Positions 1 through 64,000 of a stretch of 64,000 nucleotides of DNA are shown piece by piece. Source of the DNA: Allostella sp. ATCC 35155. Lineage in GTDB: Bacteria; Pseudomonadota; Alphaproteobacteria; ATCC43930; Allostellaceae. How positions within the stretch are numbered: the first letter of the stretch is position 1; each line of letters begins with the position of its first letter. The stretch covers positions 3,902,001-3,966,000 of the forward strand of contig AP019701.1 of the NCBI GenBank assembly GCA_006738865.1, given 5' to 3'. The position numbers were made by a program, and so were the translations under genes. Under the pieces are notes generated by a model, which had not been told where the DNA came from, made no database searches, and saw only the letters and a program-made list of their open reading frames with translations.

Positions 1-75
1 CTCAGACCTCTGCGACCACCTCCCTGCCCGCGACGCCATTGCCGCAAGCGAACGGCATTCGCATCAAGTGCTTAC

Positions 76-103
76 GAGTCGTTCGCACGCAACGAATCGA
101 CTC
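76..103. promoter_or_regulatory. imperfect palindrome upstream of bfr
   Basis: An imperfect dyad of about 28 bp (GAGTCG-TTCG paired with CGAA-T-CGACTC, one bulged base) lies about 65 bp before the bacterioferritin start. Its position suits an operator of an iron-responsive regulator, but no family consensus was matched. The first 75 bases of the window hold nothing else I can support. Confidence 0.3.
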
Positions 104-169
104 CTTTCGGCGTATGTTCCGGTGATCGCGCCGCCAGCGGCCGCCCACCCGAACGACGGAGACGGCATC

Positions 170-655
170 GTGAAGACCGACGCCGAGGTGATCGTCCACC
201 TCAATCGCCTCCTCAAGAACGAGCTGACGGCGATCAACCAGTACTTCCTGCATGCCCGGACCCTGAAGCACTGGGGATTCGAGCGGCTCGGCAACAAGGT
301 CTACGAGGAATCGATCGGCGAGATGCGCCACGCCGACCGGCTGATCCAGCGCATCCTCTTGATCGACGGCCATCCGAACCTTCAGGATCTCGGCAAGCTG
401 CTGATCGGCGAGACCGTCGTCGAATGCCTCGAATCGGACCTGCGGCTGGAGTCGGCGGCGCGGCGCGACGTGCTGGCCGCGGTCGCCCACTGCGAGCGGG
501 TTCAGGATTACGTCTCGCGCGAGATCGCCGTCGGCATCCTCGAGGACACCGAAGAGCATATCGACTTCCTCGAGACCGAACTCGGCCTCGTCGAGAAGGT
601 CGGGCTCCACAACTACCTGCAGACCCAGATCGGCGATCATTCGAGCGGATCCTAG
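170..655 (+). CDS. bfr: bacterioferritin, haem-binding iron storage
   Basis: Cytoplasmic 24-subunit iron-storage protein: it oxidises Fe(II) at a di-iron centre and stores it as a mineral core, with haem between subunit pairs. The product is 161 aa against about 158 for E. coli Bfr and aligns without gaps. Conserved residues visible are E18, E51, H54, E94 and H130, plus the haem ligand M52 in GEMRHAD. The sixth ferroxidase ligand, E127 in E. coli, is Thr here (EDTEEH), with Glu at 128 and 129. The start chosen is GTG 170, because GGAGAC lies 7 nt upstream and the product begins like other Bfr proteins; an in-frame ATG at 68 would add 34 unrelated residues. It converges on bfd with overlapping stop codons (CTAG). 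Confidence 0.96.
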   Translation: MKTDAEVIVHLNRLLKNELTAINQYFLHARTLKHWGFERLGNKVYEESIGEMRHADRLIQRILLIDGHPNLQDLGKLLIGETVVECLESDLRLESAARRDVLAAVAHCERVQDYVSREIAVGILEDTEEHIDFLETELGLVEKVGLHNYLQTQIGDHSSGS

Positions 656-846
656 TCGGCGCCGGCCAGAACCGGCCGGTCGGGAGCCACCGCCGACGCC
701 AGCATCTGGCGGATCGTCGGCAGGCAGGTTCCGCATTGCGGGGCGTTGCCGCAGCGACGGAAGATGTCGCCGCAGCGGCGAGCCCCATCGACGACGGCGG
801 CCCGGATTTCCCGATCGGAGATGACGCGGCAACTGCAAATGATCAT
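652..846 (-). CDS. bfd: bacterioferritin-associated [2Fe-2S] ferredoxin
   Basis: Small 64-aa ferredoxin of the Bfd/Fer2_BFD family, which passes electrons to the haem of bacterioferritin so that stored ferric iron is reduced and released. Four cluster ligands are visible as C4-x-C6 near the N terminus and C38-x2-C41 (NAPQCGTC). ATG 846 gives the usual Bfd N terminus (MIICSCRVIS); a TTG at 858 would add four residues. It faces bfr tail to tail, so the two genes are controlled separately. Two palindromes lie just upstream at 860-888, consistent with iron regulation. Confidence 0.9.
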   Translation of the reverse strand: MIICSCRVISDREIRAAVVDGARRCGDIFRRCGNAPQCGTCLPTIRQMLASAVAPDRPVLAGAD

Positions 847-859
847 GACGCCCGGCAAC

Positions 860-874
860 TGCGAACCATTCGCA
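860..874. promoter_or_regulatory. palindrome TGCGA-N5-TCGCA, candidate Fur-type operator
   Basis: The sequence TGCGAACCATTCGCA forms a perfect dyad 14 bp upstream of the bfd start. The same 15-mer, differing only in the three central bases, recurs at 10545-10559. The layout resembles Fur-family boxes of Alphaproteobacteria; that assignment is inference. Confidence 0.45.
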
Positions 875-888
875 TAGCATCCTATGCG
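871..888. promoter_or_regulatory. second palindrome upstream of bfd
   Basis: CGCATAG-CATC-CTATGCG, with perfect 7-bp arms, overlaps the end of the previous palindrome. It also contains a TAGCAT -10-like element. Together the two dyads cover the likely bfd promoter. Confidence 0.4.
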
Positions 889-1276
889 CGGCGCCGCCGG
901 AGATCAAGCGCGATTGCGAGCGATTATCGTCAGGGCTCCGGCGTCGCCGTAGCGCGGCCCGCGGAAATGGGCCGGGACGGAGGGTCCCGGCCCACCAACC
1001 CCGCGGCGGCCGATGCGGCGGCGGCGGGAGGGACGCCGCCGCCGCGCCCGGGCCTGCCCGCCGGGGCTTCGGAGGCGGCTGCCGCAGCGGGCGCCGGCCT
1101 CCTTGCAACGGGAGATGGGGATGGCGGCGGCTTCGACCAACGCCTCGCCCGTTCAACTGCGCGTGACGGGCAACTGCGCGTGACGGGCTTGGCCGCGCGC
1201 CGCCGGAATGCGCTATCCATGGCGCCGGCGCCGCGATCGGGCTTTCTTGCGGGAACGGGCCCAGACGGAGAACGGG
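889..1276. other. non-coding gap with two hairpins and a short tandem duplication
   Basis: No convincing gene lies here. Two strong hairpins are visible: 10-bp arms at 969-978 and 984-993 with a 5-nt loop, and 12-bp GCG-rich arms at 1015-1026 and 1034-1045. A 17-bp unit starting CAACTGCGCG is exactly duplicated at 1154-1170 and 1171-1187. The hairpins lack T tracts, so terminator function is uncertain. Confidence 0.5.
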
Positions 1277-2167
1277 GTGATCGTATTCCTGACCTCGACC
1301 GATCACGGCTACACGATCGGAGACTATCTGGACGGCCCTGGCGCGGCGCTGGCCGATCGCATCGTGCATCGCACCTATCCGGAGGTCCTGGCCGCCGCGC
1401 CCGGCGACCTCGCCCGCTTCGTTCCCGGAACTTGGATCTTCTCCGACATCGAGCGGATGCAGCCGGCGATGGCGACGGCGGCCGCCCGGTTGTGGTCGGC
1501 CCTGGAAAAGGCAGGATGTCGCCTGCTCAACCATCCGACCCGCGCCCTGCGGCGATACGAACTGCTGCGCCTGCTGCATGATCGCGGCGACAACGGCTTC
1601 GACGTCCAGCGCCTCACCGACCGGCGGGAGCCGCGGCGCTGGCCGGTCTTCCTGCGGCGCGACGACAACCATACCGGCGCCCTGACGCCGCTGCTCCACA
1701 CGCCCGATGCCTACCGCGAGGCGGTCGCCGACATCGAGCGGCGCAACTGGCCCCACCAGAGCACGATCGCCGTCGAATTCCTGGATACCGCCGACGCCGA
1801 CGGCCTCTATCGCAAGTACGGCGCCTTCCAGATCGGCGAGACCATCGTTCCGGGCCACATGGACACCAGCCGGAACTGGGTCGTGAAGGATGCCGACCTC
1901 GACAATGCCGACGAGCGCCGCCGCGAACTCGCCTTCCTCGACGGCAATCCCTGGACCGCCGCGATCCGGGCCGCATTCCGGATGGCGCGGCTCGACTATG
2001 GGCGCATCGACTTCAGCCTGCATGGGGAGCGGGTGGTCGTGTGGGAGATCAACACCAATCCCCTGATCGCCAGCCCGGCGAGCCTGCGGCCGGACCGGTC
2101 CGAGGTGGCCGAGCGGCTGTTCGCGCGCTTCGCCGCGGCGCTGACGGCGCTCGATCCCGCCAGCTGA
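1277..2167 (+). CDS. ATP-grasp-like protein of unknown substrate
   Basis: The product is 296 aa. The C-terminal part reads DYGRIDFSLHGERVVVWEINTNP, which matches the metal-binding end of ATP-grasp ligases (Asp, then Glu-x-Asn). Earlier segments (NHPTRALRRYELL, WPVFLRRDDNH) fit the ADP-binding half, although the usual Lys of the first nucleotide-binding strand appears to be Arg. The N terminus VIVFLTSTDHGYTIGDYL starts a pre-ATP-grasp fold. GTG 1277 was chosen because CGGAG lies 6 nt before it; an ATG at 1208 would add an unrelated Arg-rich stretch. Such enzymes join a carboxylate to an amine or thiol through an acyl phosphate. It points toward the adenylate-forming cluster, which may be coincidence. 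Confidence 0.6.
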   Translation: MIVFLTSTDHGYTIGDYLDGPGAALADRIVHRTYPEVLAAAPGDLARFVPGTWIFSDIERMQPAMATAAARLWSALEKAGCRLLNHPTRALRRYELLRLLHDRGDNGFDVQRLTDRREPRRWPVFLRRDDNHTGALTPLLHTPDAYREAVADIERRNWPHQSTIAVEFLDTADADGLYRKYGAFQIGETIVPGHMDTSRNWVVKDADLDNADERRRELAFLDGNPWTAAIRAAFRMARLDYGRIDFSLHGERVVVWEINTNPLIASPASLRPDRSEVAERLFARFAAALTALDPAS

Positions 2168-2192
2168 GCGCTCGCCCGCAGGGCCGACGGCG

Positions 2193-3674
2193 TCAGGAGG
2201 GCGGGCGCGACAGGCGCTCGGCGAGGATCCTGCGGAGCGCGGGGCCGTCCACCTTGCCGTTGCCGGTCCGCGGCAGGGCGTCGAGGCGGACGATCGTGTT
2301 CGGCATCCGCGCCGACGCGATCTCGGCGGCGCAATGGGCCATCAGCGCCGGCATGTCGATGGCGCCCGCCGGCGCTTCGACCGCGGCGATCGGCACGTCC
2401 TGGAAGCGCCGGGACGGCATGCCGACCACGGCGACGTCGGCCACCCCCGCGAACCGGCGGATGACCTCTTCGATCTCGGACGGGTAGATCTTGATGCCGC
2501 CATAGTTGATCCGGTCGTCGAGCCGACCCGCCAGGAAGAGATGGCCGGAGGCATCGCAGCGGCCGGCGTCGCCCGTCAGGAACCAGCCGTCGCGGAAGCT
2601 GCGCCCGCTGGCACCTTCATTGTCGACGTAGCGCGACGCGGCGTTGGCCGTGCGCACCCGCCCTTCGCCGACGGTGCCGGGCGGCACCGGCGCCCCTGCC
2701 TCGTCGGTCACCGCGATTTCGCAACCCGGCAGGGGACACCCCACCGTGGCGGGGTCGTGGTCGAGATCGGCCGGCCGGGCGCAGGCGACCACGCCCATCT
2801 CGTTGCTGCCATAGGTGATGTAGAGGTTGGGCGTCAGCCGTCGCCGTACCGCAATGCGTTCCGCAATCCCCAGCATGGCGGTCGAGGCGGCGAGGCAGCG
2901 CAGCCCCGGCAGGGCCGGCTGCGGTTCCGCCGGCAGCCGGTCGAGGAGATAGCGCAGGTGGCTGGGGGTCGCCTCGATATGGCTGATGCGCTCGGCGCGA
3001 AGGCGTTCCATCAGCGTCGGCACATCCTCCGGCATCCGGCGGATCACCAGCGTGCCGCCCGCGAGCAGCACCCGCACCGCGGCCTGCCGGCCGAACGCGA
3101 AATGCACGGGCAGGATCGGCATGTGGCGGTCGGCCGGGCCCAGGCCGAGCGCGAGGATGGTCTGGCGGGAGCGGGCGTCCTGCTGATCGTGGGTCAGGGG
3201 GACGGCCTTGCGCAGCCCGGTCGTGCCCGAGGACAGGTTGATGTGGGCCGTCCGCGCGCCGCCCGGCACCCGCAACACGACGGGATCGGCCCCCTCGCCG
3301 GCAGCCAGTATCTCCGCCATGCCGGGATGCCCGCCGGATTCGGCGACCGTCAGCACGGCGCCCGTCATCGTCCGCAACCGCTCCCGCTCGGGCGCGGCGT
3401 CCTTGGGGTCGATCTGCACCGGGATCTGGCCGCCCAGCATGGCCCCGAGGTAGCCGACGAGACTGTCCAGGGGAGCGGACAGCGACAGCGCCACCACGTC
3501 GCCCGGGCCGCAGCCATGCGCGCGCAGACCGGCGGAGAAGGCCGCAAGGCGACGCGCGAGATCGGCGAAGGTCAGGACGGTGCCGTCGCGTTCGATCGCG
3601 GGCCGCGCCTCCCGGGCGCGGGCGAGGATCGGGTCGACGACGTTGACGGCGCGGTCCATGGCGTCAGCCGACAT
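2193..3674 (-). CDS. adenylate-forming enzyme A (acyl-CoA synthetase/ligase family)
   Basis: About 493 aa of the ANL superfamily, activating a carboxylic acid as an acyl-AMP and usually moving it to CoA or another thiol. Motifs in order are the P-loop LSSGTTGLRKAVP, YGSNEMG (A5), GDAG (A7), GRLDDRINYGG (A8 hinge) and the catalytic Lys in GNGKV (A10). There is no fused carrier or condensation domain. It is the last of four tandem paralogues and the most divergent of them. The ATG at 3674 overlaps gene B by 11 nt; ATG 3659 is a second possible start leaving a 4-nt gap. No promoter motif precedes it, so it is probably co-transcribed with B. Substrate unknown. Confidence 0.85.
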   Translation of the reverse strand: MSADAMDRAVNVVDPILARAREARPAIERDGTVLTFADLARRLAAFSAGLRAHGCGPGDVVALSLSAPLDSLVGYLGAMLGGQIPVQIDPKDAAPERERLRTMTGAVLTVAESGGHPGMAEILAAGEGADPVVLRVPGGARTAHINLSSGTTGLRKAVPLTHDQQDARSRQTILALGLGPADRHMPILPVHFAFGRQAAVRVLLAGGTLVIRRMPEDVPTLMERLRAERISHIEATPSHLRYLLDRLPAEPQPALPGLRCLAASTAMLGIAERIAVRRRLTPNLYITYGSNEMGVVACARPADLDHDPATVGCPLPGCEIAVTDEAGAPVPPGTVGEGRVRTANAASRYVDNEGASGRSFRDGWFLTGDAGRCDASGHLFLAGRLDDRINYGGIKIYPSEIEEVIRRFAGVADVAVVGMPSRRFQDVPIAAVEAPAGAIDMPALMAHCAAEIASARMPNTIVRLDALPRTGNGKVDGPALRRILAERLSRPPS

Positions 3675-5121
3675 GGGGAGCGAGATCGGCGCGCAGCTGC
3701 CGCACCAGCACCTTGCCGGTCGCGTTGCGCGGCAGGCGTTCGAGATTGAGGAACCGGACCGGCACCTTGTAGGCAGCCAGATGTTCGCGGCAATGGGCGC
3801 GCAGCGCCGCCGGCGTCGCCGAACCGCAGAGGACGACGGCCGCCCCCACGACTTCCTGGAACCGGCGCGACGGGACACCGAAGACGGCGCACTCGGCGAC
3901 CGCCGGATGGCTGCCGAGAACCGCCTCGACTTCGAACGGGTAGATCTTCTGACCCCCGCTGTTGATGCGGTCGTCGACGCGCCCGGCCAGGTGCAGCAGG
4001 CCGTGCCGGTCCAGCCACCCGGTGTCCCCGGGGTAGAACCAGCCGTCGCGGAAGCCGGGCGAGCCGTCGAGGTAGCCCGCGGAAAGCTGCGGCCCGCGGA
4101 AGCGGACCTCGCCAACCGTCCCGGCCGAGACCCGCGCGCCGCTGTCGTCGACGACCTCGACGTCGAGGCCCGGCACGACCCGGCCGACGCAGCCCGGCGC
4201 CAGATCGAGCTCATCCGGGCCGGCGTGGGTGATCAGGCCGCCCTCGTTCGAGCCGTAGTGGATATGCAGGTTGGGCGTCAGTCGCCGGCGCACCGCCAGC
4301 CGGTCGGCCAGCGGCAGCTGCGACCCGGCCACCGAGAAGGCCTTCATGTCCGGCAGCGCCGGGCCGACGCCGTCCGTCTCCGGCCCCAGCCCTTCGAGCA
4401 GGGTGTGGACGTGGCTCGGGGTGACCGAGGTGTAGCCGACGCGCTCGGTCCGCAAGAGTGCGATCAGCTCCGGCACGGACTGCGGGAGCGGCCGCAGCAC
4501 GACGGCACCCCCGAGATCCAGCATGCGCACGGCCGAATGCCGGGCGAACGAGTAGACCAGATTGACGAGCGCGAAATGGCGGTCATCGCGCCCGAGGCCG
4601 AGCAGAGGCTCCAGCGATCGGGTCCGCTCCAGCATCTGGGCGTGGGTGGCCGGTGCCGCCTTGGACGGCCCGGTCGTACCGGAGGAGATCACGATCTGGG
4701 CCCAGTCGTCGCCGCCGTCGTGGCGCAGGGCGAAGGGGTCGGCCGCCGCCGGCAGCCCGGCCGGCGCGATCGGGCGCAGCCCCGGGGGCAGCGCCGCCGG
4801 CTCCTCGGTGATGGCGGCGACCGCGCCGGCGCGGCCGAGAAGCCCGATCAAGTCGGTCGGCGGCGCGGCAGGATCGAACGGCATGGCCACCCGGCCGCCC
4901 AGCAGGACGCCGAGCACGGCCCGCAGGATCGACGCCTGGTCGCGCAAGGCGACCGCGACCACCGCCCCCTTGGGCAAGTCGAGAGCGGCGAGGCCGGCCG
5001 AGACACCGCCCAGGGAGGCCGCGAACTCGCCATGCCCGAGCGTCCGTTCCGGCAACGACAGGGCCGGCGCCCGGGGCCGGCGCGCGGCATGGTCGAGCAG
5101 CCCGTCGAGATAGTTGACCAT
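3664..5121 (-). CDS. adenylate-forming enzyme B
   Basis: A 485-aa ANL-superfamily enzyme, complete from N-terminal to C-terminal subdomain. Motifs visible are ISSGTTGPSKAAP (AMP/phosphate loop), YGSNEGG, GDTGWLDRHGLLHLAGRVDDRINSGG and NATGKVLVRQL with the catalytic Lys. The N terminus MVNYLDGLLDHAARRP is nearly the same in C and D, so the three are recent duplicates. TGTTAACA stands 7 nt before the start codon, as in C and D. The sequence lacks the YGxTE form typical of CoA ligases and carries YGSNE instead, which may define the acid-binding pocket. Substrate and acceptor cannot be read from sequence. Confidence 0.87.
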   Translation of the reverse strand: MVNYLDGLLDHAARRPRAPALSLPERTLGHGEFAASLGGVSAGLAALDLPKGAVVAVALRDQASILRAVLGVLLGGRVAMPFDPAAPPTDLIGLLGRAGAVAAITEEPAALPPGLRPIAPAGLPAAADPFALRHDGGDDWAQIVISSGTTGPSKAAPATHAQMLERTRSLEPLLGLGRDDRHFALVNLVYSFARHSAVRMLDLGGAVVLRPLPQSVPELIALLRTERVGYTSVTPSHVHTLLEGLGPETDGVGPALPDMKAFSVAGSQLPLADRLAVRRRLTPNLHIHYGSNEGGLITHAGPDELDLAPGCVGRVVPGLDVEVVDDSGARVSAGTVGEVRFRGPQLSAGYLDGSPGFRDGWFYPGDTGWLDRHGLLHLAGRVDDRINSGGQKIYPFEVEAVLGSHPAVAECAVFGVPSRRFQEVVGAAVVLCGSATPAALRAHCREHLAAYKVPVRFLNLERLPRNATGKVLVRQLRADLAPHVG

Positions 5122-5128
5122 GCCGACC

Positions 5129-5136
5129 TGTTAACA
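5129..5136 (-). promoter_or_regulatory. TGTTAACA element 7 nt before gene B
   Basis: An 8-bp palindrome with the same spacing to ATG as the elements before C and D. Upstream of all three a GTTCG is also conserved 10-12 bp before the element. It could be an extended -10 of a very short leader or a regulator site. Confidence 0.35.
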
Positions 5137-5240
5137 CAGGTGGAGGTGCGAACGAAAAGCGGTCCGAGAAACCTGCGCCGCGGCAGCCCGATCCGGCCGG
5201 TAGTCCGACTGATCCCGCCGGCCGTTGCCCGGCGTCGCGG

Positions 5241-6689
5241 TCAGCTCGCTTTCCCGGACAACTGCTCGCGCAGACGCCGCACCAGCACCTTGCCCGTGGC
5301 ATTGCGCGGCAGGCGGTCGAGCAGAAGAAAGAGCGCGGGGATCTTCGAGCGGGCGAGGCGCGCCCGGCAATGCGCGCGCAGCTCGCCCGTGGTTGTCGCG
5401 GCCGACAGCACCACCGCCGCGGCGACGACCTCCTGGTGCTGCCGCGACGGCACTCCGAACACGGCACAGTCGGCGATGGCCGGATGCGTGCGCAGGACGG
5501 CCTCCACCTCGAACGGGTAGACCTTGTTGCTGCCGAAATTGATGCGGTCGTCGGTGCGGCCGGCGAGATGGAGCAGGCCGTGCGCGTCGAGCCAGCCGGT
5601 GTCGCCGGGGTGGAACCAGCCGTCGCGATGGCCGGAGGCGTCCCCGCCGAGATAGGCATCGTGCATCTGCGCGCCGGCCACGCGAATTTCGCCGATCGTG
5701 CCAGCCGCCACGGTGGCGCGGGCGTCGTCGACGATCTCGACGCGGATGCCCGCCAGCGCCCGGCCGACGCAGGCGGGGGCGAGATCCAGCTCCGCCGGGC
5801 CGGCATGGGTGGCGAACCCCATCTCGTTGCTGCCGTAGCTGATATGCAGGCCCGGGGTCAGCCGGCGCCGGACGTCCAGTCGGTCGGCCAGCGGCAGGGC
5901 CGAGCCGCTGACCGAGAGCGCGCGCATGGCGGGGAGCGCCGGCTCCGCCTCGTCCATGCCGTCGAGGACAGCGCGGACATGGGTCGGGGTCAGCGAGAGA
6001 TAGGTGATGCGCTCGGCCCGGAGCAGCGCAAGCAACTGCGGAACGGTCGCCGGCAGCGGCCGGAGGACGACGGCACCGCCGACGTCCAGCACGCGCACGG
6101 CGGAATGCCGGCCGAGCGCATAGGCGAGATCGATGAGTGGCAGATAGCGGTCGTCGGCCCCAAGGCCGAGCAACGGCACCAGCACCCGCGTCCGCTGCAG
6201 CATCTGGGCGTGCGATGCCGGTGCCGCCTTGGACGGGCCGGTGGTGCCCGAGGAGACGACGATCTGGGCCCAGTGGTCGCCGCCCGCGTGGCGGACGGCG
6301 GCGGGATCGGCCATGGCCGGCAGCTCGCCGAGCGCAATCACCGGGCGGCCGGATGGCAGCGCCTCCCAGCCGTCGGCGAGGATGGCAGCTGCACCGGACT
6401 GGGCGAGCAGTCGGTCGAGATCGGCCGGCACCGCCGCCGGGTCGATCGGCAGTGCGACGCGGCCGCCGAGGATGGTGCCGAGGATGGCACGCAGGCAGGC
6501 CGCCTGGCCGCGGGCCGCGATCGCGACGACTCCCCCCGCCGGCACGCCGCGCGCGGCCAAGCCGGCCGAGACCCCGGCCAGCGACGCCGCGAGTTCGGCC
6601 CGGCTCAGTGTCCGGTCGGGCAGCGACAGGGCCGGCTCGTCCGGCCGGCGTGCCGCATGACCGAGAAGCCCGTCGAGATAGTTGACCAT
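5241..6689 (-). CDS. adenylate-forming enzyme C
   Basis: A 482-aa paralogue of B and D. It carries VSSGTTGPSKAAP, YGSNEMGF, GDTGWLDAHGLLHLAGRTDDRINFGSNKVYPFE and NATGKVLVRRL. In the A8 segment the usual second Gly of INxGG is replaced by Ser (INFGSNK), a small local departure from its sisters. All catalytic residues of the family are present, so it should be an active acyl-AMP former. The gap of 119 bp to B and its own upstream TGCTAACA element (coding strand) suggest it has its own transcription start. Substrate unknown. Confidence 0.87.
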   Translation of the reverse strand: MVNYLDGLLGHAARRPDEPALSLPDRTLSRAELAASLAGVSAGLAARGVPAGGVVAIAARGQAACLRAILGTILGGRVALPIDPAAVPADLDRLLAQSGAAAILADGWEALPSGRPVIALGELPAMADPAAVRHAGGDHWAQIVVSSGTTGPSKAAPASHAQMLQRTRVLVPLLGLGADDRYLPLIDLAYALGRHSAVRVLDVGGAVVLRPLPATVPQLLALLRAERITYLSLTPTHVRAVLDGMDEAEPALPAMRALSVSGSALPLADRLDVRRRLTPGLHISYGSNEMGFATHAGPAELDLAPACVGRALAGIRVEIVDDARATVAAGTIGEIRVAGAQMHDAYLGGDASGHRDGWFHPGDTGWLDAHGLLHLAGRTDDRINFGSNKVYPFEVEAVLRTHPAIADCAVFGVPSRQHQEVVAAAVVLSAATTTGELRAHCRARLARSKIPALFLLLDRLPRNATGKVLVRRLREQLSGKAS

Positions 6690-6696
6690 GCCAGAC

Positions 6697-6704
6697 TGTT
6701 AGCA
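6697..6704 (-). promoter_or_regulatory. TGCTAACA element 7 nt before gene C
   Basis: Same element, same 7-nt spacing to the start codon and same GTTCG upstream as before genes B and D. Confidence 0.35.
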
Positions 6705-6789
6705 CGGACGCACCGCCGAACACGCTGCGGCGCCGCAGTTCGCCTCTTCCTCCAGCCGGCGAGCCGTCGGCCCCGATCGGGCATCGCTG

Positions 6790-8244
6790 TCAGCCCGCTG
6801 GTCGGAACAGCTGCTCGCGCAGGCGCCGAACCAGCACCTTCCCGGTCTCGTTGCGTGGCAGGCGATCCAACTTCAGCATGCGCTGCGGAACCTTGTGGGG
6901 CGGCAGCATCGTCCGGCAATGCGCGCGCAACACCGCGGGCGTCGCGTCCCCGGAGAGCACGACCGCAGCGGCCACCTCCTCCTGCCGTTCCCGCGAGGGC
7001 ACCCCGAACACGGCACAGTCGGCCACCGCCGGATGCGTGCGCAGCACCGCCTCGACTTCGAAGGGGTAGACCTTGAGGCCGCCGTGATTGATCCGGTCGT
7101 CGGTCCGTCCGGCCAGATGCAGCAGCCCGTGCCGGTCCAGCCAGCCGGTATCGCCCGGATGGAACCAGCCGTCGCGATGCCCGGCGAACGGATCCGCGCC
7201 GACATAGCGTGCGGACATCTGCGCACTCGCGACCCGGATTTCGCCGACCGAGCCCGGCGGGGCCGGACGACCGGCATCGTCCAGGATCTCGACCCGGACG
7301 CCGGGCAACGGCCGGCCCACGCCTTCGGGAGCAAGGTCGAGTTCGCGCGGTCCGGCATGGGCGACGAGGCCCGCCTCGTTCGTGCCATAGACGACGTGCA
7401 GCGCCGGCGTCAGTCGTCGACGCACCGCGATGCGATCGGCGAGCGGCAGCAGGGCGCCGCTGACCGAGAGCCAGCGGACGTCCGGCAGAGCCGGCGCCGG
7501 CTGGTCGCCCAGGTCGTCGAGGATGGCGCGAAGATGGCTCGGCGTCATCGTGAGGCCGGTGACGCGCTCGGCCCGCAACAGGTCGAGCAGTGCCGGCACC
7601 CCGGACGGCAACGGACGCAGCAGGACGACGCCGCCCGCCTCCAGCGTGCGGATCGCCGAGAGGCGAGCCAGGGCGTATGCGAGGTTCATGACCGGAAGAT
7701 GGCGGTCCGACGGCACCGCCCCGACGACCAGCCCGATCACCCGCGACCGTTCGATCAGATCGCAATGCGAAACGGCGGCGAGCTTGGCCGGCCCGGTCGT
7801 CCCGGAGGACACCAGGATCTGGGCGGGATGCCCGCCGCCGGGATGCCGCGCGTGCGCGACGTCGCCCACGGACGGCAGATCCTCCGGCCGGAACACGGGA
7901 CAGGCATACGTGTCAGGGCGCGCGTCATCGTCCAGCACGGCGACGGCACCGGAGCGGCGGATCAGCGCCCGGCGGTCCGACGGCAGCGCCTGCGGGTCGA
8001 GCGCCAGTGCGATGCGGCCCCCGAGCATGATCCCCAGGGTTGTCAGAAGCGTCGTGTCCTGGCGCCGCCCTGCGACGGCGACGATCGCACCGGCCGGAAC
8101 TGCCTGCAGCGTCAGTCCGGCAGCGATCCCGGCGAGACGCGCGCCCAGTTCGCCGAACGTCAGCGTCCGGTCGGGGAGCGACAGGGCCGGCGCGTCCGGC
8201 CGGCGTATCGCATGACCGAGAATCCCATCGAGATAGTTGGCCAT
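6790..8244 (-). CDS. adenylate-forming enzyme D
   Basis: A 484-aa paralogue and first of the four tandem ANL genes. Motifs are VSSGTTGPAKLAAV (P-loop), YGTNEAGLVAHAG, GDTGWLDRHGLLHLAGRTDDRINHGG and NETGKVLVRRL with the C-terminal catalytic Lys. N-terminal MANYLDGILGHAIRRP matches B and C. An 87-bp gap separates it from the aldehyde dehydrogenase upstream on the same strand, and TGCTAGCA lies 7 nt before ATG. The array A-D plus the lone gene at 12205 suggests a set of enzymes handling related but different acids; this is inference. Confidence 0.87.
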   Translation of the reverse strand: MANYLDGILGHAIRRPDAPALSLPDRTLTFGELGARLAGIAAGLTLQAVPAGAIVAVAGRRQDTTLLTTLGIMLGGRIALALDPQALPSDRRALIRRSGAVAVLDDDARPDTYACPVFRPEDLPSVGDVAHARHPGGGHPAQILVSSGTTGPAKLAAVSHCDLIERSRVIGLVVGAVPSDRHLPVMNLAYALARLSAIRTLEAGGVVLLRPLPSGVPALLDLLRAERVTGLTMTPSHLRAILDDLGDQPAPALPDVRWLSVSGALLPLADRIAVRRRLTPALHVVYGTNEAGLVAHAGPRELDLAPEGVGRPLPGVRVEILDDAGRPAPPGSVGEIRVASAQMSARYVGADPFAGHRDGWFHPGDTGWLDRHGLLHLAGRTDDRINHGGLKVYPFEVEAVLRTHPAVADCAVFGVPSRERQEEVAAAVVLSGDATPAVLRAHCRTMLPPHKVPQRMLKLDRLPRNETGKVLVRRLREQLFRPAG

Positions 8245-8251
8245 GCCGCCT

Positions 8252-8259
8252 TGCTAGCA
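8252..8259 (-). promoter_or_regulatory. TGCTAGCA element 7 nt before gene D
   Basis: Perfect 8-bp palindrome at the same distance from the start as the elements before B and C, with a conserved CGTTCG about 10 bp further upstream. Confidence 0.35.
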
Positions 8260-8330
8260 TGGCCGCGCCCGAACGAAAAAGGGCGCCGCCGAGCCCTGCC
8301 CGGCGGCGCCCCTCTCCGTCCGGCCGGCGG

Positions 8331-9761
8331 TCAGACCGGCGCGTACTGGGCGACGAACTTGGTGTTGAGGTAGGCGTCGAGCCCTTCGCTGCCGCCCTCG
8401 GAACCGTGACCGGAATCCTTGACGCCGCCGAACGGGGTCTCCGGCGTCGAGATGGCCAGGCTGTTGAGGCCGACCATGCCGCTTTCCAGCGCGTCGGCGA
8501 CCGCGGTCGCGGTCTTCTCGGACGACGTGAAGGCATAGGCGGCGAGGCCGTAGTCGAGCCTGTTCGCCCGCTCCACCACTTCGTCGAAGCTCTTGAAGGA
8601 CACGATCGGCGCGACCGGGCCGAACGGCTCCTCGTTCATGATCCGCGCATCCTCGGGCACGTCGGACAGCACCGTCGGCTCGAAGAAGAAGCCCTTGTTG
8701 CCCGAGCGGCTGCCGCCGGTCTGCAGCTTGGCCCCGCGCTCGACCGCGTCGCGCACGAAGCCCTCGATGGCATCGACGCGCCGGGCGTTGGCGAGCGGCC
8801 CCATCTTGGTGTCGGCATCGAGCCCGTCGCCGATCTTCAGGCCGCGCGCGACCTCGGCGAAGGTCTCGACGAAGGTCTTGTACTTGCTCTCATGCACGAA
8901 GAAGCGGGTCGGCGAGACGCAGACCTGGCCGGCATTGCGGTACTTGCCGCCGGCCGCAACCGCCGCGACCTTGGCCGCGTCGACGTCGTCGAAGACGATG
9001 ACCGGCGAATGGCCGCCGAGCTCCATGGTCGAGCGCTTGGCGCCCTTGGCGGCCTGGGCCATCAGGAGCTTGCCGACCGCGGTCGAGCCGGTGAACGAGA
9101 TCTTGCGCACGACGGGCGAGCCGATGACCTGCTCGGAAACCTTGGCCGGCACGCCGAAGATGAGGTTGAGCACACCCTTGGGCAGCCCCGCCTCGTCCAG
9201 CGCCCGGGCGATCTCGACGCAGGTCGCCGGCGTCTCCTCCGACGGCTTGATGACCAGCGAGCAGCCGGCCGCGAGCGCGCCCGCGATCTTGCGCATCGGC
9301 GTCAGGGCCGGGAAGTTCCAGGGCGTGAAGGCGGCGGCGACGCCGACCGGCTCGCGCAGGACCATCTGGCGCGAGCCCGGCGCGCGGCCGGGGATGATGC
9401 GGCCGTAGGCGCGGCGGCCTTCCTCGGCGTACCAGTCCATGATGTCGGCCGACACCAGGACCTCGATCTTGGCCTCGGCCAGCACCTTGCCCTGCTCGGT
9501 CGTCATGCCGCGGGCGATCGCGTCGGCGCGCTCGCGCAGCGTCTGGGCCGCCTTGCGCAGGATGGCCGAGCGGTCGTAGGCGGACGTCCTGCGCCATACG
9601 TCGAAGCCGCGCTTGGCCGCCGCCAGCGCTTCCTCGATGTCGGCGGGCGAGGCATGGGTGACCTGGCCCATCGCCAGTCCGGTGGCGGGATTGATGATCT
9701 CCTCGCCGCCGCCGGTGCCGTCGCGCCAAGCGCCGTCGATGAAGAGCTGGATGTTCTGCAT
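8331..9761 (-). CDS. NAD(P)-dependent aldehyde dehydrogenase, succinate-semialdehyde dehydrogenase type
   Basis: A 476-aa class 3-like aldehyde dehydrogenase that oxidises an aldehyde to the acid. The architecture is complete: the cofactor region TPWNFPALTPMRKIAGALAAG, KPSEETP, the glycine motif FTGSTAVGK, the general base Glu in MELGGH, and the nucleophile C281 in NAGQVCVSP. The closest remembered family is GabD/succinate-semialdehyde dehydrogenase, but the aldehyde cannot be fixed from sequence. It lies directly upstream of the adenylating genes on the same strand, so it may supply an acid to them; that link is speculative. Confidence 0.85.
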   Translation of the reverse strand: MQNIQLFIDGAWRDGTGGGEEIINPATGLAMGQVTHASPADIEEALAAAKRGFDVWRRTSAYDRSAILRKAAQTLRERADAIARGMTTEQGKVLAEAKIEVLVSADIMDWYAEEGRRAYGRIIPGRAPGSRQMVLREPVGVAAAFTPWNFPALTPMRKIAGALAAGCSLVIKPSEETPATCVEIARALDEAGLPKGVLNLIFGVPAKVSEQVIGSPVVRKISFTGSTAVGKLLMAQAAKGAKRSTMELGGHSPVIVFDDVDAAKVAAVAAGGKYRNAGQVCVSPTRFFVHESKYKTFVETFAEVARGLKIGDGLDADTKMGPLANARRVDAIEGFVRDAVERGAKLQTGGSRSGNKGFFFEPTVLSDVPEDARIMNEEPFGPVAPIVSFKSFDEVVERANRLDYGLAAYAFTSSEKTATAVADALESGMVGLNSLAISTPETPFGGVKDSGHGSEGGSEGLDAYLNTKFVAQYAPV

Positions 9762-9842
9762 GGGGAAGCGCCTTTCGGTGCTGGTGGGAATTCCGGATGA
9801 AGGCGGGGCGGGGCGTCCGTCGACCGGACGGGGCCTCCCGGC

Positions 9843-10532
9843 TCAGTCGCGACGGACCAGCCGGAAGAGCGTCTTCGCCTCCGCGTAGTAGTACATACGG
9901 TCGGCGGCCGTCGGATAGTAGGGGCTGGGGCCGTCGTAGGGCGAAAATCCGTCGAAGCCGAAGCGGCGCATCGCGACCGAGAAGCCGGCCCGTCGGAAGG
10001 CCTCGGCATAGTCGTCGAGGGAGCGGTCCTGGGTCCGGACGTTGGTCGTCGCCGGGATGTGCTCCCGCCAGAGCGGCCACAGCCGGTTGCCGGTGTGGCA
10101 GCCGGTCACGGCATAGTAGACGCCGCCCGGCCGCAGCGCCGCCAGGACGCTGCGGGCATGGGCGTCGATGTCCGGCACGAGATAGACGACCTCGTGGCTG
10201 AACGCGACGTCGAAGCGCCCGGCATGGGCGTCGAGGCCGGAGACGAGATCGTAGGCGAGTGGCAGGTCGCCCTTCAGTGCCTCGGCCCGCGCCACCGATT
10301 CCGCCGCGATGTCGACGCCGAGGCCGAACCGGAACGGGCGGATCGCGTGCAGCAGGCGCAGGAAGCCGCCCTGGTTGCAGCCGAAGTCCAGCACCTCGGC
10401 ATGCGTCAGGTCGCGTTCCGGCACGAGGTCGATGAGGTGTCGCCAGACCGGCGCATGGGCCGGCCCCATCGCGTTCTCGCGCGTGCTGTCCCGGTGCCAG
10501 GTGGGAATCGTCCCGGTGTCGTCCGCAGCCAT
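9843..10532 (-). CDS. SAM-dependent class I methyltransferase
   Basis: A 229-aa soluble protein with a Rossmann-type methyltransferase core. Motif I is VLDFGCNQGGFLRLL, followed by the acidic end of strand 2 (LGVDIAAES), FDVAFSHEVVYL and LRPGGVYYAV. No metal-binding or membrane segment is seen. ATG 10532 has GGAGG 4 nt upstream, which settles the start. It diverges from the nitroreductase gene, and the palindrome at 10545-10559 lies only 12 bp from the start. The acceptor is unknown. Confidence 0.82.
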   Translation of the reverse strand: MAADDTGTIPTWHRDSTRENAMGPAHAPVWRHLIDLVPERDLTHAEVLDFGCNQGGFLRLLHAIRPFRFGLGVDIAAESVARAEALKGDLPLAYDLVSGLDAHAGRFDVAFSHEVVYLVPDIDAHARSVLAALRPGGVYYAVTGCHTGNRLWPLWREHIPATTNVRTQDRSLDDYAEAFRRAGFSVAMRRFGFDGFSPYDGPSPYYPTAADRMYYYAEAKTLFRLVRRD

Positions 10533-10544
10533 CTCGCCTCCAAT

Positions 10545-10559
10545 TGCGAACAGATCGCA
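10545..10559. promoter_or_regulatory. palindrome TGCGA-N5-TCGCA between divergent genes
   Basis: TGCGAACAGATCGCA differs from the bfd-upstream site at 860-874 only in its three central bases. It sits between a methyltransferase and a nitroreductase, where one operator could control both. A shared iron- or redox-responsive regulator is plausible but unproven. Confidence 0.45.
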
Positions 10560-10664
10560 ACTGAACGTATCCGGAACGCGAGGGCGTCGCAATGGCCATC
10601 GCGACACCCGCGCGGGCCGCGTAGCATGGCGACAGACGATCCGAAGGATGGAGGAACCCGCCCC

Positions 10665-11516
10665 GTGACCGACGCTCCTGCCGCCATTGCCCTCGCCCCC
10701 CTGTGGGACGCCCGCTTCGGCGAGGCCGCCCCGGCCGACCTGCCGGAGACGGTGCCGCCCGCCCTCGCCCGCATTCTCTCCCGCCGGACGATGCGGCGGC
10801 TGAAGCCGGACCCGGTGCCGGATGGGCTGCTCTCGGTGCTGCTGGCCTGCGCGCAGTCGGCGCCGGCCAAGTCCGACCTCCAGCAATATTCGATCCTGGT
10901 CGTGCGCGACCCGGCGAAGCGGCGGGAGATCGCGTCCTGGCTGCCGGCCCAGCCCTGGGTCGCCGAGGCGCCCGTGTTCCTCGTCTTCCTCGGCGACATG
11001 CGGCGCGGGCGGCAGCTGGGCGAACTGCGCGGCAAGCCCAACGCCAACGACAATGTCGACAGTTTCATGAATGCGGCCGTGGACGCCGCGCTCGCCATGG
11101 AGACGTTCCTGCTGGCGGCGGAGGCGGCGGGCCTCGGCTGCTGCTGCATCAGCATGGTGCGCAACCACATCGATGCGCTCGCGGAACTGCTGGGGCTGCC
11201 GGACGGGGTCTTCCCGATCGCCGGCTTCTGCCTCGGCTGGCCGGCGGCGGAGGGACGGGTCTCGATGCGCCTGCCGCCGGCGGCCGTCGTCCATGTCGAC
11301 CGCTACGACGACACCCGCCTGCCGGAGGTGATCGAGGCGTACGACCGCCGTCGCCACGCCCGGGCTCCGGTGGCACCCGGCTCGCAGCGCCAGACCGAGC
11401 GCTACGGCGTCGCCGAATACTGCCCCTGGTCGGAGAACGTGGCCCGGCAACTATCGGTCCCCGAGCGCGCCGGCTTCCGCGACTTCCTCGCGCGGCACGC
11501 GATCCGGCTGGGGTGA
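10665..11516 (+). CDS. nitroreductase family FMN oxidoreductase (NfsA/Frp-like)
   Basis: About 283 aa of the FMN-dependent NAD(P)H nitroreductase fold. The FMN-phosphate segment near the N terminus is SRRTMRRLKPDPVP, followed by LLACAQSAPAKSDLQQYSILVV and the helix AMETFLLAAEAAGLGCCCISMVRNH. The C-terminal extension with RYGVAEYCPWSENVARQLS matches the NfsA/Frp branch. GTG 10665 was chosen because GGAGG precedes it by 10 nt; ATG 10626 would add 13 residues. A GTAGCAT -10-like box at 10621 fits a start of transcription between the two. Electron donor and substrate are unknown. Confidence 0.8.
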   Translation: MTDAPAAIALAPLWDARFGEAAPADLPETVPPALARILSRRTMRRLKPDPVPDGLLSVLLACAQSAPAKSDLQQYSILVVRDPAKRREIASWLPAQPWVAEAPVFLVFLGDMRRGRQLGELRGKPNANDNVDSFMNAAVDAALAMETFLLAAEAAGLGCCCISMVRNHIDALAELLGLPDGVFPIAGFCLGWPAAEGRVSMRLPPAAVVHVDRYDDTRLPEVIEAYDRRRHARAPVAPGSQRQTERYGVAEYCPWSENVARQLSVPERAGFRDFLARHAIRLG

Positions 11517-11579
11517 GCCGGCGCTGGACGGCGTGATGGTGGCGTAGCACGATCCGGATGGCCCGCCGCGAGGTGCCGA

Positions 11580-12224
11580 ATGAAGAACCGCCTGCTCCCG
11601 TTCGCGACCCTGGTCGCCGCTAGCCTCCTGGCACCGGTCCGGGTCGGGCTCGCCGACGATGCCGGCCTGACGGACGCGGCGCGCGCGGTCGGCAGCCGCC
11701 TCTTCGCGACGCATTGCGCATCCTGCCACGGTGCCGACGGCAGCGGCGGGCCGGGGGTGACCAGCCTGCGCATCGGCGTATGGCGCTGGGGCGGCGAGCC
11801 CGAGACGATCGCCGAGACGATCCGCGTCGGCATCAACGCGACCCATCCCGACACGCGGATGTCGTCGATGGCGCCGTTCGGCCCGCGCGGGCTGCTGACG
11901 CGGCCGGAGGCGGAGAGCATCGTCGCCTATGTCCGCACCCTGTCGGACCCGGCGGCGGCGCGCGACGCCCCGAAGGCGCGCATCGACGAGGGCCGGACGC
12001 TCTTCGCGTCGGACTGCGCCTCCTGCCACGGCGCGGACGGCAAGGGGCGCCGGATGGTCGGCGGCCCCGACCTCACCGACGCCCACTGGACCCATGGCGG
12101 CGACCCTGCCGCGATCATGGCGAGCGTCTGGGACGGCCGGAAGGGCGAGATGCCGGGCTTCGAGGACCGTCTCGGGCCGGCGGAACGAAAGGCGCTGACG
12201 CTCCATGTCCTCGATCTCCGCTAG
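11580..12224 (+). CDS. dihaem cytochrome c, FixP/CcoP-like soluble form
   Basis: A 214-aa exported protein with an N-terminal signal peptide (residues 1 to about 25) and two c-type haem motifs, both CASCH in GADG contexts. The second half (GPDLTDAHWTHGGDPAAIMASVWDGR) closely resembles the C-terminal domain of CcoP/FixP, the cytochrome c subunit of cbb3 oxidase, but the membrane anchor is absent. A stand-alone periplasmic electron carrier is likely. No oxidase genes are nearby. Its last 20 nt overlap the start of the next gene, so the two may be translationally coupled. Confidence 0.87.
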   Translation: MKNRLLPFATLVAASLLAPVRVGLADDAGLTDAARAVGSRLFATHCASCHGADGSGGPGVTSLRIGVWRWGGEPETIAETIRVGINATHPDTRMSSMAPFGPRGLLTRPEAESIVAYVRTLSDPAAARDAPKARIDEGRTLFASDCASCHGADGKGRRMVGGPDLTDAHWTHGGDPAAIMASVWDGRKGEMPGFEDRLGPAERKALTLHVLDLR

Positions 12225-13683
12225 CAAGCACCGGTATTTCGGCGAGGCGATCGGCGTTCACGCGAGCAACCGGCCGACGGCGCCGGCAATCGTCTCGGAC
12301 GCGGGCACCATCGACTTCTCCACGTTCGATCGGGCGATCCGCGCCCAGGGCGACGCCTTTCGCCGCGCCGGCATCGGCCGTGGCGCGCGCGTCGCGCTGG
12401 CGATGCGCGACGATCCGGCGCACATCGTGGCGCTGTTCGCCCTGCAGCGCCTGGCGGCCGTGCCGTTCATCACCGACGTTGGCGACCCGCCCGGCATTCG
12501 GGACGCACTGGCGGTCGCGGCCGGCGCCGTCATCGCGGTCGGCACACCGGACGACAATGCCGGCTGGGCGGTGCCGTTCGTGGCGATCGGTGCCGGCGGC
12601 GACCCCGCCGCGGAGTTGCCGCCGCCACCGGAGCCCGACGACTTCTGCGGCTTTCGCCGCTCGTCGGGCACCACGGCCGGCGTACCGCGCCTGACGCCCG
12701 TCACCCATCGCTACGAGCTGTCGCAGCTGGAGTTCCTGCGGTCGACGATCCTGTGGGCAACCGGCGACCGCTACCTGTCGATCGTCTCGATGGCCTTCGA
12801 ACTCGGCCGGGTCAGCGTGCAGCATGCCCTCCTCTGCGGATCGGCGGTCGTGCTGCCGCCGCCGCTGGGCAGCGTCGACGACCTCGTCGCCGCCGTGCGG
12901 CGGCTGGGGGGGACATGGACCTCGATCACCCCGACCCATCTCCGCCACCTGCTGGACCGGGCAGGACCGCGGCCGCTCCTGCCCGGGCTCGCGCTGCTGA
13001 CGACCAGCGCCGCGCTCACCGAGGGCGAGCGCGTGCGGGTGATGGCCGAGGTGTCTCCCGCACTCTATGTCCTCTATGCCACCAACGAGGTCGGGCTGAT
13101 CGCCGTCGCCACGCCCGACGACCTGCGCCGCGTTCCCGGAACGGCCGGGCGGCCGATCGCCGCGATCGCGGTCGAGGTCGTGGACGATGGCGGGTGGCCC
13201 GTTCCGACCGGCGCGGTCGGCGAGGTGCGGGCGTGCCATCCCGCCTATCCCGATGCCTACGCGTCGAGCGAGCCCGGCGCTTCCAGCCGCTTCGCCGGGG
13301 GATGGTTCTATCCGGGCGATCTCGGCTGCTTCGACGCGGAAGGCCACCTCTTCCTCAAGGGGCCCACCGACGACGTCATCAACGTCGGCGGCCGCAAGGT
13401 CTATCCGAGCGAAATCGTCGAATGCCTGGCGACCCACGCCGCGGTCGCGGAGGCTGCCGCCGTCGGCATTCCGGAACGCCGTTTCGGGGCGGTGCCGGTC
13501 GCAGCCGTCGTCCTGCTCGCGCCCGCGTCGGAGGACGAGTTGCTTGAGCACTGTCGCGCATTCCTCCCGCGCGGGCACTCGCCGGCCCGGGTGATCGCGT
13601 TCGACGCGCTACCGAAGACGGCAGGGGCGAAACTGGACCGGGCGGCGCTGCGGAGGCTGCTCGTCGCGCGCGTCGCGCGGTGA
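12205..13683 (+). CDS. divergent adenylate-forming enzyme (fifth paralogue)
   Basis: A 492-aa member of the same group as A-D on the opposite strand, with the shared N-E in YATNEVGLIA. Several catalytic positions differ: the P-loop is SSGTTAGVPRL, with Arg where Lys is usual; the A8 hinge reads KGPTDDVINVGG, where Pro replaces the Arg of GRxDD; and A10 is TAGAKLD, where Ala precedes the catalytic Lys in place of Gly. The Lys itself and the GDLG motif remain. The reading frame is intact, so this looks like changed function, perhaps weakened thioesterification, and not decay. ATG 12205 lies inside the cytochrome gene, implying coupled translation. Confidence 0.75.
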   Translation: MSSISASKHRYFGEAIGVHASNRPTAPAIVSDAGTIDFSTFDRAIRAQGDAFRRAGIGRGARVALAMRDDPAHIVALFALQRLAAVPFITDVGDPPGIRDALAVAAGAVIAVGTPDDNAGWAVPFVAIGAGGDPAAELPPPPEPDDFCGFRRSSGTTAGVPRLTPVTHRYELSQLEFLRSTILWATGDRYLSIVSMAFELGRVSVQHALLCGSAVVLPPPLGSVDDLVAAVRRLGGTWTSITPTHLRHLLDRAGPRPLLPGLALLTTSAALTEGERVRVMAEVSPALYVLYATNEVGLIAVATPDDLRRVPGTAGRPIAAIAVEVVDDGGWPVPTGAVGEVRACHPAYPDAYASSEPGASSRFAGGWFYPGDLGCFDAEGHLFLKGPTDDVINVGGRKVYPSEIVECLATHAAVAEAAAVGIPERRFGAVPVAAVVLLAPASEDELLEHCRAFLPRGHSPARVIAFDALPKTAGAKLDRAALRRLLVARVAR

Positions 13684-13702
13684 CGCCATCGGGCAGATAC
13701 GA

Positions 13703-14554
13703 TCAGCCCATCGACCGGAAGTGCCGCAGCATCCGCTCGGCATCGGGCTCCATGCCGGTGAAGAGGCGGAAGGCACCGGCCGCCTGAAACACCGCCATGC
13801 CACCGCCGTCGAGGGTTCGCAGCCCCCGCCGCCGCGCCTCGCGCAGCAGCGCGGTCTCCAGCGGAAAATACACGATCTCCGCCAGCCACTGGCGGGGATC
13901 GAGGCAGTCGGGGTCGAGCGGCAGGCCGGGATGATCGGCCATGCCGGTCGGCGTCGCATGGACGATGCCGTCCACCGTTGCGACGGCCGGAGCGTCGGCG
14001 ACCACGATGGTGCGGGCGGGAAAGCGCGCGGACAGCCCGGATGCGAGCCGTCCGGCCCGCGCGTGGTCGAGGTCACAGACCAGCAGCCGCTCGGTCCCCA
14101 GCATCATCAGCGCATGCGCGACCGCCACCCCGGCGCCGCCGGCGCCGAGCAGCAGCACTTGGTGCAGCGCCGCCCCGGGCAACCCGCGGCGCATGTTCTC
14201 GGCAAAGCCCCACCAGTCGGTGTTGTGGCCGACCCGCCAGCCGTCCCGGAACAGCACCGTGTTCACCGCCCCCAGGGCCTCGGCCTCGGCGGACAGTTCG
14301 TCGAGATGGTCCAGCACCTGCTGCTTGCAGGGATGGGTGATGTTGAGGCCGGCATAGCCCTCGCCCGCGGCCGTCTGCAGCAGGCGCTGCAGCGCCGCGG
14401 CGCCGCCGTCGATCCCATCGAGATCGAACAGATCGTATGCCAGCGCCAGGCCGTGGGCGACCGCCTCGGCCCGATGCAGGGCCGGCGATCGCGACGCCTG
14501 GATGCCGGCGCCGATCAGCCCGACACGCACGGTCCGGGTCCGCGTGTCCTGCAT
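13703..14554 (-). CDS. shikimate/quinate dehydrogenase family protein
   Basis: About 283 aa with the AroE fold: N-terminal substrate domain with ASRSPALH and GLNITHPCKQQV (catalytic Lys), NTDWWGF (catalytic Asp), then an NAD(P) domain with LLGAGGAGVAVAHAL. All key residues are present. Enzymes of this family reduce 3-dehydroshikimate or oxidise quinate/shikimate; which applies is unclear. An operator matching the one in front of the SMP-30/TRAP operon lies 36 bp upstream, suggesting a catabolic role with that transporter and not housekeeping aromatic synthesis. ATG 14554 is preferred; a GTG at 14584 is possible, but neither has a clear ribosome site. Confidence 0.8.
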   Translation of the reverse strand: MQDTRTRTVRVGLIGAGIQASRSPALHRAEAVAHGLALAYDLFDLDGIDGGAAALQRLLQTAAGEGYAGLNITHPCKQQVLDHLDELSAEAEALGAVNTVLFRDGWRVGHNTDWWGFAENMRRGLPGAALHQVLLLGAGGAGVAVAHALMMLGTERLLVCDLDHARAGRLASGLSARFPARTIVVADAPAVATVDGIVHATPTGMADHPGLPLDPDCLDPRQWLAEIVYFPLETALLREARRRGLRTLDGGGMAVFQAAGAFRLFTGMEPDAERMLRHFRSMG

Positions 14555-14589
14555 CGGTGTTTGGGATGGTTGGAGCGCAGCCACGATGT

Positions 14590-14606
14590 ACGAACCGGTG
14601 CGTACA
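14590..14606. promoter_or_regulatory. TetR-type operator 1 (ACGAAC-NN-GTKCGT-ACA)
   Basis: ACGAACCGGTGCGTACA, inside the 20-bp dyad 14587-14606 with TGTACG/CGTACA outer arms. It matches operator 2 at 14 of 17 positions and lies just upstream of the shikimate-dehydrogenase-like gene. Confidence 0.6.
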
Positions 14607-14641
14607 ACATGGGACGCGTGGAATCCAGCCCGCGCGGAGGG

Positions 14642-15310
14642 TCAGCAGCGATCGCGAAGCGCGCCTCCCGGCGCGGCCCACCGCAGGATCGTCTCGACCA
14701 CCACTTCGCGGCGTCGGGCCAGCTCCTCCGGAGCGGCCATGTCCCGGCCGAAGATCGTGCCGAAGGTATGGCGGTTCGACACGTTGAAGAAGCAGAGGGC
14801 GCTGATCGACATGTGGAGGTCGACCGGGTCGACGTCGGCGCGCACCACACCGGACCGCACGCCGCGCTCGCAGATGTCGCGCAGCACATTGATCGCCGTG
14901 CTGTTGAGCTGGCGGATCGTCTCCGACTGCTTGATGTGGCGGCCGTGGTGGATGTTCTCGACCATCACGACCCGGATGAAGTCGGCGTTGGCGTTCTCGT
15001 AGTCGAAGGTGAAGCGGACGAGCGCCGCCAGCGCGTCGAGCGGCGGCAGGTGCTGCAGGTCGAGCGTGCCCTCGTCCGCCCGGATGCGCCGGTAGGCCTC
15101 CTCCAGGACGGCGAGATAGAGCCCCTCCTTGCTGCCGAAGTAATAGTAGATCATGCGCTTGCTCGTGCGCGTCTGCGCCGCGAGCTCGTCGATGCGCGCC
15201 CCGCTCAAGCCGTTGGTGGCGAACTCCCGCAGCGCCACCTCCAGGATGTCGCGCCGGGTGCGCTCGGGATTGTTGGTCCGGGGCCGGGGCGCCCGGCCGC
15301 TGTCGCTCAT
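14642..15310 (-). CDS. TetR/AcrR family transcriptional regulator
   Basis: A 222-aa repressor-type regulator. The N-terminal helix-turn-helix (about residues 18-65) reads RRDILEVALREFATNGLSG, then IDELAAQTRTSKRMIYYYFGSKEGLY, a textbook TetR DNA-binding domain. The C-terminal ligand domain resembles TetR_C regulators with a VENIHHGRHI segment. It sits between two copies of the same 17-bp palindrome, one before the dehydrogenase gene and one inside the promoter of the lactonase/TRAP operon, which makes it the probable regulator of both. The inducer is probably the imported acid or lactone. Confidence 0.9.
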   Translation of the reverse strand: MSDSGRAPRPRTNNPERTRRDILEVALREFATNGLSGARIDELAAQTRTSKRMIYYYFGSKEGLYLAVLEEAYRRIRADEGTLDLQHLPPLDALAALVRFTFDYENANADFIRVVMVENIHHGRHIKQSETIRQLNSTAINVLRDICERGVRSGVVRADVDPVDLHMSISALCFFNVSNRHTFGTIFGRDMAAPEELARRREVVVETILRWAAPGGALRDRC

Positions 15311-15392
15311 CGGCCTGTCCTGGACATCGGCAATGCGTCCGACCGCCGCTTAGCCCGAGCGACGGTCCCGGGCAAGCCGCGATGCTCTCCGA

Positions 15393-15420
15393 TTGACACT
15401 AACGAACGAGTTCGTACATT
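15393..15420 (+). promoter_or_regulatory. sigma70-type promoter of the SMP-30/TRAP operon
   Basis: TTGACA at 15393-15398 and TACATT at 15415-15420, separated by 16 bp, with the TetR operator filling the spacer. This geometry indicates direct repression by blocking RNA polymerase. Confidence 0.6.
15402..15418. promoter_or_regulatory. TetR-type operator 2 (ACGAAC-NN-GTKCGT-ACA)
   Basis: ACGAACGAGTTCGTACA contains a perfect 14-bp dyad (ACGAAC-GA-GTTCGT). It lies between the -35 and -10 of the operon promoter and about 90 bp before the tetR start, so it may also control tetR. Confidence 0.62.
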
Positions 15421-15485
15421 TCGCGGCCAATGATCGCCGTCCGCGGGCCCCCGCCCGCGCAGGCGGCCATCCCGGGGGAATCGCG

Positions 15486-16403
15486 ATGACAGCAGGCCGG
15501 CGGGCAGCCGCATCCGGGGCCGCCGATGCCAGCGGCCTGCGCTGCGCCGTGGAGGCCGGCGACCTGCTCGGGGAAACGCCCATCTGGTGCCCGCGGACCC
15601 GTGCCCTCTGGTGGATCGATATCGAGCGCCCCTGCCTGCACCGCTTCGATCCCGCTACGGCCGAACATCGCGCGCGGCCCGTCCAGGCGACCTGGCTCGG
15701 CTCTCTGGCCCTCCGCCGGGCCGGCGGCTTCCTCGTCGCGACCGGATCGTCGCTCGCGGCCCTCGATCCCGACACCGGACGGCTCGCGCACTTCGCCGCG
15801 ATCGAGGACGAGGCCATCGGCAACCGACTGAATGACGGGCGGGCCGATGCCGCCGGCCGGTTCTGGATCGGCAGCATGGACCTCGCCCTGCATCGCCCCC
15901 AGGCCGCCTTCTACTGCGTCCACCCGGATGGGCGCGTGGTCCGCCAGCATGACGGGGTCATCGTCACCAACACGGTCGCGATCACGCCGGACCAGCGCAC
16001 GCTCTACGTCTCGGACACCCGCCGCTTCGTGGTCTGGGCCTACGATCTCGACGCCGAGGCCGGCACGCTCTCGCGTCGCCGCGTACACATCGATCATACC
16101 GCGACCGGTGACCGCCCCGACGGCGCCTGCGTCGATGCCGACGGCTGCCTCTGGATCGCCATGTTCGGTGGCGGGCGGATCGTGCGCCACGCACCGGACG
16201 GGCGGGTCGACCGGGTGATCCCCCTGCCGGTGACGAACCCGACCTGCCTTGCCTTCGGCGGAGACGACTACCGCACCCTGTACGTCACCACCGCCCGCAA
16301 GTTCCTCGGCGACGCGACGCTCGCGGTCGAACCCTGGGCGGGTGCCCTGCTGGCGCTGGAGCCGGGCCCGCGCGGCCTGCCGGAGGCGATGTTCGCCGGA
16401 TGA
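15486..16403 (+). CDS. SMP-30/gluconolactonase family lactonase
   Basis: A 305-aa six-bladed propeller enzyme that hydrolyses sugar-acid lactones using one divalent metal. Expected ligand positions are visible: E30 in LLGETPIW, the NDG motif in NRLNDGRAD, Asn in IVTNTVAITPD and Asp in DRPDGACVD. ATG 15486 follows a GGGGGAA ribosome site by 5 nt. It is the first gene of an operon with a complete TRAP transporter, so the transported compound is probably a sugar acid, lactone or cyclitol-type acid. The stop overlaps in position with the next ORF region, but the real dctP start is 53 nt further on. Confidence 0.88.
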   Translation: MTAGRRAAASGAADASGLRCAVEAGDLLGETPIWCPRTRALWWIDIERPCLHRFDPATAEHRARPVQATWLGSLALRRAGGFLVATGSSLAALDPDTGRLAHFAAIEDEAIGNRLNDGRADAAGRFWIGSMDLALHRPQAAFYCVHPDGRVVRQHDGVIVTNTVAITPDQRTLYVSDTRRFVVWAYDLDAEAGTLSRRRVHIDHTATGDRPDGACVDADGCLWIAMFGGGRIVRHAPDGRVDRVIPLPVTNPTCLAFGGDDYRTLYVTTARKFLGDATLAVEPWAGALLALEPGPRGLPEAMFAG

Positions 16404-16456
16404 CGCCCCGCCCCCGTCCGGCACGGGGCAACGACACGAGAATGGGAGGACAGTTC

Positions 16457-17494
16457 ATGCAGCAGAATCGGAGCTTCTGGAACGCCGCGGCCGCCGGGCT
16501 GATGCTCGCCGGCCTTGCAGCCGCCCCCGCTGCCCTGGCGCAGACGACGCTGAAGCTGGCGCACGTCAATCCCGCCGACTGGCGCGTGTCCCAGAAGGGC
16601 GCCGCCGGCGACGTCTTCAAGAACCTGGTCGAGGCAGAATCGGGCGGCCGTTTCCGGGTCCAGCTCTATCCGGCCAGCCAGCTCGGCGGCGAGGTCGAGC
16701 TGGTCGCGCAGGTGCAGGCCGGTGCGCTGGAGCTGACCATGGCGTCCGGCGTCTTCGGCAACTACTGCAAGGAGGCTGCGGTCCTCGACCTGCCGTTCCT
16801 CTTCCCCTCGGCCGTGGTCGCCTGGCGCACGCTCGACGGACCGTTCGGGCGCAAGCTCGCCGACCATTGCCTGAAGAAGACCGGAATGCGCATCCTCGCC
16901 TACGGCGAGATCGGCTTCCGCAACTTCACCAACTCGGTGCGCGAGATCCGGACCCCGGCCGACCTCAAGGGCCTCAAGATCCGGGTGCAGCAGCTGCCGC
17001 TCTATGTCGAGATGATGAAGGGCCTGGGCGCGATCCCCACGCCGGTCGCCTGGCCGGAGACGCCGGGGGCCCTGCGGACCAAGGTGGTGGACGGTCAGGA
17101 GAACCCGGTCGCCATCATCCTCTCCAACAAGTTCCACGAGATGCAGCAGTTCATGACGCTGGACCAGCATGTCTACGGAACGGACTTCCTGCTGATCAAC
17201 GAAGCCCTCTTCCGCAAGCAGTCCGCCGAGGACCAGGCGATGCTGCGGCGCAACGCCGTCATCGCCCAGGATGTCGGGCGGGGCATCCAGCAGCTGACCT
17301 CCGCGGCCGGCGTCGCCGAACTGACGCGGCTCGGCATGAAGATCTACAAGCCGACCGCCGCCGAGCTGGAACAGTTCCGGGCCGCCGCCCAGCCACCCGT
17401 GCTGGCCTGGCTGAAGACCGCGGTCGAGCCCGGCTGGGTCGAGGCGGCACAGCAGGCCGTGGCCGCGGTGGAAGCCGAACTCAAGGTCGACTGA
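16457..17494 (+). CDS. dctP: TRAP transporter substrate-binding protein DctP
   Basis: A 345-aa periplasmic receptor with a signal peptide (about residues 1-30, ending AALAQ). The DctP family segments are present: LKLAHVNPADWRVSQKGA, GGRFRVQLYPASQLGGE and the ligand-binding region GEIGFRNFTNSVREIRTPADLKGLKIRV, with Arg at the carboxylate-binding position. GGAGGA lies 6 nt before ATG 16457. Together with DctQ and DctM it imports an organic acid using an ion gradient. The exact ligand is not readable. Confidence 0.9.
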   Translation: MQQNRSFWNAAAAGLMLAGLAAAPAALAQTTLKLAHVNPADWRVSQKGAAGDVFKNLVEAESGGRFRVQLYPASQLGGEVELVAQVQAGALELTMASGVFGNYCKEAAVLDLPFLFPSAVVAWRTLDGPFGRKLADHCLKKTGMRILAYGEIGFRNFTNSVREIRTPADLKGLKIRVQQLPLYVEMMKGLGAIPTPVAWPETPGALRTKVVDGQENPVAIILSNKFHEMQQFMTLDQHVYGTDFLLINEALFRKQSAEDQAMLRRNAVIAQDVGRGIQQLTSAAGVAELTRLGMKIYKPTAAELEQFRAAAQPPVLAWLKTAVEPGWVEAAQQAVAAVEAELKVD

Positions 17495-17509
17495 GGCAGG
17501 TCGCGGGCG

Positions 17510-17986
17510 ATGTTCTGGCGCATCTACGACAGGGTCACCACCGGCGCGCTGGCCCTGGCCGGGTTCGCCATGTTCGCGCTCGCGATCGGCAATGCCGGCA
17601 TGCGGTACTTCCTCCACCAGCCCTTGATCTGGGGGGAGGAAGTATCGCGCTACGCCATGGTCTGGGGAACGATGATCGGGATCGCGCTGGCCTATCGGGC
17701 CGGCCAGCACGTCGCCCTGACCCTGCTCGTCGACAGCCTGCCGCGGGCCTGGGTCATGGCGCTGCGGCTGGCGAGCCACCTGCTCTCGCTGGGCACCGCC
17801 TGGGTTCTGTGGCGGGCCGGATCGGTGCTGGTCGAACGCCTCGGCTTCATGGATGCGCCGTCCAGCGGGATCGCGATGGCGTGGGTCTATGCCGCCATGC
17901 CGACGGCCGCAGTGCTGCTGACGATCGAGGCGCTGCGCCTCCTGGTGACCGACGCGCGGGGCCTCGTCGCGGGCCGGCGGCCGTGA
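17510..17986 (+). CDS. dctQ: TRAP transporter small permease DctQ
   Basis: A 158-aa membrane protein with four predicted helices (about residues 12-32, 48-66, 84-104, 124-147) and the family signature WGEEVSRYAMVWGTMIGIALAYRAGQHV. It pairs with DctM to form the membrane part of the TRAP carrier. It follows dctP by 15 nt, and its TGA overlaps the GTG start of dctM by four bases. Confidence 0.9.
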   Translation: MFWRIYDRVTTGALALAGFAMFALAIGNAGMRYFLHQPLIWGEEVSRYAMVWGTMIGIALAYRAGQHVALTLLVDSLPRAWVMALRLASHLLSLGTAWVLWRAGSVLVERLGFMDAPSSGIAMAWVYAAMPTAAVLLTIEALRLLVTDARGLVAGRRP

Positions 17987-19260
17987 CCGGTCCGGCCGTC
18001 GCACTCCTCGTCGGGCTGCTGCTGATCGGCCTGCCGATCTCCTTCTCCATCGTGCTGGTCTGCGGCGTGGTCGCCTTCGAGCGCGGCCTGCCGGACATGC
18101 TGATCGCGCAGCGGCTGTTCAACGGCCTCGATTCCTTCCCGATCATGGCGGTGCCGCTCTTCATCCTCGCCGGCGAGCTGATGAACGAGAGCGGCATCAC
18201 CCAGCGCATCATCCGCCTCTCGTCGGCCTTCGTCGGCCATGTGCGGACGGGACTGGGCCAGGTCGCGATCCTGTCGTCCGTCATCTTCGCCGGCATCTCC
18301 GGATCGGCGGTCGCCGACGCCTCGGCGCTCGGGCGCGTCTTCATCCCCGAGATGGAACGCGAGGGCTACCCGCGGGACGGCGCGGCCGCGCTGATCGCCG
18401 CGGCGGCGGTGATCGGCCCGATCATCCCGCCGAGCATCCCGATGATCATCTATGCGCTGATCGTCGGCGAATCGGTCGCCGCCCTCTTCCTCGCCGGCGT
18501 CGTGCCGGGCCTCCTGCTCGGCCTGGCATTGGCGGTCATCGTCCGGGTCCGCCTGCGCGACGAGGCGCCGCCGACGCGGGTCCGGGCCGGTCGGCGCGAA
18601 CTGGCGGTCGCCCTGCGCCAGGGCATCGTGCCCTTGCTGATGCCGGTGATCATCCTCGCCACCATCCTCGGCGGCGTCGTGACACCGACCGAGGCCGCCG
18701 CGGTCGCCGTCCTCTACGCGCTCGTCGTTGGCATGTTCGTGCTGCGCACCGTCAGCATCGGCGCGCTGGTGCGGGTGCTGGCATCGAGCATGCTGCTGTC
18801 CGCGGTGATCCTTTTCATCATCGCGGCCGCCAATCTGCTGAACTGGATCCTGACGACCGACCAGGTGCCGCAGCGCTTCGCGGCCTTCGTGCTGGGTGAG
18901 GCGAACGATCCGATCCTGTTCCTGCTGCTGGTGACGGCGCTGCTGCTGATCGTCGGCTGCCTGATCGAGGGCATGGCGGCGATGATCGTGCTGGTTCCGA
19001 TCCTCGCGCCGATCGCCAGCCAGCTCGGCATCGACCCGATCCATTTCGCGATGGTGGTCGTGCTCAATCTCATGATCGGGCTGATCACGCCGCCGATGGG
19101 CCTCTGCCTCTTCGTCGTCGACGGCATCGCCAAGGTCGGTCTGCCGCGCCTCGTGCGCCGGATCGTGCCGTTCCTGATCGCGGAGATCCTCGTCCTGCTC
19201 CTGGTCGTGCTCGTCCCGCAGATTTCGACCGCGCTGCCGCGCGGGCTGGGCTACGGCTGA
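17983..19260 (+). CDS. dctM: TRAP transporter large permease DctM
   Basis: A 425-aa polytopic membrane protein of the DctM/ion-transporter superfamily, the ion-coupled channel of the TRAP system. Signatures include FILAGELMNESGITQRI, FAGISGSAVADASALG, AAVIGPIIPPSIPMIIYA and the C-terminal LITPPMGLCLFV. The start is the GTG overlapping the dctQ stop (GTGA); a large upstream reading frame in this phase is only a shadow of dctP. The operon ends at a hairpin at 19275-19308. Confidence 0.92.
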   Translation: MTGPAVALLVGLLLIGLPISFSIVLVCGVVAFERGLPDMLIAQRLFNGLDSFPIMAVPLFILAGELMNESGITQRIIRLSSAFVGHVRTGLGQVAILSSVIFAGISGSAVADASALGRVFIPEMEREGYPRDGAAALIAAAAVIGPIIPPSIPMIIYALIVGESVAALFLAGVVPGLLLGLALAVIVRVRLRDEAPPTRVRAGRRELAVALRQGIVPLLMPVIILATILGGVVTPTEAAAVAVLYALVVGMFVLRTVSIGALVRVLASSMLLSAVILFIIAAANLLNWILTTDQVPQRFAAFVLGEANDPILFLLLVTALLLIVGCLIEGMAAMIVLVPILAPIASQLGIDPIHFAMVVVLNLMIGLITPPMGLCLFVVDGIAKVGLPRLVRRIVPFLIAEILVLLLVVLVPQISTALPRGLGYG

Positions 19261-19274
19261 ACCGCAAACGGCAC

Positions 19275-19308
19275 GAGCCCCGCGTGCCGGTCCAGGCGCG
19301 CGGGGCTC
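19275..19308. terminator. hairpin after dctM
   Basis: Perfect 10-bp arms (GAGCCCCGCG and CGCGGGGCTC) around a 14-nt loop, between converging genes. There is no T tract, so it may be factor-assisted or bidirectional. Confidence 0.5.
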
Positions 19309-19335
19309 GCTCCGTCCGAGCCGATCGGGTCCGTA

Positions 19336-19779
19336 TCAGCTCGTCCGAAGGGTGCAGGCGCTACGACGCCGGTGGTGGGTCATGACCTCCCCGCCTGCGC
19401 TCTCGATCGTCAGCGTCACGTCGCCCATGCGGTAGGTCAGCGGCGCGATCGCGCCATGGCTGACGGCGATCGGCGCGGCCAGCGGGGCGCCGTACTTGCG
19501 CAAGGCCGCCTCGTGCAGCCGGCGGACCTGCTCGTAGCTGGCCGCCACCCGGTAGGACACGGCGACCACGGCACCGCGGCAGAGCGTGAGATCGGCGCGC
19601 GGCGCGGCGCCGACGGGATTGAGCACCCGCACGTCGTCGGTGAAATGGGCCATCAGCGCCGCTTCCTCGGCGAGTGCCGACTGCGGTCGCGCTTCCGTCG
19701 CCGCGAATGCACCGAGGCCGGTGGCAATGGCGAGGAGGAAGGCCGAGGCGCGAAGGGCGGACTGCAGGGGGCGGGACAT
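19336..19779 (-). CDS. small secreted protein of unknown function
   Basis: A 147-aa protein with a clear signal peptide (about residues 1-26: ASAFLLAIATGLGAFAA). The mature part has two cysteines (LTLCRGA and SACTL near the C terminus) that could form a disulfide. I do not recognise the family. It lies 91 bp downstream of the hybrid kinase on the same strand and may be the last gene of that block. Confidence 0.55.
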   Translation of the reverse strand: MSRPLQSALRASAFLLAIATGLGAFAATEARPQSALAEEAALMAHFTDDVRVLNPVGAAPRADLTLCRGAVVAVSYRVAASYEQVRRLHEAALRKYGAPLAAPIAVSHGAIAPLTYRMGDVTLTIESAGGEVMTHHRRRSACTLRTS

Positions 19780-19870
19780 GGGCTTGGCTTCCGGGAGGGG
19801 GTGGTCGGGAACCGTTCACCCCCTCCGTCGCAGCCGCCTGCCGCGAGGTTCACCGAAATTTTGCGGACCG

Positions 19871-22800
19871 CTACGCGCCGTCGAGCACCTGCCGCACCGT
19901 GGCCGCCAGGACCTCCCGCCGATAGGGCTTGCTCATCAGCGGCAGCGCCGCGTCGCGGGCGCCGTCCCGGACACCGGCATCGGCATAGCCCGAGGTCAGC
20001 AGCACGCGCAGTCCGGGGCGCAGGCGCCGTGCCTCCGTGGCCAGCCGGAGCCCGTTCATCCCCCCCGGCATGACGACATCGGTGAAGAGCAGATCGACCT
20101 CGGCACCGGTGACGAGGATGTCGAGTGCCTGCGGACCCGACGATACCGGGGTCACCCGGTATCCGAGTTCGCGCAGCTGGCTCGTCGCATGGTCGCGGAC
20201 GAGCGGATCGTCCTCGACCAGCAGGACCGCCTCCGACCCGCCCACGACGTCCTGGCGTGGCCCCCGCCCCTCGCTCGCCACCCCGGCCGACGCGCGCGGC
20301 AGGAACATCCGCACCGTGGTGCCTTCACCGGGGCGGGTGTCGATGCGCACCTGTCCGCGCGACTGGCGGACGAAGCCGTAGACCATGCTGAGGCCGAGGC
20401 CGCTGCCCTTGCCGACCTCCTTCGTCGTGAAGAACGGATCGAAGGCGCGGGCCGCAATGTCGGGCGGCATCCCGGTGCCGGAATCGCCGACCGCGATCTC
20501 CACCATGCCCGGCTCCTCGGCGTCGGCGTCCCGCAGCGCCAGCGTCAGCGTGCCGCCGTCCGGCATGGCGTCGCGCGCGTTGAGCGCGAGGTTGAGCAGC
20601 GCCACCTCCAGCTGACCCGGATCGACCTGGGCCGGCGGCAGCCCGCAGGGCACCTCCACCCGGATGTCGATGTCGGCGCTGAGCGTGCGGCGAAGCAACC
20701 CTTCCATGCCCGCGACGAGCCGGCGCAGGTCGATCGCCCGGGGCGCCAGCGCCTGCTGGCGCGCGAAGGCGAGCAGCCGCTGGGTCAGCTCGGCCGCACG
20801 CTCGCCGGCGGTCGCCGACATCTGAGCCAGTTGCTGTAGCGCCGGCCGGTCGGCCAAGCCGTCGGTCAGCACCTCCGAGTTGCCGATGATGACGGTCAGC
20901 AGATTGTTGAAATCGTGTGCGACGCCGCCCGTCAGCTGGCCCACCGCCTCCAGCTTCTGCGACTGGCGCAGCCGCTCCTCGAACTCGCGCCGCTCCGAGA
21001 CGTCGAGGATGCTGCCCAGCATGCGCAGCGCCTTGCCGTCCGGGCCGCGGATGATGGAGGCGCGGTCGACCACGACGGCATGGGAGCCGTCGGCCCGGGC
21101 GTAGCGGTATTCGTCCTGCCAGGAAGCGGCGTCGCCCGCGATCGCCCGCTCTATGCCGACCTGCACCCGGTCGCGGTCCTCCGGATGGACACGGGCGAGG
21201 CGCTCGTCGAGCCCGCGCCCGCCGGCGGAGGGAACCAGGCCGAACCGCTCGCCGAGGCTGTCGTTCCACCAGATTCGGCCGGTGGCGATGTCCCAGTCCC
21301 AGATCACGTCGTTGGTCGCCTGGGCGACCAGACGGAAGCGCTCCTGGCTGAGGCGAGCCGCCTCCTCCATCTGCTTGCGCCGCGTCACGTCGCGCTCGAT
21401 GGCGACCCAGTGGGTGAACCAGCCGGTATCGTCGGCGATCGGCACGATGTCGAGCTCGAGCCAGATCTCCTGTCCGCTCTTGGTGTAGTTGATCACCTCG
21501 GAACGGATCGGCCGCCAGCGGCCCAGGGCGTCGGCGATGCGGTCGAGTTCGCCACGCTGGGTCCGCGGGCCCTGCAGGATGCGCGGCGTCGCCCCGATCG
21601 CCTCGGCGCGCGAGAAGCCGGTGCGCGAGACGAAGGCGTCGTTGACGTAGACGATGCGAGGGCCGTCGGGCGCGTCGATCGGCCGGGCCTCGGTGATGAT
21701 GACGATGTCGTTGATGCGGCCGATCGCCGTCTCCAGCAGGCGGAGCTGCTCCAGGCTGCGGCGCTGCGCCGCGACCAGCCGGCAGCGATCGATCGCGAGC
21801 ACGACCGGCCGCGCGATCGCCTGCGCCACCGCCAGCGCCGAAGCCGGAAAGCCGCTGCCGTCGGGGTCCGCGCGCACGACCGCCAGCGCGCCCGCGACCT
21901 CGCCGCGGCCGGTCAGCAGCGGGATGCCGAGAACGGCGACGGGGCCGGGGGGGCCAGCCATCGGTCCGAGGGCGGGGTCGTCGCCCTGCATCGGCAGCAC
22001 GACCGGCTCGCCCGCGGCGGCGATGCGTGCGCCCAGCGGCGACGCCGCGGCGCCCGCCTCGCTGCGTGCGCCGCGCATCGCCACCGGTCCCGGCGGGCCG
22101 CCCCCTTCGGGGCAGAGCCAGGCCACGCCGCGATCGGCCCTCGCCACGCCCATCACGGCGTCCAGCGCCACCTCCGCCAGCCGATCCGGCTCGTCGGCCT
22201 CGAGAAAGCCGCGGGCCGCCGCCGTGAAGCCGTTCAGGGTCGTCCGCATTCCCGCGAAGGCGCGGTCGAGTTCGGCCAGCTCGGTGATGTGCGTCGGCAG
22301 CGGCGGTCGATCGCCGAAATCCAGGCGGGCGGCCGCCTCCGCCTCGCGCGCGAAGGTCGCGACCGGCCGGGCCAAGCGGCGCGCCATGAGCCAGGCCGCC
22401 ACCGCCCCCGGCAGCATGGCGAGCCCGAGCACCACGATCAGGCGGCGGCGCACCGTCGTGGCATCGGGCGCCAGCTGGTCGGCCGGCGCCGCCATCACGA
22501 AAGTCAGGCCACGGCCGGCGAGCGGGGCCGCGCGCAGGTGCCAGCGGCGGTCGCCGATGTCCTGGCTGTCGCCGAAGGCCCGCTCACCGCCGCGGACCCG
22601 GTCGGCGAGGATCGGCAGGATGGGCGATCCGACCTCGGCCGCGGTCGGCAGCGCGATCTGGACGGGCTCCGTCGCGTCGACCGAGCGCGACGACACGATG
22701 CGCTCGAGGCGGGCCGGATCGGAATAGGCGAGGACGCGTCCGGACGCATCCAGCACCGCCGATTCGGTGCCTTCCGCCGGATGTCCGCGCGGCAGGCGCG

Positions 22801-23497
22801 CCGACAGATCCCAGAGCGACACGTCGACCCCGGCGACGGCGCCGCTTGCCGCGCGGCGAGCCGCCGTCACGCCCGGCTCCAGCGTCGTGAAGAAGATGTA
22901 GGGGGCGGTGAGGACGGTCCGATCGGCCCGCGCCTCCTCGAACCAGGGCCGGACCCGGGGATCGAAGGCATAGTCCACCCGGTCGCGGCGCTCGATCAGG
23001 CGGAAGTCGACATCGCGGAACTCGAACCACTGGCCGGTCCGGTCGATGCGCTGGACCATCCATGCGGTCTGCGCAGGCACGTCGAGACGGACGGCCTGGG
23101 CGCCGATCGGGCGGAGCAGGACGAAGTCGCCGTTCGGATAGCCGACATAGGCGGCCGAAAGGCCGGGCGCCATGCGCAGGGCCAGCACCAGGGGCCGCAG
23201 ATCCTCGGGCCGGTCCCCGGGCATCGCGGCGGCGATCGGATCGGCCGCCAGCGCCTCGGCGGTCGCGCTGGCGCGAAGCTCGAGCCGCTGCAGCCCGTCG
23301 ACGGCGCGGTCGGCGGCGCCGCCGAACACCGCCGAGACGACGCCGTTGACCAGCACACCCGAGCGCTGCGCGGCGATGAGGCCGAGCGCGAGGACGATGA
23401 GGCCCAGCACGGCCAGGAACACGGCCGTGATGTGGAGGTGGAGCGGAGCGATCCACCCCGCTCGGGGCCATCGCGGCTTCGGCCCATCCTCCGGCAT
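19871..23497 (-). CDS. hybrid sensor histidine kinase with Cache, HAMP, GAF, PAS and receiver domains
   Basis: About 1208 aa. The order is TM1 (about 20-45), a periplasmic Cache-like sensor, TM2 (about 350-370), HAMP, GAF (about 420-570), two PAS/PAC units (the first with GPRIVYVNDAFVSRTGFSR), HisKA with phospho-acceptor H861 in GGVAHDFNNLL, HATPase (DSGTGMPPD, GSGLGLSMVYGF) and a C-terminal receiver with D1140 in LLFTDVVMPGG. It probably senses a periplasmic ligand and passes phosphate to a regulator encoded elsewhere. ATG 23497 has GGAGGT 7 nt upstream; GTG 23512 is an alternative. It follows the ThDP enzyme by 82 nt and may belong to the same transcript as the ATP-grasp cluster. Confidence 0.9.
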   Translation of the reverse strand: MPEDGPKPRWPRAGWIAPLHLHITAVFLAVLGLIVLALGLIAAQRSGVLVNGVVSAVFGGAADRAVDGLQRLELRASATAEALAADPIAAAMPGDRPEDLRPLVLALRMAPGLSAAYVGYPNGDFVLLRPIGAQAVRLDVPAQTAWMVQRIDRTGQWFEFRDVDFRLIERRDRVDYAFDPRVRPWFEEARADRTVLTAPYIFFTTLEPGVTAARRAASGAVAGVDVSLWDLSARLPRGHPAEGTESAVLDASGRVLAYSDPARLERIVSSRSVDATEPVQIALPTAAEVGSPILPILADRVRGGERAFGDSQDIGDRRWHLRAAPLAGRGLTFVMAAPADQLAPDATTVRRRLIVVLGLAMLPGAVAAWLMARRLARPVATFAREAEAAARLDFGDRPPLPTHITELAELDRAFAGMRTTLNGFTAAARGFLEADEPDRLAEVALDAVMGVARADRGVAWLCPEGGGPPGPVAMRGARSEAGAAASPLGARIAAAGEPVVLPMQGDDPALGPMAGPPGPVAVLGIPLLTGRGEVAGALAVVRADPDGSGFPASALAVAQAIARPVVLAIDRCRLVAAQRRSLEQLRLLETAIGRINDIVIITEARPIDAPDGPRIVYVNDAFVSRTGFSRAEAIGATPRILQGPRTQRGELDRIADALGRWRPIRSEVINYTKSGQEIWLELDIVPIADDTGWFTHWVAIERDVTRRKQMEEAARLSQERFRLVAQATNDVIWDWDIATGRIWWNDSLGERFGLVPSAGGRGLDERLARVHPEDRDRVQVGIERAIAGDAASWQDEYRYARADGSHAVVVDRASIIRGPDGKALRMLGSILDVSERREFEERLRQSQKLEAVGQLTGGVAHDFNNLLTVIIGNSEVLTDGLADRPALQQLAQMSATAGERAAELTQRLLAFARQQALAPRAIDLRRLVAGMEGLLRRTLSADIDIRVEVPCGLPPAQVDPGQLEVALLNLALNARDAMPDGGTLTLALRDADAEEPGMVEIAVGDSGTGMPPDIAARAFDPFFTTKEVGKGSGLGLSMVYGFVRQSRGQVRIDTRPGEGTTVRMFLPRASAGVASEGRGPRQDVVGGSEAVLLVEDDPLVRDHATSQLRELGYRVTPVSSGPQALDILVTGAEVDLLFTDVVMPGGMNGLRLATEARRLRPGLRVLLTSGYADAGVRDGARDAALPLMSKPYRREVLAATVRQVLDGA

Positions 23498-23579
23498 GTC
23501 CGTGACCTCCACCCGCTGTCCGCCGCCGCGCCCGGCCGCCTCCCCGGCCGCCGGGCGCAGCGCGGTTCGCCAGGATGCT

Positions 23580-25259
23580 CTATCGCCGGGCGAGCGCCCC
23601 CTCGCGCAGCGCCGTCAGCGTGGTGCGCGTGGTGATGACGTCCGGATCGGTCTTGACCTCGATCACCGCAAGCTTGCCGGAATCGCAGGCGCGCTGGAAG
23701 GCCGCGGCGAAGTCGGCGGTGCGCTCGACCGTCTCGCCGTGGGCGCCATAGGCGCGGGCGAGGGCCGCGAAGTCCGGATTGGTCAGTTCGGTGCCGTGGA
23801 CGCGGGTCGGGAAGTCCCGCTCCTGGTGCATGCGGATGGTGCCGTACATGTTGTTGTTGAGGATGACCAGGATCGGCGTCGCGCCGTACTGGATCGCCGT
23901 CGCGATCTCCTGCCCCGACATCATGAACGCGCCGTCCCCGGCGAAGCCGACGACGCGGCGATCGGGATGGCGCAGCGCGGCGGCGACCGCCGCCGGCACC
24001 GCATAGCCCATCGCGCCCGAGGTCGGGCCGAGGAACCGGCCGGGCCGGCCGAACTGCAGGAAGCGCTGCGGCCAGCCGCTGGCGTTGCCGGCGTCGGCGG
24101 TGACGATGGCGTCCCGCGGCAGCATCGCGCGGAGCGCGACCATGGCCTCGCCGACATCCATGGGGCCGGCATGCGGGCCCGGCACGAGCTGCGCCTCGTA
24201 GGCGGCACGGGCGGCCCGCCGCCAGTCCGCCCAGGCCGAGCCGTCGACCGGCGCCAGTCCGGCGAGCGCGGCGGCGAAGTTGCCGACGCCGGCCTGGATG
24301 CCCAGCGCCGGGCGGAAGACGCGGCCCAGTTCCTCCGCCGACGGATGGACATGGACGAGGGTCTGGCGCGGCTCGGGCGAGGAGAGCAGCTCGTAGCCCT
24401 GGGTCGTGATCTCGCCGAGACGCGCCCCGACGGCGATCAGCAGGTCACAATCCTTGGCGAGCTTGACCAGATCCTTGGCCGCACCCGTCCCCAGATCGCC
24501 GACATAGTTCGGGCTGGCATTGTCGACGACATCGAAGCGGCGGAAGGAGCAGGCGACCGGCAGGCCGTTCGCCTCGGCGAAGGCCTGGATCTGCGCCCCC
24601 GATTGGTCGGTCCAGTCGCCCCCGCCGACCAGCAGCAGCGGGCGCCGGGCGGCCGCCAGCATCTCGCGCAGGCGGCGCAGGTCGTCCGGCCCGGGATGGG
24701 CCTTGGCCGCAGCGGCGGGACCCGGCACCGGGACGTCGGCCAGGTCGCGCAGCATGTCCTCCGGCAGGGCGAGGACCGCCGGGCCGGGGCGCCCGGACTG
24801 GGCGATATGGAATGCGCGGCTGACATATTCCGGCACGCGGTCGGCCGTCTCGATCTGGCCGACCCACTTGGCCAGCGGGCCGTACATGCGGCGGAAATCG
24901 ACCTCCTGGAAGGCCTCCCGTTCCCACTGTTCGCGCGCCACCTGGCCGATCAGCACGACCATCGGCGTCGAATCCTGGTGGGCCGTGTGGACGCCGATCG
25001 AGGCGTTGCAGGCACCCGGCCCGCGGGTCACGATCAGCACGCCCGGCTTGCCGGTCAGCTTGCCGTAGGCCTCGGCCATGAAGGCCGCGCCGCCTTCCTG
25101 GCGGCAGGTGATGCAGCGGATCTCGTCGCGGGCGTCGTAGAGCGCATCCAGGACGGCAAGGAAGCTCTCGCCCGCCACCTGGAACACGGTGTCGACGCCG
25201 TTCGCCCGCAGCGTGTCGACCAGCAATTGCCCTCCGGTGCGGGCGTTGGCGCGCGTCAT
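23580..25259 (-). CDS. thiamine-diphosphate-dependent enzyme, acetolactate-synthase-like
   Basis: A 559-aa enzyme with the three ThDP-enzyme domains. The catalytic Glu is in CRQEGGAAFMAEAY, and the ThDP/Mg motif is GDGAFMMSGQEIATAIQYGATPILVILNNNMYG. It resembles catabolic AlvS/acetolactate-synthase-like or decarboxylase members; the substrate is unknown, and no regulatory subunit gene is nearby. GGGAGA lies before ATG 25259. The gene begins 35 nt after the stop of S, in the same direction, so it is probably part of the ATP-grasp operon and may make or use an alpha-keto acid for it. Confidence 0.82.
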   Translation of the reverse strand: MTRANARTGGQLLVDTLRANGVDTVFQVAGESFLAVLDALYDARDEIRCITCRQEGGAAFMAEAYGKLTGKPGVLIVTRGPGACNASIGVHTAHQDSTPMVVLIGQVAREQWEREAFQEVDFRRMYGPLAKWVGQIETADRVPEYVSRAFHIAQSGRPGPAVLALPEDMLRDLADVPVPGPAAAAKAHPGPDDLRRLREMLAAARRPLLLVGGGDWTDQSGAQIQAFAEANGLPVACSFRRFDVVDNASPNYVGDLGTGAAKDLVKLAKDCDLLIAVGARLGEITTQGYELLSSPEPRQTLVHVHPSAEELGRVFRPALGIQAGVGNFAAALAGLAPVDGSAWADWRRAARAAYEAQLVPGPHAGPMDVGEAMVALRAMLPRDAIVTADAGNASGWPQRFLQFGRPGRFLGPTSGAMGYAVPAAVAAALRHPDRRVVGFAGDGAFMMSGQEIATAIQYGATPILVILNNNMYGTIRMHQERDFPTRVHGTELTNPDFAALARAYGAHGETVERTADFAAAFQRACDSGKLAVIEVKTDPDVITTRTTLTALREGALARR

Positions 25260-25294
25260 TCCTTCGTCTCCCTCGGATCGCGATATCCGGGCAG

Positions 25295-27163
25295 TTAGCG
25301 GTCCGGCCGGTCGCAAGTCAACGCCGCGGCCAGCCCTGCGGCGCGCATCGCCATGGCGGCGGGATCGGCGGACCGCGGCCAGGCCGAGACCCGTGCGCCG
25401 ATCGCCCGCAGGATCGCCGCCGCGGCGATCGTGCCCCGGTCCCGGTCGTCGAGGAGGATCGCCGCGTCCGCCCGGCCATGGCCGAAGCCGGCCGCCCGCA
25501 GGGCCGAGGGCGGAACGGCGACGACGATCGCCTGGACCTGCGGATCGTCGACGAGGCGGTGGACGCGCTCCGGCCGGCCCGGGCCGGGATCGGCGAGCGG
25601 CAGCCCGGCCGCCGTCAGCCCGCGTCCGTTCGCCAGGCCGACCGCGAGGCCGCGCCGGGCGAAGGCGTCCGCCACCGCCACCGACGCGCCGTCGGCCACC
25701 GCCACCGACGCGCCGTCGGCCTGCGCCACCGACGCGCCGTCGGCCGCCTCGCCGCCGAGGACCGCCACGATCGGGATGCGCGCGGCCTGTGGCATCAGAT
25801 GCGCGGCGAACGCCGCCGACGGGTCGGACCCGCCGTCGCCGTGCAGCATGTGCGGCAGCAGCCCCGGCTGCCGGTTCACCTCGCAGATGCCGCCGCCCGC
25901 CACGCGCCAGGAGCGCGCGATGTCGGGACAGACGAAGTCGATGCCGGCGACGTCCAGGCCGAACGCCGCCGCCGCCTGACAGGCCGCCTTGCGGTTGTCG
26001 GGATGAACGATCCGGGTGACGTCGATCGGCGTGCTGCCGCCGCCATGGTTGCCGGTCGCACACAGGGCGACCGCCTGCCCCACGGGCGGCACCGCATCGA
26101 AGTCCAGTCCCTGGCGCGCCAGCAGGCGCGCGGCCTCCGCATCGCAGCGGATCGGCAGCAGACCGGCCCCCGGTCCGCCGCGCCGGGGATCGGCATTCGC
26201 GGCATCGACCAGCATGCGGACGCTGCGCCGGCCGTCGCCGACGACGGCGGCCGGCCGGCGCAGCGTCGCCGCCACCAAGCGCCCGGCGATCACCAGCAGC
26301 CGGTGGTCGGCGCCGGGCAGCATCGCCTCGACGACGACCCCGGATCCGTGCGCCGCCGCCGCCCGGAACGCGGCCCGAACCTCCCCGCGCGCAACCAGCC
26401 CCACGGCCACGGCAAGGCCGCCGCTGCCGCCCGCGGGCTTCAGCACGACGGGGTAGCCGATCGCCTCGGCCGCCATGACGGCGGTGTCGCAATCGCCGAC
26501 CAGGGCCTGGCGCGGGACCGGCAATCCGAGCCTGGAAAGCACGGCATGGGCCCGATGCTTGCGCTCCACCAGCATGGCGCCGACGCGGGCGGTTCGCGGC
26601 GTGACGCTGATGTGGTGGACCCGGCTGCGCCACCCCTCTCCCACCCGTCCGGAGCCCGGGATCGGCCCGGGGCGGCCGGCATGACCGTGCCGGTCGAGGG
26701 CCCGCGCCGCCCAGCGCTGGTCGAGTTCCGCCATGCGGTCGCCGGCGCGGGCACGCAGTGCGGCGACCGCTGCCGCGGCAGCGGTCGCATCGCCGCCATT
26801 GGCCGCGGCGAGGACGGCCGTCGCCGCCGCGACCAGAGCCGGCGGATCGACCGAGCGGTCCGCCTCGACCAGAGCCCACTCGCCGTCCTCCGCCGGAAGG
26901 ACCGCGGCCGCCCGGTCGTCGCCGCAATCCAGCAGGGCCGAGAGCACCCGCGCGAGGGCGGCGGCGGTGGCGCTGCCGGCGACCTGCGCCCGCAGAAACG
27001 CTGCCGCGAGATGCGGATCGATCGCCTGGAGGACCTCGCAGACCCGGTCGTCGCCGATCGGAAACCCGCGCATATCCACGCGCACCGCGATCGCCGCGGC
27101 CGTTCCCAGCCGGCCGCCGGGCGCAAGCCGCCGGACTTCGCGGACGTCGATCGCGTGCTCCAT
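25295..27163 (-). CDS. cyanophycin-synthetase-like ATP-grasp protein S, truncated Mur half
   Basis: A 622-aa protein. Residues 195-460 form an ATP-grasp domain closely like CphA: GYPVVLKPAGGSGG (K242), VEAMLPGADHRLLVIAG, HPDNRKAACQAAAAFGLDVAGIDFVCPD and GGGICEVN (E428, N430). Next comes the start of a Mur-ligase domain, RIPIVAVLGG, where CphA has its GTNGKTT P-loop. Here the P-loop is replaced by a tandem repeat (ADGASVAV units, residues 475-500), and the protein ends soon after the Walker B region. It should therefore form an acyl phosphate and one amide type, not both cyanophycin bonds. ATG 27163 is 14 nt after the T stop. Confidence 0.78.
   Translation of the reverse strand: MEHAIDVREVRRLAPGGRLGTAAAIAVRVDMRGFPIGDDRVCEVLQAIDPHLAAAFLRAQVAGSATAAALARVLSALLDCGDDRAAAVLPAEDGEWALVEADRSVDPPALVAAATAVLAAANGGDATAAAAAVAALRARAGDRMAELDQRWAARALDRHGHAGRPGPIPGSGRVGEGWRSRVHHISVTPRTARVGAMLVERKHRAHAVLSRLGLPVPRQALVGDCDTAVMAAEAIGYPVVLKPAGGSGGLAVAVGLVARGEVRAAFRAAAAHGSGVVVEAMLPGADHRLLVIAGRLVAATLRRPAAVVGDGRRSVRMLVDAANADPRRGGPGAGLLPIRCDAEAARLLARQGLDFDAVPPVGQAVALCATGNHGGGSTPIDVTRIVHPDNRKAACQAAAAFGLDVAGIDFVCPDIARSWRVAGGGICEVNRQPGLLPHMLHGDGGSDPSAAFAAHLMPQAARIPIVAVLGGEAADGASVAQADGASVAVADGASVAVADAFARRGLAVGLANGRGLTAAGLPLADPGPGRPERVHRLVDDPQVQAIVVAVPPSALRAAGFGHGRADAAILLDDRDRGTIAAAAILRAIGARVSAWPRSADPAAMAMRAAGLAAALTCDRPDR
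25671..25742 (-). repeat. three tandem 24-bp repeats inside gene S
   Basis: Units 25671-25694 and 25695-25718 are identical; 25719-25742 differs at its start. They encode an eight-residue repeat (ADGASVAV) exactly where the Mur-ligase P-loop of a cyanophycin synthetase would be. The array is in frame. Confidence 0.85.
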
Positions 27164-27177
27164 CGAGCGGACGAGGG

Positions 27178-28365
27178 TCAATCCGTGCGCTGCAGGCTGA
27201 GTGCGATCGCCGTCCCGGCCGCGGACGCGGCATCGGCTGCGCGCCAGGCGAGCCCGGCCGCCGCCGCCGCACCGTCCAGGTCGGCGACGGGCGCGCCGAC
27301 GATGCCCCGGCGCAGATTCGGCAGCAGCGGCAGGATGTCGGCCGCCCCCATCGGCGCCGCGAGGACCAGGACGTCGAGGGCGGGGTGAGCCAGCGCGCAT
27401 CCGCCGGGCGGGAGTTCGATCACCGCCGCCTCGACCGCGCCATGGTCGACGAGCAGGTCGAGCCCCGCCGCGCCGCGCCGGTCGTCGCTCATCAGCCGCA
27501 GTCCGTCGACGGACAGGCCCGACCGCGTGGCGAGCCCGACCGTCCGCCCGGCCGCGGCGAAGCCAGCGGCGATCTCCTCCGCCAGCGCCGCCGCACCGAT
27601 GCCGATCGTGGCGACGAGCGGAATCCGCCCGTCGCCCGCCGCAGGAAACAGATGGTCGAGATAGAGCGCGGCGAAGGAATCCGGGTCCGCGGCGATGCTC
27701 GCCGCCGGCATCAGGCCCGCGTCCAGCGCGGTCAGCATCGCGCCGGTTTCGGTGAAGGGGCGATCCGGCCGGGCGCCGGTCAGCTCGACCACCGCCAGCT
27801 CGATGTCGCAGACCGCGGCCGCGCGCTCGACCAGCAGGCGGTCGAGCGGGTGCGGCACCTCCCCTCCCGCCACGGCCGGCCGCCAGGCGCCGTCGACGAT
27901 CAGGTGGCGGCCGACCGGTCCGGGAACCGCGGCGGAGACGACGGCGCCGCGCGGCGTGTGGCGGCCGAACGCCGCGGCGACCGCGTCCGCGCCCGCCACG
28001 GGCGGGCTCGGCGCGACCATCGGCGGCGCCTGGATCGGTCGCAGGACGACGGGGCGGCCGATCTTGGCGGCTGCGGCCGTCGCCGCCTGGACCGACTGGG
28101 CCGGCGCGGTCTCGGGCACCGGAAGGCCGGCCTGGAGCCATGTCCGGTAGGTCAGCCAGCGGCTGCGGCAGAGCTGTCCCGCGAGGAACGGCGTCCGGTC
28201 GCTGGCGATGCCGTCGAGGCGGCAGAGCCGGGCGCCTTCGCCGAGGTGGACGAGACCGCCGCCGACATGTCTCGGCGTCAGGCCCCGCCGCGCGGCGAGC
28301 GCGAGCACGGCCCGAAGTGTCGGCAATTGCCAGGGGGGCGGATAGTCCACCGCAGCGTCGGTCAT
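27178..28365 (-). CDS. shrunken cyanophycin-synthetase-like protein T, probable pseudoenzyme
   Basis: A 395-aa protein sharing the order of S, U and V but lacking catalytic residues. LVHLGEGARLCRL followed by SDRT recalls the CphA linker LGxGxxxxR/DRT. The ATP-binding strand reads GRPVVLRPI, with Arg109 where Lys is expected, and the metal-binding segment TETGAMLTALDAGLMP has no Glu-x-Asn. RIPLVATIGI marks the Mur-like part, again without a P-loop. The frame is intact and the start overlaps the U stop (ATGA), so it is translated with its neighbours. It may be a structural or regulatory subunit of a mixed complex. Confidence 0.65.
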   Translation of the reverse strand: MTDAAVDYPPPWQLPTLRAVLALAARRGLTPRHVGGGLVHLGEGARLCRLDGIASDRTPFLAGQLCRSRWLTYRTWLQAGLPVPETAPAQSVQAATAAAAKIGRPVVLRPIQAPPMVAPSPPVAGADAVAAAFGRHTPRGAVVSAAVPGPVGRHLIVDGAWRPAVAGGEVPHPLDRLLVERAAAVCDIELAVVELTGARPDRPFTETGAMLTALDAGLMPAASIAADPDSFAALYLDHLFPAAGDGRIPLVATIGIGAAALAEEIAAGFAAAGRTVGLATRSGLSVDGLRLMSDDRRGAAGLDLLVDHGAVEAAVIELPPGGCALAHPALDVLVLAAPMGAADILPLLPNLRRGIVGAPVADLDGAAAAAGLAWRAADAASAAGTAIALSLQRTD

Positions 28366-30218
28366 GGTCGCCGGGCTCCTTCTTGCGCGCGCCTGGCCAG
28401 GTCGGCGAGACGGTCGGCCGCCATCTGCAGGAACCGCTCGCGTTCCGTCGCAGGCAGCGCGGTGACGGCAGCGCCGAGACGCGCCAGGACCGCCTCGGCC
28501 CGCCGCTGCGTCGCGGGCTCGCCTTCGACGAGGATCGCCATGTCGACGCGGCCGTGGCCGAGCCCGCGACGATCGAGGATCTCGGCTGGAACGGCCATCA
28601 CGACGGCGGCGACGGCCGGATCGTCGACCAGCCGCGCGATGCGGGTCGGATCCTGCGGGCCGGGATCACGCAGCGGCAGACCCGCCGCAATCAGCACGGT
28701 GCCCGTTGCCAGTCCGGTCGGGACGCCCAGGGCTGCCAGCCGCGCGGCCATGCCCTCGGCCACCCGGTCCGCTCCGGCCTCGCCCACGGCGAGGAGGACC
28801 GGCACCGGCGGCCGCCCGCCCAGCCAATGCCCGACGAACGCCTCGATCGCGGCGTCCGATCCGCCATCGGCCGCGAGATGGATGAGGCCGCCCGGCGAGC
28901 GGTTGACTTCGCAGATGCCGCCGCCCGTCTCGCGCCAGGACCGGCGAATGTCGGGCAGCAGGAAATCGATCCCCGCGACATCCAGCCCGAGGAGCCGGGC
29001 CGCCTGCAGCGCGGCCCGGCGATTGTCCGGATGGGCGACGGCCGCGACCTCGCGCGTGGTGCCGCCGCGATCCCAGTTGGCCACGCCCTGCAGCGGGACG
29101 CGCCGCCCGGCAGCCGGCACGCTGTCCCAGGACAGCCCGGCGCGCGCCAGCAGCGCTTCGGTTTCCGCATCGCAGCGCAAGGGCATCAAGGTGGCGTCGG
29201 CGCCGCGCCGACGCGGATCGGCGTCGACAGCCATGCGCAGTTCGGCCAGGCTGCGAACGCCGTCGCCCTGCACCGACGCGGCCTCCTTGCGGACGACCGA
29301 CACCACCGCCCCGGCGATGACGAGAAACCGATGGTCGTCCCCCGGCAGCAGGGTCTCCACCACAACCGGCCGCGAGACCGCGGCGGCACGGACGAATGCC
29401 GGACCGACCTCTTCCGGCATCGTCACTCCGACCGACACGCCGTTCCCGCCACTCGCGCCGATCGGCTTCACGACCACCGGGAAGCCGAGCCGACCGGCGG
29501 ACGCCACCGCCTCGGACCGCGTGGTGGCGAGTTCCTGGCGGGCCGCCGGCAGGCCGAACCGCCGCAGCAGGGTGCCGCAGCGGGCCTTGTCCTCACTCCA
29601 GGTCGCGGCCAGCCAGCCCGTGTCGCCGGTGACGAGCCCGCGCGCATCGCGGCGTCCGATTCCGGCGCCCACGCGCAGCCCCTTGCCCATCGGCCCGGCG
29701 CGCCAGCCGACGTCACGGGCCGTCAACGCCCGCCGCAGGACGCTCCAGGTGGAACGCGCCAGGGCCTGCGCGTGGCCGGCCAGCCAGGCGCGGGTGGCCG
29801 GCGACACGGGCGGCGGCACGGCCGACGACAGGTGGACCAGCAATTCGCGGGGCACGTCCCTTGGCGGGCGCGCCGCCTCCCCTTCCTCGACCAGGACCAG
29901 CCACTCACCGGGTGTCGTCCCGGTCGCCTCGATCGCCATGGCGAGCGGGCGCCCGCAGGCGTTGGCCGCCGCCCACAGGGCCGCGAAGGCACCCGCTGCG
30001 GGATCGGCCGCTGGCGGCAGCGCGACCGCCGCGAACGCCTCCGCGAACTCGGGCGGCAGCGAGGACAGCAACCGCGCGACTGCCGCCCGGTCGACGCGCG
30101 TGCCGGGCGGCACGCCCAGCACGAAGGCGTCGCAGGGGCGCCGGCCGAGCGCATTGCCGGCCGCCAGGCGGCCGTGCCGGACGATCCTGGCCGGCAGCTG
30201 CGGAAGCGGCTCGTTCAC
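28362..30218 (-). CDS. cyanophycin-synthetase-like ATP-grasp protein U, truncated Mur half
   Basis: A 618-aa protein. The ATP-grasp core (about 205-450) contains GFPVVVKPIGASGGNG (K251), VETLLPGDDHRFLVIAG, HPDNRRAALQAARLLGLDVAGIDFLLPD and GGGICEVN (E437, N439). The following segment VPVLLAVGEAGADRV corresponds to the start of a Mur-ligase domain but has no GxxGKT. It still contains the stretch ARLVDDPAVAAVVMAVPAEI, which matches the CphA region after the P-loop. The start is GTG 30218, overlapping the stop of V by four bases (GTGA). N-terminal 200 residues are Ala-rich and only weakly like the CphA N domain. Confidence 0.77.
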   Translation of the reverse strand: MNEPLPQLPARIVRHGRLAAGNALGRRPCDAFVLGVPPGTRVDRAAVARLLSSLPPEFAEAFAAVALPPAADPAAGAFAALWAAANACGRPLAMAIEATGTTPGEWLVLVEEGEAARPPRDVPRELLVHLSSAVPPPVSPATRAWLAGHAQALARSTWSVLRRALTARDVGWRAGPMGKGLRVGAGIGRRDARGLVTGDTGWLAATWSEDKARCGTLLRRFGLPAARQELATTRSEAVASAGRLGFPVVVKPIGASGGNGVSVGVTMPEEVGPAFVRAAAVSRPVVVETLLPGDDHRFLVIAGAVVSVVRKEAASVQGDGVRSLAELRMAVDADPRRRGADATLMPLRCDAETEALLARAGLSWDSVPAAGRRVPLQGVANWDRGGTTREVAAVAHPDNRRAALQAARLLGLDVAGIDFLLPDIRRSWRETGGGICEVNRSPGGLIHLAADGGSDAAIEAFVGHWLGGRPPVPVLLAVGEAGADRVAEGMAARLAALGVPTGLATGTVLIAAGLPLRDPGPQDPTRIARLVDDPAVAAVVMAVPAEILDRRGLGHGRVDMAILVEGEPATQRRAEAVLARLGAAVTALPATERERFLQMAADRLADLARRAQEGARRP

Positions 30219-32128
30219 GTCGGTGCGCGGTGCAGCGCGACGATCCGGGCGAGCAGACCGTCGTCGATCGCCGCAGGAAGGGCGGCGGGCGGGACGAGGA
30301 CGGCGCCGATGCCGGCCAGGATGTCGCCCGCCGCGCACGGGCCGTCGTCGGGGAGGATGGCGAGGTCGGCGCGTCCATGCCCGAAGCCTTCCGCGACGAC
30401 GGCCGCAGGGTCGACCACCGCCACGATCGCATCGACCGCGGGATCATCGATGAGACGCGCCACCCGCAGGGGCGAGCCCGGGCCGGGGTCGGCCAACGGC
30501 AGGCCGGCGGCCTCGAAGCGCCGCGTCGTCGCGAGGCCGATCGCAAGGCCGCGGCCGGCAAGGCGGTCCGCCATGGCGAGCGCCGGCGCGTCGCGCTCCC
30601 GTCCCCCGAGGAAGACGACGATCGGGACAGTCATCGGGCGCCCGTCCGAGACATGCGCAGCAAAGCGCGTGAGCGCAGCCGCGACGCGGCCCTCGGCGAT
30701 GCTGTGGGTGCGGAACCCCGGCGCCCGGTTGACCTCGCAGATGCCACCGCCGGTGCCGCGCCACGACAGCGCGATGTCCGGAACGATCATGTCGATGCCG
30801 GCGACGTCGAGCCCGATGACAGCCGCGGCCTGGCATGCCGCCTCGCGGTTGTCGGGATGAATGTCGCCGACCGTTCGGGCGATCGCCCCTCTGGACATGT
30901 GACCGTGCCAGTGCAGGGTCGCGCTCTCGCCGGCCGCGAGGATGGTGTCGCCGTCCCGGCCGCAGCGGCGCAGGTACGCCAGCATCTCGTCCGTGAGCCG
31001 AAGCGGCCGCACCGCGGCGCGCGGGCCCTGGCGGGGCGGAGCCGCATCGGCCGCCGCGACCAGTTCCCGGATCGTCCGCCGGCCGTCGCCGACCACGGTC
31101 CCCGGCGCGTTCCGGATCGCGCCCGCAACCTCGCCACGAATGACGAGCAGACGGTAGGCGTGGCCGACCAGCTGGGTTTCCACGACGATCGCTGCCGATC
31201 GACGCCGCGCGTCGGCGAACGCCGCCGCCACCGCCCCGGGCGTGGAGAGCCCGATCGCGACGCCGCGGCCGTTGCTGCAATCGACCGGCTTGACGACGAC
31301 GGGATAACCCAGGCGTTCCGCCGCCGCGCACGCGGCAGCCGCGTCGGCGACCCGGACTTGTCGCGCCACCGGCAGCCCGGCCGCGGCGAGGCGTGCGCTG
31401 GCCTCGTCCTTGCGCTCCGCCAGCGTGCCGCCGGGCAGCGTCGTGTGCGGCGACACCCCGCCGCGCAGCCGCCGCCGCCGCCGCCCTTCCCCGACCATTC
31501 CGATCGGATGGTCCAGGCAGCGACGCCAGCCGATGCCGTCGGCGGCCAGGGCTTCGATCAGGAGGTTGCGCTGGTTGCGATCGTAGCGATCGAGGCGCGA
31601 GCCGAGCATCGCCTCGATCCGCGCGCGCAGCGCCGGCAGGACGGGCTGGCGGCGGAGCGCATGGCGCAGCAGGTCCGCGGCCACGTCGAACAGCTCCCGC
31701 GGGGCGCCGTCCACGCCCTCGGCCAGGCAGATGCTCCAGGCATCGCGTCCGGGTGCGGCCGCTGCCCGCGTCACGGCAACCGGCAGATCCCGGCCGTTGG
31801 CCAGAAACGCCACCAGGACCGCCGCCAGCGCTGCCGCAAGCGGGTCCGCGTCGGGCGGCAGGCGCGCCAGGCGGTACTCGTCGCCGAGATCGGGCGCGAC
31901 ATCCGCCATCAACCGTCCGACGGCGCCGGGATCGCAGACGGTACCGGCAGGCGCATCGAACACTACGGCGAGCGCGGGGCGGTCGCCCAGGACATTGCCG
32001 GCCGCCAGCCGGACGGCCGACAGGATCCGCAGCCCCGGACCGGACCGGGAGACCGGCGCCAGCGCCGGATTCCCGCGCAACTCGGCCGCGGGCGGCGCAG
32101 CCTCCGATCCTGCTTCGATGTTGCCCAT
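30215..32128 (-). CDS. cyanophycin-synthetase-like ATP-grasp protein V, truncated Mur half
   Basis: A 637-aa protein and first gene of the V-U-T-S operon. The ATP-grasp part (about 235-490) shows GYPVVVKPVDCSNGRG (K280), VETQLVGHAYRLLVIRGEV, DIHPDNREAACQAAAVIGLDVAGIDMIVPD and GGGICEVNRAPGFRTH (E465, N467), the last being closest to genuine CphA. The Mur remnant starts VPIVVFLGGRERDAP, without a P-loop, and the protein stops about 130 residues later. Full cyanophycin synthetase is about 870-900 aa, so the C-terminal catalytic half is missing. ATG 32128 was chosen; a GTG at 32161 is possible. Confidence 0.77.
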   Translation of the reverse strand: MGNIEAGSEAAPPAAELRGNPALAPVSRSGPGLRILSAVRLAAGNVLGDRPALAVVFDAPAGTVCDPGAVGRLMADVAPDLGDEYRLARLPPDADPLAAALAAVLVAFLANGRDLPVAVTRAAAAPGRDAWSICLAEGVDGAPRELFDVAADLLRHALRRQPVLPALRARIEAMLGSRLDRYDRNQRNLLIEALAADGIGWRRCLDHPIGMVGEGRRRRRLRGGVSPHTTLPGGTLAERKDEASARLAAAGLPVARQVRVADAAAACAAAERLGYPVVVKPVDCSNGRGVAIGLSTPGAVAAAFADARRRSAAIVVETQLVGHAYRLLVIRGEVAGAIRNAPGTVVGDGRRTIRELVAAADAAPPRQGPRAAVRPLRLTDEMLAYLRRCGRDGDTILAAGESATLHWHGHMSRGAIARTVGDIHPDNREAACQAAAVIGLDVAGIDMIVPDIALSWRGTGGGICEVNRAPGFRTHSIAEGRVAAALTRFAAHVSDGRPMTVPIVVFLGGRERDAPALAMADRLAGRGLAIGLATTRRFEAAGLPLADPGPGSPLRVARLIDDPAVDAIVAVVDPAAVVAEGFGHGRADLAILPDDGPCAAGDILAGIGAVLVPPAALPAAIDDGLLARIVALHRAPT

Positions 32129-32354
32129 TCGCGCCGATCGCCCCCCTGGAGCGACCGGCACAATCGCCGGGCCGACGCACGGCTGTCAACGCGAGTCCAC
32201 GCGGCTCGGCGGCGCGCAAATCCGCTTGCCCGGCGCCCGCGGACAGCGGTCTACTGCGGCGGTTCGCGACCGGCGGGCGAGCAACTGCCGCCGACTCCGG
32301 GGCCGCCCCCGGGGCGGACCGGCGGACCGTCCGGTCGCGCCGATTGGAGGCATC
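32129..32354. promoter_or_regulatory. divergent intergenic region, V operon and binding-protein array
   Basis: 226 bp between two outward-facing units must hold both promoters. I see GC-rich inverted segments but no confident -35/-10 pair. Confidence 0.4.
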
Positions 32355-33959
32355 ATGACGATGGTATCGGAACGGCCGGCCCGGTGGCTCGCCGCCCTTC
32401 TTCTCGCGGGCGCTGCCGCCCTTCCCGCCACTCCGGCCCTGGCACAGCAGAAGGTGCTGCGGGTCACCATGCATGCCGACGTGCGCACGCTGGATCCCAT
32501 CTGGACGACCCAGGTGATCGCCGGCATCCACGGGCTGATGATCTACGACACCCTGTTCTCGACCGACTTCAACCTGCGCACCCAGCCGCAGATGGTCGAG
32601 AAGTGGACGGTGAGCGACGACAAGAAGACCTACACCTTCACGCTGCGCGAGGGCCTGCGCTTCAGCGACGGCACCCCGGTCGGACCGAAGGACGCCATCG
32701 CCTCGGTCAGGCGGTGGGCGGCGCGCGACGGCGGCGGCCGGCAGCTGATGGCCTATACCGACGCCATCAACCCGATCGACGCCCGCAGCTTCGAGTGGAA
32801 GCTGAAGGAGCCCTACGGCCTCATCATCGACCTGCTCGGCAAGCCGGACACCAGCATTCCCTTCATCATGCGGGAGAAGGAGGCGCTGACCGATCCGATG
32901 AAGCAGATCGACGAGATCGTCGGCTCCGGTCCCTTCCTCTTCAAGCGCGACGAGTGGGTGCCGGGCTCGAAGACGGTCTACGTCAAGAATCCGAACTACG
33001 TCCCGCGCAAGGAACCGGCCTCGGGCCATGCCGGCGGCAAGGTGGTGAAGGTCGACCGGGTCGAGATGATCTGGATGCCGGACCCGCAGACGGCGCAGTC
33101 CGCGCTGGTCGCCGGCGAGATCGACTATCTGGAGAACCCGCAGCCCGACTTCCTGCCGATCCTGGAATCGACGCCCGGCGTGAAGCTGGTGACGCACCCG
33201 GCGCAGGGCACGCTCGGCATCATGCAGCTGAACCACCTGCACCCGCCCTTCAACAACGTGAAGGCGCGGCAGGCGATGTTCCACATCATCAACAACCAGG
33301 ACTATCTGGACACCATCGCCGCCGACAAGAAGCTGCAGAAGCCGTGCTTCTCGTATTTCGGCTGCGGCACGCCGATGGAAACGGACGCCGGTTCGGAGCC
33401 CTACAAGGCCCCGAAGGACTACCGGAAGGCCGAGCAGCTGTTCAAGGAAGCGGGCTACAAGGGTGAGCCGATCACCATCCTGCACGCCACCGACCACGCC
33501 TACATCAACCCGGCCAACCTGGTGATGATCCAGCAGCTGCGGAAGGCGGGCTTCCTCAAGCTCGACGTCCAGGCCATGGACTGGGGCACCGTCGTCTCCC
33601 GCCGGACCAAGAAGGAGCCGCCGGCGCAGGGCGGCTGGAACATCTTCATCACCGGCTCGTCCGCGCTCGGCGCCTCGACGCCGCTGACCAATACGCCGCT
33701 GCCGATGGGCTGCGAGCGCGCCTGGTTCGGCTGGCCCTGTGACGCGGAGTTCGAGAAGCTGCGCAACAGCTGGGCGCTCGGCGCCGACGTCGCGGCGCGC
33801 AAGCAGATCGCCGTCGAGGTCAGCAAGGCCGCCTACCAGAAGGTGCCCTACATTTCCTTCGGCCAGTGGACGAGCCCCGTCGCCTATCGCGAAGACCGCA
33901 TCAGCGGCGTCCTCTCGGTGCCGTCGGTGCCGCCGATGTGGAACATCGAGAAGAAGTAG
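32355..33959 (+). CDS. ABC transporter substrate-binding protein, family 5 (paralogue 1)
   Basis: A 534-aa periplasmic receptor of the dipeptide/oligopeptide type, with signal peptide (about 1-31, ending ALAQ) and the family 5 core starting VLRVTMHADVRTLDPIWTT. SBP5 hallmarks include YTFTLREGLRFSDGTPV and GSGPFLFKRDEWVPGS. A Cys pair in KPCFSYFGCG may form a disulfide. GGAGG precedes ATG 32355. It ends with WNIEKK, as do the other three copies. No permease is adjacent; the nearest is dppB 11 kb downstream, so it may share that transporter. The ligand is unknown. Confidence 0.9.
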   Translation: MTMVSERPARWLAALLLAGAAALPATPALAQQKVLRVTMHADVRTLDPIWTTQVIAGIHGLMIYDTLFSTDFNLRTQPQMVEKWTVSDDKKTYTFTLREGLRFSDGTPVGPKDAIASVRRWAARDGGGRQLMAYTDAINPIDARSFEWKLKEPYGLIIDLLGKPDTSIPFIMREKEALTDPMKQIDEIVGSGPFLFKRDEWVPGSKTVYVKNPNYVPRKEPASGHAGGKVVKVDRVEMIWMPDPQTAQSALVAGEIDYLENPQPDFLPILESTPGVKLVTHPAQGTLGIMQLNHLHPPFNNVKARQAMFHIINNQDYLDTIAADKKLQKPCFSYFGCGTPMETDAGSEPYKAPKDYRKAEQLFKEAGYKGEPITILHATDHAYINPANLVMIQQLRKAGFLKLDVQAMDWGTVVSRRTKKEPPAQGGWNIFITGSSALGASTPLTNTPLPMGCERAWFGWPCDAEFEKLRNSWALGADVAARKQIAVEVSKAAYQKVPYISFGQWTSPVAYREDRISGVLSVPSVPPMWNIEKK

Positions 33960-33981
33960 CTCCGGCATAGCCGCCCCGAGG

Positions 33982-34015
33982 GCGCCGGCCGGGCGAACGC
34001 CCGGCCGGCGCTTTT
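33982..34015 (+). terminator. intrinsic terminator after binding protein 1
   Basis: Perfect 14-bp arms starting GCGCCGGCCGGGCG around AA, followed by TTTT. The same arm sequence recurs after paralogue 2. Confidence 0.85.
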
Positions 34016-34106
34016 AACTTGCGGTCGACGCCCCGCGTCCCTTTCATTGCCGGCCGCGCTCGCCCCCCGATCGCGGATTCCTGATCGTTTGAACAAAGGA
34101 GATGAC

Positions 34107-35720
34107 ATGACCGACCGCTCGAACCGCATCCGGCATCCGGCCGCGGCGGCGATCCTCGCTGCCGCGGCATCGGCGGTGGCATTGACGGCCATGCCGATGA
34201 TCGCGACTGCCCAGGAGAAGGTGCTGCGGGCGACCATGCATGCCGACGTGCGCGCGCTGGACCCGGTGTGGACGACGCAGACCATCGCGACGATCCACGG
34301 CAACATGATCTACGACCAACTCTTCAACCTCGACACCAATCTGATGCCGCAGCCGCAGATGGTGGAGAAGTACACCGTCAGCGAGGATCGCAAGACCTAC
34401 ACCTTCACGCTGCGCGACGGCCTGAAGTTCCATGACGGCACCCCCGTCACGACCAAGGACGTGCTGCCCTCCATCAGCCGCTGGGCCGCCCGCCGCAACG
34501 CCGGCAAGATCCTGATGGGCTTCACCGAATCCATCACGGCCAAGGACGACAAGACCTTCGAGTGGAAGCTGAAGGAGCCGTTCGGCCTCGTCGTCGATAC
34601 GCTGGCCCTGACCGGCTCGGTCTTCGTGATGCGCGAGAAGGAGGCCAAGACGGACCCCTTCAAGCAGATCGAGGAAGCGATCGGCTCGGGTCCGTTCAAG
34701 TTCAAGCGCGACGAGTGGGTGCCCGGCTCGAAGACGGTCTACACGAAGTTCACGGACTATGTGCCGCGCAAGGAGCCGCCCTCGGGCCATGCCGGCGGCA
34801 AGGTGGCCAAGGTCGACCGCGTCGAGTTCGTGTGGATGCCCGACCCGCAGACGGCGCAGTCCGCGCTGGTCGCCGGCGAGATCGACTATCTGGAGAACCC
34901 GCAGCCCGACTTCCTGCCGATCCTGGAATCGACGCCCGGCGTGAAGCTGGCGACGCATCCGGCCCAGGGCACGATGGGCATCATCCAGCTCAACCACCTG
35001 CACCCGCCCTTCAACAACGTGAAGGCGCGGCAGGCGATGTTCCACATCATCAAGATGCAGGATTTCCTCGACACCATCGTCGCCGACAAGAAGCTGCAGA
35101 AGCCCTGCTTCTCGTACTTCGGCTGCGGCGTGCCCATGGAGACGGACGCCGGCTCGGAGGTCTACAAGGCGGCGCCCGACTACAAGAAGGCCGAGCAGCT
35201 GTTCAAGGAGGCGGGCTACAAGGGTGAGCCCATCACCATCCTCCACGCCACCGACCACCAGTACATCAATCCGGCCAACCAGGTGATGATCTCCCAGCTG
35301 CGCAAGGCGGGCTTCCTCAAGCTCGACGTGCAGGCGATGGACTGGGGCTCGGTCGTCGCCCGGCGGACCAAGAAGGAGCCGCCGGCGCAGGGCGGCTGGA
35401 ACATCTTCATCACCGGCACCACGGTGCTGAGTTCCTCCTCGCCGATCACCCATACGTCCCTGGCCATGGCCTGCGAGAAGGCCTGGTTCGGCTGGCCGTG
35501 CGATCAGAAGCTGGAGGATCTTCGCCGGGACTGGAGCCTTGCTCCGGACGTGGCGGCGCGCAAGCCGATCGCCGTCGAGATCTCGAAGCGGGCGTACGAG
35601 CAGGTTCCCTACATCTCGTTCGCGCAGTGGGTGAACCCCGTGGCATACCGCGAGGATCGCATCTCCGGCGTCGTCGCGGTGCCGTCGGTGCCGCCGATGT
35701 GGAACATCGAAAAGAAGTAG
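34107..35720 (+). CDS. ABC transporter substrate-binding protein, family 5 (paralogue 2)
   Basis: A 537-aa exported receptor with signal peptide (about 1-35) and the mature start EKVLRATMHADVRALDPVW. It is very similar to paralogue 3 along its whole length, including signal peptide (MTDRSNR) and ribosome-site region (GGAGATGACATG). Parts are identical to paralogue 1 at the nucleotide level: 109 bases starting at 34842 equal those at 33081. The ligand pocket region (ITGTTVLSSSSPITHTSLAMAC) differs between copies, which suggests related but different ligands. It has its own terminator and so is probably a separate transcript. Confidence 0.9.
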   Translation: MTDRSNRIRHPAAAAILAAAASAVALTAMPMIATAQEKVLRATMHADVRALDPVWTTQTIATIHGNMIYDQLFNLDTNLMPQPQMVEKYTVSEDRKTYTFTLRDGLKFHDGTPVTTKDVLPSISRWAARRNAGKILMGFTESITAKDDKTFEWKLKEPFGLVVDTLALTGSVFVMREKEAKTDPFKQIEEAIGSGPFKFKRDEWVPGSKTVYTKFTDYVPRKEPPSGHAGGKVAKVDRVEFVWMPDPQTAQSALVAGEIDYLENPQPDFLPILESTPGVKLATHPAQGTMGIIQLNHLHPPFNNVKARQAMFHIIKMQDFLDTIVADKKLQKPCFSYFGCGVPMETDAGSEVYKAAPDYKKAEQLFKEAGYKGEPITILHATDHQYINPANQVMISQLRKAGFLKLDVQAMDWGSVVARRTKKEPPAQGGWNIFITGTTVLSSSSPITHTSLAMACEKAWFGWPCDQKLEDLRRDWSLAPDVAARKPIAVEISKRAYEQVPYISFAQWVNPVAYREDRISGVVAVPSVPPMWNIEKK

Positions 35721-35741
35721 ATTCGGCATCTTGACGCCGGC

Positions 35742-35777
35742 AGCGCCGGCCGGGCAGACGCCCGGCCGGCGCTTTTT
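35742..35777 (+). terminator. intrinsic terminator after binding protein 2
   Basis: Perfect 14-bp arms (AGCGCCGGCCGGGC and complement), AGAC loop, then TTTT(T). Near copy of the previous terminator. Confidence 0.85.
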
Positions 35778-35876
35778 GCTTGCGGTCGACACCCGCCATT
35801 CTCTCTACTGTTCGGCGCATCCCAGCCCTGCCCGACAACGGACGGGGGCCAAATCATTTGAACAGATGGAGATGAC

Positions 35877-37490
35877 ATGACTGACCGCTCGAACCGCTTC
35901 CGGCATCCGGCCGCGGCGGCGATCCTCGCCACCGCCGCATCCGCGGTGGCGCTGACGGCCATGCCGATGGTCGCGGCCGCCCAGGAGAAGGTGCTGCGCG
36001 CGACGATGCACGCCGACGTGCGGGCGCTGGACCCCGTCTGGACGACGCAGACCATCGCGTCGATCCACGGCAACATGATTTACGACCAGCTCTTCAACCT
36101 CGACACCGATCTGATGCCGCAGCCGCAGATGGTGGAGAAGTTCACGGTCAGCGAGGACCGCAAGACCTACACCTTCACTTTGCGCGACGGCCTGAAGTTC
36201 CATGACGGCACCCCCGTCACGACCAAGGACGTGCTGCCGTCGATCCATCGCTGGGCCGCCCGCCGCAGTTCCGGCAAGGTTCTGATGGGCTTCACCGAAT
36301 CCATCACGGCCAAGGACGACAAGACCTTCGAGTGGAAGCTGAACGCGCCGTTCGGGTTCCTCATCGACACGCTGGCCCTGACCGGCTCCGTCTATGTGAT
36401 GCGCGAGAAGGAGGCCAAAACGGACCCCTTCAAGCAGATCGAGGAATCGGTCGGCTCCGGCGCATTCATGTTCAAGCGCGACGAGTGGGTTCCCGGCTCC
36501 AAGACCGTCTACACGAAGTTCCAGGACTATGTGCCGCGCAAGGAGCCGCCCTCGGGCCATGCCGGCGGCAAGGTGGCCAAGGTCGACCGCGTCGAGTTCG
36601 TCTGGCTGCCCGACCCGCAGACGGCGCAGGCCGCGCTCGTCGCCGGCGAGATCGACTATCTGGAGAACCCGCAGCCCGACTTCCTGCCGATCCTGGAATC
36701 GACGCCCGGCGTACATCTGGTCCGGCACAAGGCCCAGGGCACGATGGGCATCATCCAGCTCAACCACCTGCACCCGCCCTTCAACAACGTGAAGGCGCGG
36801 CAGGCGATGTACCACATCATCAAGGCGCAGGATTTCCTCGACACCATCGTCGCCGACAAGAAGCTGCAGAACCCCTGCTTCTCCTACTTCGGCTGCGGCG
36901 TGCCCATGGAGACGGACGCGGGTTCCGACGCCTACAAGGCTCCGCCCGACTACAAGAAGGCCGAGCAGCTGTTCAAGGAGGCGGGCTACAAGGGTGAGCC
37001 GATCACCATCCTGCACGCCACCGACCACGCCTACATCAACCCGGCCAACCAGGTGATGATCCAGCAGCTGCGCAAGTCGGGCTTCCTCAAGCTCGACGTG
37101 CAGGCGATGGACTGGGGCTCGGTCGTCGCCCGGCGCGCGAAGAAGGAGCCGCCGGCGCAGGGTGGCTGGAACATCTTCGTGACCGGAACCACGGTGCTCG
37201 GCTCGTCCTCGCCCATCACCCACGTCTCGCTCGGAATGGGCTGCGAGAAGGCGTGGTTCGGCTGGCCGTGCGACGCCAAGATGGAGGAGTTGCGGCAGCA
37301 GTGGGGCCTCGCGCCCGATCTCGCCAGCCGCAAGACGATCGCGATCGACATCTCCAAGCGCGCCTACGACCAGGTGCCCTATGTCTCGTTCGCGCAGTGG
37401 GGACAGCCCGTCGCCTATCGCGAGGACCAGATCTCGGGCGTGATCCCGGTGGCGTCGGTGCCGCCGATGTGGAACATCGAAAAGAAGTAG
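35877..37490 (+). CDS. ABC transporter substrate-binding protein, family 5 (paralogue 3)
   Basis: A 537-aa receptor, closest sister of paralogue 2: same length, same signal peptide pattern and same upstream AACA-GATGGAGATGAC leader. Differences concentrate in surface and pocket segments (LNAPFGFLIDTLALTGSVYVM; VHLVRHKAQGTMGI). Such tandem copies usually diversify ligand range for one permease. It is followed by a strong terminator and then by the RND efflux pair. Confidence 0.9.
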   Translation: MTDRSNRFRHPAAAAILATAASAVALTAMPMVAAAQEKVLRATMHADVRALDPVWTTQTIASIHGNMIYDQLFNLDTDLMPQPQMVEKFTVSEDRKTYTFTLRDGLKFHDGTPVTTKDVLPSIHRWAARRSSGKVLMGFTESITAKDDKTFEWKLNAPFGFLIDTLALTGSVYVMREKEAKTDPFKQIEESVGSGAFMFKRDEWVPGSKTVYTKFQDYVPRKEPPSGHAGGKVAKVDRVEFVWLPDPQTAQAALVAGEIDYLENPQPDFLPILESTPGVHLVRHKAQGTMGIIQLNHLHPPFNNVKARQAMYHIIKAQDFLDTIVADKKLQNPCFSYFGCGVPMETDAGSDAYKAPPDYKKAEQLFKEAGYKGEPITILHATDHAYINPANQVMIQQLRKSGFLKLDVQAMDWGSVVARRAKKEPPAQGGWNIFVTGTTVLGSSSPITHVSLGMGCEKAWFGWPCDAKMEELRQQWGLAPDLASRKTIAIDISKRAYDQVPYVSFAQWGQPVAYREDQISGVIPVASVPPMWNIEKK

Positions 37491-37516
37491 GACGGCTCCA
37501 AACCGTCATCTCCGGG

Positions 37517-37545
37517 AAGCCCCGCGCGCAAGCGCGGGGCTTTTT
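37517..37545 (+). terminator. intrinsic terminator after binding protein 3
   Basis: 11-bp perfect arms (AAGCCCCGCGC and complement), GCAA tetraloop, then a T run. Confidence 0.88.
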
Positions 37546-37626
37546 CCGTTGGAGCCCGCAGACACGCGGCACCTATGCTCGGCCGCCCGATCGCCCTATG
37601 TATCTGGGGTAACCCACCAGACCGGG

Positions 37627-38739
37627 ATGGCTAGCGGCAAGATGCGGAGCGGCCGCCGACTGATATTTGCGTTGCTGGCGCTCGTGACCGCCGGCGGAGC
37701 CGTGTTCGTGGCCGAACAGCTGCGCGGACCGGCCAGTTCCGCCGCGCCGGGCGACGCGCGCGCCCCGCGCATCCTGCCGGCCGTCGAGACGGCCACCGCG
37801 ACGACGGGCATGGTCGTCGACGACATCGCCGTCGTCGGATCGCTGCAGCCGTCCGAATCGGTCGTCATCCAGCCCGAGATATCCGGGCGCATCATCCGGT
37901 TCGGCTTCACGGACGGCGCCCGCGTCAAGAAGGGCGACGTGCTGGTCGAACTCGACCCGGCGATCCTCCGCGCCGAGCAGGCCAAGGCGCGCTCCGACCT
38001 CGTGCTGGCCCGGACCAACAGCGAGCGCGCCAACCAGCTGGCGACCCAGGGCACCGGCACGCTGCGCGCCCGCGACGAGGCGCTGGCCGTGCTGCAGGCT
38101 GCCCAGGCGAATATCGAACTCGCCCAGACCCGGCTGGAACGGACCGAGATCCGCGCGCCCTTCGCCGGCATGATCGGACTGCGGCAGTTCAGCGTCGGCG
38201 CCTATGTCACGCCCGGCGACCGCATCGTCGAGCTGGCCGCGACCGATCCGGTGCGCGTCGACTTCCGCGTCTCCGAACTCTCCCTCTCCAGCATCCGGAC
38301 CGGGCAGCGCATCGCGGTCACCGCCGATGCGCGGCCGGGCCGCACGTTCGACGGCGAGATCTACGCCATCCATCCGATCGTCGACGAGAACGGCCGCGCC
38401 CTGCGCGTGCGGGCATCCCTGCCGAACGGCGACGGAGCTTTGCAGCCCGGCCTCTTCGTCCGCATCCGGGTGGTCGTCGAGGAGCGCCCGGACGCCGTCC
38501 TGGTGCCGGAGTCGGCCGTCTTCCCCGTCGAGCAGAAGAAATACGTCTACCGTCTCGAAGGCGGCCGTGCCGTGCTCACCGAAGTGCAGCTCGGGCGTCG
38601 CCAGCCGGGCCTGGTGGAGATCGCCCGCGGCCTCTCGGCTGGGCAGACCGTCGTGACCGCCGGACACCAGCGCCTCAGCGACGGCGTCGCGGTCGAGGTG
38701 GTGGGCCGCACCGGGCGGAGCGGCAGCGGCCAGAGCTGA
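37627..38739 (+). CDS. RND efflux periplasmic adaptor (HlyD/MFP family)
   Basis: A 370-aa membrane fusion protein with one N-terminal helix (about 8-28), a lipoyl/barrel-sandwich part (SVVIQPEISGRIIRFGFTDGARVKKGDVLVELD), a coiled-coil hairpin rich in Ala, Arg and Gln, and the beta-barrel segment ERTEIRAPFAGMIGLRQFSVGAYVTPGD. It links an inner-membrane RND pump to an outer-membrane channel, which is not encoded here. The stop and the pump start overlap (TGATG). ATG 37627 is used; ATG 37642 is also possible. Confidence 0.9.
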   Translation: MASGKMRSGRRLIFALLALVTAGGAVFVAEQLRGPASSAAPGDARAPRILPAVETATATTGMVVDDIAVVGSLQPSESVVIQPEISGRIIRFGFTDGARVKKGDVLVELDPAILRAEQAKARSDLVLARTNSERANQLATQGTGTLRARDEALAVLQAAQANIELAQTRLERTEIRAPFAGMIGLRQFSVGAYVTPGDRIVELAATDPVRVDFRVSELSLSSIRTGQRIAVTADARPGRTFDGEIYAIHPIVDENGRALRVRASLPNGDGALQPGLFVRIRVVVEERPDAVLVPESAVFPVEQKKYVYRLEGGRAVLTEVQLGRRQPGLVEIARGLSAGQTVVTAGHQRLSDGVAVEVVGRTGRSGSGQS

Positions 38740-41700
38740 TGGATTTCCGCTTCTTCGTCGAGCGCCCGGTCTTTGCGACCGTGATGAGCCTGATCGTCCT
38801 GCTGGTCGGCGTCGTCTCCTACCTGCAGCTCACCGTCCGGGAATATCCCAACATCGACGAGCCGATCGTCTCGGTCCGGACCAACTATCTCGGCGCCTCG
38901 GCCCAGATCATCGAGACCCAGGTGACCCAGGTGCTGGAGGATTCGATCGCCGGCATCGAGGGCATCGAGACCATCACCTCCTCCAGCCAGCCCGAACTCA
39001 GCAACATCACCGTCCGCTTCCGCCTCGGAGTCGATCCCGACGTCGCCGCGAGCGACGTCCGCGACCGCGTCGGACGGGTCCGCGGTCGCCTGCCGGACGA
39101 GATCGAGGAGCCGATCATCGCCAAGGTCGAGGCCGACGCCCAGGCCATCATCTACATCGCCTTCACCAGCGACCGGCAGCCGACCATCGAGATCAGCGAC
39201 TATGCCGACCGCTTCGTGAAGGATCAGCTGCAGACGCTGCCCGGCGTGTCCGAGGTCCGCATCTTCGGCGAGCGCCGCTACGCCATGCGGATCTGGGTCG
39301 ATCGCGCCCGCCTCGCCGCCTACGACCTGACGGTGCAGGATGTCGAGGCAGCGTTGGCGCAGCAGAATGTCGAGATCCCGTCCGGCCGGATCGAGAGCCT
39401 CGACCGCGAGTTCACCGTCCTGTCGCGCACCGGCCTGTCGAAGCCGGACGAGTTCGAGCGAATCGTCGTCAAGGACGCGGGCGGCTTTCCGGTCCGCATC
39501 CGCGACATCGGCCGGGTGGAGCTGGGCCCGACCGACGAACGCCGCACGACCCGCTTCGACGGCCGCACCTCCATCATCCTCGGCATCGTCAAGCAGGCGA
39601 CCGCCAACCCGCTCGACGTCTCCCACGGCCTGCGCCGGATGATGCCCGAGCTGGTCGCCTCGCTGCCGGCGGGGATGAACGCGACCATATCCTACGACCG
39701 CTCGGTGTTCATCGACCGCTCGATCGCGGCCGTCTACACGACGGTGCTGGAGGCGATCGCCCTCGTCGTCCTGGTGATCCTGCTCTTCCTGCGCTCGCTG
39801 CGGGCGACCCTGATTCCGCTGGTCACCATTCCCGTCTCGCTGATCGGCGCCTGCACGCTGCTCTACGCCTTCGGCTTCTCGATCAACACGCTGACGCTGC
39901 TCGCCATGGTCCTGGCGATCGGGCTGGTCGTCGACGACGCGATCGTCGTGCTGGAGAACATCCACCGCCATGTCGAGGCGGGGATGCGGCCGATGGCGGC
40001 GGCCGTCCAGGGCATCCGCGAGATCAGCGGGCCGGTCATCGCGATGACGCTGACCCTGGCCGCGGTCTATGCCCCGGTCGCCTTCACGCCCGGCCGCACC
40101 GGACGCCTCTTCACCGAATTCGCGCTGGCGCTCGCCGGCGCGGTCGTCGTGTCGGGCTTCGTCGCCCTGACGCTGACGCCGATGATGTCCTCCAAGCTGC
40201 TGCGCGGCCATGAGCGCCACGGCCGCCTCTACCTGCTGCTGGAACGCGTTTTCCAGGCCATGACCGCCGGCTACCGGCGGTCGCTGATGCTGGGCCTGCG
40301 GCTGCGGCCGCTCGTGGTGGTCCTCGGCCTGGCGGTCGCCGGGTCGGCCGCGTTCCTGTTCGGCCAGCTGCGCTCGGAACTGTCGCCGACCGAGGATCGC
40401 GGCGTCATCTTCACCGGCGGAACGGCTCCGGAAGGCGCCACCATCGACTTCACCAGCCGCTACGGCCTGCAGCTCGAGAAGATCCTGTCCGAGGTGCCGG
40501 AGATCGCCCACCATTTCGTCATCGCGGGCTCGCGCGCGGTCAACGAACTCATCTCCTTCTCGACCCTGAAGCCATGGGAGGAGCGCGAGCGGCGCCAGCA
40601 GGACCTGACCGCCGAGATGCAGCCGCGTCTGCAGGCGATCGCCGGCGTCCGCGCCTCCGCCAACAATCCCGGCTCGTTCGGCCAGAGCGCGCGCAACAAG
40701 CCGATCGAGTTCGTCATCCAGACGTCCGACAGCTACGGCCAGCTCAAGACCTATGTCGACCGCCTGCTGGCCGAGGCCGAGCAATGGCCGGGCTTCGTCA
40801 ACATCGACAGCGACCTGCGCCTCGACAAGCCGCAGATCGAGGTCGCGGTCGACCGCGACCGGGTGACCGACGTGGGAGCGGGCGTCGCCACCGTCGGCCG
40901 CACGCTGGAAAGCCTGCTCGGCGGACGGCAGGTGACGCGGTTCAACCAGAACGGCGAGCAGTACGACGTCATCGTCCAGGTCGAGCCGGACGGCCGGCGC
41001 ACCAGCGACGACCTGCGCGACATCTATGTCCGCCGCCATGGCGGCCGCATGATCCAGCTCTCCAACCTGGTGACCGTGACGGAGACCGTCTCGCCCAAGG
41101 AACTGAACCGCTTCAACCAGCTCCGCGCCGCGACCATCACCGCCAACCTCGCCCCCGGCTACACGATGGGCGAGGGGCTCACCATCCTCGAGCGCATCGT
41201 GCGCGAGCAACTGCCGCCCGACGTGCGCTTCGACTATGGCGGCCAGTCCCGCGCCTTCAAGGAGGCCGGCAGCAGCCTCGTGGTCGTCTTCGCGCTGGCG
41301 CTGGTGTTCATCTATCTCGTGCTGTCCGCGCAGTTCGAGAGCTTCGTCGATCCCTTCATCATCATGCTGACGGTGCCCCTGTCGATGACGGGCGCCCTCT
41401 TCGCCATGTGGATGACCGGCGGCACGCTCAACGTCTACAGCCAGATCGGGCTGGTGACACTGATCGGCCTCATCACCAAGCACGGCATCCTCATCGTCGA
41501 GTTCGCCAACCAGCTGCGCGACCGCGGCATCGACAAGGCGGCCGCCGTCGCCGAGGCGGCCAGCCTGCGCCTGCGGCCCATCCTCATGACGACCGGCGCA
41601 ATGGTCCTGGGCGCGGTGCCGCTCGCGCTGGCTGCCGGCGCCGGCGCCGAAGGACGGCAGGCGATCGGCTGGGTCATCGTCGGCGGGCTGAGCATCGGCA

Positions 41701-41804
41701 CCCCCCTGACGCTCTACGTCGTGCCCGTCGCCTACCTCTACCTGTCGCGGCGGGGACGGCGCAGCGAGGCGGCCGCCGGGGCCGTACCGTCGGCCGCAGA
41801 ATAG
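38739..41804 (+). CDS. RND multidrug-type efflux permease (AcrB/MexB family)
   Basis: A 1021-aa proton-driven inner-membrane pump with the HAE1 layout: 12 helices and two large periplasmic loops. The N terminus MDFRFFVERPVFATVMSLIV is typical. The proton-relay aspartates are D399-D400 in GLVVDDAIVVLENIHRH, matching AcrB D407-D408, and PLSMTGALFAMWMTGGTLNVYSQIGLVTLIGLITKHGILIVEFANQ marks the second half. It is co-translated with its adaptor. The pair sits between binding proteins 3 and 4, so its substrate could relate to the imported compound, or this could be an unrelated insertion. Confidence 0.94.
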   Translation: MDFRFFVERPVFATVMSLIVLLVGVVSYLQLTVREYPNIDEPIVSVRTNYLGASAQIIETQVTQVLEDSIAGIEGIETITSSSQPELSNITVRFRLGVDPDVAASDVRDRVGRVRGRLPDEIEEPIIAKVEADAQAIIYIAFTSDRQPTIEISDYADRFVKDQLQTLPGVSEVRIFGERRYAMRIWVDRARLAAYDLTVQDVEAALAQQNVEIPSGRIESLDREFTVLSRTGLSKPDEFERIVVKDAGGFPVRIRDIGRVELGPTDERRTTRFDGRTSIILGIVKQATANPLDVSHGLRRMMPELVASLPAGMNATISYDRSVFIDRSIAAVYTTVLEAIALVVLVILLFLRSLRATLIPLVTIPVSLIGACTLLYAFGFSINTLTLLAMVLAIGLVVDDAIVVLENIHRHVEAGMRPMAAAVQGIREISGPVIAMTLTLAAVYAPVAFTPGRTGRLFTEFALALAGAVVVSGFVALTLTPMMSSKLLRGHERHGRLYLLLERVFQAMTAGYRRSLMLGLRLRPLVVVLGLAVAGSAAFLFGQLRSELSPTEDRGVIFTGGTAPEGATIDFTSRYGLQLEKILSEVPEIAHHFVIAGSRAVNELISFSTLKPWEERERRQQDLTAEMQPRLQAIAGVRASANNPGSFGQSARNKPIEFVIQTSDSYGQLKTYVDRLLAEAEQWPGFVNIDSDLRLDKPQIEVAVDRDRVTDVGAGVATVGRTLESLLGGRQVTRFNQNGEQYDVIVQVEPDGRRTSDDLRDIYVRRHGGRMIQLSNLVTVTETVSPKELNRFNQLRAATITANLAPGYTMGEGLTILERIVREQLPPDVRFDYGGQSRAFKEAGSSLVVVFALALVFIYLVLSAQFESFVDPFIIMLTVPLSMTGALFAMWMTGGTLNVYSQIGLVTLIGLITKHGILIVEFANQLRDRGIDKAAAVAEAASLRLRPILMTTGAMVLGAVPLALAAGAGAEGRQAIGWVIVGGLSIGTPLTLYVVPVAYLYLSRRGRRSEAAAGAVPSAAE

Positions 41805-41873
41805 TCGTTGCGTTCGGGGACACCGCATATCTACGCTCCGGCGCCTACCACCTCCCGCACCATGGAGACATCG

Positions 41874-43457
41874 ATGAGAGCGACGCTCGCCGCAGCGTTT
41901 CTGGCCACCACTGCGCTCGCCGGCATGCTCGCCCCGGCCCAGGCGCAGAAGGTGATCCGCGCCACCATGCATGCCGACGTCCGGACGCTCGATCCGATCT
42001 GGACCACCCAGACGATCGCGTCCATTCACGGCAACATGATCTTCGACCGGCTGTTCGCGAGCGACGCGGACCTGCAGCCGCAGCCGCAGATGGTCGACAA
42101 GTGGACCGTCAGCGAGGACAAGAAGGTCTATACCTTCACCCTGCGCGACGGGCTAAAGTTCCACGACGGCACGCCGGTGACGACGAAGGACGTCATCGCC
42201 TCGATGAAGCGCTGGGGCGTGCGCGACGGCGCCGGCAAGATCCTCTTCGGCTACACCGAGGATCTGGTCGCCAAGGACGACAAGACCTTCGAGTGGCGCC
42301 TGAAGGAGCCCTACGGCCTCGTCCTCGACACCCTGGCCAAGACCGGCACCAGCCTGCCCGCGATCATGCGCGAGAAGGAGGCGATGACCGATCCCTTCCA
42401 GCAGGTGAAGGAGATGGTCGGCTCCGGCCCGTTCATGTTCAAGGCGGACGAGTGGGTGCCCGGCTCCAAGACCGTCTACAGCAAGTTCCAGGACTATGTG
42501 CCGCGCAAGGAGGCGCCCTCGGGCCATGCCGGCGGCAAGGTGGTGAAGGTCGACCGCGTCGAGTTCGTCTGGATGCCGGATCCGCAGACCCAGCAGTCCG
42601 CGCTCGTCGCCGGCGAGATCGACTTCCTCGAGGCGCCGCAGGTCGACTTCCTGCCGATCCTCGCGGCGACGCCGGACATCAAGCTGTTCAACCATCCGGC
42701 GTCCGGCTCGATGGGCATCATCCAGCTGAACCACCTGCACCCGCCCTTCAACAACGTGAAGGCGCGGCAGGCGATGTACCACATCATCAACATGCCGGAC
42801 TTCCTCAACACCTTCATCCCGGACAAGAAGCTGCAGCGGCTCTGCTACTCCTACTTCGGCTGCGGCACGCCGACCGAGACGGATGCGGGCTCGGAACCCT
42901 ACAAGGCACCGAAGGACTACAAGAAGGCCGAGCAACTGTTCAAGGAGGCGGGCTACAAGGGCGAGCCCATCACCATCCTCCACGCCACCGACCACTGGTA
43001 CATCAACCCGGCCAACCTGGTGATGATCCAGCAGCTGCGGAAGGCGGGCTTCCTCAAGCTCGACGTCCAGGCCATGGACTGGGGCTCGGTCGTCGCGCGG
43101 CGGGCGAAGAAGGAGCCGCCGGCGCAGGGCGGCTGGAACATCTTCATCACCGGCACCTCGATCGTGACTTCGGCCAACCCGATGACCCACACCTCGATCG
43201 GCATGGGCTGCGACAAGGCGTGGTTCGGCTGGCCCTGCGACGCCAAGTTCGAGCAGCTGCGGCGTGACTGGGCGGCGGCACCCGACCTGGCCGGCCGCAA
43301 GTCGATCGCGGTCGAGCTGTCGAAGCGCGCCTACGACCAGGTGCCCTATATCTCGTTCGCGCAGTGGAGCAATCCCTCGGCCTATCGCACCGACAAGCTG
43401 TCGGGCGTGGTGCCGGCGCCGGGCTATCCGGTGATGTGGAACATCGAGAAGAAGTAG
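41874..43457 (+). CDS. ABC transporter substrate-binding protein, family 5 (paralogue 4)
   Basis: A 527-aa receptor with signal peptide (about 1-24, ending AQAQ), same fold and WNIEKK end as paralogues 1-3 but the most separate in sequence. It still shares tracts of perfect nucleotide identity with them, for example around CACCTGCACCCGCCC near 42730. GGAG 6 nt upstream supports ATG 41874; ATG 41862 is less likely. It lies 69 bp after the RND pump and is nearest to the dpp permease genes. Confidence 0.9.
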   Translation: MRATLAAAFLATTALAGMLAPAQAQKVIRATMHADVRTLDPIWTTQTIASIHGNMIFDRLFASDADLQPQPQMVDKWTVSEDKKVYTFTLRDGLKFHDGTPVTTKDVIASMKRWGVRDGAGKILFGYTEDLVAKDDKTFEWRLKEPYGLVLDTLAKTGTSLPAIMREKEAMTDPFQQVKEMVGSGPFMFKADEWVPGSKTVYSKFQDYVPRKEAPSGHAGGKVVKVDRVEFVWMPDPQTQQSALVAGEIDFLEAPQVDFLPILAATPDIKLFNHPASGSMGIIQLNHLHPPFNNVKARQAMYHIINMPDFLNTFIPDKKLQRLCYSYFGCGTPTETDAGSEPYKAPKDYKKAEQLFKEAGYKGEPITILHATDHWYINPANLVMIQQLRKAGFLKLDVQAMDWGSVVARRAKKEPPAQGGWNIFITGTSIVTSANPMTHTSIGMGCDKAWFGWPCDAKFEQLRRDWAAAPDLAGRKSIAVELSKRAYDQVPYISFAQWSNPSAYRTDKLSGVVPAPGYPVMWNIEKK

Positions 43458-43471
43458 AACCCGCAAGGCTC

Positions 43472-43500
43472 CGCCCCCGCGGCCGTCGGCTGCGGGGGCG
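43472..43500. terminator. hairpin after binding protein 4
   Basis: Perfect 9-bp arms (CGCCCCCGC and complement) with an 11-nt loop; no T tract. Confidence 0.45.
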
Positions 43501-43530
43501 CGACGCCCTCCTCCGGACCGGATCGGTCGA

Positions 43531-44514
43531 TTGCGCAAGCGCTACGTCTTCGCCCACGAGGACCGACCCGGGCTCGCTTGGCGGGACCGTTTTACCGCCG
43601 GCAGGCAAGAGGCCGAGCGGTGGTATCGGGGCGACGGCCTGGGTGAACCGCCCTCGGCCGCGGAGTGTCGGGCGGCGCTCGCCCGCCACATGCCGGAACT
43701 GCTGCCGCGCTACGACGACGCCTGCGGACTGGTCGGCGACGACCCGTTCGCCCACCGCATCCTCAGCCACTTCCGTCCGCCGCCGGTGGACGGCGGCTGC
43801 AGCCAGGCGGTCTGGCTCGGCGAGGACGGGCCGGCGCTGGTGCGCAACTACGACTATGCACTCCCCATCGTCACCGGCCGCTTCGAATCCTCCCGCTGGT
43901 TCGGCCGCGAGGTGATCGCCGCCGCCCAGCGCCCCTGGGGCGGCTGCCTCGACGGCATGAACGCCGACGGCCTGGTCGCCAGCCTGACGGCCGGCGGCCG
44001 CCGGGGCCACGGCCGCGGCTTCTCCGTCATCCTGATGTTGCGCTATGTGCTCGAGACCTGTGCCCGCGTCGACGAGGCCGTCCGCGCGCTGTGCCGCATC
44101 CCGATCGCCCAGTCCCAGAACGTCGTGCTGCTCGACGCGGCGGGCGACCACGCCCTGGTCCATCTCGGGCCGGACCGCGAGGCCGCCGTCGTGCGCGCCC
44201 GCATCTGCACCAATCACCAGGAGCAGGTGGGCGACCCGGCCTCCCCTGCCGAAGCGGATTCCCTGCGCCGCCACCAGGCCGTCGCAGCGCAGCTCGCCGA
44301 CCCCGCCATGACGCTCGACCGGCTACAGGCAGCGTTTCTGGAGCCCCCGGTCTTCTCCCGCCGAGCGGCGTCCGCGACCGCCTATACCGCCGTCTACCGC
44401 CCGGCCGAGCGTCGCGTCGACTACATCTGGCCCGGAACGTGCTGGAGGCAGGCCATGGGCCGCTTCAGGACAGGAGAATATGTGCATGACCACGGCGCGC
44501 TCGACCCGCCGTAG
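43531..44514 (+). CDS. C45/acyl-CoA:6-aminopenicillanate acyltransferase-like Ntn hydrolase
   Basis: A 327-aa protein of the AAT/peptidase C45 group, self-cleaving Ntn hydrolases whose new N-terminal Cys attacks amides or thioesters. The likely cleavage site is VDGGC90SQAVW, followed by ALVRNYDYALPI and WGGCLDGMNADGLVASLT, both typical of the family. The N-terminal prosegment would be 89 aa. The start is a TTG at 43531 without a strong ribosome site, so the true start may lie downstream. Its place between a peptide-binding protein and the peptide permease suggests that it hydrolyses or acylates an imported amide. Confidence 0.78.
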   Translation: MRKRYVFAHEDRPGLAWRDRFTAGRQEAERWYRGDGLGEPPSAAECRAALARHMPELLPRYDDACGLVGDDPFAHRILSHFRPPPVDGGCSQAVWLGEDGPALVRNYDYALPIVTGRFESSRWFGREVIAAAQRPWGGCLDGMNADGLVASLTAGGRRGHGRGFSVILMLRYVLETCARVDEAVRALCRIPIAQSQNVVLLDAAGDHALVHLGPDREAAVVRARICTNHQEQVGDPASPAEADSLRRHQAVAAQLADPAMTLDRLQAAFLEPPVFSRRAASATAYTAVYRPAERRVDYIWPGTCWRQAMGRFRTGEYVHDHGALDPP

Positions 44515-45078
44515 CCGGAGAATGGAAGTCCGGATCGGCAAGGGCCGCCCGACCACGCCGGAGGCAGCGTCCGAGGGTCCGCCCGCGATGCCTCGATTCC
44601 CGGCAGCATGATGGCCGATTGCTCATACCGCGGCCGGAACCGGCACGGCGGGAACATCGAGAAGAATTGATCGGGCGAGACGGACGGCCGCAGGCGCAGG
44701 GACTTGCGCTGTGCGCGCGGCCGGGGCTCTAATCGGCCCGCATGAACGAGAAGCGGGTGCCCGGCGCAGGCGCCCCACGGTTCGGCGGGATGGCGAACGG
44801 GTACGTCGGGAGGAGCAGCGGCCTGCGGAGGGCCGCGGCACAAGAAGACAATGAAGCGGTATGGAGCCGGCTCGCGCACCCGCGGGCGAGGGCGATATCG
44901 TGTGCCCGGAAAGCGCCCCGAACCCACGGAGCCGATTGGGTTTTTCGGCGCCGTGGCATGGTTTTCGCTGTTCAAGCGATAGTCTGTTCCGCTAGAGGAT
45001 GCCATCGCCTCCGGGCGATGAAAAAAGCAGCAAACCGTCCCCGCCACCGAGAGCGCTCGATGCCATGAAGGTCGTTCG
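44515..45078. other. 564-bp non-coding region with a possible binding-protein remnant
   Basis: No gene is supported. At 44651-44666 the sequence GGAACATCGAGAAGAA followed by a stop repeats the 3' end of the four binding-protein genes (encoded NIEKN-stop here, NIEKK-stop there). The rest, including an AT-richer stretch near 44940-45000 with TTTTTCGG and CGATAGTCTG, probably carries the dpp promoter, but no firm pair of boxes was found. Confidence 0.5.
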
Positions 45079-46020
45079 ATGACCGCCTACATCATTCGCC
45101 GCCTGATCGCGACGATCCCCGTCATGGTGGTCGTCGCCCTGTTCGTGTTCCTGCTCCTGCACCTGACGCCCGGCGACCCGGCCGCGATCATCGCAGGCGA
45201 CGACGCGACGCCGTCCGAAATCGAGGGCGTGCGCCGCCGCCTCGGACTGGACCTGCCCATCTGGGAGCAGTTCCTCATATACGCCTGGAACCTGCTGCGC
45301 GGCGATCTCGGCACGTCGATCTTCTCCAACCTGCCGGTGACCACCCTGGTGGCGCAGCGCCTGGAGCCGACGCTGGTCCTCGGCGCCTCGACGCTGATGG
45401 TCGCCGTGGTCTGCGCCATCCCGCTCGGCGTTCTCGCTGCCTGGAAGGCGCGCACGCTCGTCGACCGCATCGTGATGGGCTTCTCCGTCCTCGGCTTCGC
45501 GGTCCCGGTGTTCCTCGTCGGCTACATCCTCATCTACGTCTTCTCGATCGAGCTGCGCTGGCTGCCCGTCCAGGGCTATCGTCCGCTGTCCCAGGGCGTC
45601 GACCAGACCTTCCGCTCCGTGCTGCTGCCGGCGATCGCGCTCGGCACCACCTACATGGCGCTGATCGCGCGCATCACGCGCGCCTCGATGCTCGAGGTGC
45701 TGTCGGAGGATTATATCCGGACCGCGCACGCCAAGGGCGCCACGACCAAGTCGGTCCTGCTGCGCCATGCGCTGAAGAACGCGGCGGTGCCGATCGTCAC
45801 CGTCATCGGCCTCGGCATGGCGGCATTGATCTCGGGCGTCGTGATCACCGAGACGGTGTTCAACATTCCCGGGCTCGGGCGCCTGACCGTGGATGCGATC
45901 CTCAAGCGCGACTACCCGATCATCCAGGGGCTGATCATCATCTTTGCCGGCACCAAGGTGCTGATCAACCTGATGATCGACATCAGCTACACCTTCTTCG
46001 ACCCCCGCATCCGCTACTAG
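45079..46020 (+). CDS. dppB: dipeptide-type ABC transporter permease DppB
   Basis: A 313-aa inner-membrane permease with six helices. Typical features are the N terminus MTAYIIRRLIATIPVMVVVALFVF, the LTPGDPA loop, and the EAA-like cytoplasmic loop SEDYIRTAHAKGATTKSVLLRHALKNAAVP that contacts the ATPase. The C terminus DISYTFFDPRIRY is standard. It starts an operon with dppC and a fused ATPase and ends 13 nt before dppC. No binding-protein gene directly precedes it, unlike most dpp operons; four lie upstream. Confidence 0.93.
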   Translation: MTAYIIRRLIATIPVMVVVALFVFLLLHLTPGDPAAIIAGDDATPSEIEGVRRRLGLDLPIWEQFLIYAWNLLRGDLGTSIFSNLPVTTLVAQRLEPTLVLGASTLMVAVVCAIPLGVLAAWKARTLVDRIVMGFSVLGFAVPVFLVGYILIYVFSIELRWLPVQGYRPLSQGVDQTFRSVLLPAIALGTTYMALIARITRASMLEVLSEDYIRTAHAKGATTKSVLLRHALKNAAVPIVTVIGLGMAALISGVVITETVFNIPGLGRLTVDAILKRDYPIIQGLIIIFAGTKVLINLMIDISYTFFDPRIRY

Positions 46021-46033
46021 GGAGGCAGGACCG

Positions 46034-46906
46034 ATGGCCACCACCACCGTCGCGGCCGCCCCGCGCATGCGATCGCGCAAGGGCCCGATCGCCTGGGTGC
46101 GGCGCAATCCGACGATCACCGTCGGCGCGATCATTCTCGCCACCCTCGTCGTCCTGGCGTTCATCGCGCCGCTGATCGCCGAGGATCCGCTCTCCTTCGA
46201 GCCGACCAACCGCCTCAAGCGGCCGTCGGAAACCTTCTGGTTCGGCACCGACCAGTTCGGGCGCGACGTCTACAGCCGCGTCGTCTACGGCACCCGGATC
46301 TCGCTCGCCGTCGGCATCAGCGTCGCCATCCTGGCGACCGTGGTCGGGCTCACGATCGGCGTGCTGTGCGGCTTCTACAAGCGGGTCGACGCCATCGTCA
46401 TGCGCATCATGGACGGGCTCATGTCGATCCCGTCGATCCTGCTCGCGATCGCGCTGATCACGCTGATGAAGGCGAGCCTGACCATCGTCATCATCGCGAT
46501 CACCATCCCCGAGGTGCCGCGCGTCGTCCGGCTCGTGCGCTCGGTCGTGCTCTCGGTGCGCGAGATGCCCTACATCGAGGCGGCGGTCGCCTCGGGCACC
46601 CGCAACCTCGTCATCATGTGGCGGCACATCCTGCCGAACACGCTGGCCCCGCTGATCGTGCAGGCGACCTATGTCTGCGCCTCGGCGATCCTGACAGAGG
46701 CGGGTCTTTCCTTCCTCGGCGCCGGCACCCCGCCGGAGATCCCGTCCTGGGGCAACATCATCTCGCAGGGCCGCACCTTCTTCCAGATCTCGCCCTGGAT
46801 CATCTTCTTCCCCGGCGTCTGCCTGGCGATCACGGTGCTCGCGATCAACCTGGTCGGCGACGGCCTGCGCGACACGCTCGATCCGCGCATCGCCCGCCGC
46901 ATGTGA
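46034..46906 (+). CDS. dppC: dipeptide-type ABC transporter permease DppC
   Basis: A 290-aa permease with an N-terminal OppC-type segment (LIAEDPLSFEPTNRLKRPSETFWFGTDQFGRDVYSRVVYG) and the coupling loop REMPYIEAAVASGTRNLVIMWRHILPNTLAPLIV. It forms the heterodimeric channel with DppB. GGAGG precedes the start, and the ATPase gene follows after 22 nt. Confidence 0.93.
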   Translation: MATTTVAAAPRMRSRKGPIAWVRRNPTITVGAIILATLVVLAFIAPLIAEDPLSFEPTNRLKRPSETFWFGTDQFGRDVYSRVVYGTRISLAVGISVAILATVVGLTIGVLCGFYKRVDAIVMRIMDGLMSIPSILLAIALITLMKASLTIVIIAITIPEVPRVVRLVRSVVLSVREMPYIEAAVASGTRNLVIMWRHILPNTLAPLIVQATYVCASAILTEAGLSFLGAGTPPEIPSWGNIISQGRTFFQISPWIIFFPGVCLAITVLAINLVGDGLRDTLDPRIARRM

Positions 46907-46928
46907 CGAGGACAGGAACCGACAACCG

Positions 46929-48782
<1,854 letters not shown>

Positions 48783-48790
48783 CCGGCGCC

Positions 48791-49771
48791 ATGAACGGTG
48801 AAACCGGCGGCTGGCCCTGCTGGGCCAGCCCCGCCGATGCCGGCTGGAGCGCAGCCGGCATCGGCGAGGCCATCGCCTATTCCCGGACCATCGACACCGC
48901 GGCGCTGATGCTGGTGGTGGGTGGCCGCGTCGTCTTCGCCGAGGGGCGCGTCGCCGACCGCTTCAACATCCACTCGATCCGCAAGAGCCTGCTCTCGGCC
49001 CTCATCGGCATCCACGAGGCCGAGGGCCGGATCGACCTGGAGGCGACGCTCGCCGCGCTCGGGATCGACGACCGCCAGGGACTGACCGAGCGCGAGAAGC
49101 TGGCGACCGTCCTCGACCTCCTCTGCGCCCGCTCGGGCGTCTATCACCCGAGCGGCTACGAATCGCCCTGGATGCTCTCGATCAAGCCGGCCCGCCACAG
49201 CGCCGGACCGGGCACCACCTGGTGCTACAACAACTGGGACTTCAACGCGCTCGGCACGATCTTCCGGCAATGCACCGGGGCGGACATCCATGCCGACTTC
49301 CACGCGCGCATCGGCGCCCCGATCGGCATGGAGGACTACAGCCCCGGCGAGCACGGCTCCTATATCGACCTGCCCGATTCGCTGCATCCGGCCTATCCCT
49401 CCCGGATGACCGCCCGCGACCTCGCGCGCTTCGGCCAGCTCTTTCTGGAGAATGGCTGCCATGCCGGCCGCCGCATCCTGCCCGAGGGCTGGGTCGAGGC
49501 CAGCACCGCCCCCGTCTCGGAGGCCGGGCATTCCGGCGCCTACGGCTACATGTGGTGGGTGGCGCGCGCGGGCATCTTCTATCCGCACGCCCGGGTGCCG
49601 GACGGCACCTATGCCGCCAAGGGCGCCGGCGGGCACGTCGTCCTGGTGATGCCGACGCTCGACGCCGTCCTGGTGCACCGCGTCGACACCGACCAGCCCG
49701 GCCGCGAGGTCACGCGCGGCCAGTTCGGCCGCCTGCTCCGCCTGCTGCTGAAGGCGGCCCCCAGAGCCTGA
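48791..49771 (+). CDS. serine hydrolase of the class C beta-lactamase fold
   Basis: A 326-aa cytoplasmic-looking protein (no signal peptide) with the three active-site motifs of this fold: S62-I-R-K65 (SxxK), Y146-N-N, and KGAGGH as the HxG/KTG-like third motif. Relatives include esterases, D-aminopeptidases and amide hydrolases. It starts 8 nt after the ATPase stop, so it belongs to the dpp operon. With the C45-like enzyme it suggests that the imported peptide or amide is cleaved inside the cell. Confidence 0.83.
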   Translation: MNGETGGWPCWASPADAGWSAAGIGEAIAYSRTIDTAALMLVVGGRVVFAEGRVADRFNIHSIRKSLLSALIGIHEAEGRIDLEATLAALGIDDRQGLTEREKLATVLDLLCARSGVYHPSGYESPWMLSIKPARHSAGPGTTWCYNNWDFNALGTIFRQCTGADIHADFHARIGAPIGMEDYSPGEHGSYIDLPDSLHPAYPSRMTARDLARFGQLFLENGCHAGRRILPEGWVEASTAPVSEAGHSGAYGYMWWVARAGIFYPHARVPDGTYAAKGAGGHVVLVMPTLDAVLVHRVDTDQPGREVTRGQFGRLLRLLLKAAPRA

Positions 49772-49816
49772 TCCCAGGTCGGTCGCGCGGTGACGCATGG
49801 CGTCGGCCAGATGCCG

Positions 49817-49904
49817 TGCGTCCCTCGACTTCGCTCGGGATGAGAAGATGGTTTTCTAGTTAGAACAAAAACTTAACTCATCCCGAGCGAAGTCGAGGGA
49901 CGCA
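49817..49904. repeat. 28-bp perfect inverted repeat with AT-rich centre (REP/MITE-like)
   Basis: Arms 49817-49844 and 49877-49904 are exact complements over 28 bp (outer end TGCGTCCCTCGACTTCG) around a 32-nt AT-rich centre that holds its own TTCTA-GT-TAGAA dyad. It sits between converging genes and encodes nothing. The arm resembles a short sequence dispersed in many alphaproteobacterial genomes as I recall it. It could act as a bidirectional terminator or be a small non-autonomous mobile element. Confidence 0.8.
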
Positions 49905-50006
49905 ACGGTGTCCGCCACCCGTCGTTCCATGTTCACCGACTTGGTATGATCGGGTTTCCGGCCGGCCGGCGGCGCCTTCGGGCACTGCCGGCCGGCCGCT
50001 TCGGCC

Positions 50007-50354
50007 CTACACCGCGGCGATGACCGCGATCTCGACCCGCAGCTGCGGCGTCGCCAGCTTGGCCTCGACGGTGGCGCGGGCCGGCGTGTTGCCGGGCGAG
50101 ACCCAGGCGTCCCACACCTTGTTCATCTCGTGGAAGGTGGCAATGTCCGGCAGCCAGATGTTGGCGGACAGCAGCTTCGACTTGTCGCTGCCGGCCTCGG
50201 CCAGGATCGCATCGATCTTCTTCAGCACCTGCTCGGTCTGGCCGGCCACGCCGACGCTGGTGTCGTCGGCCGTCTGGCCCGCGACGTAGACGGTGTCGCC
50301 ATGGACGACGCCGGCGCTCATGCGGGGACCGGACTTGATGCGCTTGATGCTCAT
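50007..50354 (-). CDS. RidA/YjgF family protein
   Basis: A 115-aa protein of the RidA family, trimeric enzymes that hydrolyse reactive enamine/imine intermediates. Family marks are GDTVYVAGQTADD, the middle segment IDAILAEAGSDKSKLLSANIWLPD and the conserved Arg in NTPARATVEAKLA. ATG 50354 gives the normal length; an in-frame upstream extension is unrelated. It follows the DJ-1-like gene on the same strand and may be part of a group controlled by the LysR gene. Confidence 0.9.
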   Translation of the reverse strand: MSIKRIKSGPRMSAGVVHGDTVYVAGQTADDTSVGVAGQTEQVLKKIDAILAEAGSDKSKLLSANIWLPDIATFHEMNKVWDAWVSPGNTPARATVEAKLATPQLRVEIAVIAAV

Positions 50355-50383
50355 GGGAGATTGCCTCTCGTTTTCGTACGAAC

Positions 50384-50977
50384 TCATGCCGCCGCGGTGT
50401 AGGGCGGGGCCGGATCGTACTCCATCCGGCGCTGGACGTGGCGTGCGAAGGCGGGGTCGTAGAGCTGTCCGACCAGCCACAGCGACATGTCGATGCCGGC
50501 CGAAACCCCGGCCGAGGTGACGAGATTGCCGTCGCGGACGAAGCGGACATCATCCAGCACCGTGGCGTCGCCGCGCTTGCGCAGGGTCTCGACGAAGCCC
50601 CAATGCGTCGTCACCCGCCGGCCGCGCGCCGGCCCCGCCTCGACCAGCAGCAGCGATCCGGTGCAGACGCTGGTGACCCAGCGGCAGCCCGGCGCCACCG
50701 CCGCAATCCAGTCGATCATCGCGCGGTTGGAGACCTCGTGGCGCGTGCCCTGCCCGCCCGGAACCAGCAGCAGGTCGATGCGCGGGGCGTCGGCGAAGCT
50801 GTGGTCGGCGACGACCCGCATGCCCTTGGCGCAGCGCACGATGCCGCCACGCTCCGAGACGGTGAAGGGCTTCAGCTCCGGCCGCTCCCGCGCCGCCATG
50901 CCGAAGACCTCCCACGGCCCCACGAAATCCAGCTCCTCCGCATCCTCGAAGAGGACGATCCCGACATTGGTTTCCAT
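50384..50977 (-). CDS. DJ-1/PfpI superfamily protein, isonitrile-hydratase-like
   Basis: A 197-aa protein. The nucleophile elbow VTSVCTGSLLL, the second-strand Asp/Glu region FEDAEELDFVGPWEVF and TTHWGFVETLRKRG match isonitrile hydratase (InhA) of Pseudomonas and the amidase-like domain of GlxA regulators; no AraC domain is attached. It may hydrate an isocyanide or a related nitrogen compound, but the family is broad. ATG 50977 was chosen because the preceding codons overlap the LysR gene. Confidence 0.75.
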   Translation of the reverse strand: METNVGIVLFEDAEELDFVGPWEVFGMAARERPELKPFTVSERGGIVRCAKGMRVVADHSFADAPRIDLLLVPGGQGTRHEVSNRAMIDWIAAVAPGCRWVTSVCTGSLLLVEAGPARGRRVTTHWGFVETLRKRGDATVLDDVRFVRDGNLVTSAGVSAGIDMSLWLVGQLYDPAFARHVQRRMEYDPAPPYTAAA

Positions 50978-51014
50978 GTTCCGCCGGCTCCCGCGATGGT
51001 AGGCAGCCGGAGGT

Positions 51015-51893
51015 TCAGGCACCGACCCCGCTGCCGGCCGATGGTACCAGTTCGAGGAAGGCCCGCACCACGGCGACGCGCCGCCGGTCGGTCCGGCACA
51101 CGACATACTCCCGCGTTTCGAGCAGCGGATCGTCGACCGGCACCATCGCCAGCCGCGCGTCGGCGCCGAACTCGGCCTCCGAGACGACGCCGAGCCCGAT
51201 GCCGGCCGCGACCGCCTCGCGCACCGCCTCGCGGCTCTCGATCTCCATGACGATGCGCGGCGCGATGCCGGCGGCCGCCAGCCGCGTCTCGAACAGGCGG
51301 CGCGTCACCGACCCCGCCTCGCGCAGGACCATCGGTTGGCCGGCCAGTTCCTGCGGGCGGATCGGGCCGCCGCCCGCCCAGGGATGCTCCCGCGGGACGA
51401 CGATCACGACGCGGTGCCGGCCGCAGGGGACCGCATGGAGGCGCGGATCGTCCGGAATGTCGGCCAGGATCGCGAGGTCGGCCGCGAAATGCATCAGATC
51501 CTCGCGCACCGTCTCGGCATTGCCGATGCTGAGCACCGCCTGCACCCCGGGATAGCGACGGTGGAAGGCCGCGAGCAGCGGCGCGACATGGTAGGGGCTG
51601 TCGGCCGCGACCCGCAGGCGCCCCGTGCGCAGCGTCCGGGCATCGTCGATCAGTTCCGTCGCGGCCGCCTCTGCATCCGCCAGACGCTGCGTCACGTCGA
51701 GCAGGCGGCGCCCGAAATCGGTCAGCGCGATGCGCCGCCCCAGCCGGTCGAACAGCGCGGCACCGCAATGGTCCTCGATCGTCTTCACCTGGGCCGAGAG
51801 GGTCGGCTGCGTGACGCCGAGGCGCGCCGCGGCGCGCGTGAAGCTGCCCTCGACGGCGACGGCATGGAAGGCACGGAGCTGGGTCGGAAACAT
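51015..51893 (-). CDS. LysR-family regulator divergent from phnWAY
   Basis: A 292-aa regulator with the N-terminal winged helix (LRAFHAVAVEGSFTRAAARLGVTQPTLSAQVKTIED) and a LysR substrate-binding domain. It is divergently placed 98 bp from phnW, the usual arrangement for an activator of a catabolic operon, and LysR regulators next to aminoethylphosphonate genes are known. A dyad CATAGA-TTTCG-TCTATG overlaps its start codon, suggesting self-control. Confidence 0.9.
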   Translation of the reverse strand: MFPTQLRAFHAVAVEGSFTRAAARLGVTQPTLSAQVKTIEDHCGAALFDRLGRRIALTDFGRRLLDVTQRLADAEAAATELIDDARTLRTGRLRVAADSPYHVAPLLAAFHRRYPGVQAVLSIGNAETVREDLMHFAADLAILADIPDDPRLHAVPCGRHRVVIVVPREHPWAGGGPIRPQELAGQPMVLREAGSVTRRLFETRLAAAGIAPRIVMEIESREAVREAVAAGIGLGVVSEAEFGADARLAMVPVDDPLLETREYVVCRTDRRRVAVVRAFLELVPSAGSGVGA

Positions 51894-51907
51894 AGATTTC
51901 GTCTATG
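51891..51907. promoter_or_regulatory. LysR-type dyad over the regulator start
   Basis: CATAGA-TTTCG-TCTATG is perfect and contains a T-N11-A core, the general LysR box. It covers the ATG of the regulator and lies about 85 bp before phnW. Confidence 0.5.
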
Positions 51908-51913
51908 TGTCAT

Positions 51914-55850
<3,937 letters not shown>

Positions 55851-55851
55851 G

Positions 55852-56569
55852 CTACCCGTCCAGTTCCCGGTAGCGGCGGAAGATCCCTTCCTCGTTGAAG
55901 GGAATCCGCCGCGGGCTGGCGAGATAGGCGGCGATGCGCGGGCGCGCCGCGACGGCCCGGGCGAGCGCCGCCACCCGCGGGCACTCGGCGAGCACCCGCC
56001 GGGCAGCCTTCGGAAAGGCGTATTCCAGCCCGGCCACGACCTGGAAGAGCGACAGGTCCGCATAGGACAGGCGGTCGCCGACGAGGTGGCCCGGCCCCGC
56101 CGGGTTGCTCCAGCACCCGCTCGAACCAGCCGAGGAACTTCGGCAGGCGCTCCTGCCGGAAGGCCTCGGCGCGTCGCATCGCGGGCTCCTTCTGATCGGC
56201 GTAGTAGAGGCCGACCGCGATCGGGTGGTGGGTGTCGTGCACCTCGGCGACGAGATCGGCGATGGTGAGCTGCAGCTGCTGCGTCCAGACCCGGTCTGCC
56301 GGAAGCCGCGACACCAGCCCGTGCCGCGGCCCGAGATAGGCCAGGATGAGCGCCGTCTGCGCGATGACGCGGCGCCCGTGGCGCAATGCCGGCAGCGCGA
56401 AGGGCGGCCGCGGCGCCCCACCGTCATCGAGCAGCGCCATCGTCCGCTCCATGCCGCCCTCGCCCTCGCGCGCGACATCGACATAGGTCGCACCCGCCTC
56501 CTCCAGCGCAAGGCGGACGAATTCGCCGCGCCCTTGGATCTCCGGCCAGTAGTGGAGTTTATAGGTCAT
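55852..56569 (-). pseudogene. glutathione S-transferase, frameshifted
   Basis: The N-terminal domain (MTYKLHYWPEIQGRGEFVRLALEEAG, then GRRVIAQTALILAYLG) and helices up to GWFERVLEQPGG are in one frame. The C-terminal rest (GHLVGDRLSYADLSLFQVVAGLEYAFP to the stop) continues in the +1 frame. The switch is near 56090-56106, in a G/C run, and one extra base explains it; total length 718 nt is one more than 239 codons. Both parts match one GST and the rest is well preserved, so this is either a recent mutation or a sequencing error. As written the product would lose its C-terminal domain end. Confidence 0.8.
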
Positions 56570-56668
56570 CGGACTGTCCCTTCGGTCCGGCCGCCGGGCG
56601 GGAACCGCGGGGCTCCGAGCCACGTTGGCATCACTCGTCTTGAACGCGAAATCGGGAGGGAGCGTGCC

Positions 56669-57796
56669 ATGATCGACGAGGCACAGATCATCGGGCTGGC
56701 CGCCGAGCGGGGATTCCCCCGGGTCAGCCTCTTCCTGGCCACGCCGCGGGGTGTGCCCGACCGGCGCCAGGGCCCGGTGCAGCTCGGCAATCTCCTGCGC
56801 GAGGCCGGCCGCCGGCTGCGCGAGGGGGGCGCCGATGCCCGCCTCGCCGACGGCATCGTCGAACGCATCTCGGCCGAAACCGGTGACTCGTTCTGGCAGC
56901 AGGCGGAGGACGGGCTCGCGATCTTCGCTTCGACCGACGCCGTGACGATCGTGCGCGCCAGGGTCGCGTTTCCGCCGCAAGCGCATGTCGGCGAGCAGTT
57001 CGTCGTCCGGCCGCTGCTGCCGCTCCTGATGCGCGACGGCACCTTCTTCGTCCTCGCTGCCTCGACCGATCGGGTCGCGCTCTGGCGCGGCACCCGCTTC
57101 GGGATGGACCCTGTCGAGGATGACCGCATCCCGGCCTCGGCCGCCGTGGTCACCGGGCCGGCCGAGATCGAGAACGCGACGGGGTTCCACGCGGCCTCGC
57201 GCGGTGCGGCGGCGATCCGGGTGCATGCCCTGGGCGAAAGCCCGACCGATGTCGCCGAGGATCTGATCGACGAGTTCGCACGGCGCACGGGCAAGGCGGT
57301 CGGGACGGTCCTGGCCGGCCTCGGCGCGCCGCTGGTGCTCGCGGCGGACGACCGCATGCTCGGCAAGCTCCGCCGGTCCCTCGACCGGGTCGACCTGGTC
57401 GAGGAAGGCATCCGCGAACACCCCGGCTCGATGGACGAAGCCACCCTCCACGGCCGCGCCTATGCGCTGGTCCGCGACCGGCTCGATGCCGACCGGCGCG
57501 CGCTGGTCGAGCGCCTGGAGGCGCGCCTCGCCACCGGCTCCGGCGCATCCGACCGCATCGACCAGATCCTGACGGCAGCCTCCGAGGGCCGGGTCGACGC
57601 GCTGCTGGTCGCGGCCGACCCCGCCGATCCCGCCGCGCTCGGCTGGGCACCGGGACAGGCGCCGCCGCCCGAGGAGCAACTGGCGCAGCTCGACCGCGCC
57701 ATCCTCGAAACCCTGTCCCACGGCGGCCGGGTGCTGACCCGCCCGGTCGACCGCGCGGAGGACTTTCCTGCCGCAGCGGCCCTCTACCGCTACTGA
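56669..57796 (+). CDS. baeRF family protein (bacterial release-factor-like domain)
   Basis: A 375-aa protein similar to the baeRF3-type group, bacterial relatives of archaeo-eukaryotic release factor eRF1. Visible marks are RVSLFLATPRGVPDRRQGPVQLGNLLREAGRRL at the N terminus, FWQQAEDGLAIFAS, HVGEQFVVRPLLPLLMRDGTFFVLAAS and a C-terminal domain with GRVDALLV. The family is thought to act on ribosomes, perhaps by nuclease or hydrolase activity; the role is not established. GGGAGGGAG lies before ATG 56669. Confidence 0.75.
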   Translation: MIDEAQIIGLAAERGFPRVSLFLATPRGVPDRRQGPVQLGNLLREAGRRLREGGADARLADGIVERISAETGDSFWQQAEDGLAIFASTDAVTIVRARVAFPPQAHVGEQFVVRPLLPLLMRDGTFFVLAASTDRVALWRGTRFGMDPVEDDRIPASAAVVTGPAEIENATGFHAASRGAAAIRVHALGESPTDVAEDLIDEFARRTGKAVGTVLAGLGAPLVLAADDRMLGKLRRSLDRVDLVEEGIREHPGSMDEATLHGRAYALVRDRLDADRRALVERLEARLATGSGASDRIDQILTAASEGRVDALLVAADPADPAALGWAPGQAPPPEEQLAQLDRAILETLSHGGRVLTRPVDRAEDFPAAAALYRY

Positions 57797-57821
57797 TCGC
57801 GCGCGCCCCGCGCCCTGCCGA

Positions 57822-59378
57822 TCAGCCGCGGTTCGACATCGCGCCGCCGGGGCCGAGATGGTAGTGCGAGAGCGTTCGGTCCTCGTGGGCCATGCGCCAG
57901 GACAGGAGGCGGCCGGCATAGGCCAGCATCTCGCCCTGGCGGGCCGGGTCGCCGGCGATGTCGGCCAGTTCGCCGGGGTCCTGCTCGAGGTCGAAGAAGA
58001 GCGGCGGCAGGCCGGCGAAATGGACGTACTTGCGGCGGTGGTCGCGATGCACGAGGAGGCCGCAGCGGTCGGGATCGAGCCCGAGCACCTGCTCGAAATG
58101 GCCGCCGCGGACATCGCGGAAGTCGTAGCCCCAGTGGACGCAGTCGCGCCAGTCCGCTGGGGTGCCGCCGGCCAGGAAGGCGCCCAGCCCGCGCCCGTCG
58201 CAGGCGGGCGGCACCGGCAGGCCGATCCAGTCGAGGATGGTGGGCATGACGTCGACGGCCTCGGTAAACGCCTCGACGACGCGGCCGCGGCCGGCATCGG
58301 CGCCGGCCCGGGGGTCGCGCACGATGAGCGGGATGTGGAACGCCGGGTCGTGATAGCCGTCCTTGCCGAGCAGCCAGTGGTCGCCGAGATGCTCCCCATG
58401 GTCGGCCGTCAGCACGATCAGCGTGTCGTCGTAGGCGCCGGACGCCTTGAGATCGGCGATGACCCGGCCGAGAGCGGCGTCGGCCAGGGAAACCAGCCCA
58501 TAGTAGGTGGCGCGCAGCTGGGCCAGCGCGGCCTCGTCCATCCCCGCCATCGGCACCGGCTGGACGACCGGCAGGTTGCCGGCCCATTGCCGCGCGATCT
58601 GGGCCGCGAGCCAGGGATGCTGCCGGCCCTCTGCGTCGCGGTCGGCGGCGCGCACCGCCGCAGGCACGGTCGCGGGATCGACCAGCGCGTCGAACGGCGC
58701 CGGCGCGATGTAGGGCGGGTGCGGGCGGATGAAGGAGAGGTGGAGGAACCAGGGCCGGTCGTGCCGGACCGCCAGCCAGTCGCGGGCGCGGTCGGCGAGG
58801 AAAAAGGTGATCTCGTCCTCCACCGGCATGGCCATCGGCGCCCGCGTCGGCGCCTCGCCGGGGCGGACGCGGGCGGGATCGGGCAGGTAGAGATCGGTCA
58901 GCCGCTCCGGCACCGGGTAGCCCTTGGCGCGCAGCCAGGCCGCCCAGGGCTCGAGCGATTCGGTCAGCAGCAGCTCCGCATCGAAGCCGGGCAGCACCCC
59001 TTCATAGGTCGCCAGCACCGGGTCGGCCGGGTCGAGGCCGCGCGGGTCGGCGCTGGTGTCGGTGTAGCCGAAGAGCGTCGGGGCATAGCCCGCCTTGCGC
59101 GCCTCCTGGCCGAGGGTCGCGTGGCGGCGGTCGAGCGGCGTGCCGTTGCGCAGCGAGCGATGATTGTGGAGATAGAGGCCCGTCATCAGCGACGCGCGCG
59201 CCGGGCCGCAGGGTGCGGCCTGCGTGAAATGGTTGCCGAAGAGGACGCCGTCGGCGGCCAGCGCATCGACGGTCGGCGTCCGGACGCAAGGGTGCCCGAG
59301 CGCGCCGATGCAGTCGGCCCGCCACTGGTCGAAGGTCACCAGCAGCACATTGCCCCGCGGGGCCCGCGATTCCGCCAT
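57822..59378 (-). CDS. phosphonate monoester hydrolase (sulfatase/alkaline phosphatase superfamily)
   Basis: A 518-aa enzyme with the sulfatase maturation signature C57-G-P-A-R61; Cys57 becomes formylglycine and is the nucleophile. Number and context equal those of Rhizobium phosphonate monoester hydrolase as I recall it (AAPCGPARASLMTGLYLHNHRS, PPLFFDLEQDPGELADI, LSWRMAHEDRTLSHY). Metal residues are visible in VTFDQWRAD and LTADHGEHLGDH. It frees phosphonates from their esters, which could supply the phnWAY pathway 2 kb away. ATG 59378 follows AGGAA by 7 nt. An anaerobic or FGE maturase is needed but not in the window. Confidence 0.85.
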   Translation of the reverse strand: MAESRAPRGNVLLVTFDQWRADCIGALGHPCVRTPTVDALAADGVLFGNHFTQAAPCGPARASLMTGLYLHNHRSLRNGTPLDRRHATLGQEARKAGYAPTLFGYTDTSADPRGLDPADPVLATYEGVLPGFDAELLLTESLEPWAAWLRAKGYPVPERLTDLYLPDPARVRPGEAPTRAPMAMPVEDEITFFLADRARDWLAVRHDRPWFLHLSFIRPHPPYIAPAPFDALVDPATVPAAVRAADRDAEGRQHPWLAAQIARQWAGNLPVVQPVPMAGMDEAALAQLRATYYGLVSLADAALGRVIADLKASGAYDDTLIVLTADHGEHLGDHWLLGKDGYHDPAFHIPLIVRDPRAGADAGRGRVVEAFTEAVDVMPTILDWIGLPVPPACDGRGLGAFLAGGTPADWRDCVHWGYDFRDVRGGHFEQVLGLDPDRCGLLVHRDHRRKYVHFAGLPPLFFDLEQDPGELADIAGDPARQGEMLAYAGRLLSWRMAHEDRTLSHYHLGPGGAMSNRG

Positions 59379-59488
59379 GCGATCGTTCCTGCCGTCCCTT
59401 GCCGAAAGCCGCGCAGCGAGTAGCACGGGACGCCCCGCCGTCGTAGTCTGGTTGCGCGATTGCCGCCGCCCCGAGGAGTTGCCGCCCC

Positions 59489-60730
59489 GTGCCTGCCTAT
59501 CTGTTCGAGAACTGCCACCTCTATGACGGCCTCGGCGACACGATGCGCGAGGGCATGCATGTCCTGACCGACGGGACGCGCATCGTCGAAGTGTCCGACC
59601 GGCCGATCAAGACTGCGCAAGCCCACCGCATCAAGGTCGAGGGCCGGACGCTGATGCCGGGCCTGATCGACGCCCATGTCCACATCACCGCGACGGTGAC
59701 CAACCTCGGCACGCTGACCGGGCAGCCGCCCAGCCTGATCGCCGCCGGCTCCGCGCGGATCGCCTACGAGATGCTGATGCGCGGCTTCACGACGGTGCGG
59801 GACGCCGCCGGCGCCGACTGGGGCCATGCCGAGGCGATCGAGACCGGGCTGTTCCACGGGCCCCGCCTCTTCTTCGCCGGCCAGGCGCTGAGCCAGACCG
59901 GTGGCCACGCCGATTTCCGGCCGCGCACCCTCATCGCCGACGGCTGCGCCTGCGGCCAGGCCTTCCCCTCGCTGGGCCGCATCGCCGACGGTCCGACCGA
60001 GGTTCGCCGCGCCGCCCGCGACGAGCTGCGCAAGGGCGCGACCCAGATCAAGATCATGGCCGGCGGCGGCGTCGCCTCGCCGTCCGACCCGATCCAGAAC
60101 ACGCAGTATTCCGCCGAGGAGATGCGGATCATCGTCGAGGAGGCGGAGGCCTGGCACACCTACGTCATGGCCCACGCCTATACCGGACAGGCGATCCGCC
60201 GCGCCGTCACCGCGGGCATCCGCACCATCGAACACGGCAACCTGATCGACGAGGAGGCCGCCCGCCTGATGGCCGAGAAGAAGGCCTTCCTGGTCCCGAC
60301 GCTCGCCACCTACGACGCGCTCGGGCGCTATGGCCGCGAACTCGGCTTCCCCGAGGTCAGCCTGGCGAAGCTGACCGAGGTGCAGGCCGCCGGCCTGCGC
60401 TCGATCGAGATCGCCAAGGCGGCCGGCGTTGCGATCGGGCATGGCAGCGACCTGCTCGGCGCCATGCACGTCCACCAGCTGTCGGAGTTCTCGATCCGCA
60501 AGGAAGTGCTGTCGCCGGCCGAACTGCTGGCCTCCGCGACGCGCATCAACGCCGAAATCCTGATGAAGCCGAAGGAGTTGGGCTGCGTCGCCCCCGGCGC
60601 CCTGGCCGACCTGCTGGTCGTCGATGGCGACCCACTGGCCGACATCGGCGTCCTGACCCAGCCCGAGAAGCGCCTGCTGATGGTCATGAAGGCGGGCACC
60701 ATCTACAAGGATACGCCCTCTCTCCACTGA
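59489..60730 (+). CDS. metal-dependent amidohydrolase (dipeptidase-like)
   Basis: A 413-aa TIM-barrel hydrolase with the binuclear-metal motif set: HVH in IDAHVHITATV, Lys in QIKIMAGGG (probably carboxylated), His in VMAHAY, His in TIEHGN and Asp in IGHGSDLLG. It resembles Xaa-Pro/Xaa-Arg dipeptidases of the imidazolonepropionase-like group; the substrate is unknown. GTG 59489 with GAGGAG 10 nt upstream is the start. It diverges from the phosphonate monoester hydrolase, sharing a 110-bp region with a GTAGCAC -10-like box. Confidence 0.85.
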   Translation: MPAYLFENCHLYDGLGDTMREGMHVLTDGTRIVEVSDRPIKTAQAHRIKVEGRTLMPGLIDAHVHITATVTNLGTLTGQPPSLIAAGSARIAYEMLMRGFTTVRDAAGADWGHAEAIETGLFHGPRLFFAGQALSQTGGHADFRPRTLIADGCACGQAFPSLGRIADGPTEVRRAARDELRKGATQIKIMAGGGVASPSDPIQNTQYSAEEMRIIVEEAEAWHTYVMAHAYTGQAIRRAVTAGIRTIEHGNLIDEEAARLMAEKKAFLVPTLATYDALGRYGRELGFPEVSLAKLTEVQAAGLRSIEIAKAAGVAIGHGSDLLGAMHVHQLSEFSIRKEVLSPAELLASATRINAEILMKPKELGCVAPGALADLLVVDGDPLADIGVLTQPEKRLLMVMKAGTIYKDTPSLH

Positions 60731-60823
60731 GGTTCTTGCGCATATCAATGCGTTGGGCGACATTGCTCATCCAATCTGAGCAATTCGGGGTCGATTGTGG
60801 GGGTGTCGGAGGATCTGCAGGGA

Positions 60824-61465
60824 ATGGCGCGGCGCTGGTGCCGGCTCGCCACGGCGCTGGCGTTGGCCGGGCTGGTGGGGGCCTGCGGCAGTTCCGCGCC
60901 CGACCGGCCCCGGGCGGTTCGTGCCCCCTCGCCGCCGCCGGTCGCCGGCGAGATCTGCCTGCAGGAGCTGGCCGCCCGCGGCGTGATCTTCAAGGCGCTG
61001 CCCCAGACCGTCTCGTCCGGCAGGTGCACGCTCGTGAACGGGGTCCGCCTCGAGGGCATGTCGGCCGCCCTGAACCGGCCGGTCACGCTGGGCTGCCCGA
61101 CCGCGCGCGTGGTCGACCGCTGGATGGAAGAGGTGGTCCAGCCGGCGGCCCGCCGCCACCTGCGGAGCCGCGTCAGCGTCGTTCACCAGGCCGGCGGCTA
61201 TGTCTGCCGCAACTCCCGCAACGGCCGGCTCAGCGAGCATGCGCGGGGTCGGGCGATCGACATCTGGGGCTTCGTCCTCGCCGACGGCTCGAAGGCCCTC
61301 GTCCGCGACCATTGGCGCGGTGCAGGCGCCCGCAGCCGCTTCCTGCAGGAGGTCGGACAGAAGTCCTGCAACCTGTTCCATGTCGTGCTGGGGCCGGGGG
61401 CCGATGCGGACCACCATGACCATCTCCACCTCGATCTCGGCGAGTGGAAGCTCTGTCAGGTCTAG
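60824..61465 (+). CDS. extensin-like family lipoprotein
   Basis: A 213-aa exported protein; the lipobox is LVGAC, giving a lipidated Cys after about 20 residues. The extensin-like C-terminal domain (VVHQAGGYVCRNSRNGRLSEHARGRAIDIWGF to HHDHLHLD) has the His/Asp pattern of D-Ala-D-Ala carboxypeptidase-fold proteins, suggesting a cell-envelope role. ATG 60824 gives a proper signal peptide and has GGAGGA 10 nt before it; GTG 60797 would spoil the signal. Confidence 0.82.
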   Translation: MARRWCRLATALALAGLVGACGSSAPDRPRAVRAPSPPPVAGEICLQELAARGVIFKALPQTVSSGRCTLVNGVRLEGMSAALNRPVTLGCPTARVVDRWMEEVVQPAARRHLRSRVSVVHQAGGYVCRNSRNGRLSEHARGRAIDIWGFVLADGSKALVRDHWRGAGARSRFLQEVGQKSCNLFHVVLGPGADADHHDHLHLDLGEWKLCQV

Positions 61466-61486
61466 GCGGTACCGCGGAAAGAGTGA

Positions 61487-61519
61487 CCCCGCCGGACCAG
61501 GAGGCTGAGACCGGCGGGG
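61487..61519. terminator. hairpin after the extensin-like gene
   Basis: Perfect 9-bp arms (CCCCGCCGG and CCGGCGGGG) with a 15-nt loop, between converging genes. No T tract. Confidence 0.4.
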
Positions 61520-61646
61520 CCGAGATCTGACGCGTCTGGGGGGCAAAGCACGTCAGCTCTGACACGGAAGATGGGGGATTCCCGGCCGCGATTCCATGGG
61601 TGGCGCATGAAATCGTCGTAACCTCCCAGGAATGGCCGCGGCCGCG

Positions 61647-62636
61647 CTACTTGCGCCGGGATTGCGCTTCCTCGGCCGGCGGACGCGGCAGCACCACCGT
61701 CTCCGACGTCGTGCCCGACATCTTCTGGCCGGTCTCCTGGGCGACGCGGCCGATCGGCCAGAGCGCCGGCCCGGTCGGCTCGAGCAGGACGTAGCTGCGG
61801 CCATTCACGACGATCTTGGCCTCGTCGCCCGCCGACGGGATGTCGACCGCCAGCAGCGCGTGCTCCGGCGGCAGCACCATCGCGATCGAGCGGTCCGGCA
61901 ACAGCGACATCAGGATGGCCGCCAGCGCCGCCGACTTGACGTCGCAATCGCCGCGGTTGAGGTCGAAGAACGCAGCCGGCATGACGAAGCCGCCCTGGCT
62001 GCGCCGGTCCGGCACGGCATAGGGGACCGACTGCACGAAGGCCAGCGCCAGCGCGATCCGCTCGCGCTCATCCTCGGTCTGCGCGGCGATCGCGTCGGCC
62101 ACCGGCTTCAGATCGGCGACCGCACGCGGCACGATGCGCGCAAAGTCGGGCCGCACCTCGATTCCGCTGGCGTCGCGTACGTTGAAGAAGGCGGCGTAGG
62201 TCTCCGAGGTGGCGCTTTCGGCCCGCCGCTCGACCTCGGCCTCGACGGCCGGGGTCGCCCGGTTGGGCGGCAGCTTGACCTCGTAATGCACCGACAGGCT
62301 GCCCTTGCTGCGCTCGACCGTGACCTCGATCGTGCCGCCCAGCGGGCGCACATAGGCCTCGATCGACTGCGCCACGCGACGCTTCAGGGAATTCGCCACT
62401 TCCGGGCTGTCGATCGGCCGATACTCGCGATGCCCGCGCACGACCGCCTTCTCCGGCAGTCGGAAGCGCAAGGTCTGCTCTCGGCCATCGGCATCGTAGA
62501 AGCGATAGCTGTACTCGATCGCCCCCTTGTCGAGCTGGCGCGCGAAGCCGAGCTGCTTCGCATCCGCTCCGGACGCGCTCAGCAACAGGGCGGCGATCAG
62601 TACCGGGGCGGCAATGCCCCGGGGACGAACCGGCAT
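61647..62636 (-). CDS. secreted transglutaminase-fold protein
   Basis: A 329-aa protein with signal peptide (about 1-26, ending SGADA) and a C-terminal transglutaminase-like domain. The probable catalytic Cys is in LNRGDCDVKSAALAAIL and the His in LPPEHALLAVD. The N-terminal 150 residues are of unknown fold (GAIEYSYRFYDADGREQTLRFRLPE). Such proteins are usually peptidases or act in envelope processes. GAGGA precedes ATG 62636. It is divergent from the PLP-enzyme gene. Confidence 0.72.
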   Translation of the reverse strand: MPVRPRGIAAPVLIAALLLSASGADAKQLGFARQLDKGAIEYSYRFYDADGREQTLRFRLPEKAVVRGHREYRPIDSPEVANSLKRRVAQSIEAYVRPLGGTIEVTVERSKGSLSVHYEVKLPPNRATPAVEAEVERRAESATSETYAAFFNVRDASGIEVRPDFARIVPRAVADLKPVADAIAAQTEDERERIALALAFVQSVPYAVPDRRSQGGFVMPAAFFDLNRGDCDVKSAALAAILMSLLPDRSIAMVLPPEHALLAVDIPSAGDEAKIVVNGRSYVLLEPTGPALWPIGRVAQETGQKMSGTTSETVVLPRPPAEEAQSRRK

Positions 62637-62787
62637 TCCAATCCTCGTCGATGGCGGCCGGACGGCACGATAGCCGAGGCCGACGGCGTTTGGAACGCCT
62701 GTCGTCCCTTCGGCGGGACTGCGGTAAGGTCGGGCTCCGCCCGATGCCGTCCCAGGCACCCCGTTCCGCCCCACCCGGACAGGTCCG

Positions 62788-63798
62788 ATGCAGCTTTCCC
62801 GATTCCCCCGCCTCCGCTTCGCCCATCTGCCGACGCCGCTCGAGCGGCTCGACCGCCTCAGCCGGCTCCTCGACGGCCCCACCATCTGGATCAAGCGCGA
62901 CGACTGCACCGGCCTCGGGCTCGGCGGCAACAAGACGCGCAAGCTCGAGTACCTGATGGCCGACGCGCTGGCCCAGGGTGCGGACACGGTGCTGACCGTG
63001 GGCGCGGTACAGTCGAACCATGCACGCCAGACCGCGGCCGCGGCCGCCCGCCTCGGCCTCGCCTGCCACCTCGTGCTGGAGGCGCGGATCGGCGACGCCG
63101 ACCAGGCCTATACCCAGAACGGCAACATCCTGCTCGACCGCCTGCTCGGCGCACGGCTGCACGAATATCCGTCCGGCACCGACATGGCCGACGCCATGGC
63201 GGAGGTCGCCGATCAGGTGCGCCGGGCGGGCGGCCGCCCCTACGCCATCCCCGGTGGCGGCTCGAACCCGGTCGGCGCGCTTGGCTACGTCAATTTCGCG
63301 CTGGAACTGATGGCCCAGGCGACCGAGCAGGGCGTCGCCTTCGACCATCTGATCCACGCGACCGGCAGTTCCGGCACCCAGGCCGGCATCGTCGTCGGAC
63401 TGGAAGGGCTGCGCGCGGGCATCCCGGTCACCGGCATCACCGTGCGCCGGGAGCGTGCCGACCAGGAGGAGCAGGTGATGGCGCTGGTCGAGGCGACCGC
63501 CGACCATGTCGGCCTCAAGGGTGCGGTCGCGCGCAGCGCGGTGGTCGCCAACTCCGACTATGTCGGCCCCGGCTACGGCAAGCCGACGCCGGGGATGCTG
63601 GCGGCGCTGCGGACGCTGGCCCGCGAGGAGGGCATCCTGCTCGACCCGGTCTACTCCGGGAAGGCGATGGACGGTCTGATCGATCTGGTCCGCCGCGGCA
63701 CCTTCCGGCGCGGCCAGAACATCCTCTTCGTCCATACCGGCGGGCAGCCGGCGCTCTTCGCCTACCAGCCGACGCTCGACCGGGCGATCAACGAATGA
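62788..63798 (+). CDS. D-cysteine desulfhydrase / L-cysteate sulfo-lyase family PLP enzyme
   Basis: A 336-aa fold type II PLP enzyme. The cofactor Lys lies in GLGLGGNKTRKLEYL, the substrate-binding motif is VQSNHARQTAA, and the PLP-phosphate loop is HATGSSGTQAGI. This family splits D-cysteine to pyruvate, sulfide and ammonia, or L-cysteate to pyruvate, sulfite and ammonia; the two are hard to tell apart by eye. ACC deaminase is a related third option. Its stop overlaps the next start. Confidence 0.85.
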   Translation: MQLSRFPRLRFAHLPTPLERLDRLSRLLDGPTIWIKRDDCTGLGLGGNKTRKLEYLMADALAQGADTVLTVGAVQSNHARQTAAAAARLGLACHLVLEARIGDADQAYTQNGNILLDRLLGARLHEYPSGTDMADAMAEVADQVRRAGGRPYAIPGGGSNPVGALGYVNFALELMAQATEQGVAFDHLIHATGSSGTQAGIVVGLEGLRAGIPVTGITVRRERADQEEQVMALVEATADHVGLKGAVARSAVVANSDYVGPGYGKPTPGMLAALRTLAREEGILLDPVYSGKAMDGLIDLVRRGTFRRGQNILFVHTGGQPALFAYQPTLDRAINE

Positions 63799-63824
63799 GC
63801 GCCGGGCAACGAATGAGCGCCGAG
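63789..63824 (+). repeat. 18-bp tandem duplication over the gene junction
   Basis: CAACGAATGAGCGCCGGG at 63789-63806 is repeated at 63807-63824 with one mismatch. It duplicates the overlap of stop and start codons, adding an extra in-frame ATG to the next gene. Confidence 0.85.
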
Positions 63825-64000
63825 GGGATGAGCATGCCGGCCGCCGCGGCAGCTGTGCCGGACGCCCGCGGCGCCAACCTGTGGCGGGCCGACCCGACGC
63901 TGCGCCAGCTCCTGGCGCTGCACCTGCCCGGGCCGCTTGCGGCCCATCTCGCCCCCCATCTCGACCGGCTGGGCGGGCTCGCCGGCGACGCGCTCGACGC
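63795..64000 (+). CDS. probable acyl-CoA dehydrogenase, N-terminal part, cut by window end
   Basis: An open frame runs from ATG 63795 to the window edge. After a variable start (several Met codons; the one at 63834 is a good candidate) it reads NLWRADPTLRQLLAL then LAPHLDRLGGLAGDALD, which resembles the N terminus of acyl-CoA dehydrogenases of the AidB/isovaleryl type as I remember them. Only 68 residues are visible and no catalytic part, so the call is tentative. Confidence 0.5.
   Translation, partial: MSAGQRMSAEGMSMPAAAAAVPDARGANLWRADPTLRQLLALHLPGPLAAHLAPHLDRLGGLAGDALD

Follow-up and report, generated by a model that had tools for sequence, protein, structure and literature searches.

The one polymer that cyanophycin synthetases are known to make is the storage compound cyanophycin. 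In Stella sp. ATCC 35155, four adjoining genes encode relatives of these enzymes that have no working Mur-ligase half, which raises the question of what, if anything, such an operon could make. We analysed a stretch of 64,000 nucleotides around it (the window, to which the coordinates refer unless a contig is named), together with the other Stella genomes and larger genome samples.

Operon layout and domain architecture

The four genes lie on the minus strand in the order V, U, T, S. V (30215..32128, ATG start, 637 aa), U (28362..30218, GTG start, 618 aa) and S (25295..27163, ATG start, 622 aa) encode truncated CphA-like ligases, V with N and G domains and an M remnant, while T (27178..28365, ATG start, 395 aa), a probable pseudoenzyme, is without the N domain and retains the Mur remnant. 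The V and U frames share 4 nt (GTGA), as do those of U and T (ATGA), and 14 nt separate T from S: the tight linkage put forward in the original prediction is borne out by these coordinates. The gene of a TPP-dependent enzyme (23580..25259, minus strand; NCBIfam PRK08199 match above cut-off) follows S at a distance of 35 nt and may belong to the same transcript as the operon; its product is 84-89% identical to counterparts in the other three Stella genomes, including where the operon is missing. On the other side, a divergent intergenic region of 226 bp (32129..32354), the presumed promoter region, separates V from the first (32355..33959, plus strand) of four genes in the window for SBP_bac_5 (oligopeptide-type) binding proteins, and a promoter scan of this region detected no sigma-70-type consensus. 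The reading frames of all four genes are unbroken, as are those of their relatives at loci L039 and L045. Genes outside the window were called with a simple codon-usage caller, and the names serA, serC, pheST, iron-type ABC, HlyD/AcrB and Dpp permease were given by eye from translation starts.

V, U and S each carry the full CphA-type ATP-grasp domain that had been predicted, with the motifs PVVxKP (PVVLKP in S), HPDNR, LDVAGID and GGGICEVN. They match PRK14016, the NCBIfam cyanophycin synthetase model, with 253 (V, E 5e-75), 251 (U, 2e-74) and 280 bits (S, 6e-83), far under the model cut-off of 877 bits, and the alignments stop at model position 571-573 of 871. The Mur remnant of V runs from residue 501 to the C-terminus, about 137 residues, and the shortened, P-loop-less Mur segment of the original prediction was thus recovered: a pattern search found no GxxGKT-type P-loop in V, U, S or T, and no Mur-ligase Pfam domain matched any of them at E <= 1; the control locus L014 has both Mur domains and a GTNGKT P-loop. 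The N-domain primer-making site HxxEH, found in 75 of 81 P-loop CphA1 rows, is absent from V, U and S. It is an optional feature: PMC9262961 gives the Cx19HxxEH motif for 83% of CphA1s.

The structural models, of V and T, point the same way. The model of V (pLDDT 91.3) aligns over CphA1 residues 1 to ~709 (Z up to 31.3), its N-terminal domain with the CphA N domain, and matches the CphA2 structure 7ta5 nearly end to end (Z 25.8, 553 residues aligned, rmsd 4.3); by Z score, some CphA1 chains (31.3) are closer to it than CphA2 (25.8; 19.6-21.1), which tells against the reading preferred below. The T model (pLDDT 89.7) matches the G and M regions. CphA1 and V are homologous through N, G and a portion of M, but V, U and S lack its Mur P-loop, its C-terminal Mur domain, HxxEH and His267. 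The ATP-grasp part of the hybrid glutathione synthetase GshF (3ln6 and 3ln7) also resembles the V model (Z 24.7 and 20.5), but there the alignment ends with the ATP-grasp part (V model residue 498) and the sequence match is weaker than to CphA.

The original prediction took it that cyanophycin synthetase needs both halves, which is true of CphA1 only. CphA2 is described in PMC10206079 and PMC9427784 as being without P-loop-M and Mlid and as building cyanophycin from beta-Asp-Arg dipeptides via one ATP-grasp site. The solved CphA2s (7ta5 from Gloeothece citriformis; 8fxh/8fxi from Stanieria sp.) share with V, U and S the N domain, the ATP-grasp G domain, a shortened M without P-loop or Mlid, and a size of about 630 aa. 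We therefore reject a novel architecture for V, U and S: the shortened CphA layout is already known, and the novelty is its setting, multiplication in Stella with changed substrate sites.

ATP site, substrate pocket and Mur remnant

Residue numbers derive from MAFFT alignments at ~25-45% identity, least certain in loops 264-269 and 394-398 and at the acidic positions of T. The five ATP/Mg residues (K220, K261, R309, D431 and E450) are retained in V, U and S, in 41 of 41 Stella G-domain copies and in all 81 P-loop CphA1 rows. In T four of the five are replaced (K220R, K261R, D431 by E and E450 by A in the alignment), and in each of the three genomes that hold a T-type protein, Arg stands in place of both phosphate lysines. 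Taken together, sequence and models show an ATP site with its residues in place in V, U and S and replaced in T. The four proteins are all CphA relatives, as predicted, but with the ATP site of T also lost they amount to three plausible ligases and, judging from its residues, one probable pseudoenzyme.

The substrate pocket presents a different picture. V has Asn for the P-loop-G residue His267 and His for Asn394, as well as Asn for Arg323 with an Arg one position earlier; U has Gly for His267, Lys for Arg323, Asp for Ser396 and Leu for Arg458; and S has Gly for His267, Gly for Ser396 and Leu for Arg458, Asn394 being retained in both U and S. V keeps Ser396 and Arg458, and one truncated copy, G2_52, keeps His267; both observations tell against the reading we prefer below. 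Whereas the P-loop CphA1 rows have His267 in 80 of 81 cases and Ser396 and Arg458 in 81 of 81, the Stella copies have His267 in 1 of 41, Ser396 in 14 and Arg458 in 6. A comparison of 12 Stella groups, which took in 34 of the 41 copies and omitted seven from the serA-linked branch, gave an agreement at pocket positions of 0.60 inside groups and 0.23 across them; the whole G domain gave 0.60 and 0.37. As judged from both alignment and model, the pockets have diverged from the CphA1 Asp-adding site and among V, U and S.

In T the Mur remnant is more conserved than the G part (identity 0.56 vs 0.40; 3 of 260 circular windows equally high), and in V/U/S it tends the same way (0.55 vs 0.46; 37 of 396 windows), although the excess is weak for V, V1 and V2 (79 of 397 windows), a further point against the preferred reading; the FE, M14 and TPR groups have the opposite pattern, with a remnant less conserved than the G part. 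These comparisons, with the models, indicate constraint on the remnant that is clear for T and weak for V, U and S.

Relatives, neighbours and rival explanations

Three of the four Stella genomes hold 11-12 truncated CphA-like genes each, and S. vacuolata holds three. Among the titles and abstract openings listed from an open-access library, none described this expansion, a weak negative. P-loop-less CphA-like proteins of 406-878 aa with retained ATP residues occur in other Alphaproteobacteria and a Chlorobiaceae MAG (L138-L152 and L070); none has a P-loop by pattern, and His267 is missing in 16 of 16, as in V, U and S. Their carriers have 1-5 CphA-model matches per genome (21 fully scored genomes). 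Those placed in the tree (L151 and L152 were left out) fall outside a clade of 33 Stella sequences, which has support 91/90 in the long alignment and is not recovered with a short G-domain segment; TPR-fused Stella copies branch with L140, L141, L143 and L070. When genome contigs were scanned with a V-clade profile, the best 80 of 353 loci comprised 79 P-loop CphA1s and one truncated protein (L070), which is no evidence of absence elsewhere. In a sample of 398 Pseudomonadota genomes the V profile reached 799-863 bits at home and no more than 365 bits in any other genome, and a sample of 385 alphaproteobacterial genomes, home included but presumably without the T-type carriers S. humosa (G001) and G002, gave no full-length T-like match outside the home genome (655 bits at home, 90.5 at best in another); both searches scored three candidates per genome and are not proof of absence.

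Could V, U and S simply be functional CphA2s that take imported or recycled dipeptides, beta-Asp-Arg or others of a similar isoaspartyl type, and link them again into a store resembling cyanophycin? We consider this unlikely. Beyond the shared layout, 7ta5 resembles U and S in that His267 and Arg458 are replaced, in its case by Lys and Phe; however, it retains N394 and S396 of the G-omega loop, where V has His394, U Asp396 and S Gly396. CphA2 has one known job, beta-Asp-Arg polymerisation, whereas this operon offers three different pockets and a probable pseudoenzyme, and 11-12 genes per genome seem too many for one dipeptide. The free tree places 7ta5 with the CphA1s, apart from the Stella copies, and so favours an origin independent of CphA2, but a single clade of the 33 Stella copies and 7ta5 is not rejected (p-AU 0.153), with one CphA2 sequence and a G-domain segment in these ancestry tests. 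The four binding-protein genes and a Dpp-like permease gene (by eye) adjoin the operon, as dipeptide import would suggest, but the genome holds 50 SBP_bac_5 genes in total, which makes adjacency weak evidence; this number, and relatives at the same site in S. vacuolata without the operon, led us to drop transport as a clue to the substrate. An AstE/AspA-type hydrolase gene, a further point in favour, adjoins another copy in G000 (L016), and in G002 (L050), though not in G001 (L037), a gene that resembles it by eye is placed convergently in the same way. No cyanophycinase (TIGR02069) that might supply dipeptides matched in any of the four Stella genomes; since in PMC10206079 a cyanophycinase was recognised in 658 of 1614 genomes encoding CphA1, this absence does not exclude cyanophycin use.

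Slightly less probable still is that each paralogue is an independent tailoring ligase that couples a single small molecule in some unrelated pathway, with no polymer involved. Glutathione synthetase and N-acetylglutaminylglutamine synthetase are examples of such one-step ligases, and weaker matches to both families were found. Other Stella paralogues do adjoin unrelated genes (serA/serC-like and iron-type ABC genes, by eye; DehI; a TPR fusion with a methyltransferase), alike in several Stella genomes. Against this, V retains its CphA-like N-terminal domain, and the operon places three paralogues and T tightly in tandem, the frames overlapping by 4 nt or set 14 nt apart.

The genes might instead be fast-turnover relics, drifting duplicates of a full-length CphA in which the Mur half has been lost, T being furthest gone; of this we are more doubtful again. 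The exact V-U-T-S set was found only in ATCC 35155 among the Stella genomes, so that the recurrence raised by the original prediction extends to subsets alone: at the same site S. humosa has V1-V2-T, and in G002 relatives of T and S adjoin the same kind of genes. In S. vacuolata the site is empty of operon genes and bordered by an SBP_bac_5 relative. The operon genes evolve fast, with dN/dS of 0.44-0.64 vs 0.16-0.22 for the TPP enzyme and first SBP neighbours, and the neighbouring histidine kinase is similarly fast (0.52). Such values are also obtainable from relaxed constraint, which sits uneasily with our preferred reading. On the refuting conditions set in the original prediction the outcome is mixed. 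The relaxed selection that would mark relics is matched by the pace of evolution but not by the five ATP/Mg residues, unchanged in V, U and S. A full-length CphA-like gene, the other sign of relics in the original prediction, does exist (C1:3045192-3047603, 895 aa, P-loop intact), but the ATP/Mg residues kept in all 41 Stella copies counter the conclusion drawn from it. Moreover, no tested pair reaches a dN/dS of 1, the frames are intact, S. vacuolata keeps its three truncated copies with no full-length CphA match, and the T-type proteins, though their ATP site is lost, share two Lys-to-Arg changes across three genomes and have a constrained remnant.

Least probable is that V, U, T and S assemble with the full-length enzyme as accessory subunits, so that a single polymer changes in its priming, length or composition: the full-length copy has an intact Mur P-loop in G000 and G002, and two adjacent CphA-like matches occur in several other Pseudomonadota genomes, but the full-length gene lies ~0.88 Mb from the operon, and S. 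humosa keeps V1, V2 and T although a stop within the Mur part breaks its full-length copy.

Proposed reading: single-site ligases with an inactive partner

The reading we prefer, at a probability of about 0.45, is that V, U and S are single-site ligases of altered specificity whose product is not built of Asp and Arg, with T as an inactive partner in a hetero-oligomer. Each of the three would turn a carboxylate into its acyl phosphate and couple this activated form with an amine. Because the pockets have changed from CphA1 and from each other, the operon most likely links units other than Asp and Arg, giving an amide-linked oligomer or modified peptide rather than ordinary cyanophycin. The different amide-linked product of the original prediction keeps its footing in these substrate-site residues but not in the layout, which CphA2 shares. 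T, as a conserved inactive partner, would replace one active subunit, and the dead Mur remnant common to all four would probably serve as an assembly surface. A mixed V/U/T/S complex is plausible on sequence grounds, since three genomes retain T-type proteins that have lost the ATP site, and constraint on the remnant is evident in T, less so in V, U and S.

It is tempting, if doubtful, to go further and propose that the CphA scaffold has given rise in Stella to about 12 amide ligases per genome, all single-site and each differing in its pocket, and that V, U and S with the dead T form a hetero-oligomeric assembly line, glued by Mur remnants, for an undescribed mixed-unit, non-ribosomal peptide-like polymer.

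The V-U-T-S operon is dispensable for the star shape of these bacteria: S. vacuolata is star-shaped with an empty site and only three truncated copies elsewhere. With ATP sites fixed and substrate sites varied, the Stella copies would be a natural panel for studying specificity on the CphA scaffold, and the family is possibly a source of new non-ribosomal polyamides. T offers, in an unusually shaped bacterium, a testable case of a ligase pseudoenzyme retained beside its active relatives.

The operon and the CphA2 layout

The operon of truncated CphA-like genes is real. On the minus strand, V (30215-32128), U (28362-30218), T (27178-28365) and S (25295-27163) lie as originally described, with 4-nt overlaps between V and U and between U and T and a 14-nt gap between T and S, and a gene for a thiamine-diphosphate (TPP) enzyme (23580-25259; NCBIfam PRK08199, 835 bits vs a cut-off of 539) begins 35 nt past S. 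Against the NCBIfam cyanophycin synthetase model PRK14016, V, U and S score 253, 251 and 280 bits, respectively, and the matches stop at position 571-573 of 871; neither a Mur-ligase Pfam domain nor a Mur P-loop was found in these three proteins, confirming that they have no working Mur half. As a control, the same kinds of search found both Mur domains and GTNGKT in L014, the full-length copy of ATCC 35155 (genus Stella, now named Allostella according to excerpts of PMC12488387). The G+C content of the operon (25295-32128) is about 75-77%; it is also about 75% on the TPP and kinase side and 65-69% just past the binding-protein side.

A truncated, dead Mur half is an arrangement already known from CphA2, the shortened form of the enzyme, which joins beta-Asp-Arg dipeptides and is without the M-domain P-loop and the Mlid module (PMC9427784, excerpts), a single active site being sufficient (PMC10206079, excerpts). 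The premise that cyanophycin synthetase needs both halves thus holds for the two-site CphA1 but not for CphA2. As modelled by AlphaFold (pLDDT 91.3, pTM 0.88), V has the CphA2 layout: 553 residues aligned to CphA2 7ta5 (residues 30-628 of the model on 6-595 of the chain; Z 25.8, rmsd 4.3). Z was 19.6-21.1 for Stanieria CphA2 and 24.2-31.3 for CphA1 chains, where the alignment reached residue about 709, and by Z V is therefore no nearer CphA2 than CphA1; its resemblance to CphA2 lies in the layout.

Substrate site, probable pseudoenzyme and Mur remnant

Judged from aligned residues, the substrate site of V, U and S differs from that of CphA1. We compared the residues tested in PMC9427784 (excerpts; CphA1 numbering). 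All 41 Stella copies that have a G domain (the ATP-grasp part) keep the ATP/Mg residues K220, K261, R309, D431 and E450. Among the same copies His267 is kept once (G2_52), N394 in 16, S396 and G456 in 14 each, R458 in 6 and E215 in one, vs 80/81 for His267, 81/81 for each of N394, S396, G456 and R458, and 57/81 for E215 in P-loop CphA1 rows, where the ATP/Mg residues are likewise kept in 81/81; these rows were selected for likeness to the V clade or the CphA model and not at random. V carries H267N, R323N and N394H and retains S396 and R458; U carries H267G, R323K, S396D and R458L, and S carries H267G, S396G and R458L. In CphA2 7ta5, position 267 is Lys and position 458 is Phe but N394 and S396 are retained, so that loss of His267 is common to CphA2 and V, U and S, whereas the incoming-unit loop differs. 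His267 is also missing in 16/16 P-loop-less rows outside Stella (L070, L138-L152), one of which, L138, can be matched to almost all of the CphA model. For 12 Stella groups (34 of the 41 copies, seven of the serA-linked branch being left out), agreement within vs between groups was 0.60 vs 0.23 at pocket positions, 0.60 vs 0.37 over the whole G domain and 0.97 vs 0.91 at catalytic positions.

T (395 aa) is probably a conserved pseudoenzyme: the N domain is absent, Arg stands at both phosphate lysines, Glu replaces D431 and Ala replaces E450. Its model (pLDDT 89.7, pTM 0.85) falls on the G and M regions of CphA1 (Z 21.2, 375 aligned, rmsd 3.6). The S. humosa relative (406 aa) has the same four replacements; that of G002, a fourth, draft genome of the genus, is 533 aa long, has the two Arg and keeps an N-terminal part and D431, with Asp in place of E450.

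The Mur remnant is constrained in the operon family, and we read it as a probable retained interface; the result is strong for the T family only, where remnant core identity is 0.56 vs 0.40 for the ATP-grasp part and 3/260 circular windows equal the difference. The corresponding values are 0.55 vs 0.46 for V, U and S (37/396 windows), 0.66 vs 0.60 for V with its two S. humosa relatives (79/397), 0.57 vs 0.49 for six V-clade sequences (31/397) and 0.55 vs 0.49 for eight (21/397); in the FE, M14 and TPR groups of truncated copies the remnant is conserved less than the G domain.

Expansion and divergence in the genus

The four-gene set recurs only in part: outside ATCC 35155 the exact V-U-T-S set was not seen. 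At the same site, S. humosa has V1, V2 (relatives of V) and T; in G002 one T relative and one S relative adjoin binding-protein genes, the TPP gene being on a different contig; in S. vacuolata (L157) 217 nt without a called gene separate the TPP gene from the divergently oriented first binding-protein gene. Between species these two flanking genes share 84-89% identity, whereas V and T share 50-51% with their relatives in S. humosa. In a Nei-Gojobori comparison with that species, V and T have a dN of 0.44-0.46 and the two neighbours one of 0.08-0.10; dN/dS, rough because synonymous sites are partly saturated, is 0.44-0.49 vs 0.16-0.22. It is 0.52 for the adjoining histidine kinase, 0.40-0.56 for other Stella CphA-like copies and 0.48 for one neighbour of these, a DehI-like gene.

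Elsewhere in the window, four similar SBP_bac_5 binding-protein genes lie on the plus strand (32355-37490 and 41874-43457) around an efflux pair (HlyD/AcrB by eye), the whole genome having 50 SBP_bac_5 matches. On the minus strand, at 2193-8244, four adjoining genes (482-493 aa, three or more of which begin almost identically; AMP-binding acyl-CoA ligase-like by eye) look like a second tandem expansion.

ATCC 35155 and G002 have 12 truncated CphA-like copies each (two of those in G002 being cut by contig ends), S. humosa has 11 and S. vacuolata 3. A full-length CphA does exist elsewhere in ATCC 35155, as in G002 (one each); it is interrupted in S. humosa, and S. vacuolata gave no full-length match. 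Twenty-one other alphaproteobacterial genomes scored in full have 1-5 CphA-model matches each at E <= 1e-30; they came from the 42/385 genomes with a match, and the contrast with Stella is thus against carriers. In the long-alignment tree a single clade (support 91/90) takes in 33 of the 38 truncated copies from Stella; three TPR-fused copies group with sequences of other bacteria, and G2_48 and G2_52 are placed separately. The 33-copy clade was not recovered in the tree of the short G-domain segment.

In three Stella genomes, 1-3 truncated genes have serA/serC-like genes on one side and pheST-like genes on the other (identified by eye; L009, L044, L035 and L054, the last, in G002, with only the serA side on its contig), and these copies make up a divergent branch with a stem of length 1.16. 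The truncated TPR-type protein of Stella (L011, L042, L053) has a long N-terminal extension, TPR-like by eye, and an adjoining methyltransferase gene. It branches with L140, L141 and L143 of other Alphaproteobacteria and L070 of a Chlorobiaceae MAG, so that it is probably an older and more widespread form. In G193:C1, G260:C40 and G118:C85 a full-length CphA gene is followed by a separate 588-642 aa frame matching the Mur half only (from model position 478). On a Microvirga ossetica plasmid (L159, 3368-6382), a CphA-like ATP-grasp stretch lies within a gene whose annotation is CapA family protein, and two polymer-making families may be fused there.

Possible function

Cyanophycinase (TIGR02069) was found in none of the four Stella genomes, which argues weakly against ordinary cyanophycin turnover; the same search on 14 control genomes gave matches in five, above cut-off in two. 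An AstE/AspA-type hydrolase gene is convergent with another CphA-like copy in ATCC 35155 and, by eye, in G002, and is absent from that position in S. humosa. Since excerpts of PMC10206079 name such proteins as cyanophycin dipeptide hydrolases, this adjacency is a lead toward isoaspartyl dipeptides. A different product, as originally proposed for the operon, fits the changed substrate-site residues, but the truncated layout is already that of CphA2. Most likely, V, U and S would be single-site ligases of altered specificity, possibly assembled with T. Compared with the known layout, what is new here is an unusual expansion and divergence, together with a conserved probable pseudoenzyme.
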